This document shows, piece after piece, positions 1-64,000 of a stretch of 64,000 nt of DNA; the stretch's first letter is position 1; each line of letters opens with the position of its first letter. The position numbers and the translations under genes are program-made. Where the stretch lies: NCBI RefSeq assembly GCF_963378085.1, contig NZ_OY726395.1, positions 2,790,001-2,854,000 of the forward strand, read 5' to 3'. The DNA is from Mycolicibacterium sp. MU0050 (GTDB taxonomy: Bacteria; Actinomycetota; Actinomycetes; Mycobacteriales; Mycobacteriaceae). The notes under the pieces were generated by a model that was given only the letters and a program-made list of their open reading frames with translations, did not search any database and was not told the origin of the DNA.

Positions 1-1214
1 GCGTCGTGGGAGTACCGGTAACCCTGCGCGTGGCCCAGCGCCGCCGCCCCCGAGTAGTGCCCGTCGCGCAGGTGCGCCGGTACCGACCCGGCCTTACCGG
101 CCTTGATGTCGGCCATCGCCGCACCCAGGGCGGTGGTCACCGCGTTCGATTTCGGGGCGGTGGCCAGGTGCACGGTCGCGTGGGCGAGCGTCAGTTGCGC
201 CTCGGGCATGCCGATCAGCTGCACCGTCTGCGCGGCGGCAACCGCCAGCGGCAGCGCCGAGGGGTCGGCCATGCCGACGTCCTCGCTGGCGAGGATCATC
301 AGCCGGCGCGCGATGAAGCGGGGGTCCTCACCGGCGGTCAGCATCCGGGCCAGGTAGTGCAGCGCGGCGTCGACGTCGGAGCCACGCACCGACTTGATGA
401 AGGCGCTGACGACGTCGTAGTGCTGGTCGCCGTCGCGGTCGTAGCGCACCGCCGCGCGGTCCAACGATTGTTCGACGATCTCGACGCTGACGGGTGTGTC
501 CGCCGCCGCGGCGGTCTCGGCCGCCACCTCCAACGCGGTCAGCGCCCGCCGGGCGTCGCCGGCGGCCAACTGCACCAGCAGGGCCACCGCGTCGTCGTCG
601 ACCGCGACCTTGCCCGCCAGGCCGCGCTCGTCGGTCAGTGCGCGGCGCAGCACAGCCTCGATGCCGGCGGCGTCCAGCGGCTGCAACTGCAGGATCAGCG
701 AACGCGACAACAGCGGCGCCACCACCGAGAACGACGGGTTCTCGGTGGTGGCGGCGACCAACAGGACGATGCGGTTCTCCACCGCGGCCAGCAGGGCGTC
801 CTGCTGGGTCTTGGAGAACCGGTGCACCTCATCGATGAACAGCACGGTCTGTTCGCCGTACGCGGCCGCCCGGCGGGCGACGTCGATGACCGCGCGCACC
901 TCCTTGACGCCGGCCGAAAGCGCCGATAGCGCCTCGAACCGCCGCCCGGTGGCCCCGGAGATCAGCGAGGCCAGCGTGGTCTTCCCGGTGCCGGGCGGGC
1001 CGTACAGGATGACCGAGGCCGCCCCGGAGCCGTCGACCAGGCGGCGCAGCGGCGAGCCCGGCTTGAGCAGGTGGTCCTGACCGACGACCTCGTCGAGCAT
1101 GGCCGGGCGCATCCGCACCGCCAGCGGCGACCCGGGCCCCGCGACGGGCATCCCGGCACCGGGGCCGGGCTCGGCCGGCGCTTCTCCGGGCACATCGAAC
1201 AAACCGTCGGACAC
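1..1214 (-). CDS. rarA: Replication-associated recombination protein A (AAA+ ATPase), 3' end outside window
   Basis: RarA/MgsA-family clamp-loader-like ATPase acting at stalled replication forks. About 404 residues are visible. Walker A (GPPGTGKTT) lies near residues 72-80, Walker B plus sensor (FIDEVHRF) near 126-133, and the typical TTENPSF segment follows. The C-terminal oligomerisation region reaches YRYSHD before the window edge, so roughly 40-50 residues are missing. I start it at GTG 1214 (protein begins [10 protein letters not shown]). An in-frame TTG about 33 nt further upstream is an alternative, and an in-frame stop lies beyond that. It diverges from the secreted-protein gene at 1336. 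Family assignment is secure; the start is less so. Confidence 0.93.
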
Positions 1215-1335
1215 GTCCTTGTGCTTACCACGGCGACGCGACAACTTCGACGCGGTGATTCACCGCGGCGCGTGACCCGAGCGCCCCCAGGTGATAAACC
1301 TGTGTGCACGTCACGCGAGAGTCGAGGAGCGCCAC

Positions 1336-1926
1336 ATGAGATTGCGACAGCGGATCGGCCTGACCGGCGCGGTCGCAGTGCTGGCCGCGCTGGGCACCGC
1401 CGCCCCGAGTCCGGCGGCGCCCTCGGTGGCCCCGCCGCCGGACGGCGAATACACCTACACCCAGCCCGGCAAGCCCAGCGCGCACTGGAGCATGCAGTCC
1501 GTCTGCGCGCAGGCCAGCGGCACCCGGGCGCAACCCGACTATTCCGATCCGCACATCCAGACGTTGGGCTGTGTGCTCAACGTGACCAGCACGACGGATC
1601 GCCCCGCCGACGCCGAACAGAAGCTGCTCAACATCGGTGGGCGGGCTCGACTGTCCAACGGCCTGTGGGCCTTCGAGTACTCCCCCATGGACGGTCAGGT
1701 CTGCCCCGACGGCAGCACCGCGAAGCTGCAGCAGAAGTTCGAGTTCAGCGAGGTCACGCTGACCGGCACCCGCACCACCCTGTGGGGCGACGAGTGCGGC
1801 GGTCCGCCGGGGATGGCCAAGGAGCCGTTCACGCTGACATTCCTGGCACCGCTGGAGCCCCCGGTGGTCGAGCGGTTCCCCATGGACTGCAACTACCTGG
1901 CGGGCCGGCCCAGCATCTGCTCCTAG
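1336..1926 (+). CDS. Secreted hypothetical protein
   Basis: A 196-residue protein with a Sec-type signal peptide: charged start MRLRQR, a hydrophobic stretch of about 15 residues, and probable cleavage after the SPA of TAAPSPA near residue 27. The mature part has five cysteines (for example QSVCAQ, GCVLN, QVCPDG, DECGG, MDCNY), suggesting disulfides outside the membrane. ATG 1336 is chosen because GAGGAG lies 6-12 nt upstream; in-frame codons further 5' lack one. No enzyme motif is recognised. Composition and position beside rarA suggest a mycobacterial envelope or exported protein of unknown role. Confidence 0.8.
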   Translation: MRLRQRIGLTGAVAVLAALGTAAPSPAAPSVAPPPDGEYTYTQPGKPSAHWSMQSVCAQASGTRAQPDYSDPHIQTLGCVLNVTSTTDRPADAEQKLLNIGGRARLSNGLWAFEYSPMDGQVCPDGSTAKLQQKFEFSEVTLTGTRTTLWGDECGGPPGMAKEPFTLTFLAPLEPPVVERFPMDCNYLAGRPSICS

Positions 1927-1936
1927 CGCCCGGGTG

Positions 1937-2776
1937 CTAGGCCGGGGCGGTCACGAAGTCGATGAGTTCCTCGACCCGCCCGATCAGAGCGGGGTCCAGG
2001 TCGTTCCAGTCGCGCACCTTGGAGCGGATGTGCTGCCAGGCGCGGGCGATGTCGGCCTGGGTCCGGTGTGGTAGCCCCAGCGCCGCACAGATGCCGTGCT
2101 TCCACTCGACGTTGCGCGGAATCGTCGGCCACCGTTCGAGTCCCAGTCGGGCGGGTTTCACCGCCTGCCAGATGTCCACGTACGGGTGGCCGACGACCAG
2201 CGTGTGCGGGCCACCCGGCCCGCGGGCCACCGCGGCCGCGATGCGCTCCTCCTTGGACCCGGCGACGAGGTGGTCGACCAGCACGCCGAGGCGGCGACCG
2301 GGTCCGGGCGCGAAGTCGGCCACGATGGCGGCCAGGTCGTCGATGCCGCCGAGATACTCGACGACCACGCCCTCGATGCGCAGGTCGTCACCCCACACCT
2401 GTTCGACCAGTTCGGCGTCGTGGCGGCCCTCCACGTAGATCCGGCTGTGCAGGGCGACCCGGGCGCGGGCGCCGGGCACGGCCACCGATCCGGAGGCGGT
2501 GCGGGTCGGCGCGGCGGGTGTCGCCCGGCGGGGCGGGGTCAGGATCACCGGCGCACCGTCGATGAGATAGCCGGGGCCGACGGGGAATCCGCGGACCTTG
2601 CCGTGCCGGTCCTCCAGGTCCATCCGCCCGTACTCGACCCGCACGACCGCACCCACATAGCCGGTGGCGGCGTCCTCGACCACCAGCCCCAATTCCACCG
2701 GGCGCTCGGTGGCGCGCACCCGGGTGCGCTGATGGGGGTTGCTGGCCAACACGTCCTTGCCGTAGCGGTCATTCAC
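1937..2776 (-). CDS. DUF3097 family protein
   Basis: A 279-residue protein matching the actinobacterial DUF3097 family. It opens NDRYGKDVLA, then has the characteristic GLVVEDAATGYVGAVVR and LEDRHGKVRGFPVGPG blocks. The C-terminal half has a Toprim-like flavour (IYVEGRHDAELVEQVWG, then VLVDHLVAGSKEERIA and GHPYVDIWQAVKP). Biochemical function is unknown for the family. GTG 2776 gives the usual N-terminus; the frame stays open further upstream inside the neighbouring gene but those starts have no family similarity. It follows the metallopeptidase gene by 14 nt on the same strand, so co-transcription is likely. Confidence 0.85.
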   Translation of the reverse strand: MNDRYGKDVLASNPHQRTRVRATERPVELGLVVEDAATGYVGAVVRVEYGRMDLEDRHGKVRGFPVGPGYLIDGAPVILTPPRRATPAAPTRTASGSVAVPGARARVALHSRIYVEGRHDAELVEQVWGDDLRIEGVVVEYLGGIDDLAAIVADFAPGPGRRLGVLVDHLVAGSKEERIAAAVARGPGGPHTLVVGHPYVDIWQAVKPARLGLERWPTIPRNVEWKHGICAALGLPHRTQADIARAWQHIRSKVRDWNDLDPALIGRVEELIDFVTAPA

Positions 2777-2790
2777 GCAGGCGATCCTAG

Positions 2791-3855
2791 TCAACCGCCG
2801 ACGGCGGCCCGTTTCGCCGGATCGGAGGTCACCTCGTCGACCACCTGATGGATGAACCGCATCTTCTCCAGCACCGCGTTGGGCAACACGAAGGGGTAGA
2901 GGTCGTCGCGGCCCATCGACCGGTTCACCATGTTCAGCGCCCACGCCAGCGGTAGCCACATCTCGACGATCACGTCGAACCCGCTGGGGCCCAACGCTCT
3001 TCGGTCGAAGGTGGCACCGGCGGAGGCAAAGCCGAACGCGGCGGCGGTATCCAGCGTGTCGCGGACGTGCAGATAGTGGGCGAAGGTCTCGGCCCAGTCC
3101 TCGGCCGGGTGCATGGTGGCGTAGGACGAGACGTGTTCGTCGTCCCAGTGCGGCGGCGGTCCCTGTTCGTAATGCCGGTCCAACGCCGCCTGATAGTCGG
3201 CGTCGGGGTCGCCGAACAACTCCCGGAACCTCGCCAGATAGTCCGGCGCGGGGCCGATCAGTCGGTAGAAGTAGTAGTGGCCGATCTCGTGCCGGAAATG
3301 CCCCAGCAGGGTGCGGTACGGCTCGTCCATGGACACCCGCAGCCGCTCGCGATGCACGTCGTCGCCCTCGGCGAGGTCCAGGGTGATCACGCCGTTGTGG
3401 TGTCCGGTGAACACCTTTTCGTGCTCGCTGGACAACAGGTCGAAGGCCAGGCCGTACTCGGGATCGGTGTGGCGGTCGACGATCGGTAGCTTGAGCTCGG
3501 CCAGTTCGGCGACCAGCCGGCGCTTGGCCGCCTCGGCGGCGGCGAACGCCGGCAACGCGGGGTCCCCGTCGGCGGGCCGCGTCCGGGTCAACCGGCACGA
3601 CGCACACAGCTGCTGATTGTCGCCGCTGCCGGGTTGCAGCTTCACCAGCCAATTGCATTCGGCCAGATGCATATTGGCGCACAGCCGGTATTCGTCGGCG
3701 TCGACTGCGCCGTCGTGTTCACTGGCGGGGCCCGAGGCGATCACCAACAGCGTCGCGTCCTGCAGCGAGAACCCGACGGCACTGCCGCACGCCAGGCACA
3801 CCGAGTTCTCGAAGGTGAGATGTTGCCCGCAGTTGGGGCAGCGGAAATCACGCAT
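2791..3855 (-). CDS. Zinc-ribbon putative zinc-binding metallopeptidase (Rv2568c-like)
   Basis: A 354-residue protein. An N-terminal zinc ribbon (CPNCG and CLACG, residues 5-24) is followed by a second Cys pair (CASC, near 84-87). A zincin-type active site HEIGHYYF lies near residue 190, with downstream acidic residues in HPAEDWAETFAHYLH as a likely third metal ligand. This matches the actinobacterial 'putative zinc-binding metallopeptidase' family. No signal peptide is seen, so it is probably cytoplasmic. It overlaps the transglutaminase gene upstream by 8 nt, and this trio with the CP-ATP-grasp/alpha-E gene forms one operon. The substrate is unknown. Confidence 0.88.
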   Translation of the reverse strand: MRDFRCPNCGQHLTFENSVCLACGSAVGFSLQDATLLVIASGPASEHDGAVDADEYRLCANMHLAECNWLVKLQPGSGDNQQLCASCRLTRTRPADGDPALPAFAAAEAAKRRLVAELAELKLPIVDRHTDPEYGLAFDLLSSEHEKVFTGHHNGVITLDLAEGDDVHRERLRVSMDEPYRTLLGHFRHEIGHYYFYRLIGPAPDYLARFRELFGDPDADYQAALDRHYEQGPPPHWDDEHVSSYATMHPAEDWAETFAHYLHVRDTLDTAAAFGFASAGATFDRRALGPSGFDVIVEMWLPLAWALNMVNRSMGRDDLYPFVLPNAVLEKMRFIHQVVDEVTSDPAKRAAVGG

Positions 3856-4744
3856 GCCGGCCCTCCAGGGTCACCGGCACAACATCCACGGACACGTCGA
3901 TGGCGCTGTGCTCGGAGTCGGTGTAGATGATGCCGCGCAAGGGCGGGATATCGGCGTAGTCGCGGCCGGTGCCCACCACGATGTAGCGCTCGTCGACCAA
4001 CTGCTCGTTGGTCGGATCCAGCCCGAGCCACTGGTTTTCCCGCGTCCACACGGCGGCCCAGGCGTGCGTTGCGTCCGCTCCCACCATGCGCTCCTTTCCC
4101 GGCGGTGGATCGGTGGCCAGGTAGCCCGAAACGTAACTGGCTGCCAACCCGTTGGCCCGCAGACACGCGATCGCCAGCCGCGCGAAGTCCTGACATACCC
4201 CCTCGCGGGCCGCCAAAACCTCCGCGACGCCGGTGGAGACCGTGGTGGACCCCGAACGGTAGGTGAAGTCGGCGAAGATGCGCCGGTTCAGATCGCCCAG
4301 CACCTCGACCAGCGGCCGGCCGGGAACGAAACTCGGTGCGGCGTAGTCCCGCACGGCGTCGGTGATCTCCGGGGGCTGCAGGTCCAGGGTGAACTCGACC
4401 GCGCGCACGCCCTCGGCGCCGACGGGCCGGGCGATCTCCCACGGCGCGACCGCCGAGCCCGCGCCGTACCGTTCGGGAGTCGGCGGATCCACCTCGACCT
4501 CCGAGATCCCCGTGACCGTCAACGTCCGGTGCGGCGTGGTGACATGGAAGTAGGAGCTGGTGTTGCCGTAGGCGTCCGGGCTGACCGAACGGTCCGCGGC
4601 CGCCGGGTCGATGCGCAGTTCGTGGCGCAGACACCGTTGCCCGTCGAGGTCGCGCGGGGTCAGGAAGCCACGGCCATAGGAGCTGGTGACGACGTCGGAA
4701 TAGCGGTACACCGTCTCGTGGGTGATCCGGTAGCGCCGGGTCAT
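3848..4744 (-). CDS. Transglutaminase-like cysteine protease-fold protein
   Basis: A 298-residue protein. The N-terminal bacterial transglutaminase domain (YRITHETVYRYSDVV) covers about residues 1-85 and the papain-like transglutaminase core about 140-250. The catalytic triad is readable: Cys184 in REGVCQDFA, His227 in ATHAWAAVW and Asp243 in GLDPTN. Such proteins typically travel with alpha-E and circularly permuted ATP-grasp proteins in a presumed peptide-synthesis or modification system. That matches the 4-nt overlap with the fused ATP-grasp/alpha-E gene upstream. The actual substrate is unknown. Confidence 0.92.
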   Translation of the reverse strand: MTRRYRITHETVYRYSDVVTSSYGRGFLTPRDLDGQRCLRHELRIDPAAADRSVSPDAYGNTSSYFHVTTPHRTLTVTGISEVEVDPPTPERYGAGSAVAPWEIARPVGAEGVRAVEFTLDLQPPEITDAVRDYAAPSFVPGRPLVEVLGDLNRRIFADFTYRSGSTTVSTGVAEVLAAREGVCQDFARLAIACLRANGLAASYVSGYLATDPPPGKERMVGADATHAWAAVWTRENQWLGLDPTNEQLVDERYIVVGTGRDYADIPPLRGIIYTDSEHSAIDVSVDVVPVTLEGRHA

Positions 4745-7356
4745 GGCATCTGCCGCCGCTGGTCAGGCCCCCACAGCGGCTGCATGCCGCCCGGCAGCGA
4801 CAGGTGGGTGGCGGCGATGAGGTCGGACAACTCCCGCAGCCCCGCCAGCACGCCGTCGAGCAATCCCCGCAGCCCGACCAGGACGCCGTGCTCGTCCGCG
4901 CGCTCGAGTTCCTCCGGGGCCATGCGGCGCAGCCGGGCGTTGAGCTCGTCGACCAGGCGCTCGGCGCGCGTGGATCCCGTCGCGCCGGGCAGGGCGCGCA
5001 GGCGGGTCCGGAGCAGTTCGAGCTGGTAGACCAGCGAACGGGGGTTGCCGGCGTCGAACAGCAGCAGGTCGGCGACCGCGGCCACGCTGACCTTGCCGAG
5101 ATTGCGACGCCGGTAGATCACCGCGGACTCGCAGGCCGTCAGCACCGATTCGGTGATGACCCGGGCCGCCTCCCGCCCGCGCTCGGTGGTCATGGTGGCG
5201 CGCAGGAGGCCCGCCAGCGCCAGCCCCCGTTCGATGCGTTTGCCGATGTCCATCATGGTCCAGCCGGCGTCCTGCACCATCGACTCGGCCGCCACCCCGG
5301 ACAGCGCCAGCATGCCGGCCAGGGTGCGGGCGTGCGCGGCGGCCATCTTGGTGTCGGCGAGGCTGTGGGTTTCCGGTGCGGCGGTGGGCAATTCGAGCAC
5401 GGCGTGGTCGACGGCGGCGAGCACCATCCAGGTGTCGTTGGACAGTTGGTCGCGCACGCTGCGGGCGGCCAGGCCGAGCCGCTCCACCGATTGCGCCAGC
5501 GAGCCGGGCCGGTCCCGGTCGGCGGTCAGCGACCACAGGGTGCTCGGCGCGGTGGCGATCATCTCGGTGGCGTCGGCGGCGCCGTCGTCGGCGCCGGTCA
5601 GCTCGCCGAGCGCCGTCAGCAGCACCGGTACGCACTCGCTGGCCTCGGTGTACTGGCGGTGCCGGTATTCGTGATACCGCTCTCGGGTGACGGTCAGCAA
5701 CCGGGCCATGGCCTCGGCCCGTTCGGCGTACCGGCCGCTCCAGAACAGATCGGACAGCACGCGCGGTGAACTCACCGCGCCGAGTTCGGCGACGCCCACC
5801 GAGATCATCGTCGGCGCCGCGGCCGGCTGTTCGGCGGCCGCCGACGCCGAGGGCAGAACCCAGATATCCTTGGCCGCACCAACATTGAGACGATGGCCGA
5901 CGCCGTTGGGGGCCACCACATATCCGAGGCCACCGATCATCGGCGCGTACCCGCCGCGCTGCGACACGGTGAACAGCCGCATCGCGACATTCGCCGGCAC
6001 CAGGCGCCCCGGCCCGACCGTCGGCGCCGACGAGTATTGCGGCAGTTCCTGTCCGATCCACTGCCACGGGGCCGCGGCGATCCGCGCGGACAGCTCCGCA
6101 AGCTGTGCGCTGCTCAATTCGGGCCCGACGTGATCGGGGCCACCGACGGTCGAGCGGATCAGCAGCGAGCCCAGCCGGGACAGCAGATGCGACCGTTCGG
6201 TGTCGATCCCGCCCCAGTAGGTGGCGACCGTCGGCAGCATTGGGGCCTCCCCGATCAGCAGTTCGGCGAGCTGCGGCAGAAAGCGCAGCAGGGCCGGGCT
6301 TTCCAGGATGCCGCTGCCCAGCGTGTTGACCACCGTCACCGCACCCCGGCGCTGGGCCTCGACCAGTCCGACCACACCGAGCCGGGAGTCCGGTCGCAGG
6401 TCCAGCGGATCGGAGTAGGCGGCGTCGACCCGGCGCAGCACCACGTCCACGCGCTGGAAGGTGCCCAGCGAGCGCATCCAGAGCTTGCCGCCGCGGACCA
6501 CCAGGTCCGCGCTCTCGACCAGCGGGAACCCGAGCGCCGAGGCGAGGTAGGCCTGGTCGAACGCGGTCTCGGAGTGGATGCCGGGACTGAGCACCACCAC
6601 CGCCGGGTCCTCGGCCGCCTCGGGCGCCGCCTCGATCAGCGCCGAGCGCAGCGTCTGGGCGAACTGCGAGACCGCGCGGGGGGCGAGCTGCTCGTAGAGT
6701 TCGGAGATCGCGGAGGCGACCACGCGGCGGTCCGCCATGGCATAACCCGCGCCGGACGGCGCCTGGGCCCAGTCGGCGTTGACGACGAACCCGTCCCCGC
6801 CCCGGCTGACGTCGCAACCGTGCAGGAACAGTTGATGCCGGCCGGGGACCTCGATGCCGTGGGCCGCGCGCAGGTAGCCGGGATGACCGAAAACCAAGGC
6901 GGGCGGCAGGATTCCACTCGTCAGCGACAACTTCGGGCCGTACAGGTCGGTCAGGACCGCGTCGAGCAACCGGGATCGCTGGACCAACCCGGCCTCCAGG
7001 GCTTGCCAGTCCTCGGCGGTGAGCAGCAGTGGGATCGGGTCCAGCCGCCAGGGCGCGGGCACTCCGGTGGGGCGGGTGTAGGTGATGCCGTCGTTGTCGA
7101 CCAGGGTGCGGACCTCGTCGCGAAGCCGGTCGAGCCCCGACAGTCCGCGCCGCGCCAGCGCCTCCGCCAGATCGGTCCAGGCCGGCCGGACGTTACCCGC
7201 GGCATCGACGAACTCGTCGTACCCGAGACCGGGGCCGCCGCGCGGATCGAACAGCGCCGCCTGCGCGCGGCCGGTGCGATACCGGGTCAGCAGCCCGTCG
7301 ACGTCAAGGCGGGTGAACTCTGCACGGGAGGGGGCGGCCGACGAAGGGACCGGCAA
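4741..7356 (-). CDS. Circularly permuted ATP-grasp / alpha-E fusion protein (Rv2567-like)
   Basis: An 871-residue two-domain protein. Residues ~20-500 are a circularly permuted ATP-grasp ligase domain; recognisable blocks are RPTGVPAPWRLDPIP, LFGHPGYLRAAHG, VVLSPGIHSETAFDQAYLA and TVVNTLGSGILESPALL. Residues ~530-871 are an alpha-E domain (PRVLSDLFWSGRYAERAEAMARLL). Elsewhere these two are often separate adjacent genes. I choose TTG 7356 because GAGGAGG sits about 6 nt upstream and the length then agrees with the known mycobacterial protein; the frame is open further 5' but without RBS. It is first gene of the trio with the transglutaminase and metallopeptidase. Likely an ATP-dependent peptide-bond-forming enzyme of unknown product. 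Confidence 0.9.
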   Translation of the reverse strand: MPVPSSAAPSRAEFTRLDVDGLLTRYRTGRAQAALFDPRGGPGLGYDEFVDAAGNVRPAWTDLAEALARRGLSGLDRLRDEVRTLVDNDGITYTRPTGVPAPWRLDPIPLLLTAEDWQALEAGLVQRSRLLDAVLTDLYGPKLSLTSGILPPALVFGHPGYLRAAHGIEVPGRHQLFLHGCDVSRGGDGFVVNADWAQAPSGAGYAMADRRVVASAISELYEQLAPRAVSQFAQTLRSALIEAAPEAAEDPAVVVLSPGIHSETAFDQAYLASALGFPLVESADLVVRGGKLWMRSLGTFQRVDVVLRRVDAAYSDPLDLRPDSRLGVVGLVEAQRRGAVTVVNTLGSGILESPALLRFLPQLAELLIGEAPMLPTVATYWGGIDTERSHLLSRLGSLLIRSTVGGPDHVGPELSSAQLAELSARIAAAPWQWIGQELPQYSSAPTVGPGRLVPANVAMRLFTVSQRGGYAPMIGGLGYVVAPNGVGHRLNVGAAKDIWVLPSASAAAEQPAAAPTMISVGVAELGAVSSPRVLSDLFWSGRYAERAEAMARLLTVTRERYHEYRHRQYTEASECVPVLLTALGELTGADDGAADATEMIATAPSTLWSLTADRDRPGSLAQSVERLGLAARSVRDQLSNDTWMVLAAVDHAVLELPTAAPETHSLADTKMAAAHARTLAGMLALSGVAAESMVQDAGWTMMDIGKRIERGLALAGLLRATMTTERGREAARVITESVLTACESAVIYRRRNLGKVSVAAVADLLLFDAGNPRSLVYQLELLRTRLRALPGATGSTRAERLVDELNARLRRMAPEELERADEHGVLVGLRGLLDGVLAGLRELSDLIAATHLSLPGGMQPLWGPDQRRQMP

Positions 7357-7480
7357 GCTGCACCTCCTCGGATCGGTGGGCACGCAGCCAGCGCGCCCGA
7401 ACCATTCTGTCGCAAGCCGGTGCCGCCGGCGCGCCTCGGCCACCGGCGACCTCGGCGCCCCGGCACGCCAATCTGAACCG

Positions 7481-7492
7481 GTTGGTAAGGTT
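7481..7492 (+). promoter_or_regulatory. Candidate operator/promoter motif, copy 1 (GTTGGTAAGGTT)
   Basis: The 12-mer GTTGGTAAGGTT lies 46 nt before the cluster-1 thiolase start, next to a small palindrome AACCGGTT. It shares the 8-mer TGGTAAGG with sites at 8781 and 26072, and a looser version lies before the TetR gene at 14234. TAAGGT could instead be a -10 hexamer. Binding by that TetR is inference. Confidence 0.4.
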
Positions 7493-7537
7493 ATGCAATC
7501 AGGAGCTCGTCGGTGTCGGAAGGTTGGTGGATCGCAG

Positions 7538-8722
7538 ATGCGGGAAGTGATGGTCGTCGGGGTGGGCATGACATCCTTTGGCAAACATCGGGACCGAGGC
7601 CTGGCCGGCCTCGCCACGGAGGCACTCGAGGAGGCACTGACCGACGCCGGCCTGCGCGACGGGGAGCAGTCGGTCGGAATGGCCTACTTCAGCAACGTGC
7701 TGGCCGGCGTCCTGGTGGGCCAGGAGTCCAACCGGGGCCAGCACGCGCTGCGCGACTCCGCCCTGCGCGGCGTCCCCCTGATCAACGTCGAGAACGCGTG
7801 CGCCTCCGGCGCGACCGCACTCAACCAGGCCTGGCTGTCCGTGGCCTCCGGCCAGGTCGACGTTGCCGTGGCGGTGGGAGCAGAGAAGCTGCACATCGCG
7901 GACAAATCCAAGGCGCTGGGCGCCCTGACCACCGCGCTGGACCAGGAACGGCTGGACGAGATCCAGGCCGAACTCGGTGGCGCCGGCTCCGGTTCGGTGT
8001 TCATGGACATCTACGCGCGCTTCGCCACCTGGTACATGGAGCGCACCGGAGCCACTCGCGAGGACTTCGCCCGAGTCGCCGTCAAGAACTCGCAGCACGG
8101 CGCGGCGAATCCCAAGGCGCAGTATGGCGGCGGGTTGACCTTGTCGGATGTGCTGACCGGACGGCCGGTCAGCGGACCGCTGACCGTGCCGATGTGCGCG
8201 CCGATGAGCGATGGCGCCGCGGCGGTGGTGGTTGCCGGCCGCGATGTCGCACGACGGCGTCCGGCGGCGCCGGTTCGCATCCTGGCCAGCATCGTCGGGT
8301 CCGGCCGCCCGGGGGTCTACGGCGAACTGGTGCCCGGCGTCGCCCGGCGCGCCTTCGACGCCGCCGGCATCGAGCCGGACGACGTCGACGTCGTCGAGTG
8401 CCACGACGCCGCGGCACCGGCCGAGCTGATCGTGCTCGAAGAACTGGGCCTGTGCGCACCCGGCGGCGCCCTCGATCTGCTGCGTACGGGCCAGACCCGG
8501 ATCGGCGGCCGGCTACCGGTGAATCCGAGCGGCGGGCTGCAATCGAAGGGGCACCCACTGGGGGCGACCGGCCTGGCTCAGATCGTCGAGCTCACCGAGC
8601 AGCTGCGCGGCACAGCGGGCGATCGACAAGTGGCGGGCGCCCGAATCGCGCTCGCCGAGAACGCAGGCGGCTACCTCGGCCCGGATGCCGCCGCGGCCAC
8701 CGTGACGATCCTGGGCAGATAG
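7538..8722 (+). CDS. Thiolase-superfamily protein (SCP-x/lipid-transfer type), atypical active site
   Basis: A 394-residue thiolase-fold protein. The nucleophile-type Cys88 lies in ENACASGATAL, an HDA motif in ECHDAAAPAE, and the HPLGATG loop near residue 340. The C-terminal segment reads AENAGGYLGPDAAAATVTIL. Alanine fills the position where the cluster-2 relative (26413-27669) has a cysteine in an otherwise similar context. Loss of the second thiolase cysteine would argue against ordinary thiolysis and for a retro-aldol, Claisen-type or other acyl-transfer role; this is inference. ATG 7538 gives the normal N-terminus MREVMVVGVG. It is first gene of plus-strand cluster 1, preceded by regulatory motif copy 1. 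Confidence 0.82.
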   Translation: MREVMVVGVGMTSFGKHRDRGLAGLATEALEEALTDAGLRDGEQSVGMAYFSNVLAGVLVGQESNRGQHALRDSALRGVPLINVENACASGATALNQAWLSVASGQVDVAVAVGAEKLHIADKSKALGALTTALDQERLDEIQAELGGAGSGSVFMDIYARFATWYMERTGATREDFARVAVKNSQHGAANPKAQYGGGLTLSDVLTGRPVSGPLTVPMCAPMSDGAAAVVVAGRDVARRRPAAPVRILASIVGSGRPGVYGELVPGVARRAFDAAGIEPDDVDVVECHDAAAPAELIVLEELGLCAPGGALDLLRTGQTRIGGRLPVNPSGGLQSKGHPLGATGLAQIVELTEQLRGTAGDRQVAGARIALAENAGGYLGPDAAAATVTILGR

Positions 8723-8779
8723 CCCAAAGCATCCCGGCGCACTCGGTCGGCGGGGTAAACTCCACTTTTATTCTAACTA

Positions 8780-8791
8780 ACTGGTAAGGTT
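8780..8791 (+). promoter_or_regulatory. Candidate operator/promoter motif, copy 2 (ACTGGTAAGGTT)
   Basis: ACTGGTAAGGTT lies in the 104-nt gap between the thiolase and the SDR gene, 35 nt before GTG 8827. It shares TGGTAAGG with copies at 7483 and 26073. Its position suggests an internal promoter with its own control, so cluster 1 may be read from more than one start. TAAGGT also fits a -10 element. Confidence 0.4.
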
Positions 8792-8826
8792 TTGAATTGA
8801 GCGCAGAGGCTAGAGGGGACGGTGCT

Positions 8827-9588
8827 GTGGTCGGCCAACTCGCGGGTCAGGTTGCGATCGTGATGGGGGCCGGTCGCGGCATCGGAGCCGCCATCGCCCA
8901 ACGGTTTTCGCGCGAAGGCGCCACGGTGGTGGTGGCCGACGTTTCCGAGCGCGCCGCGAACGCCTGCGCCGACAGGATCGGGTCCTCGGCCCAACCGGTG
9001 CGCTGCGACGTCGCGGACGAGGACGACGTCGCGGCCGCCCTCGCCGCCGCGGTCGCCCGGACCGGCGGCCTCGACATCGTGATCAACAACGCCGCGTTGG
9101 GTTCGTCGACACCCATGGCCGACACGTCCCGCGCCGAATGGGACCGAGTGCTCGGCATCACCCTCAACGGCACCTTCCACACCATCAAGCACGCCGTCCC
9201 CCATCTGCGCCGCAGGGGCGGAGGCGCGATCGTCAACATCTCCTCGATCGCGGGCCGCCACGCCATGCCCTCGATGGCGGCCTACAGCGCGGCCAAGGCC
9301 GGCGTCGACGCACTGACCCGCACCGCAGCGGTGGAACTGCGCGCGGACAACATCAGGGTCAACGCCATCGTGCCGGGCATGATCCGCACGACCGCCGCCA
9401 TCGGAGCCTCTGCAGCGCTGTCCGGCGCGCTCGGGATGCCGGTCGAAGACTTCATCACCCGTCGCCAACAGCGCTGGGGGGAGCCGGACGAAGTCGCTGC
9501 GGTGGCAACCCATCTCGCCGGGCCCGACGCCTCGTTCACCACCGGGATGTTCTATCTGCTCGACAACGCCTCGTCGTTGTTGCCCTGA
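8827..9588 (+). CDS. Short-chain dehydrogenase/reductase
   Basis: A 253-residue classical SDR, NAD(P)-dependent alcohol/ketone oxidoreductase. The dinucleotide motif is GAGRGIG near residue 15, NNAALGSS follows at about residue 80, the catalytic Ser lies in NISSIAG and the Tyr-Lys pair in YSAAKAG. GTG 8827 is preferred over TTG 8797. AGAGGGGA precedes it at suitable spacing, and a start at 8797 would almost abut the regulatory motif at 8780-8791. A truncated paralogue sits at 52998-53528, also followed by an acyl-CoA dehydrogenase, so this SDR-dehydrogenase pair was duplicated. A role in oxidising a hydroxyacyl or cyclic alcohol intermediate is likely; the substrate is unknown. Confidence 0.88.
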   Translation: MVGQLAGQVAIVMGAGRGIGAAIAQRFSREGATVVVADVSERAANACADRIGSSAQPVRCDVADEDDVAAALAAAVARTGGLDIVINNAALGSSTPMADTSRAEWDRVLGITLNGTFHTIKHAVPHLRRRGGGAIVNISSIAGRHAMPSMAAYSAAKAGVDALTRTAAVELRADNIRVNAIVPGMIRTTAAIGASAALSGALGMPVEDFITRRQQRWGEPDEVAAVATHLAGPDASFTTGMFYLLDNASSLLP

Positions 9589-9625
9589 CCGACGCACCCA
9601 TCACCACCCAGGAGGAACCACCACG

Positions 9626-10759
9626 ATGCCTACCACGGCCGACAACACGTTCGTCGAATCACTGCGGGCGTTCGCCCAGAAGGAATGCGGCTCCGCCGAG
9701 CAGCGCAGGAAGCTCCGCGGCGACGGTTCCCTCACCCACAATCCGGAGCTGTACGCCAAGCTCGCCGACTTGGGCTGGATCGGAGCCTCGATACCGGTCG
9801 CGTACGGCGGCGGTGGCGGCAAGCCCAGCGACGCGTGCCGACTCGTCGAGGAGATGGCCTACGGGCAGGCACCGTTGTTCGGCCTGGGCGTGAGCCTGGT
9901 CAGCGCCACCATGGTCGAACGATTCGGCACCGAGGCGCAGAAGGCGGACATCCTCGGCGGCGTGTGCCGCGGGGATGTCCTCGCCACCGCGATCAGCGAA
10001 CCGGGTGCCGGGTCGGACCCCGGTTCGATGATCTGCCGCGCCGAACGGCGGGGCGACTCGTACGTCATCAACGGCCAGAAGACCTGGATCTCGTGTGCGC
10101 ACATCGCCACCCGCATCCTGGTGATGTGCCGGACCGACACCAGCGGGGACAAGCACGACGGCATCACGATGTTCGACGTGCCGGCCGATGCCGCCGGGCT
10201 GACCATCCGCACCATCCCGAGTCTGGGCGGTGACGAGGTCAACGATGTCTTCTTCGACGATGTCGTCGTGGGCGCCGACCGCGTGATCGGCACCGAAGGC
10301 CGCGCCTGGCACCAGATCATGCGTGGCCTCAACACCGACCGGCTGATGTGTGGGGCGATGTTCCTCGGCCGCGCCCGACGCACCTTCGAGGATTCCGTCG
10401 AATACCTGCGGCAGCGCGAGCAGTTCGGGCGTCCCATCGGCAGCTTCCAGGCGCTGCGGCACCGGATCGCGGATCTGGCGACAGAACTCGAATGCTGTCG
10501 GCTGCTCGTCGACGACCTGGCGCGGAAACTCGACGACGACCCGGACCGACAAGTTCCGCGGGAGGCATCGATGGTCAAACTCAAGGTCACCGAAACCGCC
10601 AAACGCCTTGCCGTCGAGGGCATGCAGTTCCTGGGCGGCGCCGGCTACACCCTCGACCACGATATGGAACGCCACCTGCGCGAGAGCATCATCGGCACCG
10701 TCTACGCCGGCACCAGTGAGGTACAGCGCGAGATCATCGGAAGGTCCTACGGGCTGTGA
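9626..10759 (+). CDS. Acyl-CoA dehydrogenase
   Basis: A 377-residue FAD-dependent acyl-CoA dehydrogenase introducing an alpha,beta double bond. Visible are the FAD/substrate block (AISEPGAGSDP), YVINGQKTWIS, the RQQ-type helix (YLRQREQFGRPIGSFQALRH) and the C-terminal YAGTSEVQREI. The glutamate of GTSE lies at the position of the usual catalytic base. Length is normal. CAGGAGG lies 10-16 nt upstream of ATG 9626. It overlaps the following hydratase fusion by 4 nt (GTGA). A broken paralogue (about four-fifths identical by eye in the first ~190 residues) lies at 51891-52963. Confidence 0.93.
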   Translation: MPTTADNTFVESLRAFAQKECGSAEQRRKLRGDGSLTHNPELYAKLADLGWIGASIPVAYGGGGGKPSDACRLVEEMAYGQAPLFGLGVSLVSATMVERFGTEAQKADILGGVCRGDVLATAISEPGAGSDPGSMICRAERRGDSYVINGQKTWISCAHIATRILVMCRTDTSGDKHDGITMFDVPADAAGLTIRTIPSLGGDEVNDVFFDDVVVGADRVIGTEGRAWHQIMRGLNTDRLMCGAMFLGRARRTFEDSVEYLRQREQFGRPIGSFQALRHRIADLATELECCRLLVDDLARKLDDDPDRQVPREASMVKLKVTETAKRLAVEGMQFLGGAGYTLDHDMERHLRESIIGTVYAGTSEVQREIIGRSYGL

Positions 10760-12564
10760 ACACCGCTACCCCCGCCCCCCAGATTCGTTACGAACAACCG
10801 AGCCCGGGCGTCGCCCGAATCGTGCTGGCCCGCCCCGACAAACGCAACGCGCAGGACCGCGCGATGCTGCATGAACTCGACGACGCCTACCTGCGGGCCG
10901 TCGGAGACGACTCCGTCCGGGTCATCATCCTCGCCGCGGATGGGCCGGACTTCTCGGCCGGTCACGATCTGCGCGTCGACACTGCCTACGACATGACCGA
11001 CGTCAGGCCGCGCACCCTCACCGGTGGATTCGCCGCGCCGGGCGCCGAGGGTTGGTACGCCACCGAGGCCGAACTGTTTCTCGGCCTGTGTCTGCGCTGG
11101 CGCGACATTCCCCGCCCCACCATCGCCCAGGTACACGGCCGGGTGATCGGCGGCGGGCTGGAACTGATCTGGCCATGCGACCTGATCATCGCCGCCGACG
11201 ACACGGTCTTCCACGACCCGATCAGCGCCTTCGGCTGCGCGGTCGCCGAATACTTCGTTCACCCTTGGGAACTCGGGCATCGCCGGGCCAAGGAGATGCT
11301 GTTCACCGGCGAACCCATCGACGCGTTCGACGCCGAGGCACTGGGCATGGTCAACCGCGTGGTGCCCAAAGCCGATCTCGAGGCCGAGACGCTGGCGCTC
11401 GCCGAACGCATCGCCGACCGCCCCAGCTTCGGTCTGCGGTTGGCCAAGCGCGCCGTCAACAACGCGCTCGATCTGCAGGGGCAGCGAGCGGCGGTGGAAT
11501 GGGCCTTCGATGCCCACCATCTGGCGCATTCGCACAACCGCGAGCGCTACGACAACCTCGTCGACCCCGCCGGCGCGGACCTGATCCGCGCCGAGGCCCG
11601 CAGCCGCCGGACCCGGCCCCGGGCCGCCTATCTGACCAACCCGACGGCGAACGCCGATCCAATCGAGGAGGACCACGTGCAACGGCAATACACGACGATC
11701 GTCGAGGGCGGCGACTACTTCGAGGGTGCGCGCTGGCGGGACGGCCGCTGGTACGTGTCCGACGCGTTGAAGGGAGTGGTCTGCGCCTTCGACGAATCCG
11801 GGCAGCGCGAGGATCTGATGCACGTCGACGCGCTATGTTCGGGCCTGGGCTGGCTGCCGGACGGCACCCTGCTGGTGGTGTCCATGAAGGATCGGACCTT
11901 GCTCGCGCGCAGTGCCGATGGCGCAGTTCGCCGGCATGCGGATCTCTCCGGGTTGTCCCCGAACTGGATCAACGACATGTACGTCGACTCGGTGGGCCGC
12001 GCCTGGGTGGGCACGATCGGGTTCGCGATCCACGAGGGCGAGACACCCCGCCCCGGCGAGCTGTTCCGGGTGGATCCGGACGGGACCGCGACCGTGGCCG
12101 CGACCGACCTGTGGTGCCCCAACGGCGTCGTCGTCACCTCCGACGGCAGCACCCTGATCGTCGCAGAGTCCTTCGCCGCCAGGCTCACGGCATTCTCCAT
12201 CGGAGCGGACGGCAGCCTCGGAGATCGACGTGTCTTCGCCCAATTCGGACCGGCACCGGAACTGGCCGGGCCCGCGGAGATGATCGCGGCCACCGAGCTC
12301 GCCCCCGACGGGATGACGATCGATTCGCAAGACCACGTGTGGGTCGCCGATGCGAATCATCAACGTTGCGTAAGGGTCTCCCCCACCGGTGCCGTCGTCG
12401 ACGAGGTCGCCCACCCCGACGGCGTCAACGTCTACACCTGCGCTCTGGGCGGGGCCGACGGCCGCCAACTGCTGCTGGCCGCGGCCGACGGATTCTTCGA
12501 GGCCATTCAGGGTGTGGGTGGAACCGCAGCGTTGCTGTCCACGCCCGTCGATGTTCCCGCCTGA
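10756..12564 (+). CDS. Enoyl-CoA hydratase/isomerase fused in frame to SMP-30/gluconolactonase-like domain
   Basis: A 602-residue open frame. Residues ~8-285 are crotonase fold: FSAGHDLR as oxyanion-hole segment and IGGGLELIWPCD with the first active-site Glu position, while the second usual Glu is not apparent. Residues ~308-602 are an SMP-30/lactonase beta-propeller. Its metal-ligand pattern is readable as Glu in YFEGARW, Asn in WINDMYVD and Asp in PDGMTID. No stop codon separates them. Just before the second domain, GAGGAGGA at 11664-11671 is followed by an in-frame GTG at 11677, so a separate 295-residue lactonase-like protein may also be made. The pairing suggests CoA-linked hydration plus lactone hydrolysis. 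Function is inferred. Confidence 0.85.
   Translation: MNTATPAPQIRYEQPSPGVARIVLARPDKRNAQDRAMLHELDDAYLRAVGDDSVRVIILAADGPDFSAGHDLRVDTAYDMTDVRPRTLTGGFAAPGAEGWYATEAELFLGLCLRWRDIPRPTIAQVHGRVIGGGLELIWPCDLIIAADDTVFHDPISAFGCAVAEYFVHPWELGHRRAKEMLFTGEPIDAFDAEALGMVNRVVPKADLEAETLALAERIADRPSFGLRLAKRAVNNALDLQGQRAAVEWAFDAHHLAHSHNRERYDNLVDPAGADLIRAEARSRRTRPRAAYLTNPTANADPIEEDHVQRQYTTIVEGGDYFEGARWRDGRWYVSDALKGVVCAFDESGQREDLMHVDALCSGLGWLPDGTLLVVSMKDRTLLARSADGAVRRHADLSGLSPNWINDMYVDSVGRAWVGTIGFAIHEGETPRPGELFRVDPDGTATVAATDLWCPNGVVVTSDGSTLIVAESFAARLTAFSIGADGSLGDRRVFAQFGPAPELAGPAEMIAATELAPDGMTIDSQDHVWVADANHQRCVRVSPTGAVVDEVAHPDGVNVYTCALGGADGRQLLLAAADGFFEAIQGVGGTAALLSTPVDVPA
11664..11679 (+). promoter_or_regulatory. 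Internal ribosome-binding site and GTG start for the SMP-30-like domain
   Basis: GAGGAGGA, then five bases, then GTG 11677 in frame with the surrounding gene. It encodes the linker EED-H-V. This is what would remain if two adjacent genes (hydratase, lactonase) lost the stop codon between them. It may still allow a free 295-residue second product. Confidence 0.5.
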
Positions 12565-12586
12565 CCCGAGCCCGACAGGACTATTG

Positions 12587-13396
12587 ATGACCAACACCGA
12601 AACCTCCCACCAGGGTGCCGACTCCGAAGTTCGCTACGAAGTTCGTCACGGCGCCGCCTGGATCACGCTCAACCGGCCCGCGGCCCGCAACGCGCTCTCG
12701 CACGGGTTGCTCAATGGGATCAGCGCCGGACTCACCACAGCCGCCGCCGATCCCGCCGTCCGCGCCGTCGTGATCGGCGCAGCCGGTAGCGCATTCTGCG
12801 CCGGCGCCGACCTCAAGCGAGTCGGCGCGATGGACGATCACGACAACGTGGTGGGCTTCCTGAAAGCAGCTGCGGCACTGTTCGATCAGGTTGCCGAGCA
12901 TCCGCAGCCGGTCATTGCCGCGGTGCAGGGCATCGCGGTCGCCGGCGGATTGGAACTGGTGCTCGCCTGCGATCTCGTGGTCGCCACCACCGACGCGGTC
13001 TTCAGCGACGGCCATGCCCGCTACGGGCTGTTCCCCGCCGCCGGCGGCGCCACCCGGCTCCCCCGGAAGATCGGCGCCAACCGGGCCAAACAACTACTGT
13101 TCACCGCGGAAAGCTGGACCGCGCAACGGATGTACGAGGCCGGCCTGGTCACCGAGGTGGTCCCCGCCGACGGGTTGGTGGACTGTGTCGCCGCCATCGT
13201 CGGACGGATCTCTCGACACAGTCCACTGGGCATCACCGGGATGAAACGCCTCGTCGACGACGGTTCCGACCGGCCGTTGGCCGATGCGCTCGCGCTGGAA
13301 TTGGCAGCGTGCACCGAGTACGCGAAGAGTGCCGACTTCGCCGAAGGGTTGCGCGCCTTCGGCGAGCGCCGCGAGCCGAAGTTCGTCGGGGCGTAG
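12587..13396 (+). CDS. Enoyl-CoA hydratase/isomerase family protein
   Basis: A 269-residue crotonase-fold protein. FCAGADLKR forms the oxyanion-hole region and VAGGLELVLACD carries the first active-site Glu. The segment where hydratases have the second Glu reads GHARYGLFPAAGGATR, so an isomerase, hydrolase or other crotonase reaction is possible. ATG 12587 has GACAGGA six bases upstream. It lies 22 nt after the fusion gene and 3 nt before the SDR, so it is part of the cluster-1 operon. The cluster-2 hydratase at 27674-28459 shares the same unusual GHA-YGL-PA-GG pattern, marking parallel steps in the two clusters. Confidence 0.9.
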   Translation: MTNTETSHQGADSEVRYEVRHGAAWITLNRPAARNALSHGLLNGISAGLTTAAADPAVRAVVIGAAGSAFCAGADLKRVGAMDDHDNVVGFLKAAAALFDQVAEHPQPVIAAVQGIAVAGGLELVLACDLVVATTDAVFSDGHARYGLFPAAGGATRLPRKIGANRAKQLLFTAESWTAQRMYEAGLVTEVVPADGLVDCVAAIVGRISRHSPLGITGMKRLVDDGSDRPLADALALELAACTEYAKSADFAEGLRAFGERREPKFVGA

Positions 13397-13399
13397 CGC

Positions 13400-14161
13400 A
13401 TGAAGATCGAGAACAAGGTCGTGATGGTCGTCGGCGGTGCGTCGGGGCTCGGCCGCGCGGTGTGCGCCGAGTTCGCCGCGGCCGGTGGTCGCGTCGCGGT
13501 GGTCGACCGGGACGGCGAGGCGGCGCGGCATGTCGCCGGGACCCTGCCCGATGCCCTGGCAGTGCAGGCGGACATCACCGCCGCTGCCCCGATGGAGCAG
13601 TCCCTGGACGCGGTGTTGGAGGCATTCGGGGCTTTGCACATCAACGTCAACACAGCCGGGGTGGTGACCGCAGCCAAGCTGGTGTCCAGAGGCCGGGCGG
13701 CCGAACTGGACGCATTCGAGCGCACCGTGGGCGTCAACCTGATCGGAACGTTCAACGCGATGCGCGTGAGCGCGGCCGCGATGCTGCGTAACGAACCAGA
13801 GAACGGTGAGCGCGGCGTGATCGTCAACACCGCCTCCGGTGCGGCCTTCGAGGGGCAGAGTGGGCAGGCGGCCTACAGCGCGAGCAAGGCGGGCGTCGTC
13901 GGCCTCACGCTGCCGGTCGCCCGCGACCTGGCGGGCACCGGCATCCGGATCAACGCCGTCGCTCCCGGCCTGTTCGACACCCCGATGTCGGCCGGGTTGC
14001 CCGATCCCGTCCGCGCCGGCCTGCTGGAATCGGTGTTGGAACCGAAACGCCTCGGCCGACCGAACGAATTCGCCCGGCTGGTGCGCCACCTGGTGGAGAA
14101 CGAGTATCTCAACGGCGAATGCGTTCGCCTCGACGCGGCGACACGCCTGTTACCCCGATGA
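13400..14161 (+). CDS. SDR family dehydrogenase, HSD10/3-hydroxyacyl-CoA dehydrogenase-like
   Basis: A 253-residue SDR. Glycine motif GGASGLG lies near residue 12, the NNAG element is replaced by NTAG, and the catalytic Tyr-Lys pair is in YSASKAG. The block NEPENGERGVIVNTASGAA is typical of type II 3-hydroxyacyl-CoA dehydrogenases (HSD17B10-like). Likely role is NAD-dependent oxidation of a 3-hydroxyacyl-CoA made by the hydratase just upstream. It starts 3 nt after that gene. The cluster-2 SDR (28475-29242) is a clear paralogue (shared SGAA, SKAGVVG and ARDL blocks). Confidence 0.9.
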   Translation: MKIENKVVMVVGGASGLGRAVCAEFAAAGGRVAVVDRDGEAARHVAGTLPDALAVQADITAAAPMEQSLDAVLEAFGALHINVNTAGVVTAAKLVSRGRAAELDAFERTVGVNLIGTFNAMRVSAAAMLRNEPENGERGVIVNTASGAAFEGQSGQAAYSASKAGVVGLTLPVARDLAGTGIRINAVAPGLFDTPMSAGLPDPVRAGLLESVLEPKRLGRPNEFARLVRHLVENEYLNGECVRLDAATRLLPR

Positions 14162-14181
14162 GCAACCCGGCCACTACAGTT

Positions 14182-14193
14182 ATCTTTACCGAC
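14182..14193 (-). promoter_or_regulatory. Candidate operator motif, copy 3 (reverse orientation), before tetR
   Basis: On the minus strand this reads GTCGGTAAAGAT, 10 of 12 matches to GTTGGTAAGGAT at 26071. Extending both by a few bases keeps the similarity. It lies 41-52 nt before ATG 14234, as expected for TetR autoregulation. On the plus strand TATCTT in the same place could be a -10 element. Confidence 0.38.
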
Positions 14194-14233
14194 AGGGATG
14201 GAATGCGCCCCTGCGCAGCGGGAGGGAGGCCGG

Positions 14234-14821
14234 ATGGCACGCCGACGCGTCACCTCCGTGCAGGAGTTGGTCAACGCTGCGGCGCGGGTGTTCGAACGGG
14301 TCGGTTATGTCGATGCGACCATCGCGGACATCGCCGCGGAGGCCGGGGTCAGCAAGCCCACCGTGTACCAGTACGTCGATTCCAAACGCTGGCTACTGGA
14401 GACCATCGTCGAGCAGGTCATCTACCCGCTCCGACACAACATCGAGCAGATTCTCACCAGCGATGACCCCGCCCGAGACAAGCTGGTCGCGTTCATCCGC
14501 GTGCACGTCGAATCGGCAGTCACGTATCGGACGTACTACGCAGTCCTCACCGCCGACCAGCATCAACTCTCGCCGCAGGCGTTGCGCAACTACCTGTCCT
14601 GGGCGCGGGACGTCAACCATGCCACCGAGAAGCTGCTGCACGAATGTATCGAAGCCGGCGTCATCCGCGACGATCTGGACATCGGCACCTCGGCGCACCT
14701 GCTCAACGGGATGCTGTCGTCGATTGCCCGCTGGTTCCACAGTGCCGGGCGCCTCACCGCCGATGATCTCGTGGACCAGGTGCTCGGCATGCTCAGCGGT
14801 TACATCATCGCCCCAGCCTGA
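14234..14821 (+). CDS. TetR family transcriptional regulator (cluster 1)
   Basis: A 195-residue TetR repressor. The N-terminal helix-turn-helix covers about residues 29-48 (IADIAAEAGVSKPTVYQYVDSK); the ligand-binding part contains TYYAVLTADQHQLSPQALRNY. ATG 14234 is preceded by GGAGGGAGG. An in-frame upstream ATG would add twelve residues without similarity to the family. It sits inside cluster 1 between the HSD10-like SDR and the acyl-CoA ligase. A motif resembling that before the thiolase and SDR genes lies before this gene, so it is the best local candidate for controlling them (inference). A truncated paralogue with a premature stop lies at 53532-53915. Confidence 0.9.
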   Translation: MARRRVTSVQELVNAAARVFERVGYVDATIADIAAEAGVSKPTVYQYVDSKRWLLETIVEQVIYPLRHNIEQILTSDDPARDKLVAFIRVHVESAVTYRTYYAVLTADQHQLSPQALRNYLSWARDVNHATEKLLHECIEAGVIRDDLDIGTSAHLLNGMLSSIARWFHSAGRLTADDLVDQVLGMLSGYIIAPA

Positions 14822-14841
14822 TCACAGCCCGAAGCCCGGGC

Positions 14842-14853
14842 AATCTGACCAAC
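14842..14853 (-). promoter_or_regulatory. Weak match to the cluster-1 motif before the acyl-CoA ligase
   Basis: On the minus strand it reads GTTGGTCAGATT, matching GTTGGTAAGGAT at 9 of 12 positions. It lies 100-111 nt before GTG 14953 in the only sizeable gap around the ligase gene. The match is weak and could be chance. Confidence 0.2.
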
Positions 14854-14952
14854 AAGTAACCATTCGTGTGCAGTCGGTTGCCCGAGCCGGGCACTGCTGC
14901 GCGCGCGCTTCACATCGAATTCCGCCCGCGAGTAGCAGTCAGGAGACCTGCC

Positions 14953-16500
14953 GTGACGACCCCCGCTGAGGTACTACGCCGAAACGCGACGACAGCGGCC
15001 GACAAGGCCGCCGTCCGCTTCGAGGGCCGGACCCAAAGCCACGGTGAACTATACGACCGAGCCAAGCGCCTCGCGAATGCGCTACGCGCGCAAGGGATCA
15101 CCAAAGGCGACCGGGTCGCGGTGGCCGCGGACAATTGCTTCGAGACGATGGAGATCGTCGCCGGGTTGACGTTGGGCGGGTACGTCCGTTGCCCGCTCTA
15201 CACCCACGACGGGCCGGAGCGGCACCGCTATCTGCTCGAACTCACCGAACCCACCGCGATCATCCTGCAGGACAAGTACTTCGATGCGCTGGCGCCGGTA
15301 CTGGCCGAGTTCCCGGCCACGCGCGCCGTCGTGGTCCTGGGCGGCGAAGCCGCTGCACCCGCCCTGGATTACGCAACCATGATGAGCGCCGCGAGCGACG
15401 CCGAGCCCGACGTCGAGATCTCGCTCGATGACGCGCACCAGATCCGGTTCTCCGCGGGCACCACCGGCTTACCCAAGGGCATCCTCCACACTCTCGGAGC
15501 GTGGATGGCCGCGGGCGACGAGGTCCTCGCCGACGTGTCACCGCCGCTGTCCGACCGGGATTGCTATCTGGCGGCGAGTCCGCTGACGCACGCGGCCACC
15601 GTCCCGGTATGGCCGATCCTCGCCGCGGGCGGAACCATCGTGGTGATGCCCAACTTCGACGCGGGTAGGTTCCTGCAGTTGGTGGCCGAAGAGCGCGTCA
15701 CGGTGACGTTGCTGGTAGCCACCATGGTGCAGATGATCACCACCCACCCAGAGGCCACGGCGCATGACCTTTCCAGCCTGCGGGCGATCTTCTATGGCGC
15801 ATCGCCGATTCCCGAAACCACTCTGATCGCCGCATTGCGGCTGTGGGGCAACGTGATGTACCAGAGTTATGGGCAGAGCGAGGCCATCCCGGTGGCGGCC
15901 TTGCTGCCCGAACATCACGTCGTCGACGGGACACCCGAAGAGCGCCGGCGCCTGCGTTCGGCGGGCAAGGCCACACCGAATTCCGGGATCCGGATCGTCG
16001 ACGAGGACGACAACATCCTGCCGCCCGGTGAGGTGGGCGAGATCGTCGTTCGTTCCCCCGGGCGGATGAAGGAGATCTGGCGTGCTCCAGATGTCACCGC
16101 ACAGCGCCTGACCGAGGACGGCTGGGTGCGCACCCGGGACATGGGTTGGCTCGACGAGGATCAGTTCCTCTACCTGGCCGACCGCAAGGAGGACCTGATC
16201 ATCTCCGGCGGCTACAACATCTGGCCGGCCGAACTGGAGAACGCCCTGGCCGAACATCCCGCCGTCCGGGAGGCGGCCGTGGTCGGCATTCCGCACGAGA
16301 AATGGGTGGAGACCCCGCACGCCGACGTGGTCCTCGAAGACGGCTGGGCCGGTACCGTTTCCGCGCAGGACCTGATCGAGTGGACCCGGGAGCGGCTGGG
16401 TTCGGTCAAGAAGATCACCAGCGTCGAGTTCGTCGAGTTGCTGCCGAGGACCCCTATCGGCAAGGTGCTGCGCCGCGAGATCCGCGACCGGTACCGCTGA
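14953..16500 (+). CDS. Acyl-CoA synthetase (AMP-forming, FadD-like)
   Basis: A 515-residue ANL-superfamily ligase converting a carboxylic acid to its CoA thioester through an acyl-adenylate. The P-loop motif is FSAGTTGLPKG near residue 175. QSYGQSE lies near 305, a DxGWLDEDQFLY core follows, the hinge/A8 region is DRKEDLIISGGYNIWPAE near 415-432, and the catalytic Lys is in RTPIGKVLRR near the C-terminus. GTG 14953 has AGGAGA at 14941-14946. It is the last cluster-1 gene, ending 11 nt before a strong hairpin. The cluster-3 ligase (57569-59158) is a paralogue. The substrate is unknown. Confidence 0.92.
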   Translation: MTTPAEVLRRNATTAADKAAVRFEGRTQSHGELYDRAKRLANALRAQGITKGDRVAVAADNCFETMEIVAGLTLGGYVRCPLYTHDGPERHRYLLELTEPTAIILQDKYFDALAPVLAEFPATRAVVVLGGEAAAPALDYATMMSAASDAEPDVEISLDDAHQIRFSAGTTGLPKGILHTLGAWMAAGDEVLADVSPPLSDRDCYLAASPLTHAATVPVWPILAAGGTIVVMPNFDAGRFLQLVAEERVTVTLLVATMVQMITTHPEATAHDLSSLRAIFYGASPIPETTLIAALRLWGNVMYQSYGQSEAIPVAALLPEHHVVDGTPEERRRLRSAGKATPNSGIRIVDEDDNILPPGEVGEIVVRSPGRMKEIWRAPDVTAQRLTEDGWVRTRDMGWLDEDQFLYLADRKEDLIISGGYNIWPAELENALAEHPAVREAAVVGIPHEKWVETPHADVVLEDGWAGTVSAQDLIEWTRERLGSVKKITSVEFVELLPRTPIGKVLRREIRDRYR

Positions 16501-16511
16501 ACCCCAACGAA

Positions 16512-16553
16512 TTCGGTGCCCCGGATGGCCATGAGGCGATCCGGGGCACCGAA
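16512..16553. terminator. Strong bidirectional hairpin terminator
   Basis: A perfect 15-bp stem (16512-16526 pairs with 16539-16553, arms TTCGGTGCCCCGGAT and its complement) encloses a 12-nt loop and is followed by CTCATTT. It lies between the convergent ends of the acyl-CoA ligase (16500, plus) and mceF (16582, minus), so it can stop transcription from both sides. Confidence 0.85.
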
Positions 16554-16581
16554 CTCATTTGCGGTGCGCTCGTCACAGCGC

Positions 16582-18018
16582 TCAGGGCATGAGCATGTTC
16601 TGCCAGGTGCGCTCCCCGTTGGGAGCCGGGGCCAGATTGCTCTGGGTGAAGGTCTTCCCGTCGGGCCCCACGTAGGTTCCGGTGGCGGGATCGTACTCGG
16701 CGAACGCCACCGGCGGAGCCGGGGCCGCCCGGCCCGCCGGGGAGGGCGTCAGCTGCGGAATATCCTGGCCGGACAGCGTCGCGTTGGGGTCCCCCTTCCA
16801 GTTGAACCCGTCGTTGAGCGGCACGTATTCTTCGTCGCTCTCACACATCTGCCACGTCGGGGCCCGCTTGCCCGGGCGCGTGACGCACGGGGTGTTACGG
16901 GCACCGCGCACGTTGAACCCCGAATCCTGGGGCGTGCGGCAGTACAGGTCGCCGGCGGGCCGGTCCGGGTAGTCCTCCAGTGATGGCACCCGCTGCTGGC
17001 GTGCCGGCAGGAAACCCGTGGTGCAGGGTGGTGGCAGGTTCACGTTCAGGTTGAAGCTCAGGAAGGCACCCGCGTAGTCCTGCTCGGTGTTTCGGTTGGC
17101 CACCCCGATCGCCTGCATGGCGGCCGCGCCCTGCGGTAGCAGGACCAGCAACTGTTCGATGCTGTCGCGGTAGGTGACCGCGACCTCGCCGACAGTGACC
17201 AGGTTCGCCAGCACGATCGGTAGCGTCGGCTGGACCCGGTCGAACAGTTGCCGCGCCTCGCCCAGCGCCGGCCCCCCGTCGTGCAAGATCCCCTGCAGCT
17301 CGGCGTCGGTGCCGCGGAGCTGCTCGGTGACGCCGGCCAGGTTGGCCGCCCAGGACCGCACCGCGTCGGAGGTCTCGGTCTGCGTATTCAGCACTGGCGC
17401 AGCGTGATCCAGTAGTGCCGTCCAGGCGTCCAGGTTCTCCTCGGCGTCGATGGCGACCGCGGCCGACCCCTTGACCAGGCGGGAGATTTCGGGCCCCAGC
17501 CCACCCACCGCAAGGTATGCCTCGTCGACCAGCGTCTTGAGGTTGTCCTGCGGCACCGCCGCCAACCCCACGTTGGTGGCGTCCAGCAGTGCGTTGATGT
17601 CCGGCGGCACCGACGTGCGCTCGGCGCTGATCACGTCACCGTCCTTCAGCTGCGGTCCCCCGTCGCTGCGGGGCAACAGGGTGATGAACTGTTCGCCGAC
17701 CGCGGTCTGGCTGTGCACCTCGGCATCGAGGTCTGCCGGAATCCTGGTGCTCGAGTCCAGTTGCAACTCTGCCCGGACCCCGCCGCCGGGGGCGAGGCTG
17801 ACCGACGTCACCTCGCCGACCGCGGTCCCGCGGTAGGTCACGTTTGCGCGTTCGTAGAGCCCCGCCGCCTGCGCCAGTTCGACGGTGACACGGTATTTTC
17901 CGATCCCGAACAGCAGACTGGGCAGTTTGATGTAGACCAGCATCAGCGAGGCGAAGGCCAGCGTCGATACCGTCCCGACGATCGCCAGCTGCGTCCAGAT
18001 CCTTCTGCTTATGCGCAT
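16582..18018 (-). CDS. mceF: Mce family protein MceF
   Basis: A 478-residue protein. One N-terminal membrane segment (residues ~11-32) precedes the MCE/MlaD domain (YRVTVELAQAAGLYERANVTYRG..VGEVTSV), a long helical region, and a Pro/Ala-rich tail ending in TWQNMLMP. Mce proteins form the substrate-binding/tunnel part of a lipid importer spanning the periplasm. It is the last gene of the operon, 1 nt after mceE, and runs toward the shared terminator. Six successive mce genes of this order identify it as the F subunit. A cytoplasmic MceG-type ATPase is not encoded in this window. Confidence 0.95.
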   Translation of the reverse strand: MRISRRIWTQLAIVGTVSTLAFASLMLVYIKLPSLLFGIGKYRVTVELAQAAGLYERANVTYRGTAVGEVTSVSLAPGGGVRAELQLDSSTRIPADLDAEVHSQTAVGEQFITLLPRSDGGPQLKDGDVISAERTSVPPDINALLDATNVGLAAVPQDNLKTLVDEAYLAVGGLGPEISRLVKGSAAVAIDAEENLDAWTALLDHAAPVLNTQTETSDAVRSWAANLAGVTEQLRGTDAELQGILHDGGPALGEARQLFDRVQPTLPIVLANLVTVGEVAVTYRDSIEQLLVLLPQGAAAMQAIGVANRNTEQDYAGAFLSFNLNVNLPPPCTTGFLPARQQRVPSLEDYPDRPAGDLYCRTPQDSGFNVRGARNTPCVTRPGKRAPTWQMCESDEEYVPLNDGFNWKGDPNATLSGQDIPQLTPSPAGRAAPAPPVAFAEYDPATGTYVGPDGKTFTQSNLAPAPNGERTWQNMLMP

Positions 18019-18019
18019 G

Positions 18020-19150
18020 TCAGCGGCCCTGGTCCAGTCGGTAGGGAACGATCAGTGGATTGCCGGCCGTGTAAGGGCTCGGCAGTTGTCCGATGGTGCG
18101 GCCCCATTGCAGCTCCAATTGGGTCAGGTCGCCCTCCCAGCGAGTGCCGGTGAAGAACGACGAGTCCAGCCGACTCAGCGTGAGGTCGATCACCGCGCTG
18201 AGGTTCGAGTAGTCGCCCCGTTGCCACTTGGTGATCGTCTCCTTCGGCCACGGGAAGGTCGAGTAGAAGCTCAGCGACCGGGTCAACGACGGGCCCGCGT
18301 CCGCCAGCGATTTCAGCACGGGGCCGAGCTGCTTGAGTTCCTTGACCAGGTTCTCCTTGGTCAGATCCACCGAGTCACCGGCCAATTCGCTGAACCGCCC
18401 CAGTTGATCCAGCGCATCGGTCAGGGTGTCGCGCTGATCCCGCAGCACCGTCAGCGCCTCCGGCAGCGTGCGCAGCGCGGTGTCGACGACGGGGCGCTGC
18501 TCGGCCACCAGACCCACGAGGGAATTGAGACTGTCGACGGCGCCGATGATCTCCTCCGTCTGATTCTCGCCGTGCTCGATGAACAGATCGACCTGTTCGA
18601 TGAGGCTGCGCAGGTCGTCCTCCCGGCCCGCGAAGGCGGTGCTCAGGGTCTGGGTGATGTCGTGGAGGTTGCCGATCCCGCCCTGGTTGAGCAGCAGCGA
18701 GACCGCGGCCAGCGCCTGCTCGGTGGACGGGTAGCGACTCCCCGACGCCAGCGGAATCAACGCCCCGTCCTGCAACCGCCCCGTGGGTGGCACGTCGGTG
18801 GGCGGCGCCAGCTCGATGTGCAACGAGCCGAGCAAGCTGGTTTGGCCCACGGCCGCAGTGGCGTTGGCCGGTAGCTCGACGTCCCCGTTGAGTCGCATCG
18901 TCACCAGCGCGTGCCAGTCCTGCAGCTCGATCTTCGTGACGTTGCCGACGGTGACGTCGCCGACCCGCACCCGAGAATTCCGCTCGATGTTGTCGACGTC
19001 GGGTAGCTGGGCCCGTACGGTGTAGGCCCCCGGCCCGCCTCCTTCGGTCCCGGGCAAGGGCAAGGTGTTGGCGCCCTGCCAGTCCGCACAGCCGGACGCC
19101 GCGAGCCCGATCGTCACCGCCAGCGTCGCGGTCATCGTCGATCGCCTCAT
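18020..19150 (-). CDS. mceE: Mce family lipoprotein MceE
   Basis: A 376-residue lipoprotein subunit of the Mce importer. The signal peptide ends in the lipobox LAASGC with Cys21 as the lipidation site, which is diagnostic for the E (LprK-like) position. The MCE domain follows (YTVRAQLPDVDNIERNSRVRVGDVTVGNVTKIEL), then a long alpha-helical part. ATG 19150 overlaps the mceD stop by 4 nt. The protein is expected to be anchored to the membrane and to assemble with the other five Mce subunits. Confidence 0.95.
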   Translation of the reverse strand: MRRSTMTATLAVTIGLAASGCADWQGANTLPLPGTEGGGPGAYTVRAQLPDVDNIERNSRVRVGDVTVGNVTKIELQDWHALVTMRLNGDVELPANATAAVGQTSLLGSLHIELAPPTDVPPTGRLQDGALIPLASGSRYPSTEQALAAVSLLLNQGGIGNLHDITQTLSTAFAGREDDLRSLIEQVDLFIEHGENQTEEIIGAVDSLNSLVGLVAEQRPVVDTALRTLPEALTVLRDQRDTLTDALDQLGRFSELAGDSVDLTKENLVKELKQLGPVLKSLADAGPSLTRSLSFYSTFPWPKETITKWQRGDYSNLSAVIDLTLSRLDSSFFTGTRWEGDLTQLELQWGRTIGQLPSPYTAGNPLIVPYRLDQGR

Positions 19151-20424
19151 GATCCACCCCCGGGCGGCAACATCAGGGACGCCAGCCCGGATACCGGCTG
19201 CTCCGTTGGCATTTCGGCGCCGTTCGGCGGCGCCTCGGCCGACGCGCCCGGCGGAATGTAGTCCGGCCGTAGCCAGTCCTCGCTGTAGGTCAGCTCGTTG
19301 GGGCGCGCCGCGGCCCCGACGAACAGGTTCTCGCCGATCGGCGGGAAGTTGTACTGGCGGTTCTTCACGATCGGTGCCAGGTACTGGGCGCAGAGTTTCG
19401 CCGACTGCTCGGCACCCAACCGCGAGGCCGCTTGAACGGCGCCACAGATGAATCCGATGGGGTCGGCGAAGTTGGTGATGACCAGTCCGCTGGACATGGT
19501 TGCCTGCGCCGGTTGATAGATGTTCAAGAAGTTCTGGAACACATTGGGTGTCAGATGCAGGGTCTGTTTGATGTCGTCGAGGCTGTCATGCAGGGCCTGA
19601 CTGACCGAGGCGAGTTTGTCGGTGGTGGTGCCGAGCGTCTCGCGGTTGTCCGCGACGAACTCGCCGACGTCGGCCACCACCGAGTTGACGTTGCGAACCG
19701 CCTGGGCCACCTCGTCCGGGTCGTTGGCGAGGAGCCCGGTGACCGACGCGATGTTCTGGTTGAGGTACCGCATCAGGTCCGTGCTGTTACTCAACGCCGA
19801 CACCAGGATCGACAGGCTCTCGACAGTGGAGAAGATGTCATCGCTGTGGTCGCCGAGCATCGAGAACGCCTGCGCCAGTTGCACGACGGCGTCACGGATG
19901 TTGGCACCCTCACCACGCACGTTGTTCGCCGCGGTGTTGATGTAGGCGCCCAGGGTGCTCACTCCCCCGGCCTCGGTGGGTTGCAGTGTCTCGGTGAGGC
20001 GTTCGAGTTGCTCACGGAAGTCGTCCCACTCCACCGGGACCGCGGTCCGATCCTCGGTGATGACCGCGCCATCTGCGAGCAGCGGACCGCCGGTGTAGGC
20101 GGGCGTCAGCTGGATGGCGCGGGCGGTCACCAACGACGGCGACAGGATCACCGCCTTCGCGTCGGCGGGCACCTGGTACCTGTCCGGATAGGAGAACCGG
20201 ATCTTGACCCGGGTCGGCTGCGCTTCGATGGACTCGATCCTGCCCACGGGGACACCGAGGATGCGAACCTCGTCACCGACGAAGATGCCGTTGCTGTTGG
20301 CGAAGTAGGCCTCGACGGTGATGCGCCGCAAGCCGTCCCCGGACCACGCGGTGAACAGCGCGGCAACCAGCACCGCGACCAGGACGACTGCGGTACCCAG
20401 CCGGTACTTGGTAGATGTGGTCAC
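19147..20424 (-). CDS. mceD: Mce family protein MceD
   Basis: A 425-residue Mce subunit with an N-terminal membrane helix (residues ~9-27), then the MCE domain (VEAYFANSNGIFVGDEVRILGVPVG) and an extended helical segment (VADNRETLGTTTDKLASVSQAL). The C-terminus is Pro/Gly-rich (SLMLPPGGGS). GTG 20424 overlaps the mceC stop by 4 nt. Role: part of the periplasm-spanning lipid channel. Confidence 0.95.
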   Translation of the reverse strand: MTTSTKYRLGTAVVLVAVLVAALFTAWSGDGLRRITVEAYFANSNGIFVGDEVRILGVPVGRIESIEAQPTRVKIRFSYPDRYQVPADAKAVILSPSLVTARAIQLTPAYTGGPLLADGAVITEDRTAVPVEWDDFREQLERLTETLQPTEAGGVSTLGAYINTAANNVRGEGANIRDAVVQLAQAFSMLGDHSDDIFSTVESLSILVSALSNSTDLMRYLNQNIASVTGLLANDPDEVAQAVRNVNSVVADVGEFVADNRETLGTTTDKLASVSQALHDSLDDIKQTLHLTPNVFQNFLNIYQPAQATMSSGLVITNFADPIGFICGAVQAASRLGAEQSAKLCAQYLAPIVKNRQYNFPPIGENLFVGAAARPNELTYSEDWLRPDYIPPGASAEAPPNGAEMPTEQPVSGLASLMLPPGGGS

Positions 20425-21731
20425 GGTGTCTCCTTCCCTGACGGTGCTACCTCATCGGGTGCCGGCACGAGGACCGGGCTCGGCGTGGGTTGCGGGCTCG
20501 ACGCCAGCTCCGGTGCAGCTTCGGCAGGCGGGCCGGGAGGTGGCCCGCCGGGTGCGGGCGCCGGCGGCGGTTCGCGATAGGGGTACCGCGGATCACCCGG
20601 ATTACCGGTGATCGCGTCGGGAAGCGTCATCTTCGGCTCCCCGCCCTGGCCGGTGCGGGGGTAGGGCACCGGCAACGCGGGGGTGGCGGGCTGCCCCGTC
20701 GGCGGATCCGTGCGCTCTGAGGGCAACAGCACGCTCGGGTCCAACCCGAGATCCGAGAACGCGGCGTCAACGAACGGCTGCACGAACTGCCCGGGCAGCA
20801 AGTTGGCGATATAGGCCGAGAAGAACGGCGCGGTGGACACCGATTCACCCAGCGACATCGCGTAGGAGTTGAGCCGCTTGATCGACTCCTGCACATCCTC
20901 TTTGCGGTTGTCGACGATTGCCAGCACGCCGTTGAGCTTCTCCAGCGCCGGCCGCAGGGTCTGCCGGTTCTCGGTGATGAAGCCGTCGATCTGCTCGGCC
21001 ACCGCCGCGATGCTTCCGGAGATGCGATCCAGCGCCTGGCTCTGCGCGCGCAGCGCCACCAGCAGCGCGTTGCTGTCGGCGATCAGGTCGACCACCTCGC
21101 CGGTGCGTTCCGCCAACACCGTGGTCGCCTTGTTGGCGTTGCGCAACAGGTTACGGAGTTGGTCGTCGCGCTTGTTGAGCACTTCGGCGAACCGCGACAC
21201 CCCCTCGACGGCGATCTTGAGGTCCGGCGGCGAATCCTGGAAGGTCTGCGCCAGCACCCGCAACGAATCTGAGAGCTGATCGGTGTCCAGTCCGCTGATC
21301 GCGGTGGTGAGGTCACCGAGCGCCTCGGGCAGGTCATACGGTGCGCGGGTGCGCTCCAACGGGATGGGGCCGTCGAGGGGCTCGTCGCCGCGCGGCGTGA
21401 TCTCGAGGACCTTGGCGCCGAGGATGGTCTGGGTTTTGATGGCTGCTTCGGTGCGGTCGCCGAGCTGAACGTCGGGGGCGACGCGGAATCGCACCCACAC
21501 CCGGGGCCCGTCCAGTTCGATCGCCGATACCGAGCCGATCTTGAGCCCGGACACCTGGACATCGGCACCAGCGGTGATGCCACCGGCCTCGCTGAAGTAG
21601 CCCGAGTAGTCATTGCCCTGGTTGAAGAACGGCAGCTTGTCGTACTGCAGCGCGCCGACGGCGAGCGCTGCGATCGCGATGATGCCAACGGTGCCGACCG
21701 CCAACGGGTTTCGTCTCAGCGATGGTTTCAT
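20421..21731 (-). CDS. mceC: Mce family protein MceC
   Basis: A 436-residue Mce subunit. The N-terminus MKPSLRRNPLAVG leads into a membrane helix (to about residue 30), then the MCE domain (YSGYFSEAGGITAGADVQVSGLKIGSV) and helices. The last ~75 residues are strongly proline-rich, probably extended through the cell wall. ATG 21731 is set by the 4-nt ATGA overlap with the mceB stop; the frame is open further upstream inside mceB without similarity. Confidence 0.94.
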   Translation of the reverse strand: MKPSLRRNPLAVGTVGIIAIAALAVGALQYDKLPFFNQGNDYSGYFSEAGGITAGADVQVSGLKIGSVSAIELDGPRVWVRFRVAPDVQLGDRTEAAIKTQTILGAKVLEITPRGDEPLDGPIPLERTRAPYDLPEALGDLTTAISGLDTDQLSDSLRVLAQTFQDSPPDLKIAVEGVSRFAEVLNKRDDQLRNLLRNANKATTVLAERTGEVVDLIADSNALLVALRAQSQALDRISGSIAAVAEQIDGFITENRQTLRPALEKLNGVLAIVDNRKEDVQESIKRLNSYAMSLGESVSTAPFFSAYIANLLPGQFVQPFVDAAFSDLGLDPSVLLPSERTDPPTGQPATPALPVPYPRTGQGGEPKMTLPDAITGNPGDPRYPYREPPPAPAPGGPPPGPPAEAAPELASSPQPTPSPVLVPAPDEVAPSGKETP

Positions 21732-22756
21732 TTCGGCGCACACCTCCCGGTGCTCTGGCCGGCGACCTTGACGAAGACCGGTTGGCCACCTTTGCCGTTC
21801 AATTTCAGGACGATGTCGCACAAATAGAAGCTGAAGAAGTCGCCATACAAGCCCTGACGCCCCAGCGCCTGGTACGCCTCGGGCAGCGTGTCCAGCAGCT
21901 CGTCGACGTACTCGTGGTCGGCAACAACCAACCCGGCGGTGCGGTCCGTCTCCGCGACCACCGTCTGCAACGGGGGCCGGGCCTGCCGGAGCAGATCCGC
22001 AATGGAGCCGGCCGCGGAGTCTGCGTGCCCGACCGCCGCACTGATGTCGGACTTGCGGGCTGCCAAGCCGTCGACGAGTTCGGCCAACGCCGCAACGCCT
22101 TGGTCGAATTTCTCGCTCTGATCGCCGAACGCCCCGAGCACCGAATGCAGGTTCGCGATGACCTGTCCGATGAGTTCGTCGCGGTCCGCCAGCGTGTTCG
22201 TCAGCGCGGCGGTGTGTGACAACAGGGAGTTGATCGTGGTGCCCTGCCCCTGGAACGCGTGGATCAGCTGCCCGCTCAGGGCGTTGACCTGATCGGGATC
22301 CAAGGCCCGGAACAGCGGGCGGAATCCCCCGACCAGCGCGTCGAGATCCAGGGCCGGTGCGGTCTGCGCCAGCGGGATCGTGGCACCCGGCGCCAACTGC
22401 CCGGTGCCGCCCGGCCCTTCTTCCAGGCCCAGATACCGTCCGCCGATCAGGTCGTCGTACCGGATGACCGCACGGCTGCCTTCGGTCAGTACCACCGCGT
22501 CGCTGGCCGTGAATTGCACGGTCAGCGTGGAATCCGGCTGCAAGGTAATGGCTTTCACCTTGCCCACCTCGACGCCGGCGACCCGCACGAAGTCACCGGC
22601 CGCCAGCCCGGTGACGTTGCTGAACTCGGCGGAATAGTGCTTTTCCTCCACGAAACGCAACTCGGCGAACACGGCGAACATGGCGAACAGCGCGATCAGG
22701 CAGATCGACAGGAACACGGCGAGACGCCAAACTATCTGGCGCATATCTACTCTCAT
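21728..22756 (-). CDS. mceB: Mce family protein MceB
   Basis: A 342-residue Mce subunit. A membrane helix lies near residues 10-30, the MCE domain (YSAEFSNVTGLAAGDFVRVAGVEVGKV) follows, then a coiled helical part. The C-terminus FYLCDIVLKLNGKGGQPVFVKV matches the MceB signature. ATG 22756 (MRVDMRQIVWRLA) is used; ATG 22744 four codons later, preceded by GAGAG, is an alternative. Sixteen nt separate it from mceA, the largest gap within the operon. Confidence 0.93.
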   Translation of the reverse strand: MRVDMRQIVWRLAVFLSICLIALFAMFAVFAELRFVEEKHYSAEFSNVTGLAAGDFVRVAGVEVGKVKAITLQPDSTLTVQFTASDAVVLTEGSRAVIRYDDLIGGRYLGLEEGPGGTGQLAPGATIPLAQTAPALDLDALVGGFRPLFRALDPDQVNALSGQLIHAFQGQGTTINSLLSHTAALTNTLADRDELIGQVIANLHSVLGAFGDQSEKFDQGVAALAELVDGLAARKSDISAAVGHADSAAGSIADLLRQARPPLQTVVAETDRTAGLVVADHEYVDELLDTLPEAYQALGRQGLYGDFFSFYLCDIVLKLNGKGGQPVFVKVAGQSTGRCAPK

Positions 22757-22772
22757 CGCAGCGACGATTCCT

Positions 22773-24170
22773 TCACTGGGGTGCCGGCGGGTTGAACGGT
22801 TCGCTCCCGGGCGGAGGCGGGCCCGGCTCCCGGGGCTGCCCGGGTGGCGGCGCCGGCGGCAGGCCCGGCCACAGCGGGGTGCCGTCGGGGGCGTACAGCT
22901 GTGCGCCGTAGGCCGGGGCGCCCGGGTAGGGAATGGGGCCCGGCGCGGGGGGCCCGTGGTAGCGGATGCTCGGCGGTTCGGGAACACCGCGCGTCGTCGG
23001 GAAGTAGTTGGCGTATCCGGGGATCCCGATCCCGGGATTGGGCCGGATGTCGAGCCCGGTACCCCAGCCGGTGTTGGTGACCAGCTGACGATGCGGGAAG
23101 TTGTTGTCGACGATGGGCAACGATCCGCAACCCGGTTGCCCGCCCGGACCGCCCTTGGCACCCACGATCGGGAGATGTTGCGGATAGCGGTAAGGATCGT
23201 CGCCGAGCAGCAGCGCGACGTCGGTGGAGATGGACTTTCCGTTGATCCCCCCGGTGACGTCGTAGCCACCGTTCTCCAGGAACCAGTGTCCGCCCACCAG
23301 CATGCAGGTCAGTTGGGGGTCGTACTTGTGCACCAGTCGGGTGGTGGGTTCGAGCACGTTGACCGCGTTGACCAGGTTGTCCTTGTTGGGGCCGACCAGT
23401 TCGGCACCGCTGCGCGACATTCCGGCCAGATTCACCAGCAGGTTGTCGAGCGCAGCGGCGTTGTCACTGATGGTCGTCGAGGTGGTACTCGACGCATCCA
23501 GCACACGGAGGATGTCCGCCGCCGCGGCGCTGTAGGTGTCGCTGAAGCCTTCGACCGCGCGCCAATCCTCGCGGATGGTCTCGCTGAGCGGATTGAGTTC
23601 CAGCAGCACGTTGTTGGCGGCGGTCGTCGCGCGCCCCAAGGTAGCTCCCTGCCCCCGCAGGCCTTCCGCCACCGCGGACAGCACGCCGTTGAGCTTGACC
23701 GGGTCGACTTGCTTGAGCACGTCGGTGAGGTTCTGGAACACCGTGTTGACCTCGGTGCTGACGTTCTGGGCCGGGATCACCGCACCAGCACCCAGCGGGT
23801 GGCCGGCCGGATCGTCCGGATACACCAGGTCGACGTACTTGGCACCGAAGGCGGTGGTCGCCTTGATCTGTGCGGTCACGTTGGCGGGGATGAATTCCGC
23901 CTGCCGAGGATCGATATCCAGTCTGAGCTCGACCGGTTGTGCGCCGCCCTCGACGGCGCTGACCGTGCCAATCTGGATCCCGGACATCTTCACCTTGGCG
24001 CCGGACTCGAGTACCAGACCCGAGCGGTCCGAGGTGACGGTGACCGACATCCGCGGGGTGAAGGAACGGGTGAACAGCGCCCAGGTCCCGACAATCATGC
24101 CGAGGATGACTGCGAAGAGGACCAAGGTCCACCACGCTGGGTGTAGTGCTCGATCATGTCGTGATTCCAT
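22773..24170 (-). CDS. mceA: Mce family protein MceA
   Basis: A 465-residue first Mce subunit. A membrane helix (LVLFAVILGMIVGTWALF, residues ~16-33) precedes the MCE domain (MSVTVTSDRSGLVLESGAKVKMSGIQIGTV). A long helical region carries STEVNTVFQNLTDVLKQVDP, and a conserved MceA block (DPQLTCMLVGG, then GLDIRPNPGIGI) follows. The final ~65 residues are extremely Pro/Gly-rich. ATG 24170 lies 3 nt after the yrbEB stop. This subunit usually defines substrate class in a Mce system, but which known mce lineage it belongs to cannot be decided by eye. Confidence 0.95.
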   Translation of the reverse strand: MESRHDRALHPAWWTLVLFAVILGMIVGTWALFTRSFTPRMSVTVTSDRSGLVLESGAKVKMSGIQIGTVSAVEGGAQPVELRLDIDPRQAEFIPANVTAQIKATTAFGAKYVDLVYPDDPAGHPLGAGAVIPAQNVSTEVNTVFQNLTDVLKQVDPVKLNGVLSAVAEGLRGQGATLGRATTAANNVLLELNPLSETIREDWRAVEGFSDTYSAAAADILRVLDASSTTSTTISDNAAALDNLLVNLAGMSRSGAELVGPNKDNLVNAVNVLEPTTRLVHKYDPQLTCMLVGGHWFLENGGYDVTGGINGKSISTDVALLLGDDPYRYPQHLPIVGAKGGPGGQPGCGSLPIVDNNFPHRQLVTNTGWGTGLDIRPNPGIGIPGYANYFPTTRGVPEPPSIRYHGPPAPGPIPYPGAPAYGAQLYAPDGTPLWPGLPPAPPPGQPREPGPPPPGSEPFNPPAPQ

Positions 24171-24173
24171 GGG

Positions 24174-25058
24174 CTACCCCGCGAGGTTGAAGTTGCCGGA
24201 TTCGCCGTAGATGGCCAGGGAGACAAGCAGTGTCACGAAAGCCGAGACCACCAGCGATGCGCGCACCGCCCGGCCCACGGCCTCCCCCACCCCGGCGGGA
24301 CCGCCGGAAGCGGTGAAGCCGTAGTAGGTGTGGACCAACATCACCACCACCGCGATGCTGATGGCCTGGATGAACGACCAGATCAGATCGACGGGGTTGA
24401 GGAAGGTGTTGAAATAGTGGTCGTAGACGCCGGTGGATTGACCGTAGAAGACCGTGGTGCCGACGCGGGCGGCGACGAAGGCCACCTGGACGGCGATGCA
24501 GTACAGCGGAATCACCACGAGCACACCGGCCAACACCCGGGTGGAGGCCAGATAGGCGATGGACCGGATCCCCATCACCTCAAGGGCGTCGATCTCCTCG
24601 TTGATGCGCATTGCGCCGAGTTGTGCGGTGGCACCGGCACCGACGGTGGCGGCCAACCCGATACCCGCCACCAGCGGTGAGGTGATCCGGACGTTGAGAA
24701 AGGCCGAAGTGAAGCCGGCCAGGGCCTCCACCCCGACGTCTGCCAACTGGTTATAGGCCTGCACGGCGATCCACGCACCGGCCGACAAGGTCAGGAACCC
24801 GACGATGACGAGCGTGCCGCCGATGATCGCCAGCGCCCCGATGCCGAGGCTCATCTGCGCGACCAGGCGCAGCAGTTCGACCTTGTAGTTGGTCAACGCA
24901 TCCCCGACACCCCGGATCGTGAGCCCGTAGAACTGCGTTTGCAACCCCAACCGGTTCCAGCCCTGCACCCAGCCGGACACCGTCCGACGAGCCCTGGGGA
25001 ACTGGGCGCTCGGCCCCGCTGCGGGCCCTGCGGTGGGGGTGGTCGCGGTGGACGTCAT
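24174..25058 (-). CDS. yrbEB: YrbE-type permease subunit B (MlaE family)
   Basis: A 294-residue integral membrane protein of the MlaE/YrbE permease family, half of the transmembrane channel under the Mce tunnel. Several hydrophobic helices are visible (for example ALAIIGGTLVIVGFLTLSAG and VLAGVLVVIPLYCIAVQVAFV). The MlaE signature lies in TVGAGATAQLGAMRINEEIDALEVMGI near residues 130-160. ATG 25058 is fixed by a 4-nt ATGA overlap with the yrbEA stop; the open frame upstream of it is inside yrbEA. Confidence 0.95.
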   Translation of the reverse strand: MTSTATTPTAGPAAGPSAQFPRARRTVSGWVQGWNRLGLQTQFYGLTIRGVGDALTNYKVELLRLVAQMSLGIGALAIIGGTLVIVGFLTLSAGAWIAVQAYNQLADVGVEALAGFTSAFLNVRITSPLVAGIGLAATVGAGATAQLGAMRINEEIDALEVMGIRSIAYLASTRVLAGVLVVIPLYCIAVQVAFVAARVGTTVFYGQSTGVYDHYFNTFLNPVDLIWSFIQAISIAVVVMLVHTYYGFTASGGPAGVGEAVGRAVRASLVVSAFVTLLVSLAIYGESGNFNLAG

Positions 25059-25822
25059 AGCGTCACCTTCACCGCGACGGCGGTCGCCACCACGTTGATG
25101 ACGAACAGCGACATGAAGGAGTACACCACCGTTTCGTTGACGGCGTTCCCGACGCCTGCCGGACCGCCGCCGACCGAGATGCCCTTGTAGCAGGCGATCA
25201 GTGCGGCGGCCAGACCGAAGATCGAGGCCTTGACCAGGCACACGATGACCTCCGGAAGCCCGATCAACAGCGTCATTCCGGCGACGAAGGCACCCGGAGT
25301 GACATTCTGGACGTACACCGAGAAGAGAAAGCCTCCGAAGATTCCCACGATGGTGACCACCGAGGCCAACAAGAACGAAACAAGGGTTGCAGCAAGGACT
25401 CTCGGAACCACCAATGCTTGTATCGGATCGATGCCGAGCACCCGCATCGCATCGAGTTCCTCCCGGATGGTGCGGGATCCGAGGTCTGCGCACATCGCGG
25501 TGGCGCCGGCGCCGGCGATCACCAGCACCGTCACGATCGGGCCGATCTGGGTGACCGCGCCGAGCGCCGCCCCGGTTCCCGAGAAGTCGGCGGCTCCGAT
25601 CTCGACGAACAAGATGTTGAGGGTAAAGACGGTCAACACCGTGAACGGCAGGGCGAGCATTATGGTCGGCAGAATGGAAACCCTTGCCACAAACCAGGTT
25701 TGAGCCAGAAACTCACGCCACGCGAACGGCGGCCTGAAGATCAACCGCAGCGTGTCGGCCGACATCAGGAAGAAGTCGCCGACGGCCCGGACCGGCCTGG
25801 CGGCTGCTTGCGCAACACTCAC
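25055..25822 (-). CDS. yrbEA: YrbE-type permease subunit A (MlaE family)
   Basis: A 255-residue membrane permease, first gene of the Mce importer operon. The MlaE-family loop GAGATAMCADLGSRTIREELDAMRVLGIDP is present, with five or so hydrophobic helices. GTG 25822 gives the usual YrbEA length; an in-frame GTG at 25888 would add 22 residues. A 24-bp palindrome lies about 100 nt upstream of GTG 25822, identical in its arms to that before the tetR gene at 35574. The operon is thus probably controlled by that TetR (inference). Confidence 0.92.
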   Translation of the reverse strand: MSVAQAAARPVRAVGDFFLMSADTLRLIFRPPFAWREFLAQTWFVARVSILPTIMLALPFTVLTVFTLNILFVEIGAADFSGTGAALGAVTQIGPIVTVLVIAGAGATAMCADLGSRTIREELDAMRVLGIDPIQALVVPRVLAATLVSFLLASVVTIVGIFGGFLFSVYVQNVTPGAFVAGMTLLIGLPEVIVCLVKASIFGLAAALIACYKGISVGGGPAGVGNAVNETVVYSFMSLFVINVVATAVAVKVTL

Positions 25823-25924
25823 AGCTGAACCACATCCCCTCCCAGCAGCCAGTATCGAATGTCGAGATTTCCGCGCTCCGCTGCACACCGCAGGTCGACC
25901 ACGTGCTTCCCGCCTTTCAGAGGC

Positions 25925-25948
25925 ACTTTACCGGCCAGCCGGTAAAGT
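25925..25948. promoter_or_regulatory. 24-bp palindromic operator upstream of the yrbE-mce operon
   Basis: Arms ACTTTACCGGC (25925-25935) and GCCGGTAAAGT (25938-25948) are exact reverse complements around a 2-bp spacer CA. The same two arms, with spacer CG, occur at 35593-35616 before the cluster-2 tetR. On the minus strand the downstream arm contains TAAAGT, a plausible -10 hexamer, so binding would block transcription of yrbEA. The most likely ligand is the TetR encoded at 34960-35574 (inference). Confidence 0.75.
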
Positions 25949-26070
25949 AGATCGAACGTAAGCTGTGTCACATCGCATGTCAAGGGCCGCTTTCCCGGTT
26001 CGGAAAATCCACCCGCTTCGAACAAGAGCCCGCCACTCGACCGCCACATGCGCTCGCAATTACTTAACCA

Positions 26071-26082
26071 GTTGGTAAGGAT
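26071..26082 (+). promoter_or_regulatory. Candidate operator motif, copy 4 (GTTGGTAAGGAT)
   Basis: GTTGGTAAGGAT shares TGGTAAGG with the sites before the cluster-1 thiolase and SDR. It is flanked on the left by TTAACCA, giving an imperfect dyad (ACCA, two bases, TGGT). It lies about 250 nt upstream of yrbEA in a stretch without genes. A link to the TetR at 14234 would put the mce operon under a second regulator (inference). Confidence 0.38.
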
Positions 26083-26353
26083 AAATGCGGACAGTAGCGA
26101 CCGAATGATCCACTGTCAAGGATTGGTCAACCCAGCCCCGCGGCCGTCATGGCGACCCACAGCGCATGCACGCACCCGCGGCCCGGCCAGCGGCCTATTG
26201 CGTTAAACCACGCCATGCGGCCGTAACAGCATGAAGCGCCACGGCTTTCACCCGCCGGCCACCGGCGGGCACAGGTGGGCTGCGCGGCGGCGCCCAGTCG
26301 AGCCACCGGGCGCCCGAGGACCACCGTCGCCACCGCGGCGCCATTCCTGACCA

Positions 26354-26365
26354 ATCGGTATCGTT
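26354..26365 (+). promoter_or_regulatory. Weak match to the cluster-1 motif (ATCGGTATCGTT)
   Basis: ATCGGTATCGTT lies in the same gene-free region. Its extended form (CCAATCGGTA..ACTGTA) resembles the reverse-orientation site before the TetR gene at 14234 once one indel is allowed. Weak on its own. Confidence 0.22.
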
Positions 26366-26412
26366 ACTGTACCGCCGGTTGGTTGATCCCGGGCGCTGTT
26401 CGCGCAGTTCTG

Positions 26413-27669
26413 CTAAGCGCCCGGACCTTCCAGAATCGTCACCGCGCACACCGCGTTGTCGTTGCCGATCACGCCGCCGCCGTTCTCGGCCAACCCGAAT
26501 CGAGCGTCGCCGACCGCGTTGCCGCCGGCTTCCCCGCGCAGCTGGATCGAGATCTCGTTGATCATCATCAAACCGGTGGCACCGATCGGATGCCCACGCG
26601 AGACCAAGCCGCCGGACGCATTCACCGGTAGCTCACCGCCGATGGCGGTAGCTCCGGAGGCGGTGAACTCCCCGCCTTTACCGCGTTCGCAGAACCCGAG
26701 ATCTTCGAGGATATGGATCTCGGCGAACGAGCTCGCATCGTGCAGCTCGACCAGGTCGATGTCCGCGGGCGTCAGCCCGGCGGTCCGGAAGGCCCGGCGC
26801 CCGGCGATCACCGGCGCTCGATCGTCCTCCCACGTCGTGTCGAACACCCCGCAGGCGACCTCGCTGGCACGCACGCGGACGGCCCGGTCCCGCACCTCGG
26901 GCGGGCAGCTGTCGAGGTAGGACTGCGAGCAGATCAGGGCCGCCGCCGCGCCGTCTCCGATCGGGGCGCACATCGCCCGGGTCAGCGGATCGCTGACCAT
27001 CCGGTCCTCGAGCACCTGCTGGACCGTCAACGGAAACTGGTACTGGGCACGCGGATTGTGCACCGAGTTGGAATGGTTCTTGGCCGCGGCGATGGCGAAC
27101 TGTTCGGCGGTGCTGCCGTAGGCCCGCATGTGGGTGTGTGCCCACATGCCGTAGAGGTCCATCGCCAGACCTCGATCCGGGGCGGTTTCGAATTTCATGC
27201 CGTTGGCCGCTGCGGTGCGCTGGTAGAGGTCGCGCCACGACTGGGGATCCAACCAATCAAGGGCACCTTCCATGCCACGCAGGGCGGCCCTCGGGTTGTC
27301 CGGGTCGACCATCTTCTCCACGCCGATGGCCAGCGCCACCTCGCTGTGTCCGGACTGCACCTCGCGCAGTGCGTTGTTGAAGGCCTGAGACCCCGCAGCG
27401 CAACCGCCCTCGACGTTGGTGATCGGTGTGCCGCGCGGGAACAGGCCCTCGTTGACCAGCGGGGTGAAGCACAACTGCCCCTTGAGATAGGGCTGGCCCT
27501 GGTTCTCCATCAGCATGTTGGAGAACCACGCCGCGCCGATCACGTCGGTGTTCTCCAGTCGCGCATCGGCGAGGACCCCCAGGTAGGCCTCGCGGGTCAG
27601 GTCCTTGGGGCCCTTGTCGGGAAACTTGCCGACGTTGGTGGCATAAACCCCGAGTATGTAGGCGTTCAT
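26413..27669 (-). CDS. Thiolase-superfamily protein (SCP-x/lipid-transfer type)
   Basis: A 418-residue thiolase-fold protein. Cys90 in VEGGCAAGSQAF fits the acyl-carrying nucleophile. ELHDASSFAE and SRGHPIGATG give the His-containing loops, and the C-terminal NDNAVCAVTIL retains a cysteine that the cluster-1 relative lacks. It is the last gene of the minus-strand cluster-2 operon, 4 nt after the hydratase. Likely role is CoA-dependent cleavage (or the reverse) of a 3-ketoacyl-CoA at the end of the pathway. The cleaved unit is unknown. Confidence 0.88.
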   Translation of the reverse strand: MNAYILGVYATNVGKFPDKGPKDLTREAYLGVLADARLENTDVIGAAWFSNMLMENQGQPYLKGQLCFTPLVNEGLFPRGTPITNVEGGCAAGSQAFNNALREVQSGHSEVALAIGVEKMVDPDNPRAALRGMEGALDWLDPQSWRDLYQRTAAANGMKFETAPDRGLAMDLYGMWAHTHMRAYGSTAEQFAIAAAKNHSNSVHNPRAQYQFPLTVQQVLEDRMVSDPLTRAMCAPIGDGAAAALICSQSYLDSCPPEVRDRAVRVRASEVACGVFDTTWEDDRAPVIAGRRAFRTAGLTPADIDLVELHDASSFAEIHILEDLGFCERGKGGEFTASGATAIGGELPVNASGGLVSRGHPIGATGLMMINEISIQLRGEAGGNAVGDARFGLAENGGGVIGNDNAVCAVTILEGPGA

Positions 27670-27673
27670 CTCG

Positions 27674-28459
27674 CTATCGTCCTTCGAAAACAGGTACCCG
27701 CTTCTCGGTGAAAGCGGTCAGTCCCTCGTGGAAATCCTTGCTGTTCATATGGTTCCGCAGCAACAGCATCTCGTGGCGCAGGCCCGAATCCTCGTCGTGG
27801 TCCCATGCTGCGTTGGCAACCTCCTTCATCGCCTGCAGCACCAGCGGGCTCTTGTCGGCGATCTTGGTGCAGTACTGCTCGACGGTGGCCCGCAACTGGT
27901 CATCGGGCACCACCTCGTGCACCATGCCCCAGTCGCGCATCGTCGCCGCCGAGACCGGTTCGCCGCTGAAGAGCAACGCTTTTGCGCGTTGCGTGCCGAT
28001 CCGTCGAGGCAACACGGCGGCGCCGCCACCTGCCGGAAGCAGCCCATAGATGGCGTGCCCGTCGGCGAAGGTGGCGCTCTCCGCGGCGAAGAGCACATCG
28101 CAGAACAACAGCAACTCGAATCCGCCGGCCACCGCCGGTCCGTTGACGGCGGCGATCACCGGCTTGGGGCAGTTGCGCAGCGCGGTGAAGGCGGGCACGC
28201 TGCTGGCCACGCCGTCCGGTCCGTCGTTGCCTTCGCCCTGCAGTTCGCCGAGCACGAACTTGAGGTCACCCCCGGCGCAGAAGGCGCGCCCGGCCCCCGT
28301 GATCGCGATGACCCGGACCTCCGGGTCCGCCGTCGCCGCCTCCAGCGCCTCACACAGCGCGTTGAGCAACTCGGTGTTGAGCGCATTGAGCACGTTCGGG
28401 CGGTTGAAGCACAGCCACTGCACCTTGCCCTGGCGGTAGGTTTCCAAAACTGTGGTCAT
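27674..28459 (-). CDS. Enoyl-CoA hydratase/isomerase family protein
   Basis: A 261-residue crotonase-fold protein. FCAGGDLKF forms the oxyanion hole and VAGGFELLLFCD holds the first active-site Glu. The second Glu of classical hydratases is not seen; the region reads GHAIYGLLPAGGGA, as in the cluster-1 paralogue at 12587-13396. It may therefore be an isomerase, a hydrolase or a C-C bond enzyme rather than a plain hydratase. It lies between the SDR (15-nt gap) and the thiolase (4-nt gap) in cluster 2. Confidence 0.9.
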   Translation of the reverse strand: MTTVLETYRQGKVQWLCFNRPNVLNALNTELLNALCEALEAATADPEVRVIAITGAGRAFCAGGDLKFVLGELQGEGNDGPDGVASSVPAFTALRNCPKPVIAAVNGPAVAGGFELLLFCDVLFAAESATFADGHAIYGLLPAGGGAAVLPRRIGTQRAKALLFSGEPVSAATMRDWGMVHEVVPDDQLRATVEQYCTKIADKSPLVLQAMKEVANAAWDHDEDSGLRHEMLLLRNHMNSKDFHEGLTAFTEKRVPVFEGR

Positions 28460-28474
28460 GACGTTGATCAGCTC

Positions 28475-29242
28475 CTAGTGACGGGCGCGCAGACCGGCAT
28501 CCAAACTGATGCAGGTGGCGTTGAAGTAGACGTTGGTGATGATGTGTTCGATCAGGCGACCGATCTCGGCCGGATCCCCCATTCGCTTGGGGTACAGCAC
28601 CGACTCCTGCAAGGAGGTCAACACGGCCTCCGAGACCTCGCCGGCCATCCCGGTCTCGAACACTCCGGGAACCACCGATACGCAACGGATCCCGTCCTTG
28701 GCAAGGTCGCGGGCGATCGGCAGGGACATCCCGACCACCCCGGCCTTACTCGCCGCATAGGCCACCGTGCCCCGAGTGCCATCCCAGGCCGCACCGGAGG
28801 CGATGTTCACCAGCACCCCGCGCTCGGTGGTCTCCGGATCAGGCTCGTTGGTGACCATCTGGGCGGCCGCGAGACGCACCACGTTGAACACGCCGGTGAG
28901 GTTGACGTCGATCACGCGTTGCCACACCTCGAGACTGTGCGGCACTCCCTTGGACACCGTTTTCATCATCGAGGGGATGCCGGCGCAGTTGACCGCGGCG
29001 TGCACGGTGCCGAACTGCTCGGTGGCCACCCGTACCGCCGTTTCGACCTGTACGGCGTCGCCGACATCGGTGCGCACCGCGATCGCTCCCGCGCCGAGTT
29101 CCGCGGCGGCTCTTGCCACCCGTTCCTCGTTCACGTCGAGCAGCACCACATTGGCGCCCGCCTTGTGCAGCGTCTGCGCGGTCGCCAGCCCCATGCCGGA
29201 TGCGGCGCCGGTCACGAGGGCGCACCGGCCGTTCAATTTCAC
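28475..29242 (-). CDS. SDR family dehydrogenase, HSD10-like
   Basis: A 255-residue SDR. GAASGMG dinucleotide motif lies near residue 13, the NNAG element reads NCAG, catalytic Ser is in NIASGAA and Tyr-Lys in YAASKAG. It is a paralogue of the cluster-1 SDR (13400-14161) and like it resembles type II 3-hydroxyacyl-CoA dehydrogenases. GTG 29242 overlaps the acyl-CoA ligase stop by 4 nt, indicating translational coupling. Expected step: oxidation of a 3-hydroxyacyl-CoA intermediate. Confidence 0.9.
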   Translation of the reverse strand: MKLNGRCALVTGAASGMGLATAQTLHKAGANVVLLDVNEERVARAAAELGAGAIAVRTDVGDAVQVETAVRVATEQFGTVHAAVNCAGIPSMMKTVSKGVPHSLEVWQRVIDVNLTGVFNVVRLAAAQMVTNEPDPETTERGVLVNIASGAAWDGTRGTVAYAASKAGVVGMSLPIARDLAKDGIRCVSVVPGVFETGMAGEVSEAVLTSLQESVLYPKRMGDPAEIGRLIEHIITNVYFNATCISLDAGLRARH

Positions 29243-30843
29243 TGTTGTGCTCCTTGTTTGGTGAGTTGCGGCAGTTCCACCGCGTCAGCTAGACCCTGCT
29301 GTTTGAGCTTGAACTTCTGCACCTTGGCGGTCTCGGTCTTGGGGAGTTGGTCGACAAAGCGGATGTAGCGCGGAAACGCGAACCGCGGCAGGCCTTCCGC
29401 GCAGACCGCGGCGATGTCGGCGAGGCTGGGTGCTCGGCCCGGATCGGTCACCACCGCGACGGCGATCTCGTCCTCGCCGAACTCGGAAGGCACCGGGTAG
29501 GCGCCGCACTCGACCACGCCGTCAATGGTGTTGAGCACGTCTTCCACGGTGCGCGGCGAGATGTTCTCCCCGCGACGACGGATCATTTCCTTGACCCGGT
29601 CCACGTAGTACACGTAGCCGTCCTCGTCGATCCGCGCCGCATCACCGGTGTGGAACCAGAAGTTGCGCATCACCTTCAGCGACTCCTCTGGCTGGTTCCA
29701 GTAGCCGTTGGACATCGACCATGGCTCGTCACACCTGATGCAGAGCTCACCCACCTCGCCGGGCGGAACCTCACGGTCGTACTCGTCGACGACCCGGACG
29801 CGGTACGGCGCGACCGCCCGACCACAGGAGCCATGGGGCACCACAGCATCGACGGAGTTCAGGATCGGGATACTGATCTCGGTGGCCCCGTACATCTCGA
29901 ATATCGGAATATCGAACCGCCGCGCGAAGGCGTCGACCAGCGGCCGTGGCGCCGGGACGATCAACGCCCGGGTGATGTCGTTGGTGCGGTCCTGGCCCGA
30001 CTCCGGCTGGGCCAGCAGGAAATGCGCCATCGACACCACCATGTGCGCCACCGTCGCTCGGTGCTCGCGGGCCTGTTCCCAGAACTTGCTCGCGCTGAAC
30101 TTTCGGACCAGCAGCAGCCGCGCGCCCGAGATCAGGCAGGCGCCCACATTCATGTACTTGCCACCGCCGTGAAACAGCGGCAGTACGGCGATCAAGGTGT
30201 CGTCCGACGTCAGCTGCAGGGCCCGCACGGTGCGCTCTCCGATCCGCACCGTCGCGCGGTGCGGCAGCACCGCCCCCTTGGGTAGGCCGGTGGTCCCGGA
30301 GGTGTACATGATCGAGGCGGTATCCGGCCCGGCGGCGGCGGTTTTCACCGCCACGCCCGGGTTGGCGATGATCGCGTCCAGTGTGCCCGGATCGTGCTCC
30401 GGGGCGTCGACGTGCGGCGCCACCCCGATCAGCAGGCCGCAGGTGCCGCCGGGCAGGGCTTCCTCGATTCTCTCGCAATGGTCCGCGTCGACGATGGCCG
30501 CCTTGGGCGCGGCGTCCTGCAGGACGTGCCGCAAACTGGCGCCCACCAGGCCCGGGTTGACCGGAACCTCGACTGCGCCGATCTTGCTGAGCCCCAGCAT
30601 CACGTACACGGCGCGGACATCGTTGGGCACCAACGTCATCACCCGATCGCCGGCCCCCACCCCGCCACGCTGAAGTGCCGCGGCGATCGCCGAGGCCCGC
30701 TGATCCAGCTCGCGGTAGGTGACTTCGACACCGTCGTCCTGCACGATGCACACCCGGTCGGGGTCGCGGGCCGCCCAGCGTTCGACCACCGCGCTCAGCA
30801 CCGAATCGAGCAAGTCGAGCTCGCCGATAGGCACCGCGCCCAC
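29239..30843 (-). CDS. Acyl-CoA synthetase (AMP-forming)
   Basis: A 534-residue ANL-superfamily ligase. The P-loop is YTSGTTGLPKGAVLPH near residue 180, PLFHGGGKY follows, EMYGATE lies near 320, the hinge region reads DRVKEMIRRRGENISPRTVE, and the catalytic Lys is in KTETAKVQKFKLK. The RRRGENIS hinge resembles crotonobetaine/carnitine-CoA-ligase-type enzymes more than long-chain FadD proteins. GTG 30843 overlaps the last base of the zinc-ribbon gene stop. Its place directly after a carboxylase-like gene set suggests it activates the acid made by those proteins; this is inference. Confidence 0.9.
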   Translation of the reverse strand: MGAVPIGELDLLDSVLSAVVERWAARDPDRVCIVQDDGVEVTYRELDQRASAIAAALQRGGVGAGDRVMTLVPNDVRAVYVMLGLSKIGAVEVPVNPGLVGASLRHVLQDAAPKAAIVDADHCERIEEALPGGTCGLLIGVAPHVDAPEHDPGTLDAIIANPGVAVKTAAAGPDTASIMYTSGTTGLPKGAVLPHRATVRIGERTVRALQLTSDDTLIAVLPLFHGGGKYMNVGACLISGARLLLVRKFSASKFWEQAREHRATVAHMVVSMAHFLLAQPESGQDRTNDITRALIVPAPRPLVDAFARRFDIPIFEMYGATEISIPILNSVDAVVPHGSCGRAVAPYRVRVVDEYDREVPPGEVGELCIRCDEPWSMSNGYWNQPEESLKVMRNFWFHTGDAARIDEDGYVYYVDRVKEMIRRRGENISPRTVEDVLNTIDGVVECGAYPVPSEFGEDEIAVAVVTDPGRAPSLADIAAVCAEGLPRFAFPRYIRFVDQLPKTETAKVQKFKLKQQGLADAVELPQLTKQGAQQ

Positions 30844-31052
30844 TACAGCTCCCCCGACAACACCGGGGACTCGATACGCTGCGCATCAGCGGTGTGCAGG
30901 CAGGCCCGGCACTTGACGACGCGCAGCCAGCCCCGGTAGTCGACCACCCGGTAGCGGGCCAACCGCCGAGCACCACAGCGCTCGCAACCGTCGTCCACCT
31001 CCTCGACCGCCTCATTGATGAACAACTCTGTGGGCTGCGGGTAAATCTTCAT
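30843..31052 (-). CDS. Small zinc-ribbon protein, possible accessory subunit of the carboxylase-like pair
   Basis: A 69-residue protein with two CxxC knuckles (Cys23/Cys26 and Cys48/Cys51) separated by a beta-rich stretch, a minimal zinc ribbon. ATG 31052 has GGAGGAG just upstream. It lies 27 nt downstream of the HyuB-like gene and touches the ligase gene, so it belongs to the operon. Acetone and acetophenone carboxylases, built on HyuA/HyuB-like subunits, carry a small extra subunit, and this protein could play that part. I cannot assign it to a named family, and a role with the ligase or thiolase is equally possible. Confidence 0.72.
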   Translation of the reverse strand: MKIYPQPTELFINEAVEEVDDGCERCGARRLARYRVVDYRGWLRVVKCRACLHTADAQRIESPVLSGEL

Positions 31053-31079
31053 GGTCTACTCCTCCAAAGGCTGCGTTGG

Positions 31080-32906
31080 TCAGGGAGCGGCGGTCACGAT
31101 GTCGTTGCGGACATCACGTGCCACTGCGTTCGGATCGCGGCGGGCCGGGTCGCCGCAGCCGCCCGCGCCGGGGGTCTGATGCACCACCACATCGCGGGCA
31201 CCGATCACCACGCCGGCTTGTTTGCTCGACCGGAACTGCGTCTCGCCGGGCACTTCCTCGGGCACCAAGCGGCCGGCTGCATCCACGATGCCGGCCAGCA
31301 CCTCCGGTTCGCCCAGATCCGCGCCGGACGCCCAGGCGTCCAGAGCGTTGCGATACACCTTGATGTGCCCGGTGGTCCCGTTATCTCCGCCCATCGCACC
31401 CCGCGGCCCGATCCGGCACTGGTCGAGCTGGAACGAGCTTTCGCAATCGGCCAGCGGGACCAACACGGATCGGGTTGCCGGCCCGCCGCGATACTGCCCG
31501 GATCCCGCGGTGTCCGCGACGAATTCGCGCTCGAGCAGCAACACCGGGAAAGATTCCTCTTCGAGTTCGATCGACGTCACCACGCAGTTGCCGCCCTCCT
31601 GGAACGTATAACAACTGCCGTCGCCCTGCGCGTGGCCGCCGAAAGGCCCCTGGAACAGGTTCATGGAGATGAACGGGGCCGGGACATCGCTGCGAGTGTC
31701 GACCCCGGCGAAGCTCATGAACAGCACGTCGTCATAGTTCTCCGCCACCGCCATCGCCGGATCGGCCTGCGAGAGAGCCCTTTTCACCAGGTTTATCGCC
31801 TTGGCGATGAACATGGTGTGGCCGGCGTTGGTCGCCATCGGGGGCAGCGCGTGCAAGCAGCTTCCCGGTGGCAACACGACGTGCACGGGGCGGTAGGCGC
31901 CGGCGTTGGGGCTGATCGAATCCGGTAGCGCGACCTGCAGTCCCAGGTGGGCACCGGACACCCCGTCGGACCAGGTGCAGGCGAAACCGCCCCATTCGTT
32001 GCGTGACGACCCGGAGTAGTCGACCTCCACCTCACCGCCGTGCTTACGCACGGTGCAGCGGATGAGCATCGGGTCACCGTCCATGTCGTTGTCCATGTAG
32101 TCCTCGGCGGACCATTCTCCGTCCGGGATCGCACTCAGGGCCGCGCGCATCGCCCGCTCGGTATGGTCCAGCGAGTACTGCACAGCGCCCGCGTAGGCCT
32201 CGCGCCCGTAACGGTTTACGTAGCGCAGCACCATCTCCGCACCCAACACCAACGCCGAATGGATCACCTGCAGGTCATTGAGACTGATGTCGGGGATCCG
32301 GGTTTGGCCGGTGAACAGTTCGACGGTCTCACGGACGAGTTCGCCCTCGCGGTAGAGGTGCCGCGGCGAGATCCGGATGCCCTCGGCGTACATGTCCCGC
32401 TGCAGGCCGGGGCCGAACCCGGTGGGAATGGGCCCGCCGATGTCGAGCCAGTGGGTGATCGCTGCGGCGAAGCCGACCAGTACTTGTTCGTCGTCGAAGA
32501 TCGGCATCAGGGTGCCGACGTCGTTGATGTGACTGCCGCCGCGGTAGGGCTCGTTGAAGATGATGACGTCACCGGGCTTGAAGTTCTCCACGCCCCAGTG
32601 CTCGATGGCCATCCTGGCGTAGAACTGGTTGATCACGTAGTGGCCGGGCGCGGCGGTGCCCATGGCGATCGCGTCGAAATCCAAGTCGCGATCGGCATCC
32701 CGGGGCGCGAGCAACCCGATGCCGAAGTCGTTGACCTCGCTGAGCAGTGGGCTCAGTGCCGCGGTATTGATCTTGATCTGCATCTGCAGACCGATGTGTT
32801 CCAGCGCGTGCCGGATCACCTCGGCGGTGGTGAGGTCGACGCCGTAACGGTCTTCGACCTCTTTGGCGCCGAGCACGGAAACCGGTTGGGGTGCCACAGT
32901 TGTCAC
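31080..32906 (-). CDS. Hydantoinase B / acetone carboxylase alpha-type subunit
   Basis: A 608-residue HyuB-family protein. Typical segments are TTAEVIRHALEHIGLQMQIKI, the metal/active-site-like region PGDVIIFNEPYRGGSHINDVG near residue 120, HINDV..PIFDDEQVLVGFAAAITHWLDIGG, and the C-terminal TPGAGGCGDP. The family covers N-methylhydantoinase B, 5-oxoprolinase B parts and ketone carboxylase subunits. GTG 32906 overlaps the HyuA-like stop (GTGA). A reading frame continues upstream inside the neighbour without similarity. Because acyl-CoA chemistry follows, carboxylation of a ketone is more attractive than hydantoin cleavage, but that is inference. Confidence 0.88.
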   Translation of the reverse strand: MTTVAPQPVSVLGAKEVEDRYGVDLTTAEVIRHALEHIGLQMQIKINTAALSPLLSEVNDFGIGLLAPRDADRDLDFDAIAMGTAAPGHYVINQFYARMAIEHWGVENFKPGDVIIFNEPYRGGSHINDVGTLMPIFDDEQVLVGFAAAITHWLDIGGPIPTGFGPGLQRDMYAEGIRISPRHLYREGELVRETVELFTGQTRIPDISLNDLQVIHSALVLGAEMVLRYVNRYGREAYAGAVQYSLDHTERAMRAALSAIPDGEWSAEDYMDNDMDGDPMLIRCTVRKHGGEVEVDYSGSSRNEWGGFACTWSDGVSGAHLGLQVALPDSISPNAGAYRPVHVVLPPGSCLHALPPMATNAGHTMFIAKAINLVKRALSQADPAMAVAENYDDVLFMSFAGVDTRSDVPAPFISMNLFQGPFGGHAQGDGSCYTFQEGGNCVVTSIELEEESFPVLLLEREFVADTAGSGQYRGGPATRSVLVPLADCESSFQLDQCRIGPRGAMGGDNGTTGHIKVYRNALDAWASGADLGEPEVLAGIVDAAGRLVPEEVPGETQFRSSKQAGVVIGARDVVVHQTPGAGGCGDPARRDPNAVARDVRNDIVTAAP

Positions 32907-34963
32907 AGGTTCTTCTCCTCGATCTCGATGATCACGTCGCCGAATTCGTTCACCGTCGCGACATCGCCCGCGACGAGCACGCCGGTGTACGTCTGGGCCT
33001 CGATGACCGCCGGGCCGGCCACCACCTGGTTGGGTGCGAAGTCGTCGGCGTTGTAGACCGGCACGTCCCGGTTGAGTTCGCCCATGAGGGTGATGTCGCG
33101 GCGGCGCCTGGGTTGCGCCGGTTCGCTGTTGGTCAGCCGGGGCGGGAACAGTCGGCGCTGATCGGTCGACACCGCGCGGGTGCGCAGGGTCTGGACGTAG
33201 ATTGGTGCGGGCAGGCTGTAACCGAACTGGCGTTGATGCGCGGCGGCGAAGGCTTCGGTCAGGTGCGTCAGCGGCTCTGGGTGCGACGGGTCGATGACCG
33301 CCGCGAGCTCCCATCGCTGGCCCAGGTAGGTGGCGTCCAGCCAGGCTTCGACGACGACATCCCGGTTGCCGCGACCGCGGAGCCTCCCGACCAGGTGCTC
33401 CAGGCTCTGCCGGGCCCGGGCGAACACGTCGGTCGCGACGTCCTCGGTGACGGTCGCCATCACCGGGGTGACCTCTTCCTCGAACGCTTGAGCAGTGAGC
33501 AGACCGAACGCCGAGAACACCCCTGACAGGGCCGGGATGACCACCCGCGGCATCTGCAGCGAGCGTGCGATCTGACTGGCCACCAGCGGCCCGGCTGCGC
33601 CGTAACTCACCAGCCCGAACTCGCGCGGATCGGCGCCGCGATAAACCGTGAGGCGCCGAACCGCCTCCGCCATGTTGTGGATGGCGACTTCGGTCGAGGT
33701 GCGCGCAACCTCGACTGCGGTCATGTCCAGGGCCGCGGCCAACGGCGCGAATGCGGCCTCCGCAGCCGCGACGTCCGGGTAGATCTCGCCGCCCAGGGGC
33801 ACCTCGGCATCCAGCACACCGAGCAGCAGGAAGGCATCGGTGACGGTCGGCTGGGTGCCGCCGTGGCCGTAGCAAGCCGGGCCGGGGTCGCTGCCCGCGC
33901 TTTCCGGACCGACCTTGAGCCCGCCGCCCTCGTCGATCGCGATCAGGCTGCCGCCGCCCGCGCCGATGCTGTGGATCTCCACCACCGGCAGGCTGACCAG
34001 CAGATCGTGCTCGATCTCGAGCTCGCGTTTGACCGACGCGCGACCGTCCACCACCACGGCGACCTCGGTGCTGGTGCCACCCATGTCGAAGCCCACCAGG
34101 TTCGGCATCTCGAGTCGCTCGGCGTAGGCCTGCACGCCCATGACCCCGCCGACCGGTCCGCTGTTGAGGGTCGCGACGGGCCGGGACGTGACCTGCTCGG
34201 CGGTGATCAGACCGCCGTCGTTGGTCATGAACGTCAAGGGGGCGTCCAGGCCGGCCTCCCGCAGCCGACCCTCCACCCGCGTCGTGTAGGACTCCATCAA
34301 CGGCTGGACGTAGGCGTTGAGCACGCAGGTGGAGAACCGGTTGTACTCACGCGGGAACGGCGCCACCTCCGCCGAGGTGCTCACGCTGATACCGGGAAAC
34401 CGGTCGCGGATCAGTTCGGCGGCGCGTTGCTCGTGTTCGGGATGCTTGTAGGCGTGCAGGAAACACACCGCGATGCCCTGGCATCCGTCGGCCACCAGGC
34501 GCTCCACCTCCTGCAGCAGACGTTCTTCGTCGAGGGTCATCAACACTCCGCCGTCGGCCATCAGCCGCTCGCTGACGGTGCGGCGGCGGTATCGCTCGAC
34601 GATGGGCCGCAGCTCGTGGGGTCGACGCCAGCGCGGGTCCACCATGGCCTCGAAGGGGCGCCAACCGCGGGCCATATCGAGAAGGTCACGGAACCCGTGG
34701 GTGGTCACCATGCCGATGTCGGCGCCGCGGCGGGTCAGGATCGCGTTGAGCGCCACCGTGGTGCCGTGCACGATCTGGTCGATGGGAGTGTCGCCGGGTT
34801 CGGCCTTCTCGATGGTGCGGAGCAGCCCGTTGGCGAGGTCGTCGTAGGTCGTCAAGGACTTGGTGCCGATGCGTACCTGTTCGCCTTCGGCCAGCACCAG
34901 GTCGGTGAAAGTGCCCCCGGTGTCGATGCCGATGCGCAGTGCCGTATTCGAGGTCATGCTCAC
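32903..34963 (-). CDS. Hydantoinase A / acetone carboxylase beta-type ATPase subunit
   Basis: A 686-residue HyuA-family protein, the ATP-using partner of the HyuB-like subunit. The actin-fold ATPase motifs are GIDTGGTFTD (residues 12-21), HGTTVALNAIL, MTNDGGL near 255, GFDMGGTSTEV near 290 and IGAGGGSLI near 330. ATP is expected to activate the substrate carbonyl or bicarbonate by phosphorylation. GTG 34963 overlaps the tetR stop by 4 nt; ATG 34957 two codons later is an alternative. A second HyuA/HyuB pair lies at 61180-64000. The sequence does not tell which ketone, lactam or hydantoin is used. Confidence 0.9.
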   Translation of the reverse strand: MSMTSNTALRIGIDTGGTFTDLVLAEGEQVRIGTKSLTTYDDLANGLLRTIEKAEPGDTPIDQIVHGTTVALNAILTRRGADIGMVTTHGFRDLLDMARGWRPFEAMVDPRWRRPHELRPIVERYRRRTVSERLMADGGVLMTLDEERLLQEVERLVADGCQGIAVCFLHAYKHPEHEQRAAELIRDRFPGISVSTSAEVAPFPREYNRFSTCVLNAYVQPLMESYTTRVEGRLREAGLDAPLTFMTNDGGLITAEQVTSRPVATLNSGPVGGVMGVQAYAERLEMPNLVGFDMGGTSTEVAVVVDGRASVKRELEIEHDLLVSLPVVEIHSIGAGGGSLIAIDEGGGLKVGPESAGSDPGPACYGHGGTQPTVTDAFLLLGVLDAEVPLGGEIYPDVAAAEAAFAPLAAALDMTAVEVARTSTEVAIHNMAEAVRRLTVYRGADPREFGLVSYGAAGPLVASQIARSLQMPRVVIPALSGVFSAFGLLTAQAFEEEVTPVMATVTEDVATDVFARARQSLEHLVGRLRGRGNRDVVVEAWLDATYLGQRWELAAVIDPSHPEPLTHLTEAFAAAHQRQFGYSLPAPIYVQTLRTRAVSTDQRRLFPPRLTNSEPAQPRRRRDITLMGELNRDVPVYNADDFAPNQVVAGPAVIEAQTYTGVLVAGDVATVNEFGDVIIEIEEKNL

Positions 34964-35574
34964 ACTCCCTTGTCAGTAGTCGGGGACGTCATGCCGTAGA
35001 GGAGCCGGTCTGCGAACGACTCGGCGATCTTCTCGATCTTCAACGGCCCCTCGGGGTCGAACCAGAACGCGGTGAAGTTACATGCGCCGAGGATGGCGAG
35101 GGCGTCCAGATGTGCGTCGCCAGAACGGAATTCACCCGTGGCCATGCCCGCCTTGATGACCTGTTCGAAGTCGGTCCGAAACTGGTTGCGGCCCTTGCCG
35201 ATGGTGACCGCCATCTCGCCGCTGAGATGGCCGTACTCGCGCAGGAACACCGTGCCTTCGGACTGATAGATGCCGGCGGTCTGCACGGTCTCGATGATCA
35301 GTTCCCGCAGTTTCTGGGTCGGTGTGCTGTCCGACTCGACGATCCGCAGGGCGGAGTCGCGCAGCTTGTGGGCAAACCGCTCGTGCAGGGCGTACAGCAG
35401 CACTTCCTTGCTGGCCACGTGGTAGTAGAGGCCGGCCTTGGTCATGCCGGCCTCTTCGGCGATCTGACGCAGCGATGCGTTCGCGAAACCTTCGCGTTCC
35501 ATCACGCGCGCGGCCGCGACGAGGATACGTTCGGGTATCTGCGGCGTTTCGGCGCTGCCGTCGGTGTCGGTCAT
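34960..35574 (-). CDS. TetR family transcriptional regulator (cluster 2)
   Basis: A 204-residue TetR repressor with helix-turn-helix at about residues 34-53 (LRQIAEEAGMTKAGLYYHVASK). It is the first gene of the cluster-2 operon, overlapping the HyuA-like gene by 4 nt, so it controls its own transcript if it binds the palindrome 19 nt upstream of its ATG. The same palindrome lies before the mce operon 9.6 kb away, making this protein a candidate joint regulator of import and catabolism. The ligand is probably a pathway intermediate such as a CoA ester, as in related mycobacterial TetR proteins (inference). Confidence 0.9.
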   Translation of the reverse strand: MTDTDGSAETPQIPERILVAAARVMEREGFANASLRQIAEEAGMTKAGLYYHVASKEVLLYALHERFAHKLRDSALRIVESDSTPTQKLRELIIETVQTAGIYQSEGTVFLREYGHLSGEMAVTIGKGRNQFRTDFEQVIKAGMATGEFRSGDAHLDALAILGACNFTAFWFDPEGPLKIEKIAESFADRLLYGMTSPTTDKGV

Positions 35575-35592
35575 CGTTGTCCCCTTCCGGTT

Positions 35593-35616
35593 ACTTTACC
35601 GGCCGGCCGGTAAAGT
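35593..35616. promoter_or_regulatory. 24-bp perfect palindromic operator before the cluster-2 tetR
   Basis: Arms ACTTTACCGGC (35593-35603) and GCCGGTAAAGT (35606-35616) flank CG; the whole 24 bp is self-complementary. On the minus strand the proximal arm supplies TAAAGT as a likely -10 element, leaving a leader of under 20 nt before ATG 35574. Identical arms occur at 25925-25948 before the mce operon. A TetR-type autoregulatory operator is the natural reading. Confidence 0.82.
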
Positions 35617-35714
35617 GGTGAGGGGAACGTTAACCAGCGGCGGTACCCCTGTCAAGGGCCAGGCGCCGCGATGCGGCCAACGAAGCCGACAAATGTGTTT
35701 CAGGCGTTTGGAAT

Positions 35715-35855
35715 TCAGCGATCGGCGGTGCTCGTGAGCCGAGGCCCGCCCGGCTCACCACGGCGCCGCGGCGATGAGCGCCCGAGCATGGCCGTGATGG
35801 CACCGACGCCGAGCTGCCCGGTGGCGGGGTCGAAGGCACACAGCGAGAAGGTCAC
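35715..35855 (-). pseudogene. Remnant of a DUF1028 (Ntn-hydrolase-like) gene
   Basis: From GTG 35855 the minus strand encodes VTFSLCAFDPATGQLGVGAI, which matches the N-terminus of DUF1028 proteins. Similarity ends after about 25-30 codons and the frame runs into unrelated sequence to a stop at 35715. The rest of the gene is absent. It lies exactly where cluster 2 meets aspS, so it may mark the scar of the insertion or deletion that built this region. The remaining bases between 35617 and 35895 show nothing else recognisable. Confidence 0.5.
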
Positions 35856-35895
35856 GCCAATCCGTATTACCCCGCCGCGGTGCGGCGAAACCCGG

Positions 35896-37707
35896 CTACT
35901 TCTCGGCGGGCTCCGGCTTGGCGTCGATCCCCGACTCCTTGCGCTGTTGGGCGGTGATGGGCGCCGGCGCGTCGGTGAGCGGGTCCACGCCGCCACCGGT
36001 CTTCGGGAACGCGATCACCTCGCGGATCGAGTCCTCGCCGGCCAGCAGCGCGGTGATCCGGTCCCAACCGAAGGCGATACCGCCGTGCGGTGGCGCCCCA
36101 AAGGTGAAGGCGTCCAACAGGAATCCGAACTTGTCCTGGGCCTCAGCGGCGTCGATGCCCATCATCGCGAAGACGCGTTCCTGGACGTCGCGGCGATGGA
36201 TACGGATCGAGCCGCCGCCGATCTCGTTGCCGTTGCAGACGATGTCGTAGGCGTTGGCCAGCGCGGTGCCCGGTTCGGTGTCGAACGTCGCCTCCGACTG
36301 CGGCTGCGGGGCGGTGAACGCGTGGTGCACCGCCGTCCAGGCACCCGAACCGACCGCCACGTCACCGGCCGCGGCCGCGTCGTCGGCCGGCTCGAACAGC
36401 GGCCAGTCCACCACCCAGGCCAGCGCCCACGCGTCCGGGTCGATCAGGTCCAACCGCTTGGCGATCTCGATGCGGGTGGCGCCCAGTAGCGCCCGCGCCG
36501 CCTTGACCGGCCCGGCCGCGAAGAACACACAGTCACCGGGCTTGGCGCCGACGTACGCGGCCAGCCCCTCGCGCTCGGCGTCGGACAGATTCTTGGCGAC
36601 GGGCCCGCCGAGGGTGCCGTCCTCGGCGATCAGCACGTAGGCCAGGCCCTTGTGGCCGCGCTGCTTGGCGAACTCCTGCCACCCGTCGAGGGTGCGACGC
36701 GGCTGCGACGCCCCGCCCGGCATGACCACGGCACCGACATGCGGCGCCTGGAACACCCGGAACGGGGTGTCCTTGAAGTATTCGGTGCAGTCGACCAGCT
36801 CCAGGTCGAACCGCAGATCCGGCTTGTCGCTGCCGTAGCGGCGCATGGCCTCGGCGTGGGTGATGCGCGGCAGCGGGGTCGGCAGGTCGTAGCCGATCAG
36901 GGCCCACAGCGCCTTGAGGATCTCCTCGGACACCGCGATCACGTCGTCGGCCTCCACGAAGCTCATCTCCAGGTCCAGCTGGGTGAACTCGGGCTGGCGA
37001 TCGGCCCGGAAGTCCTCGTCGCGGTAGCAGCGCGCAATCTGGTAGTAGCGCTCCATGCCGGCGACCATTAGCAGCTGCTTGAACAGCTGCGGGCTCTGCG
37101 GCAGCGCGTAGAACGACCCGGGCTGCAGCCGCGCCGGGACCAGGAAGTCGCGGGCGCCCTCGGGCGTGGAACGGGTCAGCGTCGGCGTCTCGATCTCGAC
37201 GAAGTCGTGCTGCTCGAGCACCGCACGGGCGGCGGCATTGACCTTGGAGCGCAGGCGAAGCGCGCGGCCGGGGCCCTCGCGGCGCAGGTCCAGGTAGCGG
37301 TAGCGCAGCCGCGCCTCCTCGCCGGCCGTCTCGTCGAGCTGGAACGGCAGCGGCGCGCTCTCGGACAGCACGGTCAGCGACGACGCGTTGACCTCGATCT
37401 CGCCGGTCGCGATCTCGGCGTTGGTGTTGCCCTCGGGCCGGACCTCGACCACCCCGGTGACCGCCACGCAGAATTCCGCGCGCAGTCGGTGCGCCTGGCT
37501 GAGCACCTCGGCGTCGCGGAACACCACCTGCGACACGCTGGGCCCGCTTCCCGCGTCGCTGCGCTCCTGCCCTCCGGTGCCGCCATCACGTAAATCGATG
37601 AAGATCACGCCGCCGTGATCGCGGCGACGCGCGACCCACCCGGCCAGCGTGACCGTCTGCCCGGCGTCGGAGGCACGCAACGAGCCGGCGGTGTGGGAGC
37701 GCAGCAC
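35896..37707 (-). CDS. aspS: Aspartyl-tRNA synthetase (probably non-discriminating Asp/Asn type)
   Basis: A 603-residue class II synthetase charging tRNA with aspartate. It has an N-terminal OB fold, YRYLDLRR, motif 2 region [19 protein letters not shown], a bacterial insertion domain (GAD-like), and motif 3 GIAFGWDRI near residue 545. The tail [21 protein letters not shown] is typical of mycobacterial AspRS. GTG 37707 has GGAG a few bases upstream. Odd feature: between DLRD and VSQVVFRD (about residues 45-59) there is an extra Gly/Ser-rich stretch of about 15 residues not expected in the OB fold. Core gene; it marks the return to conserved chromosome. Confidence 0.97.
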
Positions 37708-37748
37708 TGAGATACTCCTCTTTCAGGGGTATGAGACGAAGGACCAGT

Positions 37749-39977
37749 CTAAGGGGCGGGGTTCGGCGGCTTGACCAGGCGGCCGTCGAGGGCCTCCTGC
37801 AGTTGCGCGCGGGTCAGCCGGCCGCCGAGGAACGCCCTCAGGCGCCCCACCGGCAGGCCCCCCATCATGGCGGCGATGTTGCTCTGACCTGCCGAGGCAC
37901 CGCCGGCCCAGTCCGGCGCGGCGCCCGCCAGTAGCTCCAGCACGCGCTCCAGCGCCGCCGGGTTGTGCGCCACCTCCGCCAGCGTCGACTCCAGCGTCAG
38001 CGGGATCTCGGCGCCCTCGCCGGTCAGTGTCACCGTGGCGCCGGCGCGCAGGTCCCGGCTGGAGGCGCCAACGTCGACGCGGTAGTCGCCGGGTTCGAGG
38101 ACCCAGTCCCCGACCCGGACCTCCCAATAGGCGAGATCGCGCCGCGTCAGCCGCACCTCCAGCTCGGTGGACTCGCCGGCCGCCAGCTCGGCGGCGGCGA
38201 AACCCGCCAGCACGCGCGGTGGCCGGGGCACGGCCGAGTCGGGGACCCCGACGTAGAACTGCGCGACCTCGCGACCGGCCCGCCGGCCGATGTTGGCGAC
38301 GGTGACCCGGGCCGTGATGCCGTCGTCGGTGACAGTCAGCCGCAGATCCCGGTAGTCGAACTCGGTGTAGGACAGGCCGTGGCCGAACGGGAACTGCACG
38401 TCCCGCTCGAGTGCGTCGTACCAGCGGTACCCGACGTAGAGCCCCTCCCCGTGCCGAACCTGACCCGCCGCGCCCGGAAAGTTCAGGTAGCTCGGGACGT
38501 CCTGCAGCCGCAGCGGCACGGTCTCGGCCAGCTTGCCCGACGGGTTGACCGTCCCGAACAGCACGTCGGCGATCGCGGCGCCGCCGCCCTGCCCGCTCAG
38601 GGCGGCGTCGAGCAACGCGGGCGCGGGGACCGTCGCCAGCCGCACCACCCCGCCGTGGGACAACACCACGGCGGTGCGCGGCTGGGCCTCGGTCACCGCC
38701 GCGATCAACTCGAGTTGCGTTGCGGGCAGGTCGATGTCGGCGCGGTCGAAGCCCTCGCTCTCCAGTTCCTCGGCCAGCCCGCAGAAGACCACCGCGGTGT
38801 CCGCGGCCGCGGCGGCGCGCACCGCCGCCGACCGCAGCGCCTCGGCATCGGCACCGTCGTCGTCCGTGTCGAGCCGGTAACCCACCTCGAAGCGGACCGC
38901 TCCGCCGGCCCGCCGGGCGATCTCGTCGAGGGGCACGTCGACCCGGGTCGCGGTCACGTGCGAACTGCCGCCGCCCTGATACCGCGGCGAGCGCGCCAGT
39001 TCCCCGATGACCGCCAGCGAGTCCGTCGGCGCCAGCGGCAGCAGTTCATCGGCGTTGCGCAGCAGGACGATCGAGCGCCGCGCCGCCTCCCGGGCCAACT
39101 CGTGGTGCGCCTCGAGGTCGACCCGAAGTTCGGGCCGCGCGAGCGAGTGGGCGCGGCGGCCCAGGGTCTCGATGCGCTGCGCGGCCCGGCGGACCGCGGC
39201 CTCGGGCAGCGCACCGTCGCCGACGGCGGTCACCAGCTGGGCGTCACCGGCCGTGTCGGGGCCCGGCATGACCAGATCCAGACCGGCGGCCACCGACCGG
39301 ACCCGGTCGTCGACCGCACCCCAGTCGCTGACCACCACCCCCTCGTAGCCCCACTCACCGCGCAGCAATTCGGTGAGCAGCCACGAGTTCTCGGCCGCCC
39401 ACACGCCGTTGATGCGGTTGTAGGAGGTCATCACCGTCCACGGCCGGGCCTCGGTGATCACCCGGTGAAAGGCCGGCAGGTACACCTCGCGCAGGGTGCG
39501 GGTGTCCACCTCGGCGCTGATCCGTATGCGGTCGGTTTCCTGGTTGTTGACCGCAAAGTGTTTGACCGACGCACCGATGCCCTGGTCCTGGATGCCGCGC
39601 ACCCAGGCGCTGCCCAACACCCCGGACAGGTGGGGGTCCTCGGAGTAGTACTCGAAGTTGCGGCCGCCCCGTGGGTCGCGCTTGATGTTGATGCCGGGAC
39701 CGAGCACCACCTGCACGTCCAGCGCGTGGGCCTCGCGGCCGATCGCGGCGGCGACCCGGGCCACCAGGGCGGGATCCCAGCTCTGTGCCAGCGCCACCGC
39801 CGGCGGGAAGCAGGTCGCGGGTTCGGCGTCGTTGATGCCCAGATGGTCGGCGGCCGCGCGTTGCCGCCGCACGCCGTGCGGGCCGTCGGTCAGCGTGATG
39901 GCCGGGACCTCCCCGACCGACTTGGTGGACCAGAAATCGGCGCCGCTGCCCAACGCCGCCCGCGCCGCGAGGTCCAT
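37749..39977 (-). CDS. Glycoside hydrolase family 3 (beta-glucosidase-like)
   Basis: A 742-residue GH3 enzyme with the usual three-part layout. The N-terminal TIM barrel contains the substrate block KHFAVNNQETDR near residue 140 and the nucleophile Asp in VVVSDWGAVDD near 215. The alpha/beta sandwich domain includes SEGFDRADIDLP and the C-terminal fibronectin-III-like domain includes LTVTVANIG-type strands. An extra C-terminal ~80-residue helical tail carries GGLPVGRLRAFLGG. No signal peptide is seen, suggesting an intracellular enzyme acting on imported glycosides. ATG 39977 overlaps the carboxylesterase stop by one base (TGATG), so both are probably co-transcribed. Confidence 0.92.
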   Translation of the reverse strand: MDLAARAALGSGADFWSTKSVGEVPAITLTDGPHGVRRQRAAADHLGINDAEPATCFPPAVALAQSWDPALVARVAAAIGREAHALDVQVVLGPGINIKRDPRGGRNFEYYSEDPHLSGVLGSAWVRGIQDQGIGASVKHFAVNNQETDRIRISAEVDTRTLREVYLPAFHRVITEARPWTVMTSYNRINGVWAAENSWLLTELLRGEWGYEGVVVSDWGAVDDRVRSVAAGLDLVMPGPDTAGDAQLVTAVGDGALPEAAVRRAAQRIETLGRRAHSLARPELRVDLEAHHELAREAARRSIVLLRNADELLPLAPTDSLAVIGELARSPRYQGGGSSHVTATRVDVPLDEIARRAGGAVRFEVGYRLDTDDDGADAEALRSAAVRAAAAADTAVVFCGLAEELESEGFDRADIDLPATQLELIAAVTEAQPRTAVVLSHGGVVRLATVPAPALLDAALSGQGGGAAIADVLFGTVNPSGKLAETVPLRLQDVPSYLNFPGAAGQVRHGEGLYVGYRWYDALERDVQFPFGHGLSYTEFDYRDLRLTVTDDGITARVTVANIGRRAGREVAQFYVGVPDSAVPRPPRVLAGFAAAELAAGESTELEVRLTRRDLAYWEVRVGDWVLEPGDYRVDVGASSRDLRAGATVTLTGEGAEIPLTLESTLAEVAHNPAALERVLELLAGAAPDWAGGASAGQSNIAAMMGGLPVGRLRAFLGGRLTRAQLQEALDGRLVKPPNPAP

Positions 39978-41470
39978 CAGTACAGGCCTTCCCACGCGGT
40001 GCGCCGGACGCGGTCCGGATCGCCGACGGTGATGTCCCTGGTGCTGCGGATGACCCGGGTCGCCCGGCGGGGAGTGTCGTAATGGGGCCAGGGGGCCGGT
40101 TGGCCGCTGGTGGCGAAGTCCAGCCAGGTGCGCTGCATCCGGCGCCCGACCGAGGGCTGCACATGCCGGCCCAACGGGTGCAGTTTGCGGCCGAGGTAGG
40201 AACCGTAGCTGTGCTGGATGTGCACGATCTCGCTGCCGTGGGTGGCGCCGAGCCCCAGGGCCCGCAACGTCCAGGTGGTGTGGTCGAAGCGGTAGACGTA
40301 GGTGTCGGCGTGTTTGCTGTAGGCGTCGGCGAACGCCCACGTCGGGGCCCCGAAGGTGGCGTCGGCGCCGACCGCGATGAGCGCGCGCCGCCGCGGGTAG
40401 CCCGGATAGGCGGCCAACACCCGGTCCTTGGCCCCCGGATCCAGCCGGGCGAAGAAGGTATCGACGTTGGCCCGCGTGGTGGGCAACATCGGCGGCTTGG
40501 ACCAGGCGAACATCGACGCTTCGTTGCTGTTGGTGCCGATGATCAGCGGGACTTCGGCCACCGAACCCGCGCGCGCGGCGCCGATGGGATGTCGGGGCAA
40601 CAGCTCGACGCCGTGGGTCAGCCCGTACGCCAAAGTGGGAGTGGTTGCGACACTGTGCAATTGCTGGGTTCCGGCCGCCCGGCGCAGCGCCTTCTGCGGC
40701 ATTCGCTTGAGTTCACCGGGGCCGACCCCGAGCTCGTGCAGGAACCGGTCGGCCTGCTCGGCGCGGCTGTCGTAATCGGCGATCAACGGCAGCGCGGGAC
40801 TCTGCGCGATCGCCCGCCCGAACAGTCCGGCGGCGGCGGGACTGGCCAGCAGCGCCAACACCGATGTGGCTCCGGCGGATTCGCCGAAGACGGTGACCCG
40901 GTCGGGGTTTCCGCCGAAGGCCGCGATGTTGTCCCGGACCCAGCGCAGCGCGGCGATCTGGTCCCGCAGGCACAGGTTGTCATCGAAACCCTCGCCCAGG
41001 GAACCGAGTTCGAAGCCACCGAACACCCCGATCCGATACGTGATGTTCACCACGACGACGTTGCCGTTGGCGGCCAACCGGGACCCGTTGTAGAGCTGCA
41101 GCTGGCCGGCGCCGTAGACGAAGGCGCCGCCGGGGATCCACACCATCACCGGCAGCGAACCCGAGGTGTCCGGGGACCACACCGTCAGTGTCAGGCAGGC
41201 CTCGTCGCGCACCTTCGGGTCGTCCCGGCCGCCCCCGACGAACGACCGGCCCTGCGGCGGTAGGGGTCCGTGCTCGGTGGCGTCGCGCACGCCGGGCCAG
41301 GGGCGCGGTGGGACGGGCGCGGCGAACCGCCGCTCCCCCAGCGGCTGTTCGGCGTACGGGATGCCCCGCCACACGCCTACCCCGCCGTCGGTGTCGCCGC
41401 GCAGGGCGCCGGCGTCGGTCTGGACCACGCGCGGCGGCGTGGCGACGGTGCCTTTCGGATTGCCGGACAC
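39977..41470 (-). CDS. Type B carboxylesterase/lipase
   Basis: A 497-residue alpha/beta-hydrolase of the carboxylesterase type B family. GIPYAEQPLGERRF lies near residue 35, PVMVWIPGGAFVYG holds the oxyanion-hole glycines, the nucleophile Ser is in FGESAGATS near residue 195, and ATHGSEIVHI supplies the probable catalytic His. GTG 41470 gives a normal start (MSGNPKGTV); the frame remains open upstream but overlaps the divergent metallopeptidase gene. No signal peptide. Linked to the GH3 gene; together they may process esterified glycosides, which is only inference. Confidence 0.9.
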   Translation of the reverse strand: MSGNPKGTVATPPRVVQTDAGALRGDTDGGVGVWRGIPYAEQPLGERRFAAPVPPRPWPGVRDATEHGPLPPQGRSFVGGGRDDPKVRDEACLTLTVWSPDTSGSLPVMVWIPGGAFVYGAGQLQLYNGSRLAANGNVVVVNITYRIGVFGGFELGSLGEGFDDNLCLRDQIAALRWVRDNIAAFGGNPDRVTVFGESAGATSVLALLASPAAAGLFGRAIAQSPALPLIADYDSRAEQADRFLHELGVGPGELKRMPQKALRRAAGTQQLHSVATTPTLAYGLTHGVELLPRHPIGAARAGSVAEVPLIIGTNSNEASMFAWSKPPMLPTTRANVDTFFARLDPGAKDRVLAAYPGYPRRRALIAVGADATFGAPTWAFADAYSKHADTYVYRFDHTTWTLRALGLGATHGSEIVHIQHSYGSYLGRKLHPLGRHVQPSVGRRMQRTWLDFATSGQPAPWPHYDTPRRATRVIRSTRDITVGDPDRVRRTAWEGLY

Positions 41471-41552
41471 ACCCTGAATCGTATGTGCAAAGCTATGTCC
41501 GTTGGGGCCCGGCAAACCGCCGGGGTGCCGGATGCGCGGATGGAGAGTACCC

Positions 41553-42443
41553 ATGACCTTCAGTGAAGGGATGCGGATCGACACCAGCACCACCACCACA
41601 AGCGGCGGTGGCGGGCGGGGCGGCCGCGGGATCGCCATCGGCGGCGGGCTCGGCGGGCTGGTCGTGCTGTTGATCGCGTTGTTCCTGGGCGTCGACCCCG
41701 GTGGCGTGATGAGCCAGCAGGGCCTGGAGACCCAGGGCGTGGAGGCCCCCGGATTCGATGTCAGCCAGTGCCGCACCGGGGCCGACGCCAACAGCATCGT
41801 CGAGTGCCGGGTGATCGCCACCGGCAACTCGCTGGACCACATCTGGGGCCAGCTGCTGCAGGGCTACAGCCGACCCAATCTGCGGCTGTTCACCGGGCAC
41901 GTCGAGACCGGCTGCGGGCCCGCCACCTCCGACGTCGGGCCGTTCTACTGCCCCGCCGACCAGACGGCCTACTTCGACACCGACTTCTTCGAAGTCCTCA
42001 AGACCCAGTTCGGTTCCACCGGCGGCCCGTTGGCCCAGGAGTATGTGGTCGCCCACGAGTACGGCCACCACGTGCAGCATCAGCTGGGCAACCTGGCCCG
42101 GGCGCAGCGCGGCCCCACCGGCGCGGAGAGCAACGCCGTGCGGGCCGAGCTGCAGGCCGACTGCTACGCCGGGGTGTGGGCGCATTACGCGGCCATCACC
42201 AAGCAGCCCGGCACCGACGTCAACTTCCTGGAGCCGTTGACCGACCGCGACATCGCCGACGCGCTGTCGGCCGCCCAGGCCGTCGGCGACGACCGAATCC
42301 AGAAGGCGGCCACCGGCCGGGTCAACCCCGAGTCCTGGACCCACGGGTCCTCGGCGCAGCGGCAGCACTGGTTCACCGTCGGGTATCAGACCGGCGACCC
42401 GAACAAGTGCGACACGTTCAGCGCCGCCAACCTCGACGGTTAG
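41553..42443 (+). CDS. ypfJ: YpfJ-type neutral zinc metallopeptidase (Rv2575-like)
   Basis: A 296-residue membrane-anchored protein. A Gly/Arg-rich start leads to a membrane helix (about residues 27-47), followed by an extracytoplasmic domain with the HEYGHH zinc motif at 168-173 and the downstream ELQADCYAG typical of the family. Two Cys pairs (SQCRTG/VECRV and GCGP/FYCP) may form disulfides. ATG 41553 is preceded by GGAGAG. The gene is convergent with the thioesterase, their stops overlapping by 4 nt. The physiological substrate is unknown. Confidence 0.93.
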   Translation: MTFSEGMRIDTSTTTTSGGGGRGGRGIAIGGGLGGLVVLLIALFLGVDPGGVMSQQGLETQGVEAPGFDVSQCRTGADANSIVECRVIATGNSLDHIWGQLLQGYSRPNLRLFTGHVETGCGPATSDVGPFYCPADQTAYFDTDFFEVLKTQFGSTGGPLAQEYVVAHEYGHHVQHQLGNLARAQRGPTGAESNAVRAELQADCYAGVWAHYAAITKQPGTDVNFLEPLTDRDIADALSAAQAVGDDRIQKAATGRVNPESWTHGSSAQRQHWFTVGYQTGDPNKCDTFSAANLDG

Positions 42444-43321
42444 AGCCGGGACTGCTCCGCGATCGCCGTGTCGGCGGTGCGCAGTGGGCGGATCAGCCCG
42501 TCCTGGGTGAACGACGCCAGCAGGGCCCCCTCTTCGGAGTGGACCGTGCCGCGCACGTAGGACATCCCCGCGCCGACCTGGGTGCTCTCGTGGGAGTAGA
42601 GCAGCCACCCGTCCCATGTCACGGGTTCGTGGAAGCTCACGCTGATCGTCATCGGCGCCGTCGAGACCGTGACGTGGGCCTGGCTGGTCCCGATCCCCTC
42701 GTGCGCCCGCATGGTGGTCGAAATACCAAGGTGGCCGGTGAAGTACGCGATGAGCGCCTTCGCCAGCTCGTCACGCTGCGGGATCGGGTCGTACTTCAAC
42801 CAGGCGTGCAGTTCCGGCGGTCCGACCTCGTCGGGGCTGTTGACGTCGACGACGTCGACGAGACGCACCTGGCGGCCCACCATGGGCATCGTGGCCTCGT
42901 TGGCCTCGGCGGGCGCCTTGACCTCGGGGCGCGGCAGGTGGTGGGTGATGACGTCTGCGGTCGGAACGTCGCACAGCACGGTGATGGTGATGCACCGCTT
43001 GCCGTTCTGCAGCGCCGTGACCACGGCGGTGGCGGTGGACCGTCCTTCCTGCACCACGTCGATGGCCAATTCCACTGGGGCGCCGACCATCACGACTCGG
43101 CTGAACACCGCGTACGCCGACCGCAGCGACTTGCCCGGGAAGCGCTTGGCGACCGCGACGAGGGCCTGCGAGAGCACCTGGGTGCCCTCGACCACCTGCC
43201 GGTCGTCCTCCCCGGCCGGTCCGGTCGGCGCGGCGAACCGGTCGGGTTCGGTCGACTCCACGTCGAAGAGGTCGACGAGCCCCTCGACCGTCCAGACGAT
43301 CTGATTGGATTCCGTTGTCAC
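42440..43321 (-). CDS. tesB: Acyl-CoA thioesterase II-like (TesB, double hotdog)
   Basis: A 293-residue double-hotdog thioesterase that hydrolyses acyl-CoA to free acid and CoA. FPGKSLRSAYAVFSRVVMVGAPVEL belongs to the first hotdog and VTWDGWLLYSHESTQVGAGMSYVRG to the second. GTG 43321 overlaps the stop of the LLM-family gene upstream by 4 nt, so the two are co-transcribed. The much longer open frame continuing upstream overlaps the LLM gene and has no similarity. Likely cytosolic; chain-length preference is unknown. Confidence 0.88.
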   Translation of the reverse strand: MTTESNQIVWTVEGLVDLFDVESTEPDRFAAPTGPAGEDDRQVVEGTQVLSQALVAVAKRFPGKSLRSAYAVFSRVVMVGAPVELAIDVVQEGRSTATAVVTALQNGKRCITITVLCDVPTADVITHHLPRPEVKAPAEANEATMPMVGRQVRLVDVVDVNSPDEVGPPELHAWLKYDPIPQRDELAKALIAYFTGHLGISTTMRAHEGIGTSQAHVTVSTAPMTISVSFHEPVTWDGWLLYSHESTQVGAGMSYVRGTVHSEEGALLASFTQDGLIRPLRTADTAIAEQSRL

Positions 43322-44190
43322 GCTGTGCTTCCTCCTGATTGAGCGATGACTTTCATTACCGTGTCCGCGAATTCGGCCAGGCTGGCCGGCGCGGCAAAGT
43401 CCGCGAACCACACGTAGAACCGCTCGACACCCCGGTCGATCAGCCCGCCGAAGTGCTCGACCAACTCCGGTGCGGTACCGCACACCAGTCCGTCGCCGAG
43501 ATGTCCGAATCGACGCCGGGCGGTCTCGGCGACCGCGCCGCGGTCCGCGTCCGCGCCGGCGAAACCGACCATCTGCTGCATGGAGACCCGTGCGTCGCCC
43601 ACCGTGGGCAGCAGCGCGTCGAGTCGGTCCAGCTGGTGCGAGGGGATGTTCCACCAGTCGGCGTACTTGCGCGTCAGCTCCAGGGTGGTCTTTCCGATCC
43701 CACCCAGGATCAACGGAATAGGCTGGGAGGCAACAGGTTCCTGGGTCCGCTCGGTGACTCCGTCGCGGCCCCAGAACTCCCGGATCAATGCGACGTCGGC
43801 GGCCAGTCGGCGCGCCCGCCCCTTGGCGTCGTCGCCGCCCTCGATGCCGAAGCGGGCGAACTCCGCGGGCCACGAGCCCGACCCGAGCCCGAGTTCGAAG
43901 CGACCTCCGGAGGCCTCGGCGAGCGTGACGGCCTGCTTGGCCAGCACGGCCGGATGGCGGAAGCCGTCGCACAACACCAGGTGGCCGATCTTCAGCCGCT
44001 CGGTACGCGCGGCCACCCACGTCGCGAGTGTCATTGCCTCCCAGATGCTTTGATGCGTCGCCCCCGGGGGCTCGAGATGGTCGATGAAAGCGATGCCGTC
44101 AAAACCGTTGCGCTCGGCGGTCTGTGCGCGCAGCACCACATCGTCGATTCCCATCCGCACCTGCGGCAGGAAGAGAAACCATTCGGCCAT
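43318..44190 (-). CDS. LLM-class (F420-dependent-like) oxidoreductase
   Basis: A 290-residue luciferase-like TIM-barrel oxidoreductase. Blocks seen: GFDGIAFIDHLEPPG near residue 30, KIGHLVLCDGFRHPAVLAKQAVTLAEASGGRFELGLGSGSWPAEF near 70-110, and IPLILGGIGKTTLELTRKYADWWN near 160. Length and the GGRFELGLG signature fit the mycobacterial F420/FMN family. It heads a two-gene unit with the thioesterase. The substrate is unknown. Confidence 0.9.
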   Translation of the reverse strand: MAEWFLFLPQVRMGIDDVVLRAQTAERNGFDGIAFIDHLEPPGATHQSIWEAMTLATWVAARTERLKIGHLVLCDGFRHPAVLAKQAVTLAEASGGRFELGLGSGSWPAEFARFGIEGGDDAKGRARRLAADVALIREFWGRDGVTERTQEPVASQPIPLILGGIGKTTLELTRKYADWWNIPSHQLDRLDALLPTVGDARVSMQQMVGFAGADADRGAVAETARRRFGHLGDGLVCGTAPELVEHFGGLIDRGVERFYVWFADFAAPASLAEFADTVMKVIAQSGGSTA

Positions 44191-44318
44191 GGGTCCAAGA
44201 CAGTAACCCCCGACCGCCACGCGCGCTAGACACTCGCACAGCATGTCCGCCAACCGGTACCCTCGGGCACCAAACGCGCGGCCCCCGGCGCCGCGCACGA
44301 TTTCGGTAGGGGTACGCG

Positions 44319-44972
44319 ATGGCCAAGGTGAGCGGAGCCGATTCCCGGCGACCGCGGGCCGATGCCGGGCCCGAGACCGACCCGGCCCGCGCGAAATCGC
44401 AGGCGCGCGCGCAGAGTTTCATGCGCTCCGCGCTGGCGATCCTCGGCGAGACCGGCCGCACGGACTTCACCGTGCTGGAGGTCGTGGAACGGTCCAAGAC
44501 GTCGCTGCGGGCGTTCTACCAGCACTTTGCCACCAAGGATGAGCTGCTGCTGGCCCTGGTCGAGAAGATCATGTCCGACGCCACCGAGCGCTGGACCGCC
44601 GAGACCGCCGGTATGCCCAGCGACGAGGCGCTGCGCCTGCTGATCGACCGGGTGAGCGCGCCGGCGGAATCGACCACGCAGGAAGGCATCAACCGGGGTC
44701 TGACGTACTACAACGACCACCTGCTCGAGACGCGCCCCAAGGAGTTCGCCAAGGTGCTGGCCCCGTTGAACCGGCTGGTCAGCGACATCCTGCGGCGTGG
44801 CATCGCCGACGGGGTGTTCCGGCCCGATCTCGATGTCGACACCGACGCGACGATCCTGATGCACACCGCCCTGGGGGCGCTGCGGCTGCGCGACCTGGGC
44901 GCGGAGCTCAACGGGGTGGCCATCGAGGGCCGCCACGTGTACGAATTCAGCCTCCGCGGCCTCCTCAAATAA
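44319..44972 (+). CDS. TetR family transcriptional regulator
   Basis: A 217-residue TetR protein. A charged ~30-residue leader precedes the helix-turn-helix at about residues 50-70 (FTVLEVVERSKTSLRAFYQHFATKDEL). ATG 44319 has TAGGGG upstream. The gap to the amidohydrolase holds a tandem operator-like pair (45031-45069), so it most likely regulates that downstream gene set. It is not a close relative of the cluster-1 and cluster-2 TetR proteins by eye. Confidence 0.88.
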   Translation: MAKVSGADSRRPRADAGPETDPARAKSQARAQSFMRSALAILGETGRTDFTVLEVVERSKTSLRAFYQHFATKDELLLALVEKIMSDATERWTAETAGMPSDEALRLLIDRVSAPAESTTQEGINRGLTYYNDHLLETRPKEFAKVLAPLNRLVSDILRRGIADGVFRPDLDVDTDATILMHTALGALRLRDLGAELNGVAIEGRHVYEFSLRGLLK

Positions 44973-45030
44973 CGCCCTGAACAGCGCAAACGACATACCG
45001 TAAGCGGTTCTGGCACCGTGTTGCCTCCCG

Positions 45031-45069
45031 TGGTAATCTCGTTACCAAACTGCGGTAATGCCATTACCG
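45031..45069. promoter_or_regulatory. Two tandem GGTAA-N5-TTACC operator-like dyads
   Basis: First dyad TGGTAA (45031-45036), five bases, TTACCA (45042-45047). Second dyad CGGTAAT (45053-45059), three bases, ATTACCG (45063-45069). Both reduce to GGTAA-N5-TTACC. Their centres are 22 bp apart, about two helical turns, which favours cooperative binding of two dimers on one face. They lie 32-70 nt before the amidohydrolase start and downstream of a tetR gene. Confidence 0.75.
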
Positions 45070-45100
45070 TCGCACCGAAAAACGACATGAGGAGCCCAAC

Positions 45101-46330
45101 ATGCCGTCACGGAATCTCGACTATCCGGTGTTCGACGCCGACAACCACTTCTACGAGCCCAAGGAAGCCCTCACGCAGTTCCTGCCCGAGCACCGCAAGG
45201 GCGTCATCGATTACATCGACGTGCGGGGTCGCACCAAGATCGTCGTGCGCAACCAGATCAGCGACTACATCCCCAACCCCACCTTCGAGGTGGTCGCGCG
45301 GCCCGGCGCCCAGGAGGAGTACTTCCGGCACGGCAGCGGCGGGAAGAGCTACCGCGAGGTGCTGGGCAAGCCGATGAAGGCGATCCCCGCCTTCCGCAAT
45401 CCCGAGGCCCGCCTCGAGGTGCTCGACGGCCTGGGTCTGGACTACACCATCATGTTCCCCACCCTGGCCAGCCTGGTCGAGGAGCGCCTCAAGGACGACC
45501 CGGACCTGATCCTCGACATCGTCCACGCGCTCAACCAGTGGATGTACGAGACCTGGTCGTTCAACTACGAGAACCGCATCTTCTCCACGCCGGTGATCAA
45601 CCTCGGCGTCGTCGACCGCGCCCTCGAGGAGCTGGAATGGTGCCTCGAGCGGGGCGCCAAGACCGTGCTGGTCCGCCCGGCGCCGGTCCCCGGCTACCGC
45701 GGCACCCGGTCGCTGGGCCTGCCCGAGTTCGACCCGTTCTGGGATGCCTGCGTCAAGGCCGGCGTCCCGGTCTGCATGCACGCCTCCGACAGCGGCTACT
45801 CCCAGTACCTCAACGACTGGGAGCCGGCCGACGAGTTCCTGCCGTTCAAGCCGACGTCGTTCCGCATGGTCGCGATGGGCAAGCGGCCCATCGAGGACAC
45901 CATGGCCGCGCTGGTGTGTCACGGCGCGCTGACCCGGAACCCGGACCTGCGCATCCTGTCGGTGGAGAACGGCGCCTCCTGGGTGCCCTACCTCTTCTAC
46001 CAGTTCAAGGACGTCTATTCGAAGATGCCCCAGGAGTTCCCGGAGGATCCGATCGAGGCCTTCAAGCGGTGCGTGTACGTCGCGCCGTTCTGGGAGGACA
46101 ACTTCAAGGAGATGGCCGACCTGTGCGGTATCGACCGGATCATCTTCGGGTCGGACTGGCCGCACCCGGAGGGCCTGGCCGACCCGATCAACCTGGTCGA
46201 CGACCTGGAGCGCAACGGTCTCGACGAGGACGGCATCCGAAAGGTCATGGGCGGCAACCTGGTCGACCTGTTCAAGGTCGAGAACAAGAAGGTTCACAAG
46301 CCCGACGTGCCGGCCCTCGTCATCGCCTGA
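45101..46330 (+). CDS. Amidohydrolase family 2 protein
   Basis: A 409-residue metal-dependent hydrolase/decarboxylase-type TIM barrel. The N-terminal metal segment is FDADNHFYEP (residues 11-20), CMHASDSGYSQ lies near 230 and the C-terminal IIFGSDWPHPEG near 350, the usual Asp-containing loop. Members hydrolyse or decarboxylate cyclic and aromatic acids. Many close actinobacterial members sit with acyl-CoA dehydrogenase genes, as here (50 nt before the next gene). It is preceded by GAGGAG and the tandem operator. Confidence 0.88.
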   Translation: MPSRNLDYPVFDADNHFYEPKEALTQFLPEHRKGVIDYIDVRGRTKIVVRNQISDYIPNPTFEVVARPGAQEEYFRHGSGGKSYREVLGKPMKAIPAFRNPEARLEVLDGLGLDYTIMFPTLASLVEERLKDDPDLILDIVHALNQWMYETWSFNYENRIFSTPVINLGVVDRALEELEWCLERGAKTVLVRPAPVPGYRGTRSLGLPEFDPFWDACVKAGVPVCMHASDSGYSQYLNDWEPADEFLPFKPTSFRMVAMGKRPIEDTMAALVCHGALTRNPDLRILSVENGASWVPYLFYQFKDVYSKMPQEFPEDPIEAFKRCVYVAPFWEDNFKEMADLCGIDRIIFGSDWPHPEGLADPINLVDDLERNGLDEDGIRKVMGGNLVDLFKVENKKVHKPDVPALVIA

Positions 46331-46379
46331 CATCATCTCCCCCACCGGACTTCGACTACCCAGAGGCTGAACCGATTTC

Positions 46380-47534
46380 ATGACCGATCTCGCCGCCAAC
46401 CCGGAACAGCTGCTGTTCGTCTCCACCACGCGGGCGTTCCTGGACAAGGAAGCGTCGCTGACCCACGTCCGTGGGCTGCACGACGCCGGGACGTCCTTCG
46501 AGCCCGCGTGGTGGCAGCGGGCCGCAGAACTGGGTTGGGCCAGCCTGCTGGTGCCCGAAGAACTCGGCGGCGGAAGCGTTTCCGGTGACGGGGTCGCCGA
46601 CCTCGCCCTGGTGGCCGAGCAGATCGGTCGGTCAGTGGCGCCCGGCCCACTGCACCCGGTCAGCACGGTGCTGGCCGGGCTGGTCGAGGCGCCGGACGGT
46701 CACGAAGAGACCATCGAGGCGCTGGTCGCCGGCGAACTCGTGGCCTCCTGGGCGGTGTACGAACCACGCCGGCCGTTGCGCCTGCAGGACGCCGACGGCA
46801 CCGAAATCCAGACCACCGCAACCCGTACCGACTCGGGCTACCGGATCGACGGTGTGAAGGACCGCGTCGAGGCGGGCGCCGAGAGCGGCGCGGTGCTGGT
46901 GCTGGCCCGCTGCGACGGCGCGCTGCGCCAGTTCCTGGTCCCCACCGACGCGCCCGGCGTCACCGTGACCACGCAGGACTCCATCGACCTGGTCAAGCGT
47001 TATGCCCGAATCGAATTCGACGGTGTCGAGGTGGACACATCGGCCGCCGTCGGCGATGCTGAACAGACCCCAGCCATCGTCGAACGGCAACGCCAGATCG
47101 CGCTGGTCCTGCAATGCGCGGAGATCGTCGGGATCCTTGAGGCGGTGCTGGCCATGACCAACCAGTGGCTGGTCGACCGACACAGCTTCGGCCGCCCGCT
47201 GGCGTCGTATCAGGCGCTCAAGCACCGCGCGGCGGACATGAAGATGTGGTTCGAAGCCGCCCGCGGCACCACCGCCGGCGCGGTCGCCGCCGTGTCTGCC
47301 CGCGCCGACGACGCGCCGCTGCTGGTCAGTGTCGCCAAAGCCTATGTGGCCGAACGCGCCCCGGTGATGCTGCAGGACTGCGTGCAGTTGCACGGCGGTA
47401 TCGGCGTGACCTGGGAGCACGACCTGCACCTCTACTTGCGCCGGATATCGCTGTACCGTGCCATGTTCGGCGCACCGGAAGATCATCACCGCGCCGTGTA
47501 CGCCCTGAGTAGGAAGTCGGATACCCCCTCATGA
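46380..47534 (+). CDS. Acyl-CoA dehydrogenase, probable subunit of a heteromeric enzyme
   Basis: A 384-residue acyl-CoA dehydrogenase-fold protein. It has the general helical N-domain, HSFGRPLASYQALKHRAADM and LQLHGGIGVTWEHDLHLYLRR blocks. The usual C-terminal GTSE-type catalytic stretch is missing; that region reads YRAMFGAPEDHHR. Mycobacterial steroid catabolism uses heteromeric acyl-CoA dehydrogenases made of two such unequal partners. The 4-nt overlap with the next dehydrogenase gene supports a heteromer. Substrate unknown. Confidence 0.88.
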   Translation: MTDLAANPEQLLFVSTTRAFLDKEASLTHVRGLHDAGTSFEPAWWQRAAELGWASLLVPEELGGGSVSGDGVADLALVAEQIGRSVAPGPLHPVSTVLAGLVEAPDGHEETIEALVAGELVASWAVYEPRRPLRLQDADGTEIQTTATRTDSGYRIDGVKDRVEAGAESGAVLVLARCDGALRQFLVPTDAPGVTVTTQDSIDLVKRYARIEFDGVEVDTSAAVGDAEQTPAIVERQRQIALVLQCAEIVGILEAVLAMTNQWLVDRHSFGRPLASYQALKHRAADMKMWFEAARGTTAGAVAAVSARADDAPLLVSVAKAYVAERAPVMLQDCVQLHGGIGVTWEHDLHLYLRRISLYRAMFGAPEDHHRAVYALSRKSDTPS

Positions 47535-48793
47535 CCGAGACGGTGACAGCGCCCGAGACCACCGAGTCGGTGGCGGAGTTCGCCGCGCGCGCCCGTGCGT
47601 GGCTGGCCGAGAACATGCCGCGCATCGACCCGGACAACCCGCCGTTCTCCGTGCGCGCCGAGCAGCAGTCCTGGGATCGGGCCAAGGAACTGCAGAAGCG
47701 GTTGTACGCCGGCGGTTTCGCGGGCATCTGCTTCCCCCGCGAATACGGCGGCCTGGGCCTCGATTTCGCCTACCAGAAGGCGTTCAACGACGAGTGCCGG
47801 TGCTACGAGATGCCGTTGATCCTCAACACGCCCTCGTTCACCATCTGCGCCGCCACCATCCTCGACGTGGGCAGCGAACAGCAGAAGCGCGAGCGCATCT
47901 CGGCGGCGATCCGCGGCGACGAGATCCTGGTGCAGCTGCTGTCCGAGCCCAGTGGCGGCTCCGACCTGGCCGGGGTGATCACGCGCGCGGACCGCAAGGA
48001 CGACAAGTGGATCATCAACGGCGCCAAGACCTGGAGCACCAGCGCGTTCGCCGGTGACTACGGGCTGATGCTGGCACGTACCGACTGGACCGTGCCCAAG
48101 CACGAGGGCCTGACCATGTTCCTGGTGCCGCTGAACGCGCCCGGAATCACCATGCGCCGCATCAAAGAGGTCAACGGCAACGAGGAATTCTGCGAGGAGT
48201 TCTTCGACGGTCTCGAACTCACCGACGATGCGGTGGTCGGCGAGGTCAACGACGGCTGGACGGTGGCCACGCGCCAGCTCCATCACGAACGGCGCGCCGT
48301 GGGCGGCGGCTCCGAGTTCGCCAGCGGCACCGGCGCGGAGAACGCCAACGAGATGCCGCCCGACCACGTCGGGATCGCCGAGCGCACCGGGCAGGGTGAC
48401 GACCCGCGGGTCCAGGACCTGGCCGGGCGCGCGCTGGTGCGCCGCATCGTCAAGAAGCAACTGATCGATCACGTCGGCGCCGCCATCGCCAACGGCTCCC
48501 TGCCGCCGAACGCCGGGACGTTGATCCGGCTGTTCCACGCCGAGACCACCGAACTCGAGGTCGACACCGCGCTGGCGATCGCCGGCACCGCGGGCGTCGT
48601 CGACGAGGGCGGCGAGCTGGCCGGGATGCTCGACATCGGGGTCCGGTACCTGTCCCGCCAGACCGGTTCGCTCGGCGGCGGCAGCAGCGAGATGGCGCGC
48701 AACGTGATCGGCGAACGCGTGCTGGGCTTCCCGCGCGAACCCGCCGCGGACCGCGGCATCCCCTTCAACGAAGTCAAACGCGGACGATCCTGA
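47531..48793 (+). CDS. Acyl-CoA dehydrogenase, partner subunit
   Basis: A 420-residue acyl-CoA dehydrogenase. Blocks seen: GICFPREYGGLGLDFAYQ, LLSEPSGGSDLAGV, WIINGAKTWSTSAFAGDYG and the C-terminal SLGGGSSEMARNVIGERVLG. ATG 47531 overlaps the previous gene by 4 nt, indicating coupled translation and equal dosage. The pair probably forms a heterotetramer that dehydrogenates a bulky acyl-CoA, by analogy with FadE pairs of sterol catabolism. Confidence 0.9.
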   Translation: MTETVTAPETTESVAEFAARARAWLAENMPRIDPDNPPFSVRAEQQSWDRAKELQKRLYAGGFAGICFPREYGGLGLDFAYQKAFNDECRCYEMPLILNTPSFTICAATILDVGSEQQKRERISAAIRGDEILVQLLSEPSGGSDLAGVITRADRKDDKWIINGAKTWSTSAFAGDYGLMLARTDWTVPKHEGLTMFLVPLNAPGITMRRIKEVNGNEEFCEEFFDGLELTDDAVVGEVNDGWTVATRQLHHERRAVGGGSEFASGTGAENANEMPPDHVGIAERTGQGDDPRVQDLAGRALVRRIVKKQLIDHVGAAIANGSLPPNAGTLIRLFHAETTELEVDTALAIAGTAGVVDEGGELAGMLDIGVRYLSRQTGSLGGGSSEMARNVIGERVLGFPREPAADRGIPFNEVKRGRS

Positions 48794-48827
48794 CCTGGTC
48801 CCGGCCGCTGACACTAAAGTGGCGGCC

Positions 48828-49219
48828 ATGACCGCTGCGCCCACGGTGGACCCGCCGCCCGCGCTGTCGAAACTGCTGTCCGGCTTGCAGGCCGCGCTGC
48901 GGGGTGAGGCGGCGTGGGCGGCCGCAGTGTTGGGCCTGACCAATGGCTTTCCCACCCCCTACTACCTGGCCGCGATGCCGCCGCCCTGACCTCGGGTGCC
49001 GCGGTGGCCGAGCAGATGACCGCGCTGGTGGTGTTCAATCTGGTCGGCTTCCTGGCGGCGCTGATCCCGATCATCAGCTTCTGGGTGGCCCCGGAGCCCA
49101 CCCGATCGGCCGTCGAGCGGATCTATGGCTGGATCCGCAGCCGGCATCGTCTGGTCGTGGCCCTGATCGCCGGCGCGGTCGGCGTGTTCTTTCTGGTCAT
49201 GGGCCTCACCCACCTCTGA
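48828..49219 (+). pseudogene. Frameshifted remnant of a GAP-family membrane protein
   Basis: From ATG 48828 the frame encodes an odd leader, then GLTNGFPTPYYLAAM and a stop at 48987-48989. Reading on in the next frame restores the family: AALTSGAAVAEQMTALVVF, three hydrophobic segments and a final LVMGLTHL to 49219. The break lies near 48972-48985 and a one-base loss would explain it. The protein would normally be about twice as long; the N-terminal membrane helices are missing too. It resembles the mycobacterial GAP (glycolipid-addressing) family. Non-functional as it stands. Confidence 0.7.
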
Positions 49220-49243
49220 GCACCCACCGAGCCGAAGGCGTCG

Positions 49244-49549
49244 CTACGCCGGACGCTCGGCGCGGACGACGAGCTCGTCGGCGGGCACCCGGTGGCCGTG
49301 CTCACAACGGATTTCGACCCCGGCCTGGGCACCGCAGCCGTCGTGGGCCAGCCGTAACGGGGTGCCGGGAGGAACGTGCTTGCGACCCCATTCGAACAGC
49401 GACCACACCACCGGCATGAAATCGACTCCGGAGTCGGTGAGCACGTACTCGTCCCGGCTGCGTTGGCCCGGCTCCTGATACGGCCGGCGCTGCAGCAGAC
49501 CGGCCTGCACCAGGTCGTTCAGCAGCGCGGACGCGGCGGCCGCAGTCAT
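49244..49549 (-). pseudogene. 5'-truncated HxlR-type MarR-like regulator gene
   Basis: The remaining ~100 residues contain the wing and C-terminal part of an HxlR helix-turn-helix regulator: LLNDLVQAGLLQRRPYQE, YVLTDSGVDFMPVVWSLFEWG, then a short Cys-containing tail. The first ~50 residues with the recognition helix (CPV-type cysteine, ERW segment) are absent. Upstream the sequence passes directly into the start of the divergent thiolase. It probably cannot bind DNA. Confidence 0.72.
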
Positions 49550-49550
49550 C

Positions 49551-50702
49551 GTGGCAGCGGTCCGGACCCCGATCGGCAAAGGCAAGACCAACGGGGCGCT
49601 GCACGGCGTCCTGCCGGCCGACCTACTGGCCCACAGCCTGCGGGAGTTGATCACCCGCACCGGCATCGACCCAGTCCTGGTCGACGATGTGATCGCCGGA
49701 GCCGTCACCCAGGTCGGCGACCAGGCAGTAAACATCGCCCGCAACGCGCTGCTGGGCGCGGGCTTCCCGGAGAGCGTTCCCGGCACCACGGTGGATCGCC
49801 AGTGCGGAAGTTCGCAACAGGCGATCAGTTTCGCCGCCCAGGGTGTGCTCGCCGGGGCCTACGACATCGTGATCGCCGCGGGAGTGGAGTCCATGTCCCG
49901 GGTGCCGATGGGCAGCTCAGTGTTGCCCGGCAGCGACCCGTTCGGCCTGGCCTTTGCCGAGCGTTACGCCGACAGCCTTGTCCCGCAAGGCATCAGCGCG
50001 GAGCTGATCGCGGCCAAATGGGGCTTCTCCCGCGCCCAGCTCGACGAGTTCTCCGCGGCCAGCCATGAAAAGGCGGCCCGGGCCACCAAGGAGGGACGGT
50101 TCGAGGCCGAGCTCGCCCCGATCGCCGGCCTGAGCACCGACGAGATCATCCGGCCGGGTACCACGGTGGACACCCTGGCCGGGCTGAAGCCGGCGTTCTA
50201 CTACGAGGCCTACGCGGCGCGCTTCCCGCAGATCGACTGGGCGATAACACCGGGCAACTGGTCCCCGCTGTCGGATGGCAGCGCGGCGGTGATGATCACC
50301 AGCGGTGAGACGGCCAGGAAGCTGGGTTTGAGCCCGCTCGCGCGGATTCATACCACCACCGTCGCGGGATCCGACCCGCTCTACATGCTGACCGGTGTCA
50401 TCCCGGCCACCGAAAAGGTCCTGGCGCGTGCGGGTTTGACGCTGGCGGACATCGACCTGTTCGAAGTGAACGAGGCCTTCGCGCCGGTGGTGCTGGCCTG
50501 GGCGCATGACGTCGGGGCCGACCTGAGCAAGACCAACGTCAACGGCGGGGCCATCGCGACCGGGCATCCGCTCGGCGCCAGCGGGGCTCGCCTGACGACC
50601 ACCCTGGTCAATGCGCTCGAACAGCGCGGTGGACACTACGGCCTGCAGACCATGTGTGAGGGCGGCGGCATGGCCAACGCCACCATCATCGAGCGGCTGT
50701 AG
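49551..50702 (+). CDS. Acetyl-CoA acetyltransferase (thiolase), 5' end damaged
   Basis: A 383-residue classical thiolase. Nucleophile Cys85 is in VDRQCGSSQQA, NEAFAPV and GHPLGASGAR give the His loops, and the second Cys is in TMCEGGGMANA. All catalytic residues are present. The N-terminal similarity actually begins a few codons before GTG 49551 (AVIVAAVRTPIG), with no start codon upstream in frame and no ribosome-binding site. The original start is therefore missing, apparently deleted together with the start of the divergent HxlR gene. It may be silent or translated poorly from GTG 49551. Confidence 0.78.
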   Translation: MAAVRTPIGKGKTNGALHGVLPADLLAHSLRELITRTGIDPVLVDDVIAGAVTQVGDQAVNIARNALLGAGFPESVPGTTVDRQCGSSQQAISFAAQGVLAGAYDIVIAAGVESMSRVPMGSSVLPGSDPFGLAFAERYADSLVPQGISAELIAAKWGFSRAQLDEFSAASHEKAARATKEGRFEAELAPIAGLSTDEIIRPGTTVDTLAGLKPAFYYEAYAARFPQIDWAITPGNWSPLSDGSAAVMITSGETARKLGLSPLARIHTTTVAGSDPLYMLTGVIPATEKVLARAGLTLADIDLFEVNEAFAPVVLAWAHDVGADLSKTNVNGGAIATGHPLGASGARLTTTLVNALEQRGGHYGLQTMCEGGGMANATIIERL

Positions 50703-50710
50703 AGCTGCGC

Positions 50711-51859
50711 TTAGGTCAGGGATTTGGCGATGATCGACTTCGTCACCTCATTCGCCCCGGCGTAGATCCGCTGCACCCGAGCGTCTTCGTACATCCGGGC
50801 GATCAGATACTCCCGCATGTACCCATAGCCGCCGTACAGCTGAACGCACCGATCGACGACCTCGCACTGCCGGTCGGTGAGCCAGTACTTGAGCATCGCG
50901 GCCTGCTCCGCATCGAGTTGCCCGCGCAGATGTTGCTCGATGCAGTGATCGAGGAACACCCGGCAGGTGGTGGCGATGGTATGACACTCGGCGAGCTCAA
51001 AGGCGGTGTTTTGGAAGTCGAACAGACTGTGCCCGAAGGCCTGGCGCTCTCGGGTGTAGCGCACCGTGTCCTGCACTGCGCGCTGCATGGCACCACTGGC
51101 CTGGGCCCCGATGATCAAGCGTTCCTGAACCAGTTGCGCCTTCAGTTGGCCGAAGCCGCGGCCCTCCGATTCGCCGAGCAGATTGTCGACCGGAACCCGC
51201 ACATCGGTGAACGCGAGCTCCGCGGTATCGGCACCGTGTTGGCCGACCTTGTCCAGCACCCGCCCGACCGTGAACCCGGGACAGGCACGTAGGTCGACGA
51301 TGAGCAGCGATACCCCCTTGGCGCCCGCAGCTGGATCGGTTTTGACGGCCAACACGATCATGTCGGCGGAGGACCCATTGGTGATGAACGTCTTCGAGCC
51401 GTTCACAACATACTCATCTCCGTCGCGAATCGCGGTGGTGCGGATGGCCTTGAGGTCCGAACCGGCTCCCGGTTCGGACATCCCGATCGCACCCAGGATC
51501 TCGCCGGTGGCCATGCCGGGAAGCCAGGTCGATTTCTGCGCCTCACTGCCGTATTCCAGCAGGTAGTGCGGAACGATTCCGCTGTGCACCGAGATACCCA
51601 GGCTCAGATCGCCGGCGTACCCCTAGGCTTCGAACACCGCGAGGTCGTGGGCGAATGTCCCGCCGCCACCGCCGTAGGCCTCGGGGATCGAACACAACAG
51701 CAAGCCCAGCTTCCCGGCCGCGCGCCACACCTCGCGGTCGATGCAGTGCTGGGTGTACCACACCTCATGTCGGGAAACCACCTCGCGCTCAAAAAATCCG
51801 TCGCGAGGTCGAAAACCGCCTTGGTGTCGTCGTTGCGCCAGGAGTTGTCTGTCGTCATG
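50711..51859 (-). pseudogene. Acyl-CoA dehydrogenase pseudogene (frameshift plus in-frame stop)
   Basis: Starting at ATG 51859 (MTTDNSWRNDD) the frame breaks at a run of six T (minus strand, near 51791-51796). Seven T would restore DFFEREVVSRHEVW. The frame then continues to VFEA, an in-frame TAG near 51624, and GYAGDLSLG. The remaining 290 residues are a normal C-terminal acyl-CoA dehydrogenase (GMSEPGAGSDLKAI, YVVNGSKTFITNG, IYAGANEVTKSIIAKSL). Two independent lesions make it a pseudogene. It converges with the thiolase at 50702. Confidence 0.85.
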
Positions 51860-51890
51860 TCATCGCCCTTTCCTCGGCCCCGCCCCCCGG

Positions 51891-52963
51891 TCAGATCGGG
51901 TCGAATCCGGAAACCAGCCACCGGCCGCCGTGCTTGTCGAGGGTCACCTTCACACTCGACGCGCTGTCGCTGGGGGCCTCGGAACCGACAGTGGTGGCCT
52001 GGTTGACGAATACCAGTACCACCGCCCGGTTTTCGCTGCTGAATACCGATGAGGCGGCCGGTACCGTCGCAACCGCTGAGATCTGCCGCTGTTTGGCGCC
52101 GGGAATGACGACATCATCGGTCAGGGAGATGTAGGCGTCGCGGAAGCTTCCGGTGAGCACATCGCGGGCCGTGCCCAGATCACGTTCGACCGTGTCGGGG
52201 TTGTAGGACAGCATCATGATCGTCGCCTCGGTCGCGGCCTGCACCGACTCGATCGATGCGCGGTGGTCTGCGCGCAGCGAAACCTGGTGCCATTTCAGTA
52301 CGGCCACGCCCGCCGCAATCGTCATGGCCAGGACGGGCAATACCCTGAAGATCAGCGCCCGGGTGATCGTCCGGACCTCCAGGCCTTCGGCGTCGGCCGG
52401 CACGTCGATCATGGTGATTCCGTCGTGTTTGGACCCGCTGGTGTCCGTCCGGCACAACACCTGTATCCGAGAGGCGATGTGCGCACACGAGATCCAGGTC
52501 TTCTGTCCGTTGATGACATAACTGTCACCGCGGCGTTCGGCCCGGCACATCATCGACGCGGGGTCCGATCCGGCCCCCGGCTCGCTGATCGCGGTCGCCA
52601 ACACCTCGCCGCGGCACACTCCGCCGAGAATGTCCTGCCTCTGCTCCTCGGTGCCGAACCGCTCGACAACGGTCGCACTGACCAGTGACACCCCGAGGCC
52701 GAACAGCGGCGCCAAACCGTAGGACATCTCCTCGACCAGGTGGCAGGCATCCGACGCGCTGCCGCCACCGCCGCCGTACTCGGCCGGTATCGCGCAACCA
52801 ACCCAGCCCAGCCCAGCCCGGCGAGTTTGCGATACAGCTCCTGGTTGTGCGTGACGTGTCCGTTGGAGCTCAACTCCTGGCGTCGTTCCCGGGTCCCGCA
52901 CTCGCGCTTGACGAAATCGCGCAGCGACCGCACGAAGTCCTGCCGGTCGATCGTTTTACTCAT
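51891..52963 (-). pseudogene. Chimeric remnant: acyl-CoA dehydrogenase N-part joined to Mce-associated membrane protein C-part
   Basis: ATG 52963 starts an acyl-CoA dehydrogenase (MSKTIDRQDFVRSLRDFVK) closely similar to 9626-10759. After KLAGLGWAGL the frame is lost at a 5-bp tandem repeat (CCCAG x3, 52802-52816), where one repeat fewer restores IPAEYGGGGGSASDA. Dehydrogenase sequence continues to GLEVRTI, then switches near 52370 to a Mam-type protein. That part has one membrane helix (LIFRVLPVLAMTIAAGVAVL) and a periplasmic domain ending VSGFDPI. The dehydrogenase C-terminal half and the Mam N-terminus are gone. A deletion fused two genes; the product is unlikely to work. Confidence 0.85.
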
Positions 52964-52997
52964 CTGTGTGCATTTGCCTTTCGTGTACGTCGGCTGG

Positions 52998-53528
52998 TCA
53001 CGCCAGCACGCTCGCTCCGTTGTCCAGTAGGTAGGTCTGTCCGGTGGTGAAGGATGCTTCATCGGAGGCCAGGTGCACCGCGACCGCGGCGACCTCGTCG
53101 GGTTCGCCCCATCGGCCTTGGCTGCGCTGGACGTACTCACTCACTTCGGCACCGAAGGCCTGGCCGAGTGCCAGCTGATTGGCCGTTGCCGCCTTGGTAC
53201 GGATCATCCCCGGTGCGATCGCATTGACCCGGATTGCGTCGGCTCGCAATTCCAGAGCCGCGCAACGGGTTATCGCTTCCACGCCGGCCTTGGCCGCAGC
53301 GTAAGCAGCCATACCGTACATCGCACGCCGACCGGCTATCGAGGAGATGTTCACGAAAGCACCCCCAACGCGGGCACGCATGGCCGGTGCCGCATGGCGA
53401 ATCGCGTGGAGCACGCCACCGACACCGACCGAGAGCACCCGTTCCCAGTCCTGTTGTTCCAGATCCAGAAGTCGCCCGGCGGAACCGACCGCCGCGTTGT
53501 TCACCACGATGTCGAGCCCACCGAAAAT
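52998..53528 (-). pseudogene. 5'-truncated SDR gene, paralogue of the cluster-1 SDR
   Basis: The remaining ~175 residues run from GGLDIVVNNAAVG through NISSIAGRRAMYGM, YAAAKAGVEA and RVNAIAPGMIRTK to the C-terminus YLLDNGASVLA. They match the cluster-1 SDR (8827-9588) over their whole length. The first ~75 residues with the glycine-rich dinucleotide motif are missing. Upstream (53529 on) lies a fragment of a TetR gene in opposite orientation. It precedes the chimeric dehydrogenase by 34 nt, the same order as SDR and dehydrogenase in cluster 1. Confidence 0.82.
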
Positions 53529-53531
53529 AGT

Positions 53532-53915
53532 TGTGGCATCGTCACCAGCGATATGACCCACCGGGAAAAACTGGAGGCCTATCTCCGGCTGCACGTCGAC
53601 AACGCGATCAAATACCAGACCTACTACCAGGTGCTGACCGCCGACCAGCACCAGCTGTCAACGCAGGCGCTGAGGAACTACCGGTCCTGGGCCCGCGATG
53701 TCAATCACGCAACCGAGCAGCTACTGAGTGAGTGCGCAAAAGCCGGGGTGATCCGAGCTGATCTCGACGTGGCCACGGCGTCCAATCTGCTCAACGGCAT
53801 GCTCGTGTCGATCACCCGTTGGTACCGGCCGTCGGGCCGGATGGGCACTGCAGAGATCTAGGATCAGGTGCACGGCCTGTTGGCCGGCTTCATCCGTCCC
53901 GCTGACGGCGAGTGA
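53532..53915 (+). pseudogene. TetR regulator remnant, paralogue of the cluster-1 TetR
   Basis: The plus strand encodes VTSD, then YQTYYQVLTADQHQLSTQAL, NHATEQLL and LLNGMLVSITRWY, nearly colinear with residues ~75-180 of the TetR at 14234. The DNA-binding domain is missing. An in-frame TAG at 53859-53861 cuts off DQVHGLLAGFIRPADGE, which would otherwise end at 53915. Truncation and stop together show decay. Confidence 0.8.
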
Positions 53916-53999
53916 CCCGGGCCCCAGACGGGCACCTGCAGAGGTTCTCCCCGGTGTCACTTGCCCGGACCCGGCTGACGGCGGAGCCGCCGGCCGGGC

Positions 54000-54794
54000 T
54001 CAGCCGGCGCCGGCGGCACCACCGTCCACTTCGAGCACGCTACCGGTCAGATACGCCCCCGCCCGCGAGGTGAGGAACCGAACGGCCCCCACGACGTCCT
54101 CGGGCGCCCCGGTACGTCCGAGCGGGACGCTGGACAGCAACTCCGAGCGGGTCGCCTCATCATCGAGAGCGAACGCACTCATTCGGCTCGGGAAGTAGCC
54201 GGGCGCAATGGCATTCACGGTGATGTCTTCGCGGGCCAACCGGTGGGCCAGGTGTCTGGTCAGCATGTGCACCCCGGCCTTGGTCGCGCTGTAGGGATAG
54301 TTCTCCACCCCGGTCGCCCGCAGCCCGGCCAGTGACCCGATGTTGACCACCCGGGCCGGCGCCTCCGCTGTAGCCGCCCGCCGCAGCGGTCCCAGCAGCG
54401 TGGTGGTCAAGCGAAACAAACCGATCAGATTGACATTCGCCAGCTTGTGCCAGGCCTCGTCGGGAAAGTCGTCGATCGGCGCACCCCAGGTCGCCCCGGC
54501 ATTGTTCACCAAAATATCGAGCCGATCGTCGAAGGTGGTGGCCACCGCCTCGGCGATGGCCACGCTGCCGTCCGGGGTCCCGACATCGGCGACAACATAC
54601 TCACAACTTCCCTTGCCGCCCAATGCAGCTGCAAGCTCGGCCAGTGCATCGGCCTTGCGGGCGCTGATCAGCACACGGGCGCCCGCCTCGACCAGACCGG
54701 TGGCGATCATCGCGCCGATCCCCGAGGATCCGCCGGTCACGACGACGGATTTGCCTGCAACCGAGAACAGGGTATCGGTTGGTGAACCCGTCAC
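54000..54794 (-). CDS. Short-chain dehydrogenase/reductase
   Basis: A 264-residue classical SDR. GGSSGIG dinucleotide motif lies near residue 21, NNAGATWG near 96, catalytic Ser in NIGSLAG and Tyr-Lys in YSATKAG. GTG 54794 overlaps the upstream SDR stop by 4 nt. It is the last gene of the minus-strand cluster-3 operon. Substrate unknown; likely a 3-hydroxyacyl-CoA or ketone step. Confidence 0.9.
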   Translation of the reverse strand: MTGSPTDTLFSVAGKSVVVTGGSSGIGAMIATGLVEAGARVLISARKADALAELAAALGGKGSCEYVVADVGTPDGSVAIAEAVATTFDDRLDILVNNAGATWGAPIDDFPDEAWHKLANVNLIGLFRLTTTLLGPLRRAATAEAPARVVNIGSLAGLRATGVENYPYSATKAGVHMLTRHLAHRLAREDITVNAIAPGYFPSRMSAFALDDEATRSELLSSVPLGRTGAPEDVVGAVRFLTSRAGAYLTGSVLEVDGGAAGAG

Positions 54795-55615
54795 AGCGTC
54801 ACCGAATAACCACCGTTGACGCCGACCGTCTGTCCGGTGATCCAGCCGGCAGCCTCCGAGGCCAGGAAACAGATCATCGCCGCTCCGTCGGCAGGCTCGC
54901 CGATTCGTCGGATCATGTAATGCTCCAGCACTTTGCGGTGCACCCGCTCATCTGCGAGCATATCGGCGGTGGCCGGGGTGTGGGTAGCACCGAGTGCCAC
55001 CGAGTTGGCCGTGATCAAGTATCGGCCGCCGATCCGGGCCAGTGCCCGGGTCAGCCCGGCCGCGCCGGCCTTCGCCCCGGAGTACGCCTCCAAACCGTTG
55101 CCCTCGCCCATCCGCCCGGCATCAGAGATGACGGTGACGATGCGGCCACCATTGCCCACCCGGACCATCTGCTCGACCGCATGGCGTGCACAGTTGAGCA
55201 CACCCAGCAGGTTGACCCGCACCGAGCGGTCCCACTGCTCGGGCACCTGCTCCCAGAACGGCACCGATGGCGGCGCCGTACCGCCACCGCCCTGGTTGCC
55301 CGCGTTGTTGACCAGGATGCCGACCGGTCCGAGTTCACGTTCGATCATCGCGAACATTGCTCCCACCGCGTCGAAGTCGCCGACATCGGCCGGTGCCGCG
55401 ATGGCCGGCACCCCGGTTTCGCGAATCTCCTCGGCAACCCGCTCGGCCCGGTCGGCGTCGATATCGTTGACCGCCACTCCCCCGGCGCCCAGGCGGGCCA
55501 GATCGGTCACGATGCGATGTCCCACGCCCTGGCCCGCGCCGGTCACCACGGCGACGCGCCCGGCCATGTCCATCGGGCCAACCACATGTGTTGGCACTGC
55601 CTGAGTCATCCTCAT
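54791..55615 (-). CDS. Short-chain dehydrogenase/reductase
   Basis: A 274-residue SDR with GAGQGVG near residue 25, NNAGNQGGGG near 100 and Tyr-Lys in YSGAKAG. The serine site reads VISDAG. ATG 55615 is set by a 4-nt ATGA overlap with the hydratase stop; an ATG two codons later is also possible. Two consecutive SDRs in the operon suggest two separate oxidation steps, or a heteromeric enzyme. Confidence 0.89.
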   Translation of the reverse strand: MRMTQAVPTHVVGPMDMAGRVAVVTGAGQGVGHRIVTDLARLGAGGVAVNDIDADRAERVAEEIRETGVPAIAAPADVGDFDAVGAMFAMIERELGPVGILVNNAGNQGGGGTAPPSVPFWEQVPEQWDRSVRVNLLGVLNCARHAVEQMVRVGNGGRIVTVISDAGRMGEGNGLEAYSGAKAGAAGLTRALARIGGRYLITANSVALGATHTPATADMLADERVHRKVLEHYMIRRIGEPADGAAMICFLASEAAGWITGQTVGVNGGYSVTL

Positions 55616-56382
55616 CGCCCTTTCCATACCGGTTGTCTCTTTTCTGCGAAGGCCGCGAGCCCCTCCTTGAAGTCCTCCGATTCCAGCACCGGATCGACAT
55701 AGGGGGCCTGCAGATCCCAGCTCGCCCGGTCGCCCCACTCCTGGGCACGGCGGACGATCTCAAGGCTGGCCTGCACCGCGACGGGTCCGCCGGCGGCGAC
55801 CTTGGTCGCGAGTTGCATCGCGACCGCGAGGCTCTGTCCCGGCTCGGCCAGTTCGTTGACCAGACCCAAGTCGTGGAATTCCTCGGCGCTCAACGGGACA
55901 CCGGTCAGCACGACCGCCATCGCGCGGTGATACGGGATCCGGCGAGGCAGCCGGAACAGTCCGCCGCCCATCGCCGGCAAGCCGCGCGCAGCTTCGGGTA
56001 GACCCATCCGGGCCCCCTTTGCGGCCACGACCAGATCGCACGCCAGGCACAGTTCCAGCCCACCGCCGAGGGCGTGGCCCTCCACGGCGGCGATCACCGG
56101 CTTGGACGGCGGTTGGGCCATGATGCCGAACCCGCCGCGGCGCTCGGTCATGGCGATCTCGCCGGTCGCGGCGGCCTTCATGTCCTGGCCCGCGGAAAAC
56201 GTTCCGTCCGTTCCGGTGAGGACCGCCACCCGCAGTTCGGTATCCGCCTCGAACTCGTCGATGGCGGCTTCCATCGCGGTGGCGGTGGCCAGATCGAACG
56301 CGTTGCGACGCCGTGGCCGGTTGATCGTGATGACGGCGACGTGCTCGACACGCTCGAGCCGGATCAATTCCGAGTGAGTCAT
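55612..56382 (-). CDS. Enoyl-CoA hydratase
   Basis: A 256-residue crotonase. FSAGQDMKA forms the oxyanion hole, LGGGLELCLACD carries the first catalytic Glu and MGLPEAARGLPAMGGG the second, so a true hydratase is plausible, unlike the crotonases of clusters 1 and 2. ATG 56382 shares one base with the thiolase stop (TGATG). It is part of cluster 3. Confidence 0.91.
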   Translation of the reverse strand: MTHSELIRLERVEHVAVITINRPRRRNAFDLATATAMEAAIDEFEADTELRVAVLTGTDGTFSAGQDMKAAATGEIAMTERRGGFGIMAQPPSKPVIAAVEGHALGGGLELCLACDLVVAAKGARMGLPEAARGLPAMGGGLFRLPRRIPYHRAMAVVLTGVPLSAEEFHDLGLVNELAEPGQSLAVAMQLATKVAAGGPVAVQASLEIVRRAQEWGDRASWDLQAPYVDPVLESEDFKEGLAAFAEKRQPVWKGR

Positions 56383-57572
56383 CAGGAAGCCCTCCGATAC
56401 ATCGTGACGACGCAGGCGCTGCCGAGTCCGTGGTTGTGTGACAACGCCGTACGTGCCCCCTCGACCTGGCGGTCACCGGCCTCGCCGCGCAGTTGCCAGA
56501 CCAACTCGGCGCACTGGGCCAGCCCGGTCGCCCCCAGGGGATGGCCTTTGGAGATCAACCCACCCGACGGATTGACCACCCAGCGTCCGCCGTAGGTGGT
56601 GGCGCCCTCGTCGATCAGCCGGCCACCGTCGCCTTCGGCGCACAGTCCCAACGCCTCGTACATCAGGATCTCGTTGATCGAGAAGCAGTCGTGCAACTCG
56701 ATCACGTCGAGATCGGCGGGCCCCAAACCAGTTCGGTCATAGACCTGATTGGCCGCTCGCTGAGATGCGTCACGACCGACCACGTCGAACGCACTGCCCG
56801 AGGTGAAAGTGGCGTCGCTGTCGGTCGTCATCGCCTGGCCGACGATGTGTACCGCCCGGCTCTCCAAGCCATGGCTGGAGACAAACTCCTCGGAGGCGAC
56901 GATCGCGGCGGCCGCGCCGTCCGATGTCGGAGAACACTGCAGTTTGGTCAGGCCTTCGCAGACCTGGGTGGAGTCCATGATCTCGGCCAGTGAGTACACG
57001 GTGCGGAACTGTGCCCGCGGGTTGTTCGCCGAGTGCCGGTGGTTCTTCTCCGCGACCTTGCCGAATTGCTCAGCGGTGGTGCCGAACTTCTCGCGATGTT
57101 CCAGACCGGCGTTGCGGAACAGCTCCAACATGGCCGGCGCGCCGCTGGGCGACCGGTGCCCGGCGGCCACATCGAGGAACGGCTGCACCGGGCTGGCCAG
57201 ATCGGGGTAGGTCATCGCACCCAGCGAGCCGGACTTCATCTTCTCGAAGCCCACCGCCAGCACGCAATCGGCCATGCCGGCTTCGACCAGTTGCCGGGCC
57301 TGGAACAGGGCCGAGGAACCGCTGGCGCAATTGTTGTTGACGTTGAGCACCGGTATACCGGTTCGCCCGACCTCGTAGAGCGCACGCTGACCTGCCGTCG
57401 AATCGGCGTGCACATAGCCCACCACCGCCTGCTCGACGCGGGAATATTCGATGCCGGCGTCGGCCAACGCCTCGACCACCGCAGTCCGGGCCAGTCCGGG
57501 GTAATCTTCCCCCGACACACCGGGTTTGGTGAACGGCGTCATCCCGACGCCGACGACATGGGCGGTTCTCAT
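56382..57572 (-). CDS. SCP-x-like thiolase
   Basis: A 396-residue thiolase of the sterol-carrier-protein-x type. Cys82 is in NNNCASGSSAL, IELHDCFSINE and SKGHPLGATGLAQ give the His loops, and the C-terminal HNHGLGSACVVTMY retains the second Cys. All catalytic residues are present, so it can plausibly cleave branched or bulky 3-ketoacyl-CoA. ATG 57572 overlaps the ligase stop (ATGA). The open frame upstream lies inside the ligase gene. Confidence 0.92.
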   Translation of the reverse strand: MRTAHVVGVGMTPFTKPGVSGEDYPGLARTAVVEALADAGIEYSRVEQAVVGYVHADSTAGQRALYEVGRTGIPVLNVNNNCASGSSALFQARQLVEAGMADCVLAVGFEKMKSGSLGAMTYPDLASPVQPFLDVAAGHRSPSGAPAMLELFRNAGLEHREKFGTTAEQFGKVAEKNHRHSANNPRAQFRTVYSLAEIMDSTQVCEGLTKLQCSPTSDGAAAAIVASEEFVSSHGLESRAVHIVGQAMTTDSDATFTSGSAFDVVGRDASQRAANQVYDRTGLGPADLDVIELHDCFSINEILMYEALGLCAEGDGGRLIDEGATTYGGRWVVNPSGGLISKGHPLGATGLAQCAELVWQLRGEAGDRQVEGARTALSHNHGLGSACVVTMYRRAS

Positions 57573-59158
57573 CGCGTTCTCATTCCTGTTCCTTGGGAGT
57601 TCGATGGATCGGAAAACCAAGTTCCGCTGGGGTTTTCGTCGTGAAGTTCACGTACACGAGTGCGCAGTACCTTGCCCATCGCCGATCGGGGCAGTTCGTC
57701 GCCGAAGATCACGGCGCCGACCTTCTTGACCGGACCGAGCTTCTCGCGGGTCCAGTCCACGAGTTCGGGTCCGCTGAGCACGGCCCCCGGTGTCGGCACG
57801 ATCAGCGCCAACGGCGTCTCCCCCCACCGGTCGTGCGGGATTCCGACGACGGCCGCCTCGGCGACGCCGGGATGGGCGGCGAGGACCAGCTCGAGCTCGG
57901 TGGGCCAGATGTTGTAGCCGCCGGAGATGATCAGATCCTCTTTGCGACCGGTGAGGAACAGGTAACCGTCCTCATCGAGGTAGCCCATGTCCCTGGTGAG
58001 CACCGCACCGTCCGGCAAGAACCGGTCTCTGGTGGCTTGCTCGTCGCCCCACACCCCGGCGAAGGCGGTGGGCGTGCGCGCCGCGATCTCGCCGACCTCG
58101 CCGGGTGGCAGCTCGCGACCGTCCGCATCGACGATCAGCACCTCGGTCCCGGCCAGGGCTCGGCCCGCCGACCCACGCCATTTACCGTTCTCGGCGACGT
58201 GGTCTTCGGGTGTCAGTACCGTCAGCGGCGCACCTTCGCTCTGCCCGTAGATCTGTACCAACACGTCTCCGAAGGAGGCGCGTGCCAACCGCAGGGTCTC
58301 GGGTGTGATCGGCGACCCGCCATAGGCCACACAGCGCAGGCTGCTCACGTCGGTGGTGGCCAGCGCCGGATGTGTCACCGCCGCGTGAATCATGGTCGGG
58401 ACACCGAAGCTGAAAGTGCATTGCAGTTCGGCGATCTGGGACAGATAGGCGCCGGCGTCAAAGCCACGCATCAGCGCGAGCGAACCGCCAGTACTGACGA
58501 AGGCCGGCATCGGCATGAGGCTGGCATGGGAAAGCGGACCCGCCGCCAGGTAGCGGTCGTCGGGGGTGAACGCGGGCAGCGCCTTGGCCGTATAGGCGCC
58601 GACTGCCGTCCAACCCGCCACATCGTGGTAGACCGCCTTGGGCCGGCCGGTGGTGCCGGCCGAGAATCGGATCGTCTGCGGCCAGTCCGACGGGATGTCG
58701 AGCCTGAGGTCCTCGGGAACGGCGGCGTCCAGCACATCGTCATAACCCAGTGCTGTCCCGTCGGCCGGGCCGTCACAGACCAGCACATGGGTCAGGCCGG
58801 GAATCCGCTCGGCGTAGGGCGCGATGGCCTGGTGGTGCCGGTGCTGGACGATCAGGGCCGATGCGCCGATCGCGACCAACAGGTCAGCGTTGACCTCACC
58901 AGTGTTGTGGGTGTACAGCGAAGCGCGGACGAACCCGCCCAGCGCGACGCCGAAGATCAGCTCGAGCGCCTCGGGTGAGTTGTCGACGAGGGTGGCCACC
59001 CGGTCACCGGGTTTCAAGCCGAGACCCCGCAACGCCTGGGCCAGGCGGCAGGCCCGCTCGTAGCAGTCCCCGTAGGTCTGCACCTGCTGGTCGCAGAGCA
59101 GTATCGGACGATCGTGGAACCGCTTGGCTCCTTGGCGAATCAGCGTCGCCAGCTCCAT
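57569..59158 (-). CDS. Acyl-CoA synthetase (AMP-forming, FadD-like)
   Basis: A 529-residue ligase and first gene of the cluster-3 operon. P-loop FSAGTTGRPKAVYHD lies near residue 180, QIYGQSEG near 305, DMGYLDEDGYLF and TGRKEDLIISGGYNIWPTE near 405-425, and catalytic Lys in RSAMGKVLRTR. ATG 59158 is preceded by AGAGAGGA. It is a paralogue of the cluster-1 ligase. It is divergent from an araC gene, the probable regulator. Confidence 0.92.
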   Translation of the reverse strand: MELATLIRQGAKRFHDRPILLCDQQVQTYGDCYERACRLAQALRGLGLKPGDRVATLVDNSPEALELIFGVALGGFVRASLYTHNTGEVNADLLVAIGASALIVQHRHHQAIAPYAERIPGLTHVLVCDGPADGTALGYDDVLDAAVPEDLRLDIPSDWPQTIRFSAGTTGRPKAVYHDVAGWTAVGAYTAKALPAFTPDDRYLAAGPLSHASLMPMPAFVSTGGSLALMRGFDAGAYLSQIAELQCTFSFGVPTMIHAAVTHPALATTDVSSLRCVAYGGSPITPETLRLARASFGDVLVQIYGQSEGAPLTVLTPEDHVAENGKWRGSAGRALAGTEVLIVDADGRELPPGEVGEIAARTPTAFAGVWGDEQATRDRFLPDGAVLTRDMGYLDEDGYLFLTGRKEDLIISGGYNIWPTELELVLAAHPGVAEAAVVGIPHDRWGETPLALIVPTPGAVLSGPELVDWTREKLGPVKKVGAVIFGDELPRSAMGKVLRTRVRELHDENPSGTWFSDPSNSQGTGMRTR

Positions 59159-59304
59159 CGCTGCTTCCTCTCTGGCCGTTCGGGCAGACCCGGACTTCGG
59201 GTTCGGATTCGACGCTATGAGCCAGTCGGCAACCCAACAATGGGAGGAAGAACCACCAGCCGGTGGCCACCGGATACAACGGCATGTGTAGCACCACACC
59301 GCGG

Positions 59305-59339
59305 CCGACCGTTTGTGACCACCGTCATAAAACGGTCGG
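59305..59339. promoter_or_regulatory. Inverted repeat between the cluster-3 operon and araC
   Basis: CCGACCGTTT (59305-59314) and AAACGGTCGG (59330-59339) are exact 10-bp reverse complements with a 15-nt spacer. They lie in the 252-nt divergent gap between the ligase start (59158, minus) and the araC start (59411, plus). Arms 25 bp apart suit a dimeric activator binding two major-groove faces. The AraC protein is the obvious candidate (inference). Confidence 0.6.
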
Positions 59340-59410
59340 TTCGCGGGCTAGCATGGCAGCGTCGAGCGCGGGGCCACGGCCCCCGCCCCACGCGATAGAG
59401 GTGCAGGTCA

Positions 59411-60376
59411 ATGGCGACGAACACGGTCGAGATCGAACATGCGAACACCAGTGGGTTGGGTCCGCACGAGGGCCAGGAACGGTGGACCGAGCTGCTCACC
59501 GACTACCAACCCGACTTCGACTGCCGATTCGAACCGGCCTGGCTGGCCGGGTCGGCGGTGCGGGTGCGGACCGCACGATTCCAGTACGTGTCCTGGCGAA
59601 GTGACGGGTGCAGTTATCGACGCACGTCGCAGCACATCGCCAAGGATCGCGCCATCGGCGCCTGCCTCCTGGTGCCGCGGAGCAAATCGGTGACCGTCAT
59701 CCAGGACGACACGTCCGTGGTGGTCCGGGCGGGACAGGGCTACCCGTTCTCGATGGGCCGGCCGGTGACGATCAGCCACGGGCGCGCTTGCGAGGTCCTC
59801 GCGATGACCCTGGATTCCGATACGTTGGCCCGCCGGTTGTACGAATTCGACGGTCCGCACACACCGATCGACCTGCGTACCGGGCTCGGCAGGTCCGTCA
59901 GCGCCCTGCTGACCAGCCTGGTGGGAGAATCCGACGTCCTGGCGCCACACGAGTTCGACGCGGTGGCCGATCGGCTCACCGACCTATTCGCCCTCCTGCA
60001 GGAACGCCTGGTGACCGACGCCGCGCCGGGCCGGCTCGTCGAGGTGGCGCGCGACGCGCGGACCTACGTCCGAAAGCACCTCGGTGACCGCAACCTGTCG
60101 GTGCACCACATCGCCACGGCCCTGGGCTGGTCACCGCGGCAGGTGCAGTTGGCCCTCCAACATGCCGGTACGACGACGAACAAGCTGATCAAGGAAGAGC
60201 GGCTCAGCACCGCGTATGCCCGGGTAGTCGCTCCGGGCGGCATCCCCAGTTCCATCACCGACCTGGCCAACGAGCTGGGTTTCGCCACCCCGAGCGCATT
60301 CAGTACGGCTTTTCGGGAACGCTACGGTCTGAGCCCCAGCCGGTTGCGCGAACAATCTCGCCGGGTCGGCGGCTGA
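59411..60376 (+). CDS. AraC family transcriptional regulator
   Basis: A 321-residue regulator. The N-terminal half is an AraC-binding-like sensor domain (AACLLVPRS-type strand, SMGRPVTISHG). The C-terminal pair of helix-turn-helix motifs covers about residues 215-316: VHHIATALGWSPRQVQLALQ, then ITDLANELGFATPSAFSTAF and YGLSPSRLRE. ATG 59411 follows AGAGGTG. It is divergent from cluster 3 with an inverted repeat between them, so it probably activates or represses that operon. Confidence 0.92.
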   Translation: MATNTVEIEHANTSGLGPHEGQERWTELLTDYQPDFDCRFEPAWLAGSAVRVRTARFQYVSWRSDGCSYRRTSQHIAKDRAIGACLLVPRSKSVTVIQDDTSVVVRAGQGYPFSMGRPVTISHGRACEVLAMTLDSDTLARRLYEFDGPHTPIDLRTGLGRSVSALLTSLVGESDVLAPHEFDAVADRLTDLFALLQERLVTDAAPGRLVEVARDARTYVRKHLGDRNLSVHHIATALGWSPRQVQLALQHAGTTTNKLIKEERLSTAYARVVAPGGIPSSITDLANELGFATPSAFSTAFRERYGLSPSRLREQSRRVGG

Positions 60377-60409
60377 CCGGCGCCGTCCTGAGTACCGCTG
60401 ACGCCCCGG

Positions 60410-61183
60410 TCAGCGAGCAGACAACAGGCTCAGGTCACAGTCACCCGGAATCGGCCCGTCGGTGATGATCGGACCGTCGTGGCCGCGGCAGAGTTCCTGC
60501 CACAGTTCGAGGAATGGTTCCGCTCCGAAGCGGGCGGCCGGCGCCAGTCCCCGCCCGGCTACGGCGTGATGGCGGTAGCCGCGTTCGGGCAGTCGTTCGG
60601 CGCCGCACAACACCGCGGGCACGCCCATGGTGTCCAGGCGTCGCAACAACGGCGCGTGCGCATCGGCCAGATCATCCAGCCGGTCCGCGGGAAAGACCCC
60701 GTCCAGCGCTACCGGCTCCCATACCAAGATCCGGTTCGCACCGGCGGTGACGTAATCGGCCACCAGCGCGCCGAGTAGGTCGCCAACGTCGGCGACCAGA
60801 TCGGGCAGTTGCTCGGAAGGCGTCGAAAACCGTTCGGCGAGTCGCAAACTGAGCGTCGCCGGGCCGGTTACCGAGGCGGCCACGGGGTGTCGTGGGTAGA
60901 GCTTGGTCAGAACAGAGGTCAACTCCAGCGCCGAAACGAGAATCGGAGACTCGGCCACTTCGACGTCGAGCACCGCGGCGCTCTCGCTCGCCGTGTCGGT
61001 GATTGCGTCGACCTCGGTGCTGGGGTCGTAGTTGGCCAGCACCCAATCCGGTGCCACCAGGCCGACCGCCTCCCTTAGGCAGTAGGCCCACTGCATGGGA
61101 TCGGTCCGCCAGCAGGGTGCGGTTCGGGTGATCCGTGCGGCCACCTCATCGAGGACCGGAACGAACGGATTGGGTCCGTTCAT
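60410..61183 (-). CDS. UroD/MtaA-like TIM-barrel protein
   Basis: A 257-residue protein resembling the uroporphyrinogen decarboxylase/corrinoid methyltransferase (MtaA, CmuA) fold. Cues are AASVTGPATLSLRLAERF near residue 120, the helical block VGDLLGALVADYVTAGANRILVWEPVA, and an Asp-rich end DGPIPGDCDL. ATG 61183 overlaps the HyuB-like stop (ATGA), so it is made with the second carboxylase-like pair. It is shorter than true HemE and lacks its N-terminal RQAGR-type signature, so haem synthesis is unlikely. A methyl-transfer or decarboxylation step next to HyuA/HyuB is possible; function unknown. Confidence 0.6.
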   Translation of the reverse strand: MNGPNPFVPVLDEVAARITRTAPCWRTDPMQWAYCLREAVGLVAPDWVLANYDPSTEVDAITDTASESAAVLDVEVAESPILVSALELTSVLTKLYPRHPVAASVTGPATLSLRLAERFSTPSEQLPDLVADVGDLLGALVADYVTAGANRILVWEPVALDGVFPADRLDDLADAHAPLLRRLDTMGVPAVLCGAERLPERGYRHHAVAGRGLAPAARFGAEPFLELWQELCRGHDGPIITDGPIPGDCDLSLLSAR

Positions 61184-63285
61184 GTCCAGGACCACGACCC
61201 CAGGAACCCGAGGTGGGCGGGCGGCTGGTCGGTACGCCACTGCGCGACGAAATCGTCGTAGCGCAATCCGCGATCGAGTCGCTCGCGGCGGGCCTGCTTG
61301 CGCGCCTCAGCGGTGCGTTGCTCATCGAGCTCGCCCCGGTCATCCCAGACGATCCGGTAGACATCGCGGGCCACGGTCTCACTGATCAGACCGCGGCGCA
61401 GATCCTTCAGGGCCGCCTCGGGTTCGCGTTCCAACGGATCACCGTAGCCGGCGCCACCGCCGACTCGCTGAATCCAGATGTCCCCCTCGACGATCGGGTC
61501 GGCGGGTTGGACCGGGTTACTGATCTCATAGGTGCCGGGCAGCGGCTTGTCGCGCACGAAACTGCGGGCATCGTAGGTCAGGCCCTCGGCCCCGGCCGCC
61601 AACCACTCCAGCACGGCGTTCACCCCGCCGTCGGGCCGCACCCTGGTCAACGGAATGCACGGGCCTGCGTAACCGCCAAACATCCCGCCGGTCACCGGGA
61701 ACCGTCCGCCCATGCTGGTGATGCCGAATCCGAACATCTGGCTGCCATAGAGCATGTAGGCCCACTCCACCGACGAACCGCCGCGGAATTTGCCGAAGCC
61801 GTGGTTGTCGGGTGGGAGACGGCGCCACAGTCCGAGCACCGGGATCTCGCTCTCGCGCCATTCGATCTCACCCCAATCCGATACCGGCGCGAAAATCGGT
61901 CCGGCCGCGTGCTCCCCGTCCTCGTCATGGTGCGCGCCGCCGCCGGCCGCATTCATCTCGGTGGACACATTCGCCGTCAACATGTCGTGCTGGGTGAGCC
62001 CGCCGTACTGCAAGGTCGGGATCATCGCGTACCACGGGGCTATCGGCCGGACACCGCCCGGGTTGGAGAACAACGCCTTGGTAACCGCCGAATGCAGTGC
62101 GGCACTGAAGCAGAACAAGGTCATCAGCGACAGCGAGGTGGGCTGTTCGGCACCCGCGGTGACGATCGAGTCCGGTTCCAGCTCGAAATTGAGTGCGGAG
62201 ACGAAACCGGCGGTGCGGGGCAGGTCGGCGAACAGGAAGTTCATGAACAGGTTGCCGACCATGGCCCGGGTGAAATGCGCTTGGGCGTTCAGCGCCCGGT
62301 CGATCGAAGGGGACGAACCGTGGGTGCGCACCGTGAGCTGATCGCCGCGTTTTTCCAACTCGACGGTCAGTTTGAACAGCCGCTCCTCCAGCAGCGTCGT
62401 GTCGGCGAACTGGTGGGCGCGGTAGATGCCGTCCGGCCAGGCGGCGATGCGGCGGCGCACCTCGGCCTCGGTGGACTCCAGCACCGTACGCAGCGTGGCG
62501 ATCAGCAACTCGGCCGACCGCTCGGCCATGAAGTCCTGCATGCGCTGTTCGACCATGCGAGCCGCCGCCAACTTCGACCGGAAGTCGGTGAGCCACAACA
62601 ATGGATCGCGTACCTGATTCTGAAAAAGGTTGATCAGGTCGCGCCGGAACGTGTAGTTCTCGCCGACCTTCATCGGCGGGATCCGCACCCCTTCACCGTA
62701 AGTGGTGGTGGCGCGCAGAGCGAAGCCTCCCGGATCGAGCGCCGCCCCGTTTTCTCCCTCGTGCACGATCGCTCCGATCCACGCGATGTGCTCGCCCTGC
62801 CAATACAGCGGGATCAACAGGGTGTGGTCGGGATTATGGGTGCCGCCGTAGTTGGCGTCGTTGTGGTAGAAGATGTCACCCTCGGCGACACCGACGCTGG
62901 GCTCGTCGGCCCAGTACCGGTTGATGAATTTGGGTACCGGCGAAGTGGTCGCCGAAAACATGTTCACCCCACCCGAACTGGCTACCGCAAACTCGCCTTG
63001 GCGGGTGTAGATGCCGACGATCAGATCGCCGTATTTGGCTGCCGGAGCCGCACAGATCTGCTCGAGCATCTGCATCGCAGACTCGAGTACCGCCTCGATA
63101 CGACTCAGCCCGACGGTGATGTCGGTGGGGTCGGTGATCGACCCGATGGCCTCGTCCTCCCTCGCAGTGCGCTCCCGTAGCCGGTACTCGGCGGTGATGT
63201 CGAAGTCCGGCCCATACATCACCGGCTGGTTGGTCAGCAGGTCGCTGAGGAACTCCTGGGCTTCGGTGTCGTCCATCGTGCTCAT
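61180..63285 (-). CDS. Hydantoinase B / ketone carboxylase-type subunit (second copy)
   Basis: A 701-residue HyuB-family protein, longer than the cluster-2 copy. Visible: VGIYTRQGEFAVASSGGV near residue 90, GDIFYHNDANYGGTHNPDHTLLIPLYWQGEHIAWIGAIVHEGENG near 135-185, and C-terminal IQRVGGGAGYGDPLERE. The NDANYGGTHNPD segment corresponds to the conserved metal-site-like block NEPYRGGSHINDV of the cluster-2 copy. It overlaps both neighbours by 4 nt. Long subunits like this are seen in acetone/acetophenone carboxylase-type enzymes. Confidence 0.85.
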   Translation of the reverse strand: MSTMDDTEAQEFLSDLLTNQPVMYGPDFDITAEYRLRERTAREDEAIGSITDPTDITVGLSRIEAVLESAMQMLEQICAAPAAKYGDLIVGIYTRQGEFAVASSGGVNMFSATTSPVPKFINRYWADEPSVGVAEGDIFYHNDANYGGTHNPDHTLLIPLYWQGEHIAWIGAIVHEGENGAALDPGGFALRATTTYGEGVRIPPMKVGENYTFRRDLINLFQNQVRDPLLWLTDFRSKLAAARMVEQRMQDFMAERSAELLIATLRTVLESTEAEVRRRIAAWPDGIYRAHQFADTTLLEERLFKLTVELEKRGDQLTVRTHGSSPSIDRALNAQAHFTRAMVGNLFMNFLFADLPRTAGFVSALNFELEPDSIVTAGAEQPTSLSLMTLFCFSAALHSAVTKALFSNPGGVRPIAPWYAMIPTLQYGGLTQHDMLTANVSTEMNAAGGGAHHDEDGEHAAGPIFAPVSDWGEIEWRESEIPVLGLWRRLPPDNHGFGKFRGGSSVEWAYMLYGSQMFGFGITSMGGRFPVTGGMFGGYAGPCIPLTRVRPDGGVNAVLEWLAAGAEGLTYDARSFVRDKPLPGTYEISNPVQPADPIVEGDIWIQRVGGGAGYGDPLEREPEAALKDLRRGLISETVARDVYRIVWDDRGELDEQRTAEARKQARRERLDRGLRYDDFVAQWRTDQPPAHLGFLGSWSWT

Positions 63286-64000
63286 CGCGGGTTCTCCTGT
63301 CGCATCCGGAAGTAGCCGTACTCATCCATCTCCCCGAACCAGCCGGGTTCCACGACGATCGTGGTGTCGGCCGCCTCGACGATGGCCGGGCCGTCGACCC
63401 GGTGTCCGGCCTGCAGCGCGGCATAGGCATACACATCGGTGTGCGCCGGTCCGTCCCGCCAGACGCAGCTCCGCGAGCCGGTCCACGCCGCCGTGACGTC
63501 CGCCGGCGCGACGCCGGGCAGGCGCTTCCGCGCCTGCTCCGGCTCGCGGGGAATCCACGCCCGCAACCGGACCGCGTCGATCGAGACACCGACCTCACGA
63601 GTCAGGGCGAGGTCGCCGAACCGGTCGCCGTACTCGTCGAAATAGGCTCGGATGATCTCCGCCACATCCGCTGGGCCGCGCAATCTGCTGACCGGGCACG
63701 CGATGGTGATGACGAAAAGCTGCCCGGTGGAGCGCATGTCGAGTTCGATGGTGGTCTTCACCTCGTCGGAGGCGAACCCCTGCCCACCGAAATCCTGTTG
63801 CGCGCGGGACTCGAACTCCTCGACGACGGAGTTGAAAACCGCGTAGTCGGTGAGAATGTGCTTGGTCAGCGGGTTGAACAACACCTGCCAGACCGATTGC
63901 TCGTAGATGTGCAGCCTCTCCAGCCCTGCCGCGCCGGTCGCCGAGAAGACCTCGCTGTGCGGCGGAACCACCACCTGATCGGTCCGCAGCGAACTGGCAT
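63282..64000 (-). CDS. Hydantoinase A-type subunit, C-terminal part (5' end outside window)
   Basis: About 239 C-terminal residues of a HyuA-like protein are visible, reading from ASSLRTDQVVVPPHSEVFSATG to a C-terminal FGEMDEYGYFRMRQENPR. The TDVYAYAALQAGHRVDGPAIVEAADTTIVVEPGW segment is the family's C-terminal beta-barrel (compare AGPAVIEAQTYTGVLVAG in the cluster-2 protein). The ATPase motifs lie beyond the window. It overlaps the HyuB-like gene by 4 nt; the set forms an operon with the UroD-like gene. Confidence 0.85.
   Translation of the reverse strand, partial: ASSLRTDQVVVPPHSEVFSATGAAGLERLHIYEQSVWQVLFNPLTKHILTDYAVFNSVVEEFESRAQQDFGGQGFASDEVKTTIELDMRSTGQLFVITIACPVSRLRGPADVAEIIRAYFDEYGDRFGDLALTREVGVSIDAVRLRAWIPREPEQARKRLPGVAPADVTAAWTGSRSCVWRDGPAHTDVYAYAALQAGHRVDGPAIVEAADTTIVVEPGWFGEMDEYGYFRMRQENPR

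What the first reader, a model, noticed from the sequence alone, without database searches (positions are those of the whole stretch)
25925..35616. One palindromic operator shared by a carboxylase/beta-oxidation operon and an mce importer operon
Sequence: an 11-bp inverted repeat (arms ACTTTACCGGC and GCCGGTAAAGT, spacer 2 bp) occurs at 35593-35616, 19 nt before a tetR start, and again with identical arms at 25925-25948, about 100 nt before yrbEA. Known: TetR proteins usually bind such palindromes, often their own promoter. Inference: the TetR at 34960 co-controls its own eight-gene catabolic operon and a complete Mce lipid importer, making a self-contained import-and-breakdown unit. The TAAAGT in each arm fits a -10 hexamer that binding would block.
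Basis: partly seen in the sequence, partly recalled or inferred. Interest (0 to 1): 0.8.

Follow-up and report, generated by a model that had tools for sequence, protein, structure and literature searches.

The report
Repressor pairing importer with breakdown operon
In a mycobacterium, one DNA palindrome sits near the start of both a lipid-importer operon and a breakdown operon that carries its own repressor gene, and two related species keep both copies, so one repressor very probably switches uptake and breakdown of the same unknown compound on together.

Summary
Confirmed and strengthened. ACTTTACCGGC-N2-GCCGGTAAAGT lies at 25925-25948 (mce side) and 35593-35616 (tetR side); these are its only copies up to 3 mismatches in the 5.22-Mb genome. 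The TetR (3 of 396 genus genomes) and hyuA (3 of 326) are rare. The two other species that have them keep both palindromes upstream of the same operons: 24/24 and 23/24 columns invariant, against 40/118 and 61/259 around them. In one, other genes put the operons 16.4 kb apart, yet the mce operator remains. 27 other yrbEA places lack it. "Carboxylase" is uncertain: HyuA/HyuB score higher against hydantoinase-type enzymes than ketone carboxylases. The TetR model resembles KstR2, PfmR, DarR and AibR; an acyl-CoA inducer is likely. The logic is that of KstR with mce4: a new member of a known kind, substrate unknown. Nothing was tested at the bench.

The parts
34960..35574 (-). tetR, first gene of the catabolic operon; TetR_N + TetR_C_24
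   Evidence: Pfam; AlphaFold2 model mean pLDDT 89.2; nearest solved folds KstR2, PfmR, DarR, AibR
35593..35616 (.). operator 1: perfect 24-bp palindrome, 18 nt before the tetR ATG
   Evidence: 24 of 24 columns invariant in three species
35627..35655 (-). predicted tetR-operon promoter TTGACA-17-TAACGT; its -10 ends 10 nt before operator 1
   Evidence: also in two relatives
32903..34963 (-). hyuA (Hydantoinase_A): ATP-dependent hydantoinase/oxoprolinase/carboxylase-type subunit
31080..32906 (-). hyuB (Hydantoinase_B)
30843..31052 (-). 69-aa protein with four invariant Cys (two CxxC pairs), probable zinc ribbon; possible third subunit of HyuAB
   Evidence: 15 homologs; alignment; no NCBIfam or Pfam match at E up to 0.001; no PDB sequence match better than E 0.67; no fold match at E up to 0.001
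29239..30843 (-). acyl-CoA ligase (AMP-binding)
28475..29242 (-). short-chain dehydrogenase/reductase
27674..28459 (-). enoyl-CoA hydratase/isomerase
26413..27669 (-). thiolase of the lipid-transfer-protein type
26091..26119 (-). second, distal mce promoter TTGACA-17-TACTGT
   Evidence: also in G261 and G279
26064..26079 (.). second, different imperfect palindrome (CTTACCAACTGGTTAA on the minus strand), 11 nt after the distal -10; possible site of another regulator
   Evidence: the three orthologous sites apart, 5 other places in three genomes against 21 for the reversed control
25955..25983 (-). proximal mce promoter TTGACA-17-TACGTT; its -10 ends 6 nt before operator 2
   Evidence: 18-nt invariant run GTGACACAGCTTACGTTC
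25925..25948 (.). operator 2 upstream of the mce operon
   Evidence: 23 of 24 columns invariant
25819..25902 (-). 27-codon leader ORF (GTG start, purine-rich stretch before it); its stop overlaps the yrbEA start as GTGA
   Evidence: same length and overlap in three species; no clear third-position bias, so coding is not shown
25055..25822 (-). yrbEA (MlaE permease), likely GTG start
   Evidence: (scanned with a longer N-terminus)
24174..25058 (-). yrbEB (MlaE permease)
   Evidence: Pfam MlaE; 88 and 90% identity in the relatives
16582..24170 (-). mceA to mceF (24170-22773, 22756-21728, 21731-20421, 20424-19147, 19150-18020, 18018-16582)
   Evidence: TIGR00996 for mceA; MlaD domain for mceB-F; 85-94% identity in the relatives

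Best explanation
A local TetR repressor binds a 24-bp palindrome lying at about +1 to +28 of two similar consensus promoters: that of its own eight-gene catabolic operon and that of the adjacent mce importer operon. Bound repressor blocks RNA polymerase just after it loads. A pathway intermediate, most likely an acyl-CoA made by the operon's own CoA ligase, releases it, so import and breakdown of one lipid-like substrate start together. Shown by sequence: the two sites, their exclusivity, promoter-like sequences, and conservation in three species. Inferred: binding, repression, start sites, effector and substrate.
Confidence: 0.86

Rival explanations
1. The TetR controls only its own operon; the mce palindrome is a relic of duplication or is read by another TetR.
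For: No binding data. Other mycobacterial TetR-like ORFs sit beside related palindromes of the form ACTTTACC-N8-GGTAAAGT.
Against: The mce copy is as conserved as the tetR copy in three species, also where the operons lie apart. No close paralog of this TetR in the own genome at E up to 1e-30 (12 of 118 first-look candidates scored).
Confidence: 0.08
2. The palindromes act as RNA hairpins (attenuator or RNA-protein site) at the 5' end of both transcripts, not as DNA operators.
For: They lie in the predicted 5' untranslated region of both transcripts; folded as RNA each gives a 10-bp stem with a 4-nt loop, -16.0 and -19.1 kcal/mol for the stretches folded.
Against: Any such palindrome folds this way, and the energies are not far from shuffles (z -1.92 and -1.10). 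No U run follows. The arms hardly vary among the three species, so covariation cannot be tested. The first operon gene is a TetR, whose family binds such DNA.
Confidence: 0.05
3. One reading: the TAAAGT in the arm is the -10 box itself and binding covers the core promoter.
For: TAAAGT fits the loose TANNNT form.
Against: Best -35 partner 3 of 6 letters and not conserved; in G261 mce the hexamer is TAAAGC. A TTGACA-17/18-TANNNT promoter lies upstream in all six regions.
Confidence: 0.05

Closest known systems
KstR regulon with mce4 (Kendall et al. 2007, PMC1995591; abstract and passages seen)
   Same: An autoregulated TetR repressor with a palindromic site controls both lipid catabolic genes and an mce importer operon.
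   Different: KstR motif TnnAACnnGTTnnA, 16 and 31 intergenic instances and 74-83 predicted genes over the genome; here a longer palindrome with only two copies and two adjacent operons. The kstR site partly overlaps the -10; here it lies after the predicted start.
Mce3R with mce3 (PMC11667970; abstract and passages seen)
   Same: A TetR-type repressor next to an mce operon.
   Different: Mce3R is a double TetR that binds asymmetric 25-bp sites without a palindrome; here a single TetR and a perfect palindrome.
BkaR (PMC3920632; abstract and passages seen)
   Same: An autoregulated mycobacterial TetR with a 24-bp palindromic motif controlling a nearby metabolic operon.
   Different: Other core (GTTA(N)T(N4)A(N)TAAC); its regulon as described in the passages seen has no mce operon.
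KstR2, PfmR, AibR (TetR structures)
   Same: Three of the top four entries by Z, the other being DarR; AibR was solved with isovaleryl-CoA (titles).
   Different: 25-28% identity; other operators and pathways (recalled).
HyuAB group: N-methylhydantoinase, caprolactamase/oxoprolinase, acetophenone and acetone carboxylase
   Same: HyuA and HyuB match members of all of these.
   Different: Below the curated cut-off of every NCBIfam model matched; a 69-aa CxxC protein is added; substrate unknown.

Membership tests
TetR family repressor | TetR_N helix-turn-helix plus helical ligand domain | tested here: met
   TetR_N 49.2 bits and TetR_C_24 98.4 bits, both above cut-off; model
TetR family repressor | binds a palindromic operator and is released by a ligand | not testable with these tools
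   palindrome present and conserved; binding not tested
KstR regulon | KstR motif TnnAACnnGTTnnA upstream of the genes | tested here: not met
   no exact copy of the motif anywhere in the 64-kb window (motif). Its inner core AACnnGTT occurs once between thiolase and yrbEA, inside the second palindrome; G261 and G279 do not share it there
Mce importer operon | two YrbE permeases followed by six Mce proteins | tested here: met
   MlaE for yrbEA and yrbEB, MCE family TIGR00996 for mceA, MlaD for mceB-F, all above cut-off; yrbEA scores 136 bits on TIGR00056, below its cut-off of 212.2
Mce importer operon | MceG-type ATPase available | not tested
   not looked for in the genome
Acetone/acetophenone carboxylase | HyuA-like and HyuB-like subunits closest to the carboxylases, with an extra small zinc subunit (recalled) | tested here: inconclusive
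   PDB scores: HyuA 402 bits to N-methylhydantoinase, 326 to 5-oxoprolinase 6yra, 248.4 to acetophenone carboxylase gamma; HyuB 145.1 bits to hydantoinase 6yra, 143.9 to N-methylhydantoinase, 50.2 to acetone carboxylase alpha; the small CxxC protein has no significant match
Caprolactamase CapAB | NCBIfam equivalog cut-off of 1000 bits for each subunit | tested here: not met
   435.5 and 170.2 bits

The most novel reading that the evidence does not exclude
This Mce system is a dedicated importer for a non-steroid substrate, for example a lipid-like ketone or cyclic amide, whose first catabolic step is an ATP-dependent HyuAB reaction with a third zinc-ribbon subunit. The mce operon then has two layers of control: the shared TetR operator at the proximal promoter, a second regulator at the distal promoter, and a coupled 27-codon leader ORF.
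Probability: 0.3. Interest if true: 0.7.

Novelty: new member of a known kind. Interest (0 to 1): 0.5.

Why it matters
Cargo is known for few Mce importers (recalled: fatty acids for Mce1, cholesterol for Mce4). A private two-site regulon ties an Mce importer of unknown cargo to one short catabolic operon, so identifying the repressor's ligand or the HyuAB substrate would name the importer's cargo. It is also a compact, two-operator model for joint control of lipid uptake and breakdown.

Tried and rejected
Rejected: TAAAGT as -10. Rejected: a wider regulon, since other loose matches are at control level. In one search, 12 of 248 genomes had a match up to 3 mismatches: the own genome (exact) and 11 others (one three-mismatch place each), against 7 genomes with a match to the reversed control. 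I looked at ORFs of six of those 11 loci (L003, L004, L007, L009, L011, L012); four carry another TetR-like ORF at the site (judged by eye, no family scan).

Led nowhere: the genome-contig scan with the TetR gave only distant relatives (27-43% identity); the plasmid search only matches under 60%; family and relatives draws gave no further ortholog (1 of 251, and 1 of 118, each the centre genome itself). The model of the 69-aa protein has mean pLDDT 73.6 and no PDB match at E up to 0.001. Literature: one search found 46 papers holding both half strings; none of the 10 listed is about such an operator by title; two searches found none; others (36 papers, 15 listed; 4; 5) served for orientation. 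No terminator-like site was found in 25700-26500, so read-through from the catabolic operon into mce is not excluded. The tool's own promoter scan of that stretch found none: it asks for at least 4 of 6 letters of TATAAT, which TACGTT does not reach.

Coding test of the leader ORF: differences by codon position 10/11/11, 7/9/11 and 7/10/13 in the three pairs, so no clear coding signal.

Corrected on checking: the yrbEB and mceB queries were out of frame, so their identities there (52-67%) mean nothing; in-frame values are 88-90%. One RNA-folding run was added for the hairpin rival.

Full report
Observation. The element ACTTTACCGGC-N2-GCCGGTAAAGT occurs exactly at 25925-25948 and 35593-35616; 100 dinucleotide shuffles of the window give none. 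In the whole own genome (5,224,726 bases) these are the only places with up to 3 mismatches. A second-order model of the window predicts about 1.4e-8 exact copies per genome. The tetR copy is a perfect 24-bp palindrome. The window holds two other perfect 11-bp-arm repeats (at 722 and 51455) of other sequence, so the shared arms, not the mere presence of a palindrome, are the signal.

Genes. On the minus strand, tetR (35574-34960) starts a tightly packed operon: hyuA, hyuB, a 69-aa CxxC protein, an acyl-CoA ligase, an SDR, an enoyl-CoA hydratase and a thiolase, ending at 26413 (gaps -4, -4, 27, -1, -4, 15, 4 nt). The next genes on the same strand are yrbEA, yrbEB and mceA-F, ending at 16582; all eight match MlaE, MCE or MlaD models. 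Convergent to mceF are a CoA ligase (14866-16500), an SDR (13400-14161) and an ECH (12389-13396) on the plus strand; no operator copy lies with them.

Promoters. Only three TTGACA-N16-19-TANNNT sites exist in the 64 kb on either strand (mean 0.15 in shuffles, 0 of 100 with three): 35655-35627 before tetR, and 25983-25955 and 26119-26091 before mce. In the tetR case 10 nt, in the proximal mce case 6 nt, separate the -10 from the palindrome. The same order holds in G261 and G279 with 10-11 and 6-7 nt and a spacer of 17 or, once, 18 nt. If transcription starts about 7 nt after the -10 (general knowledge, not mapped here), the palindrome covers about +5 to +28 of the tetR transcript and +1 to +24 of the mce transcript. 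The tool's stricter scan found no promoter in 25700-26500.

Comparison. The TetR is rare: at E up to 1e-30, 1 of 248 and 3 of 396 genus genomes, 1 of 251 family genomes and 1 of 118 relatives of G261, the single hits being the centre genomes. These draws overlap and are samples of larger groups. hyuA at E up to 1e-200: 3 of 326, the same three. G261's TetR equals P0003 over the first 200 residues; a source name for P0003 is Mycolicibacterium chitae. Both have the catabolic operon at 79-92% identity and the mce operon at 85-96%. Both palindromes are present in all three. Column counts, gap columns included: tetR side 24 of 24 invariant against 40 of 118 outside; mce side 23 of 24 against 61 of 259. 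In G279 16.4 kb lie between thiolase and yrbEA, with two HyuA, one HyuB, and CoA-ligase, SDR, thiolase and ECH relatives among the genes there; the operator stayed with mce. Control: of 30 yrbEA places in 27 of 396 genomes at E up to 1e-120, the three orthologs carry the palindrome and both promoters; the other 27 (73-80% identity) have neither the strings TTTACCGG/CCGGTAAA nor such a promoter upstream (only 127 nt could be read in one; some have other, shorter imperfect palindromes). Five longest-contig lengths in the protein searches are shared by a TetR relative and a relative of the 69-aa protein (10997, 32937, 7054, 1545503, 5453374), which suggests that regulator and operon travel together; three named holders of the 69-aa protein (M. 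elephantis, SMC-4, XJ2546) are not among the names in the TetR list.

Pathway. One consistent chain is alcohol to ketone (SDR), carboxylation (HyuAB plus zinc subunit), CoA activation (ligase) and thiolysis (thiolase), as recalled for ethylbenzene/acetophenone. But HyuA and HyuB score better against N-methylhydantoinase, a 5-oxoprolinase/hydantoinase pair (6yra) and the caprolactamase models, so a ring-opening amide hydrolysis is equally open. I do not commit to a substrate.

Mechanism. Most likely the repressor dimer sits just after the start of both transcripts and stops RNA polymerase; inducer release opens uptake and breakdown together. Steps shown: sites, promoter-like sequences, exclusivity, conservation. 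Steps inferred: binding, repression, ligand, cargo. The elements could also form a 10-bp hairpin in RNA (z -1.92 and -1.10 against shuffles), which is a rival I rate at 0.05. A distal mce promoter with a different palindrome, and a 27-codon ORF coupled to yrbEA, suggest a further layer that I could not resolve.

Known systems. KstR is the precedent: a TetR that represses itself, catabolic genes and mce4 (PMC1995591, abstract and passages). Its motif has no exact copy in the window. Mce3R binds asymmetric sites (PMC11667970, abstract and passages). A survey of mycobacterial TetRs (PMC4482099, passages) puts 408 of 663 in divergent and 146 in likely co-transcribed arrangement; the latter is the case here. 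Full-text searches for mce operon with hydantoinase and mycobacter and for mce, TetR, ketone, carboxylase and Mycolicibacterium found no paper in the open library; most subscription papers are not covered. I therefore rate it a new member of a known kind, clean and testable, with modest surprise.

Noticed in passing
window 26064-26119: A second distal mce promoter (TTGACA-17-TACTGT) is followed 11 nt later by a different imperfect palindrome; G261 has TTTACCAACTAGTAAA, G279 a weaker form. Same layout as the main operators, other spacing between half-sites; its regulator is unknown. In the window's species it holds the KstR inner core AACnnGTT, not shared by the other two.
   Followed up: partly
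window 25819-25902: A 27-codon ORF after operator 2 ends in a GTGA overlap with yrbEA; same length and overlap in three species, but no clear codon-position bias.
   Followed up: partly
window 30843-31052: A 69-aa protein with four invariant cysteines, 'hypothetical' or 'uncharacterized' wherever a source names it, with no significant Pfam or PDB match; perhaps a third HyuAB subunit.
   Followed up: partly
G279 C1:3032610-3048378 (parts of L030 and L028): Genes between the catabolic and mce operons include two HyuA-type, one HyuB-type, and CoA-ligase, SDR, thiolase and ECH relatives: a second catabolic set of similar make-up.
   Followed up: partly
L003, L007, L009 at 1501-1524: Related palindromes ACTTTACC-N8-GGTAAAGT beside another TetR-like ORF, with small-transporter-like ORFs nearby (by eye), in three other genus genomes; half-sites of this type may recur among TetR operators.
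   Followed up: partly
window 12389-16500: A plus-strand ECH-SDR-CoA ligase set convergent to mceF, kept beside mceF in G261 and, for the part of the CoA ligase read, in G279; it has no copy of the operator.
   Followed up: partly
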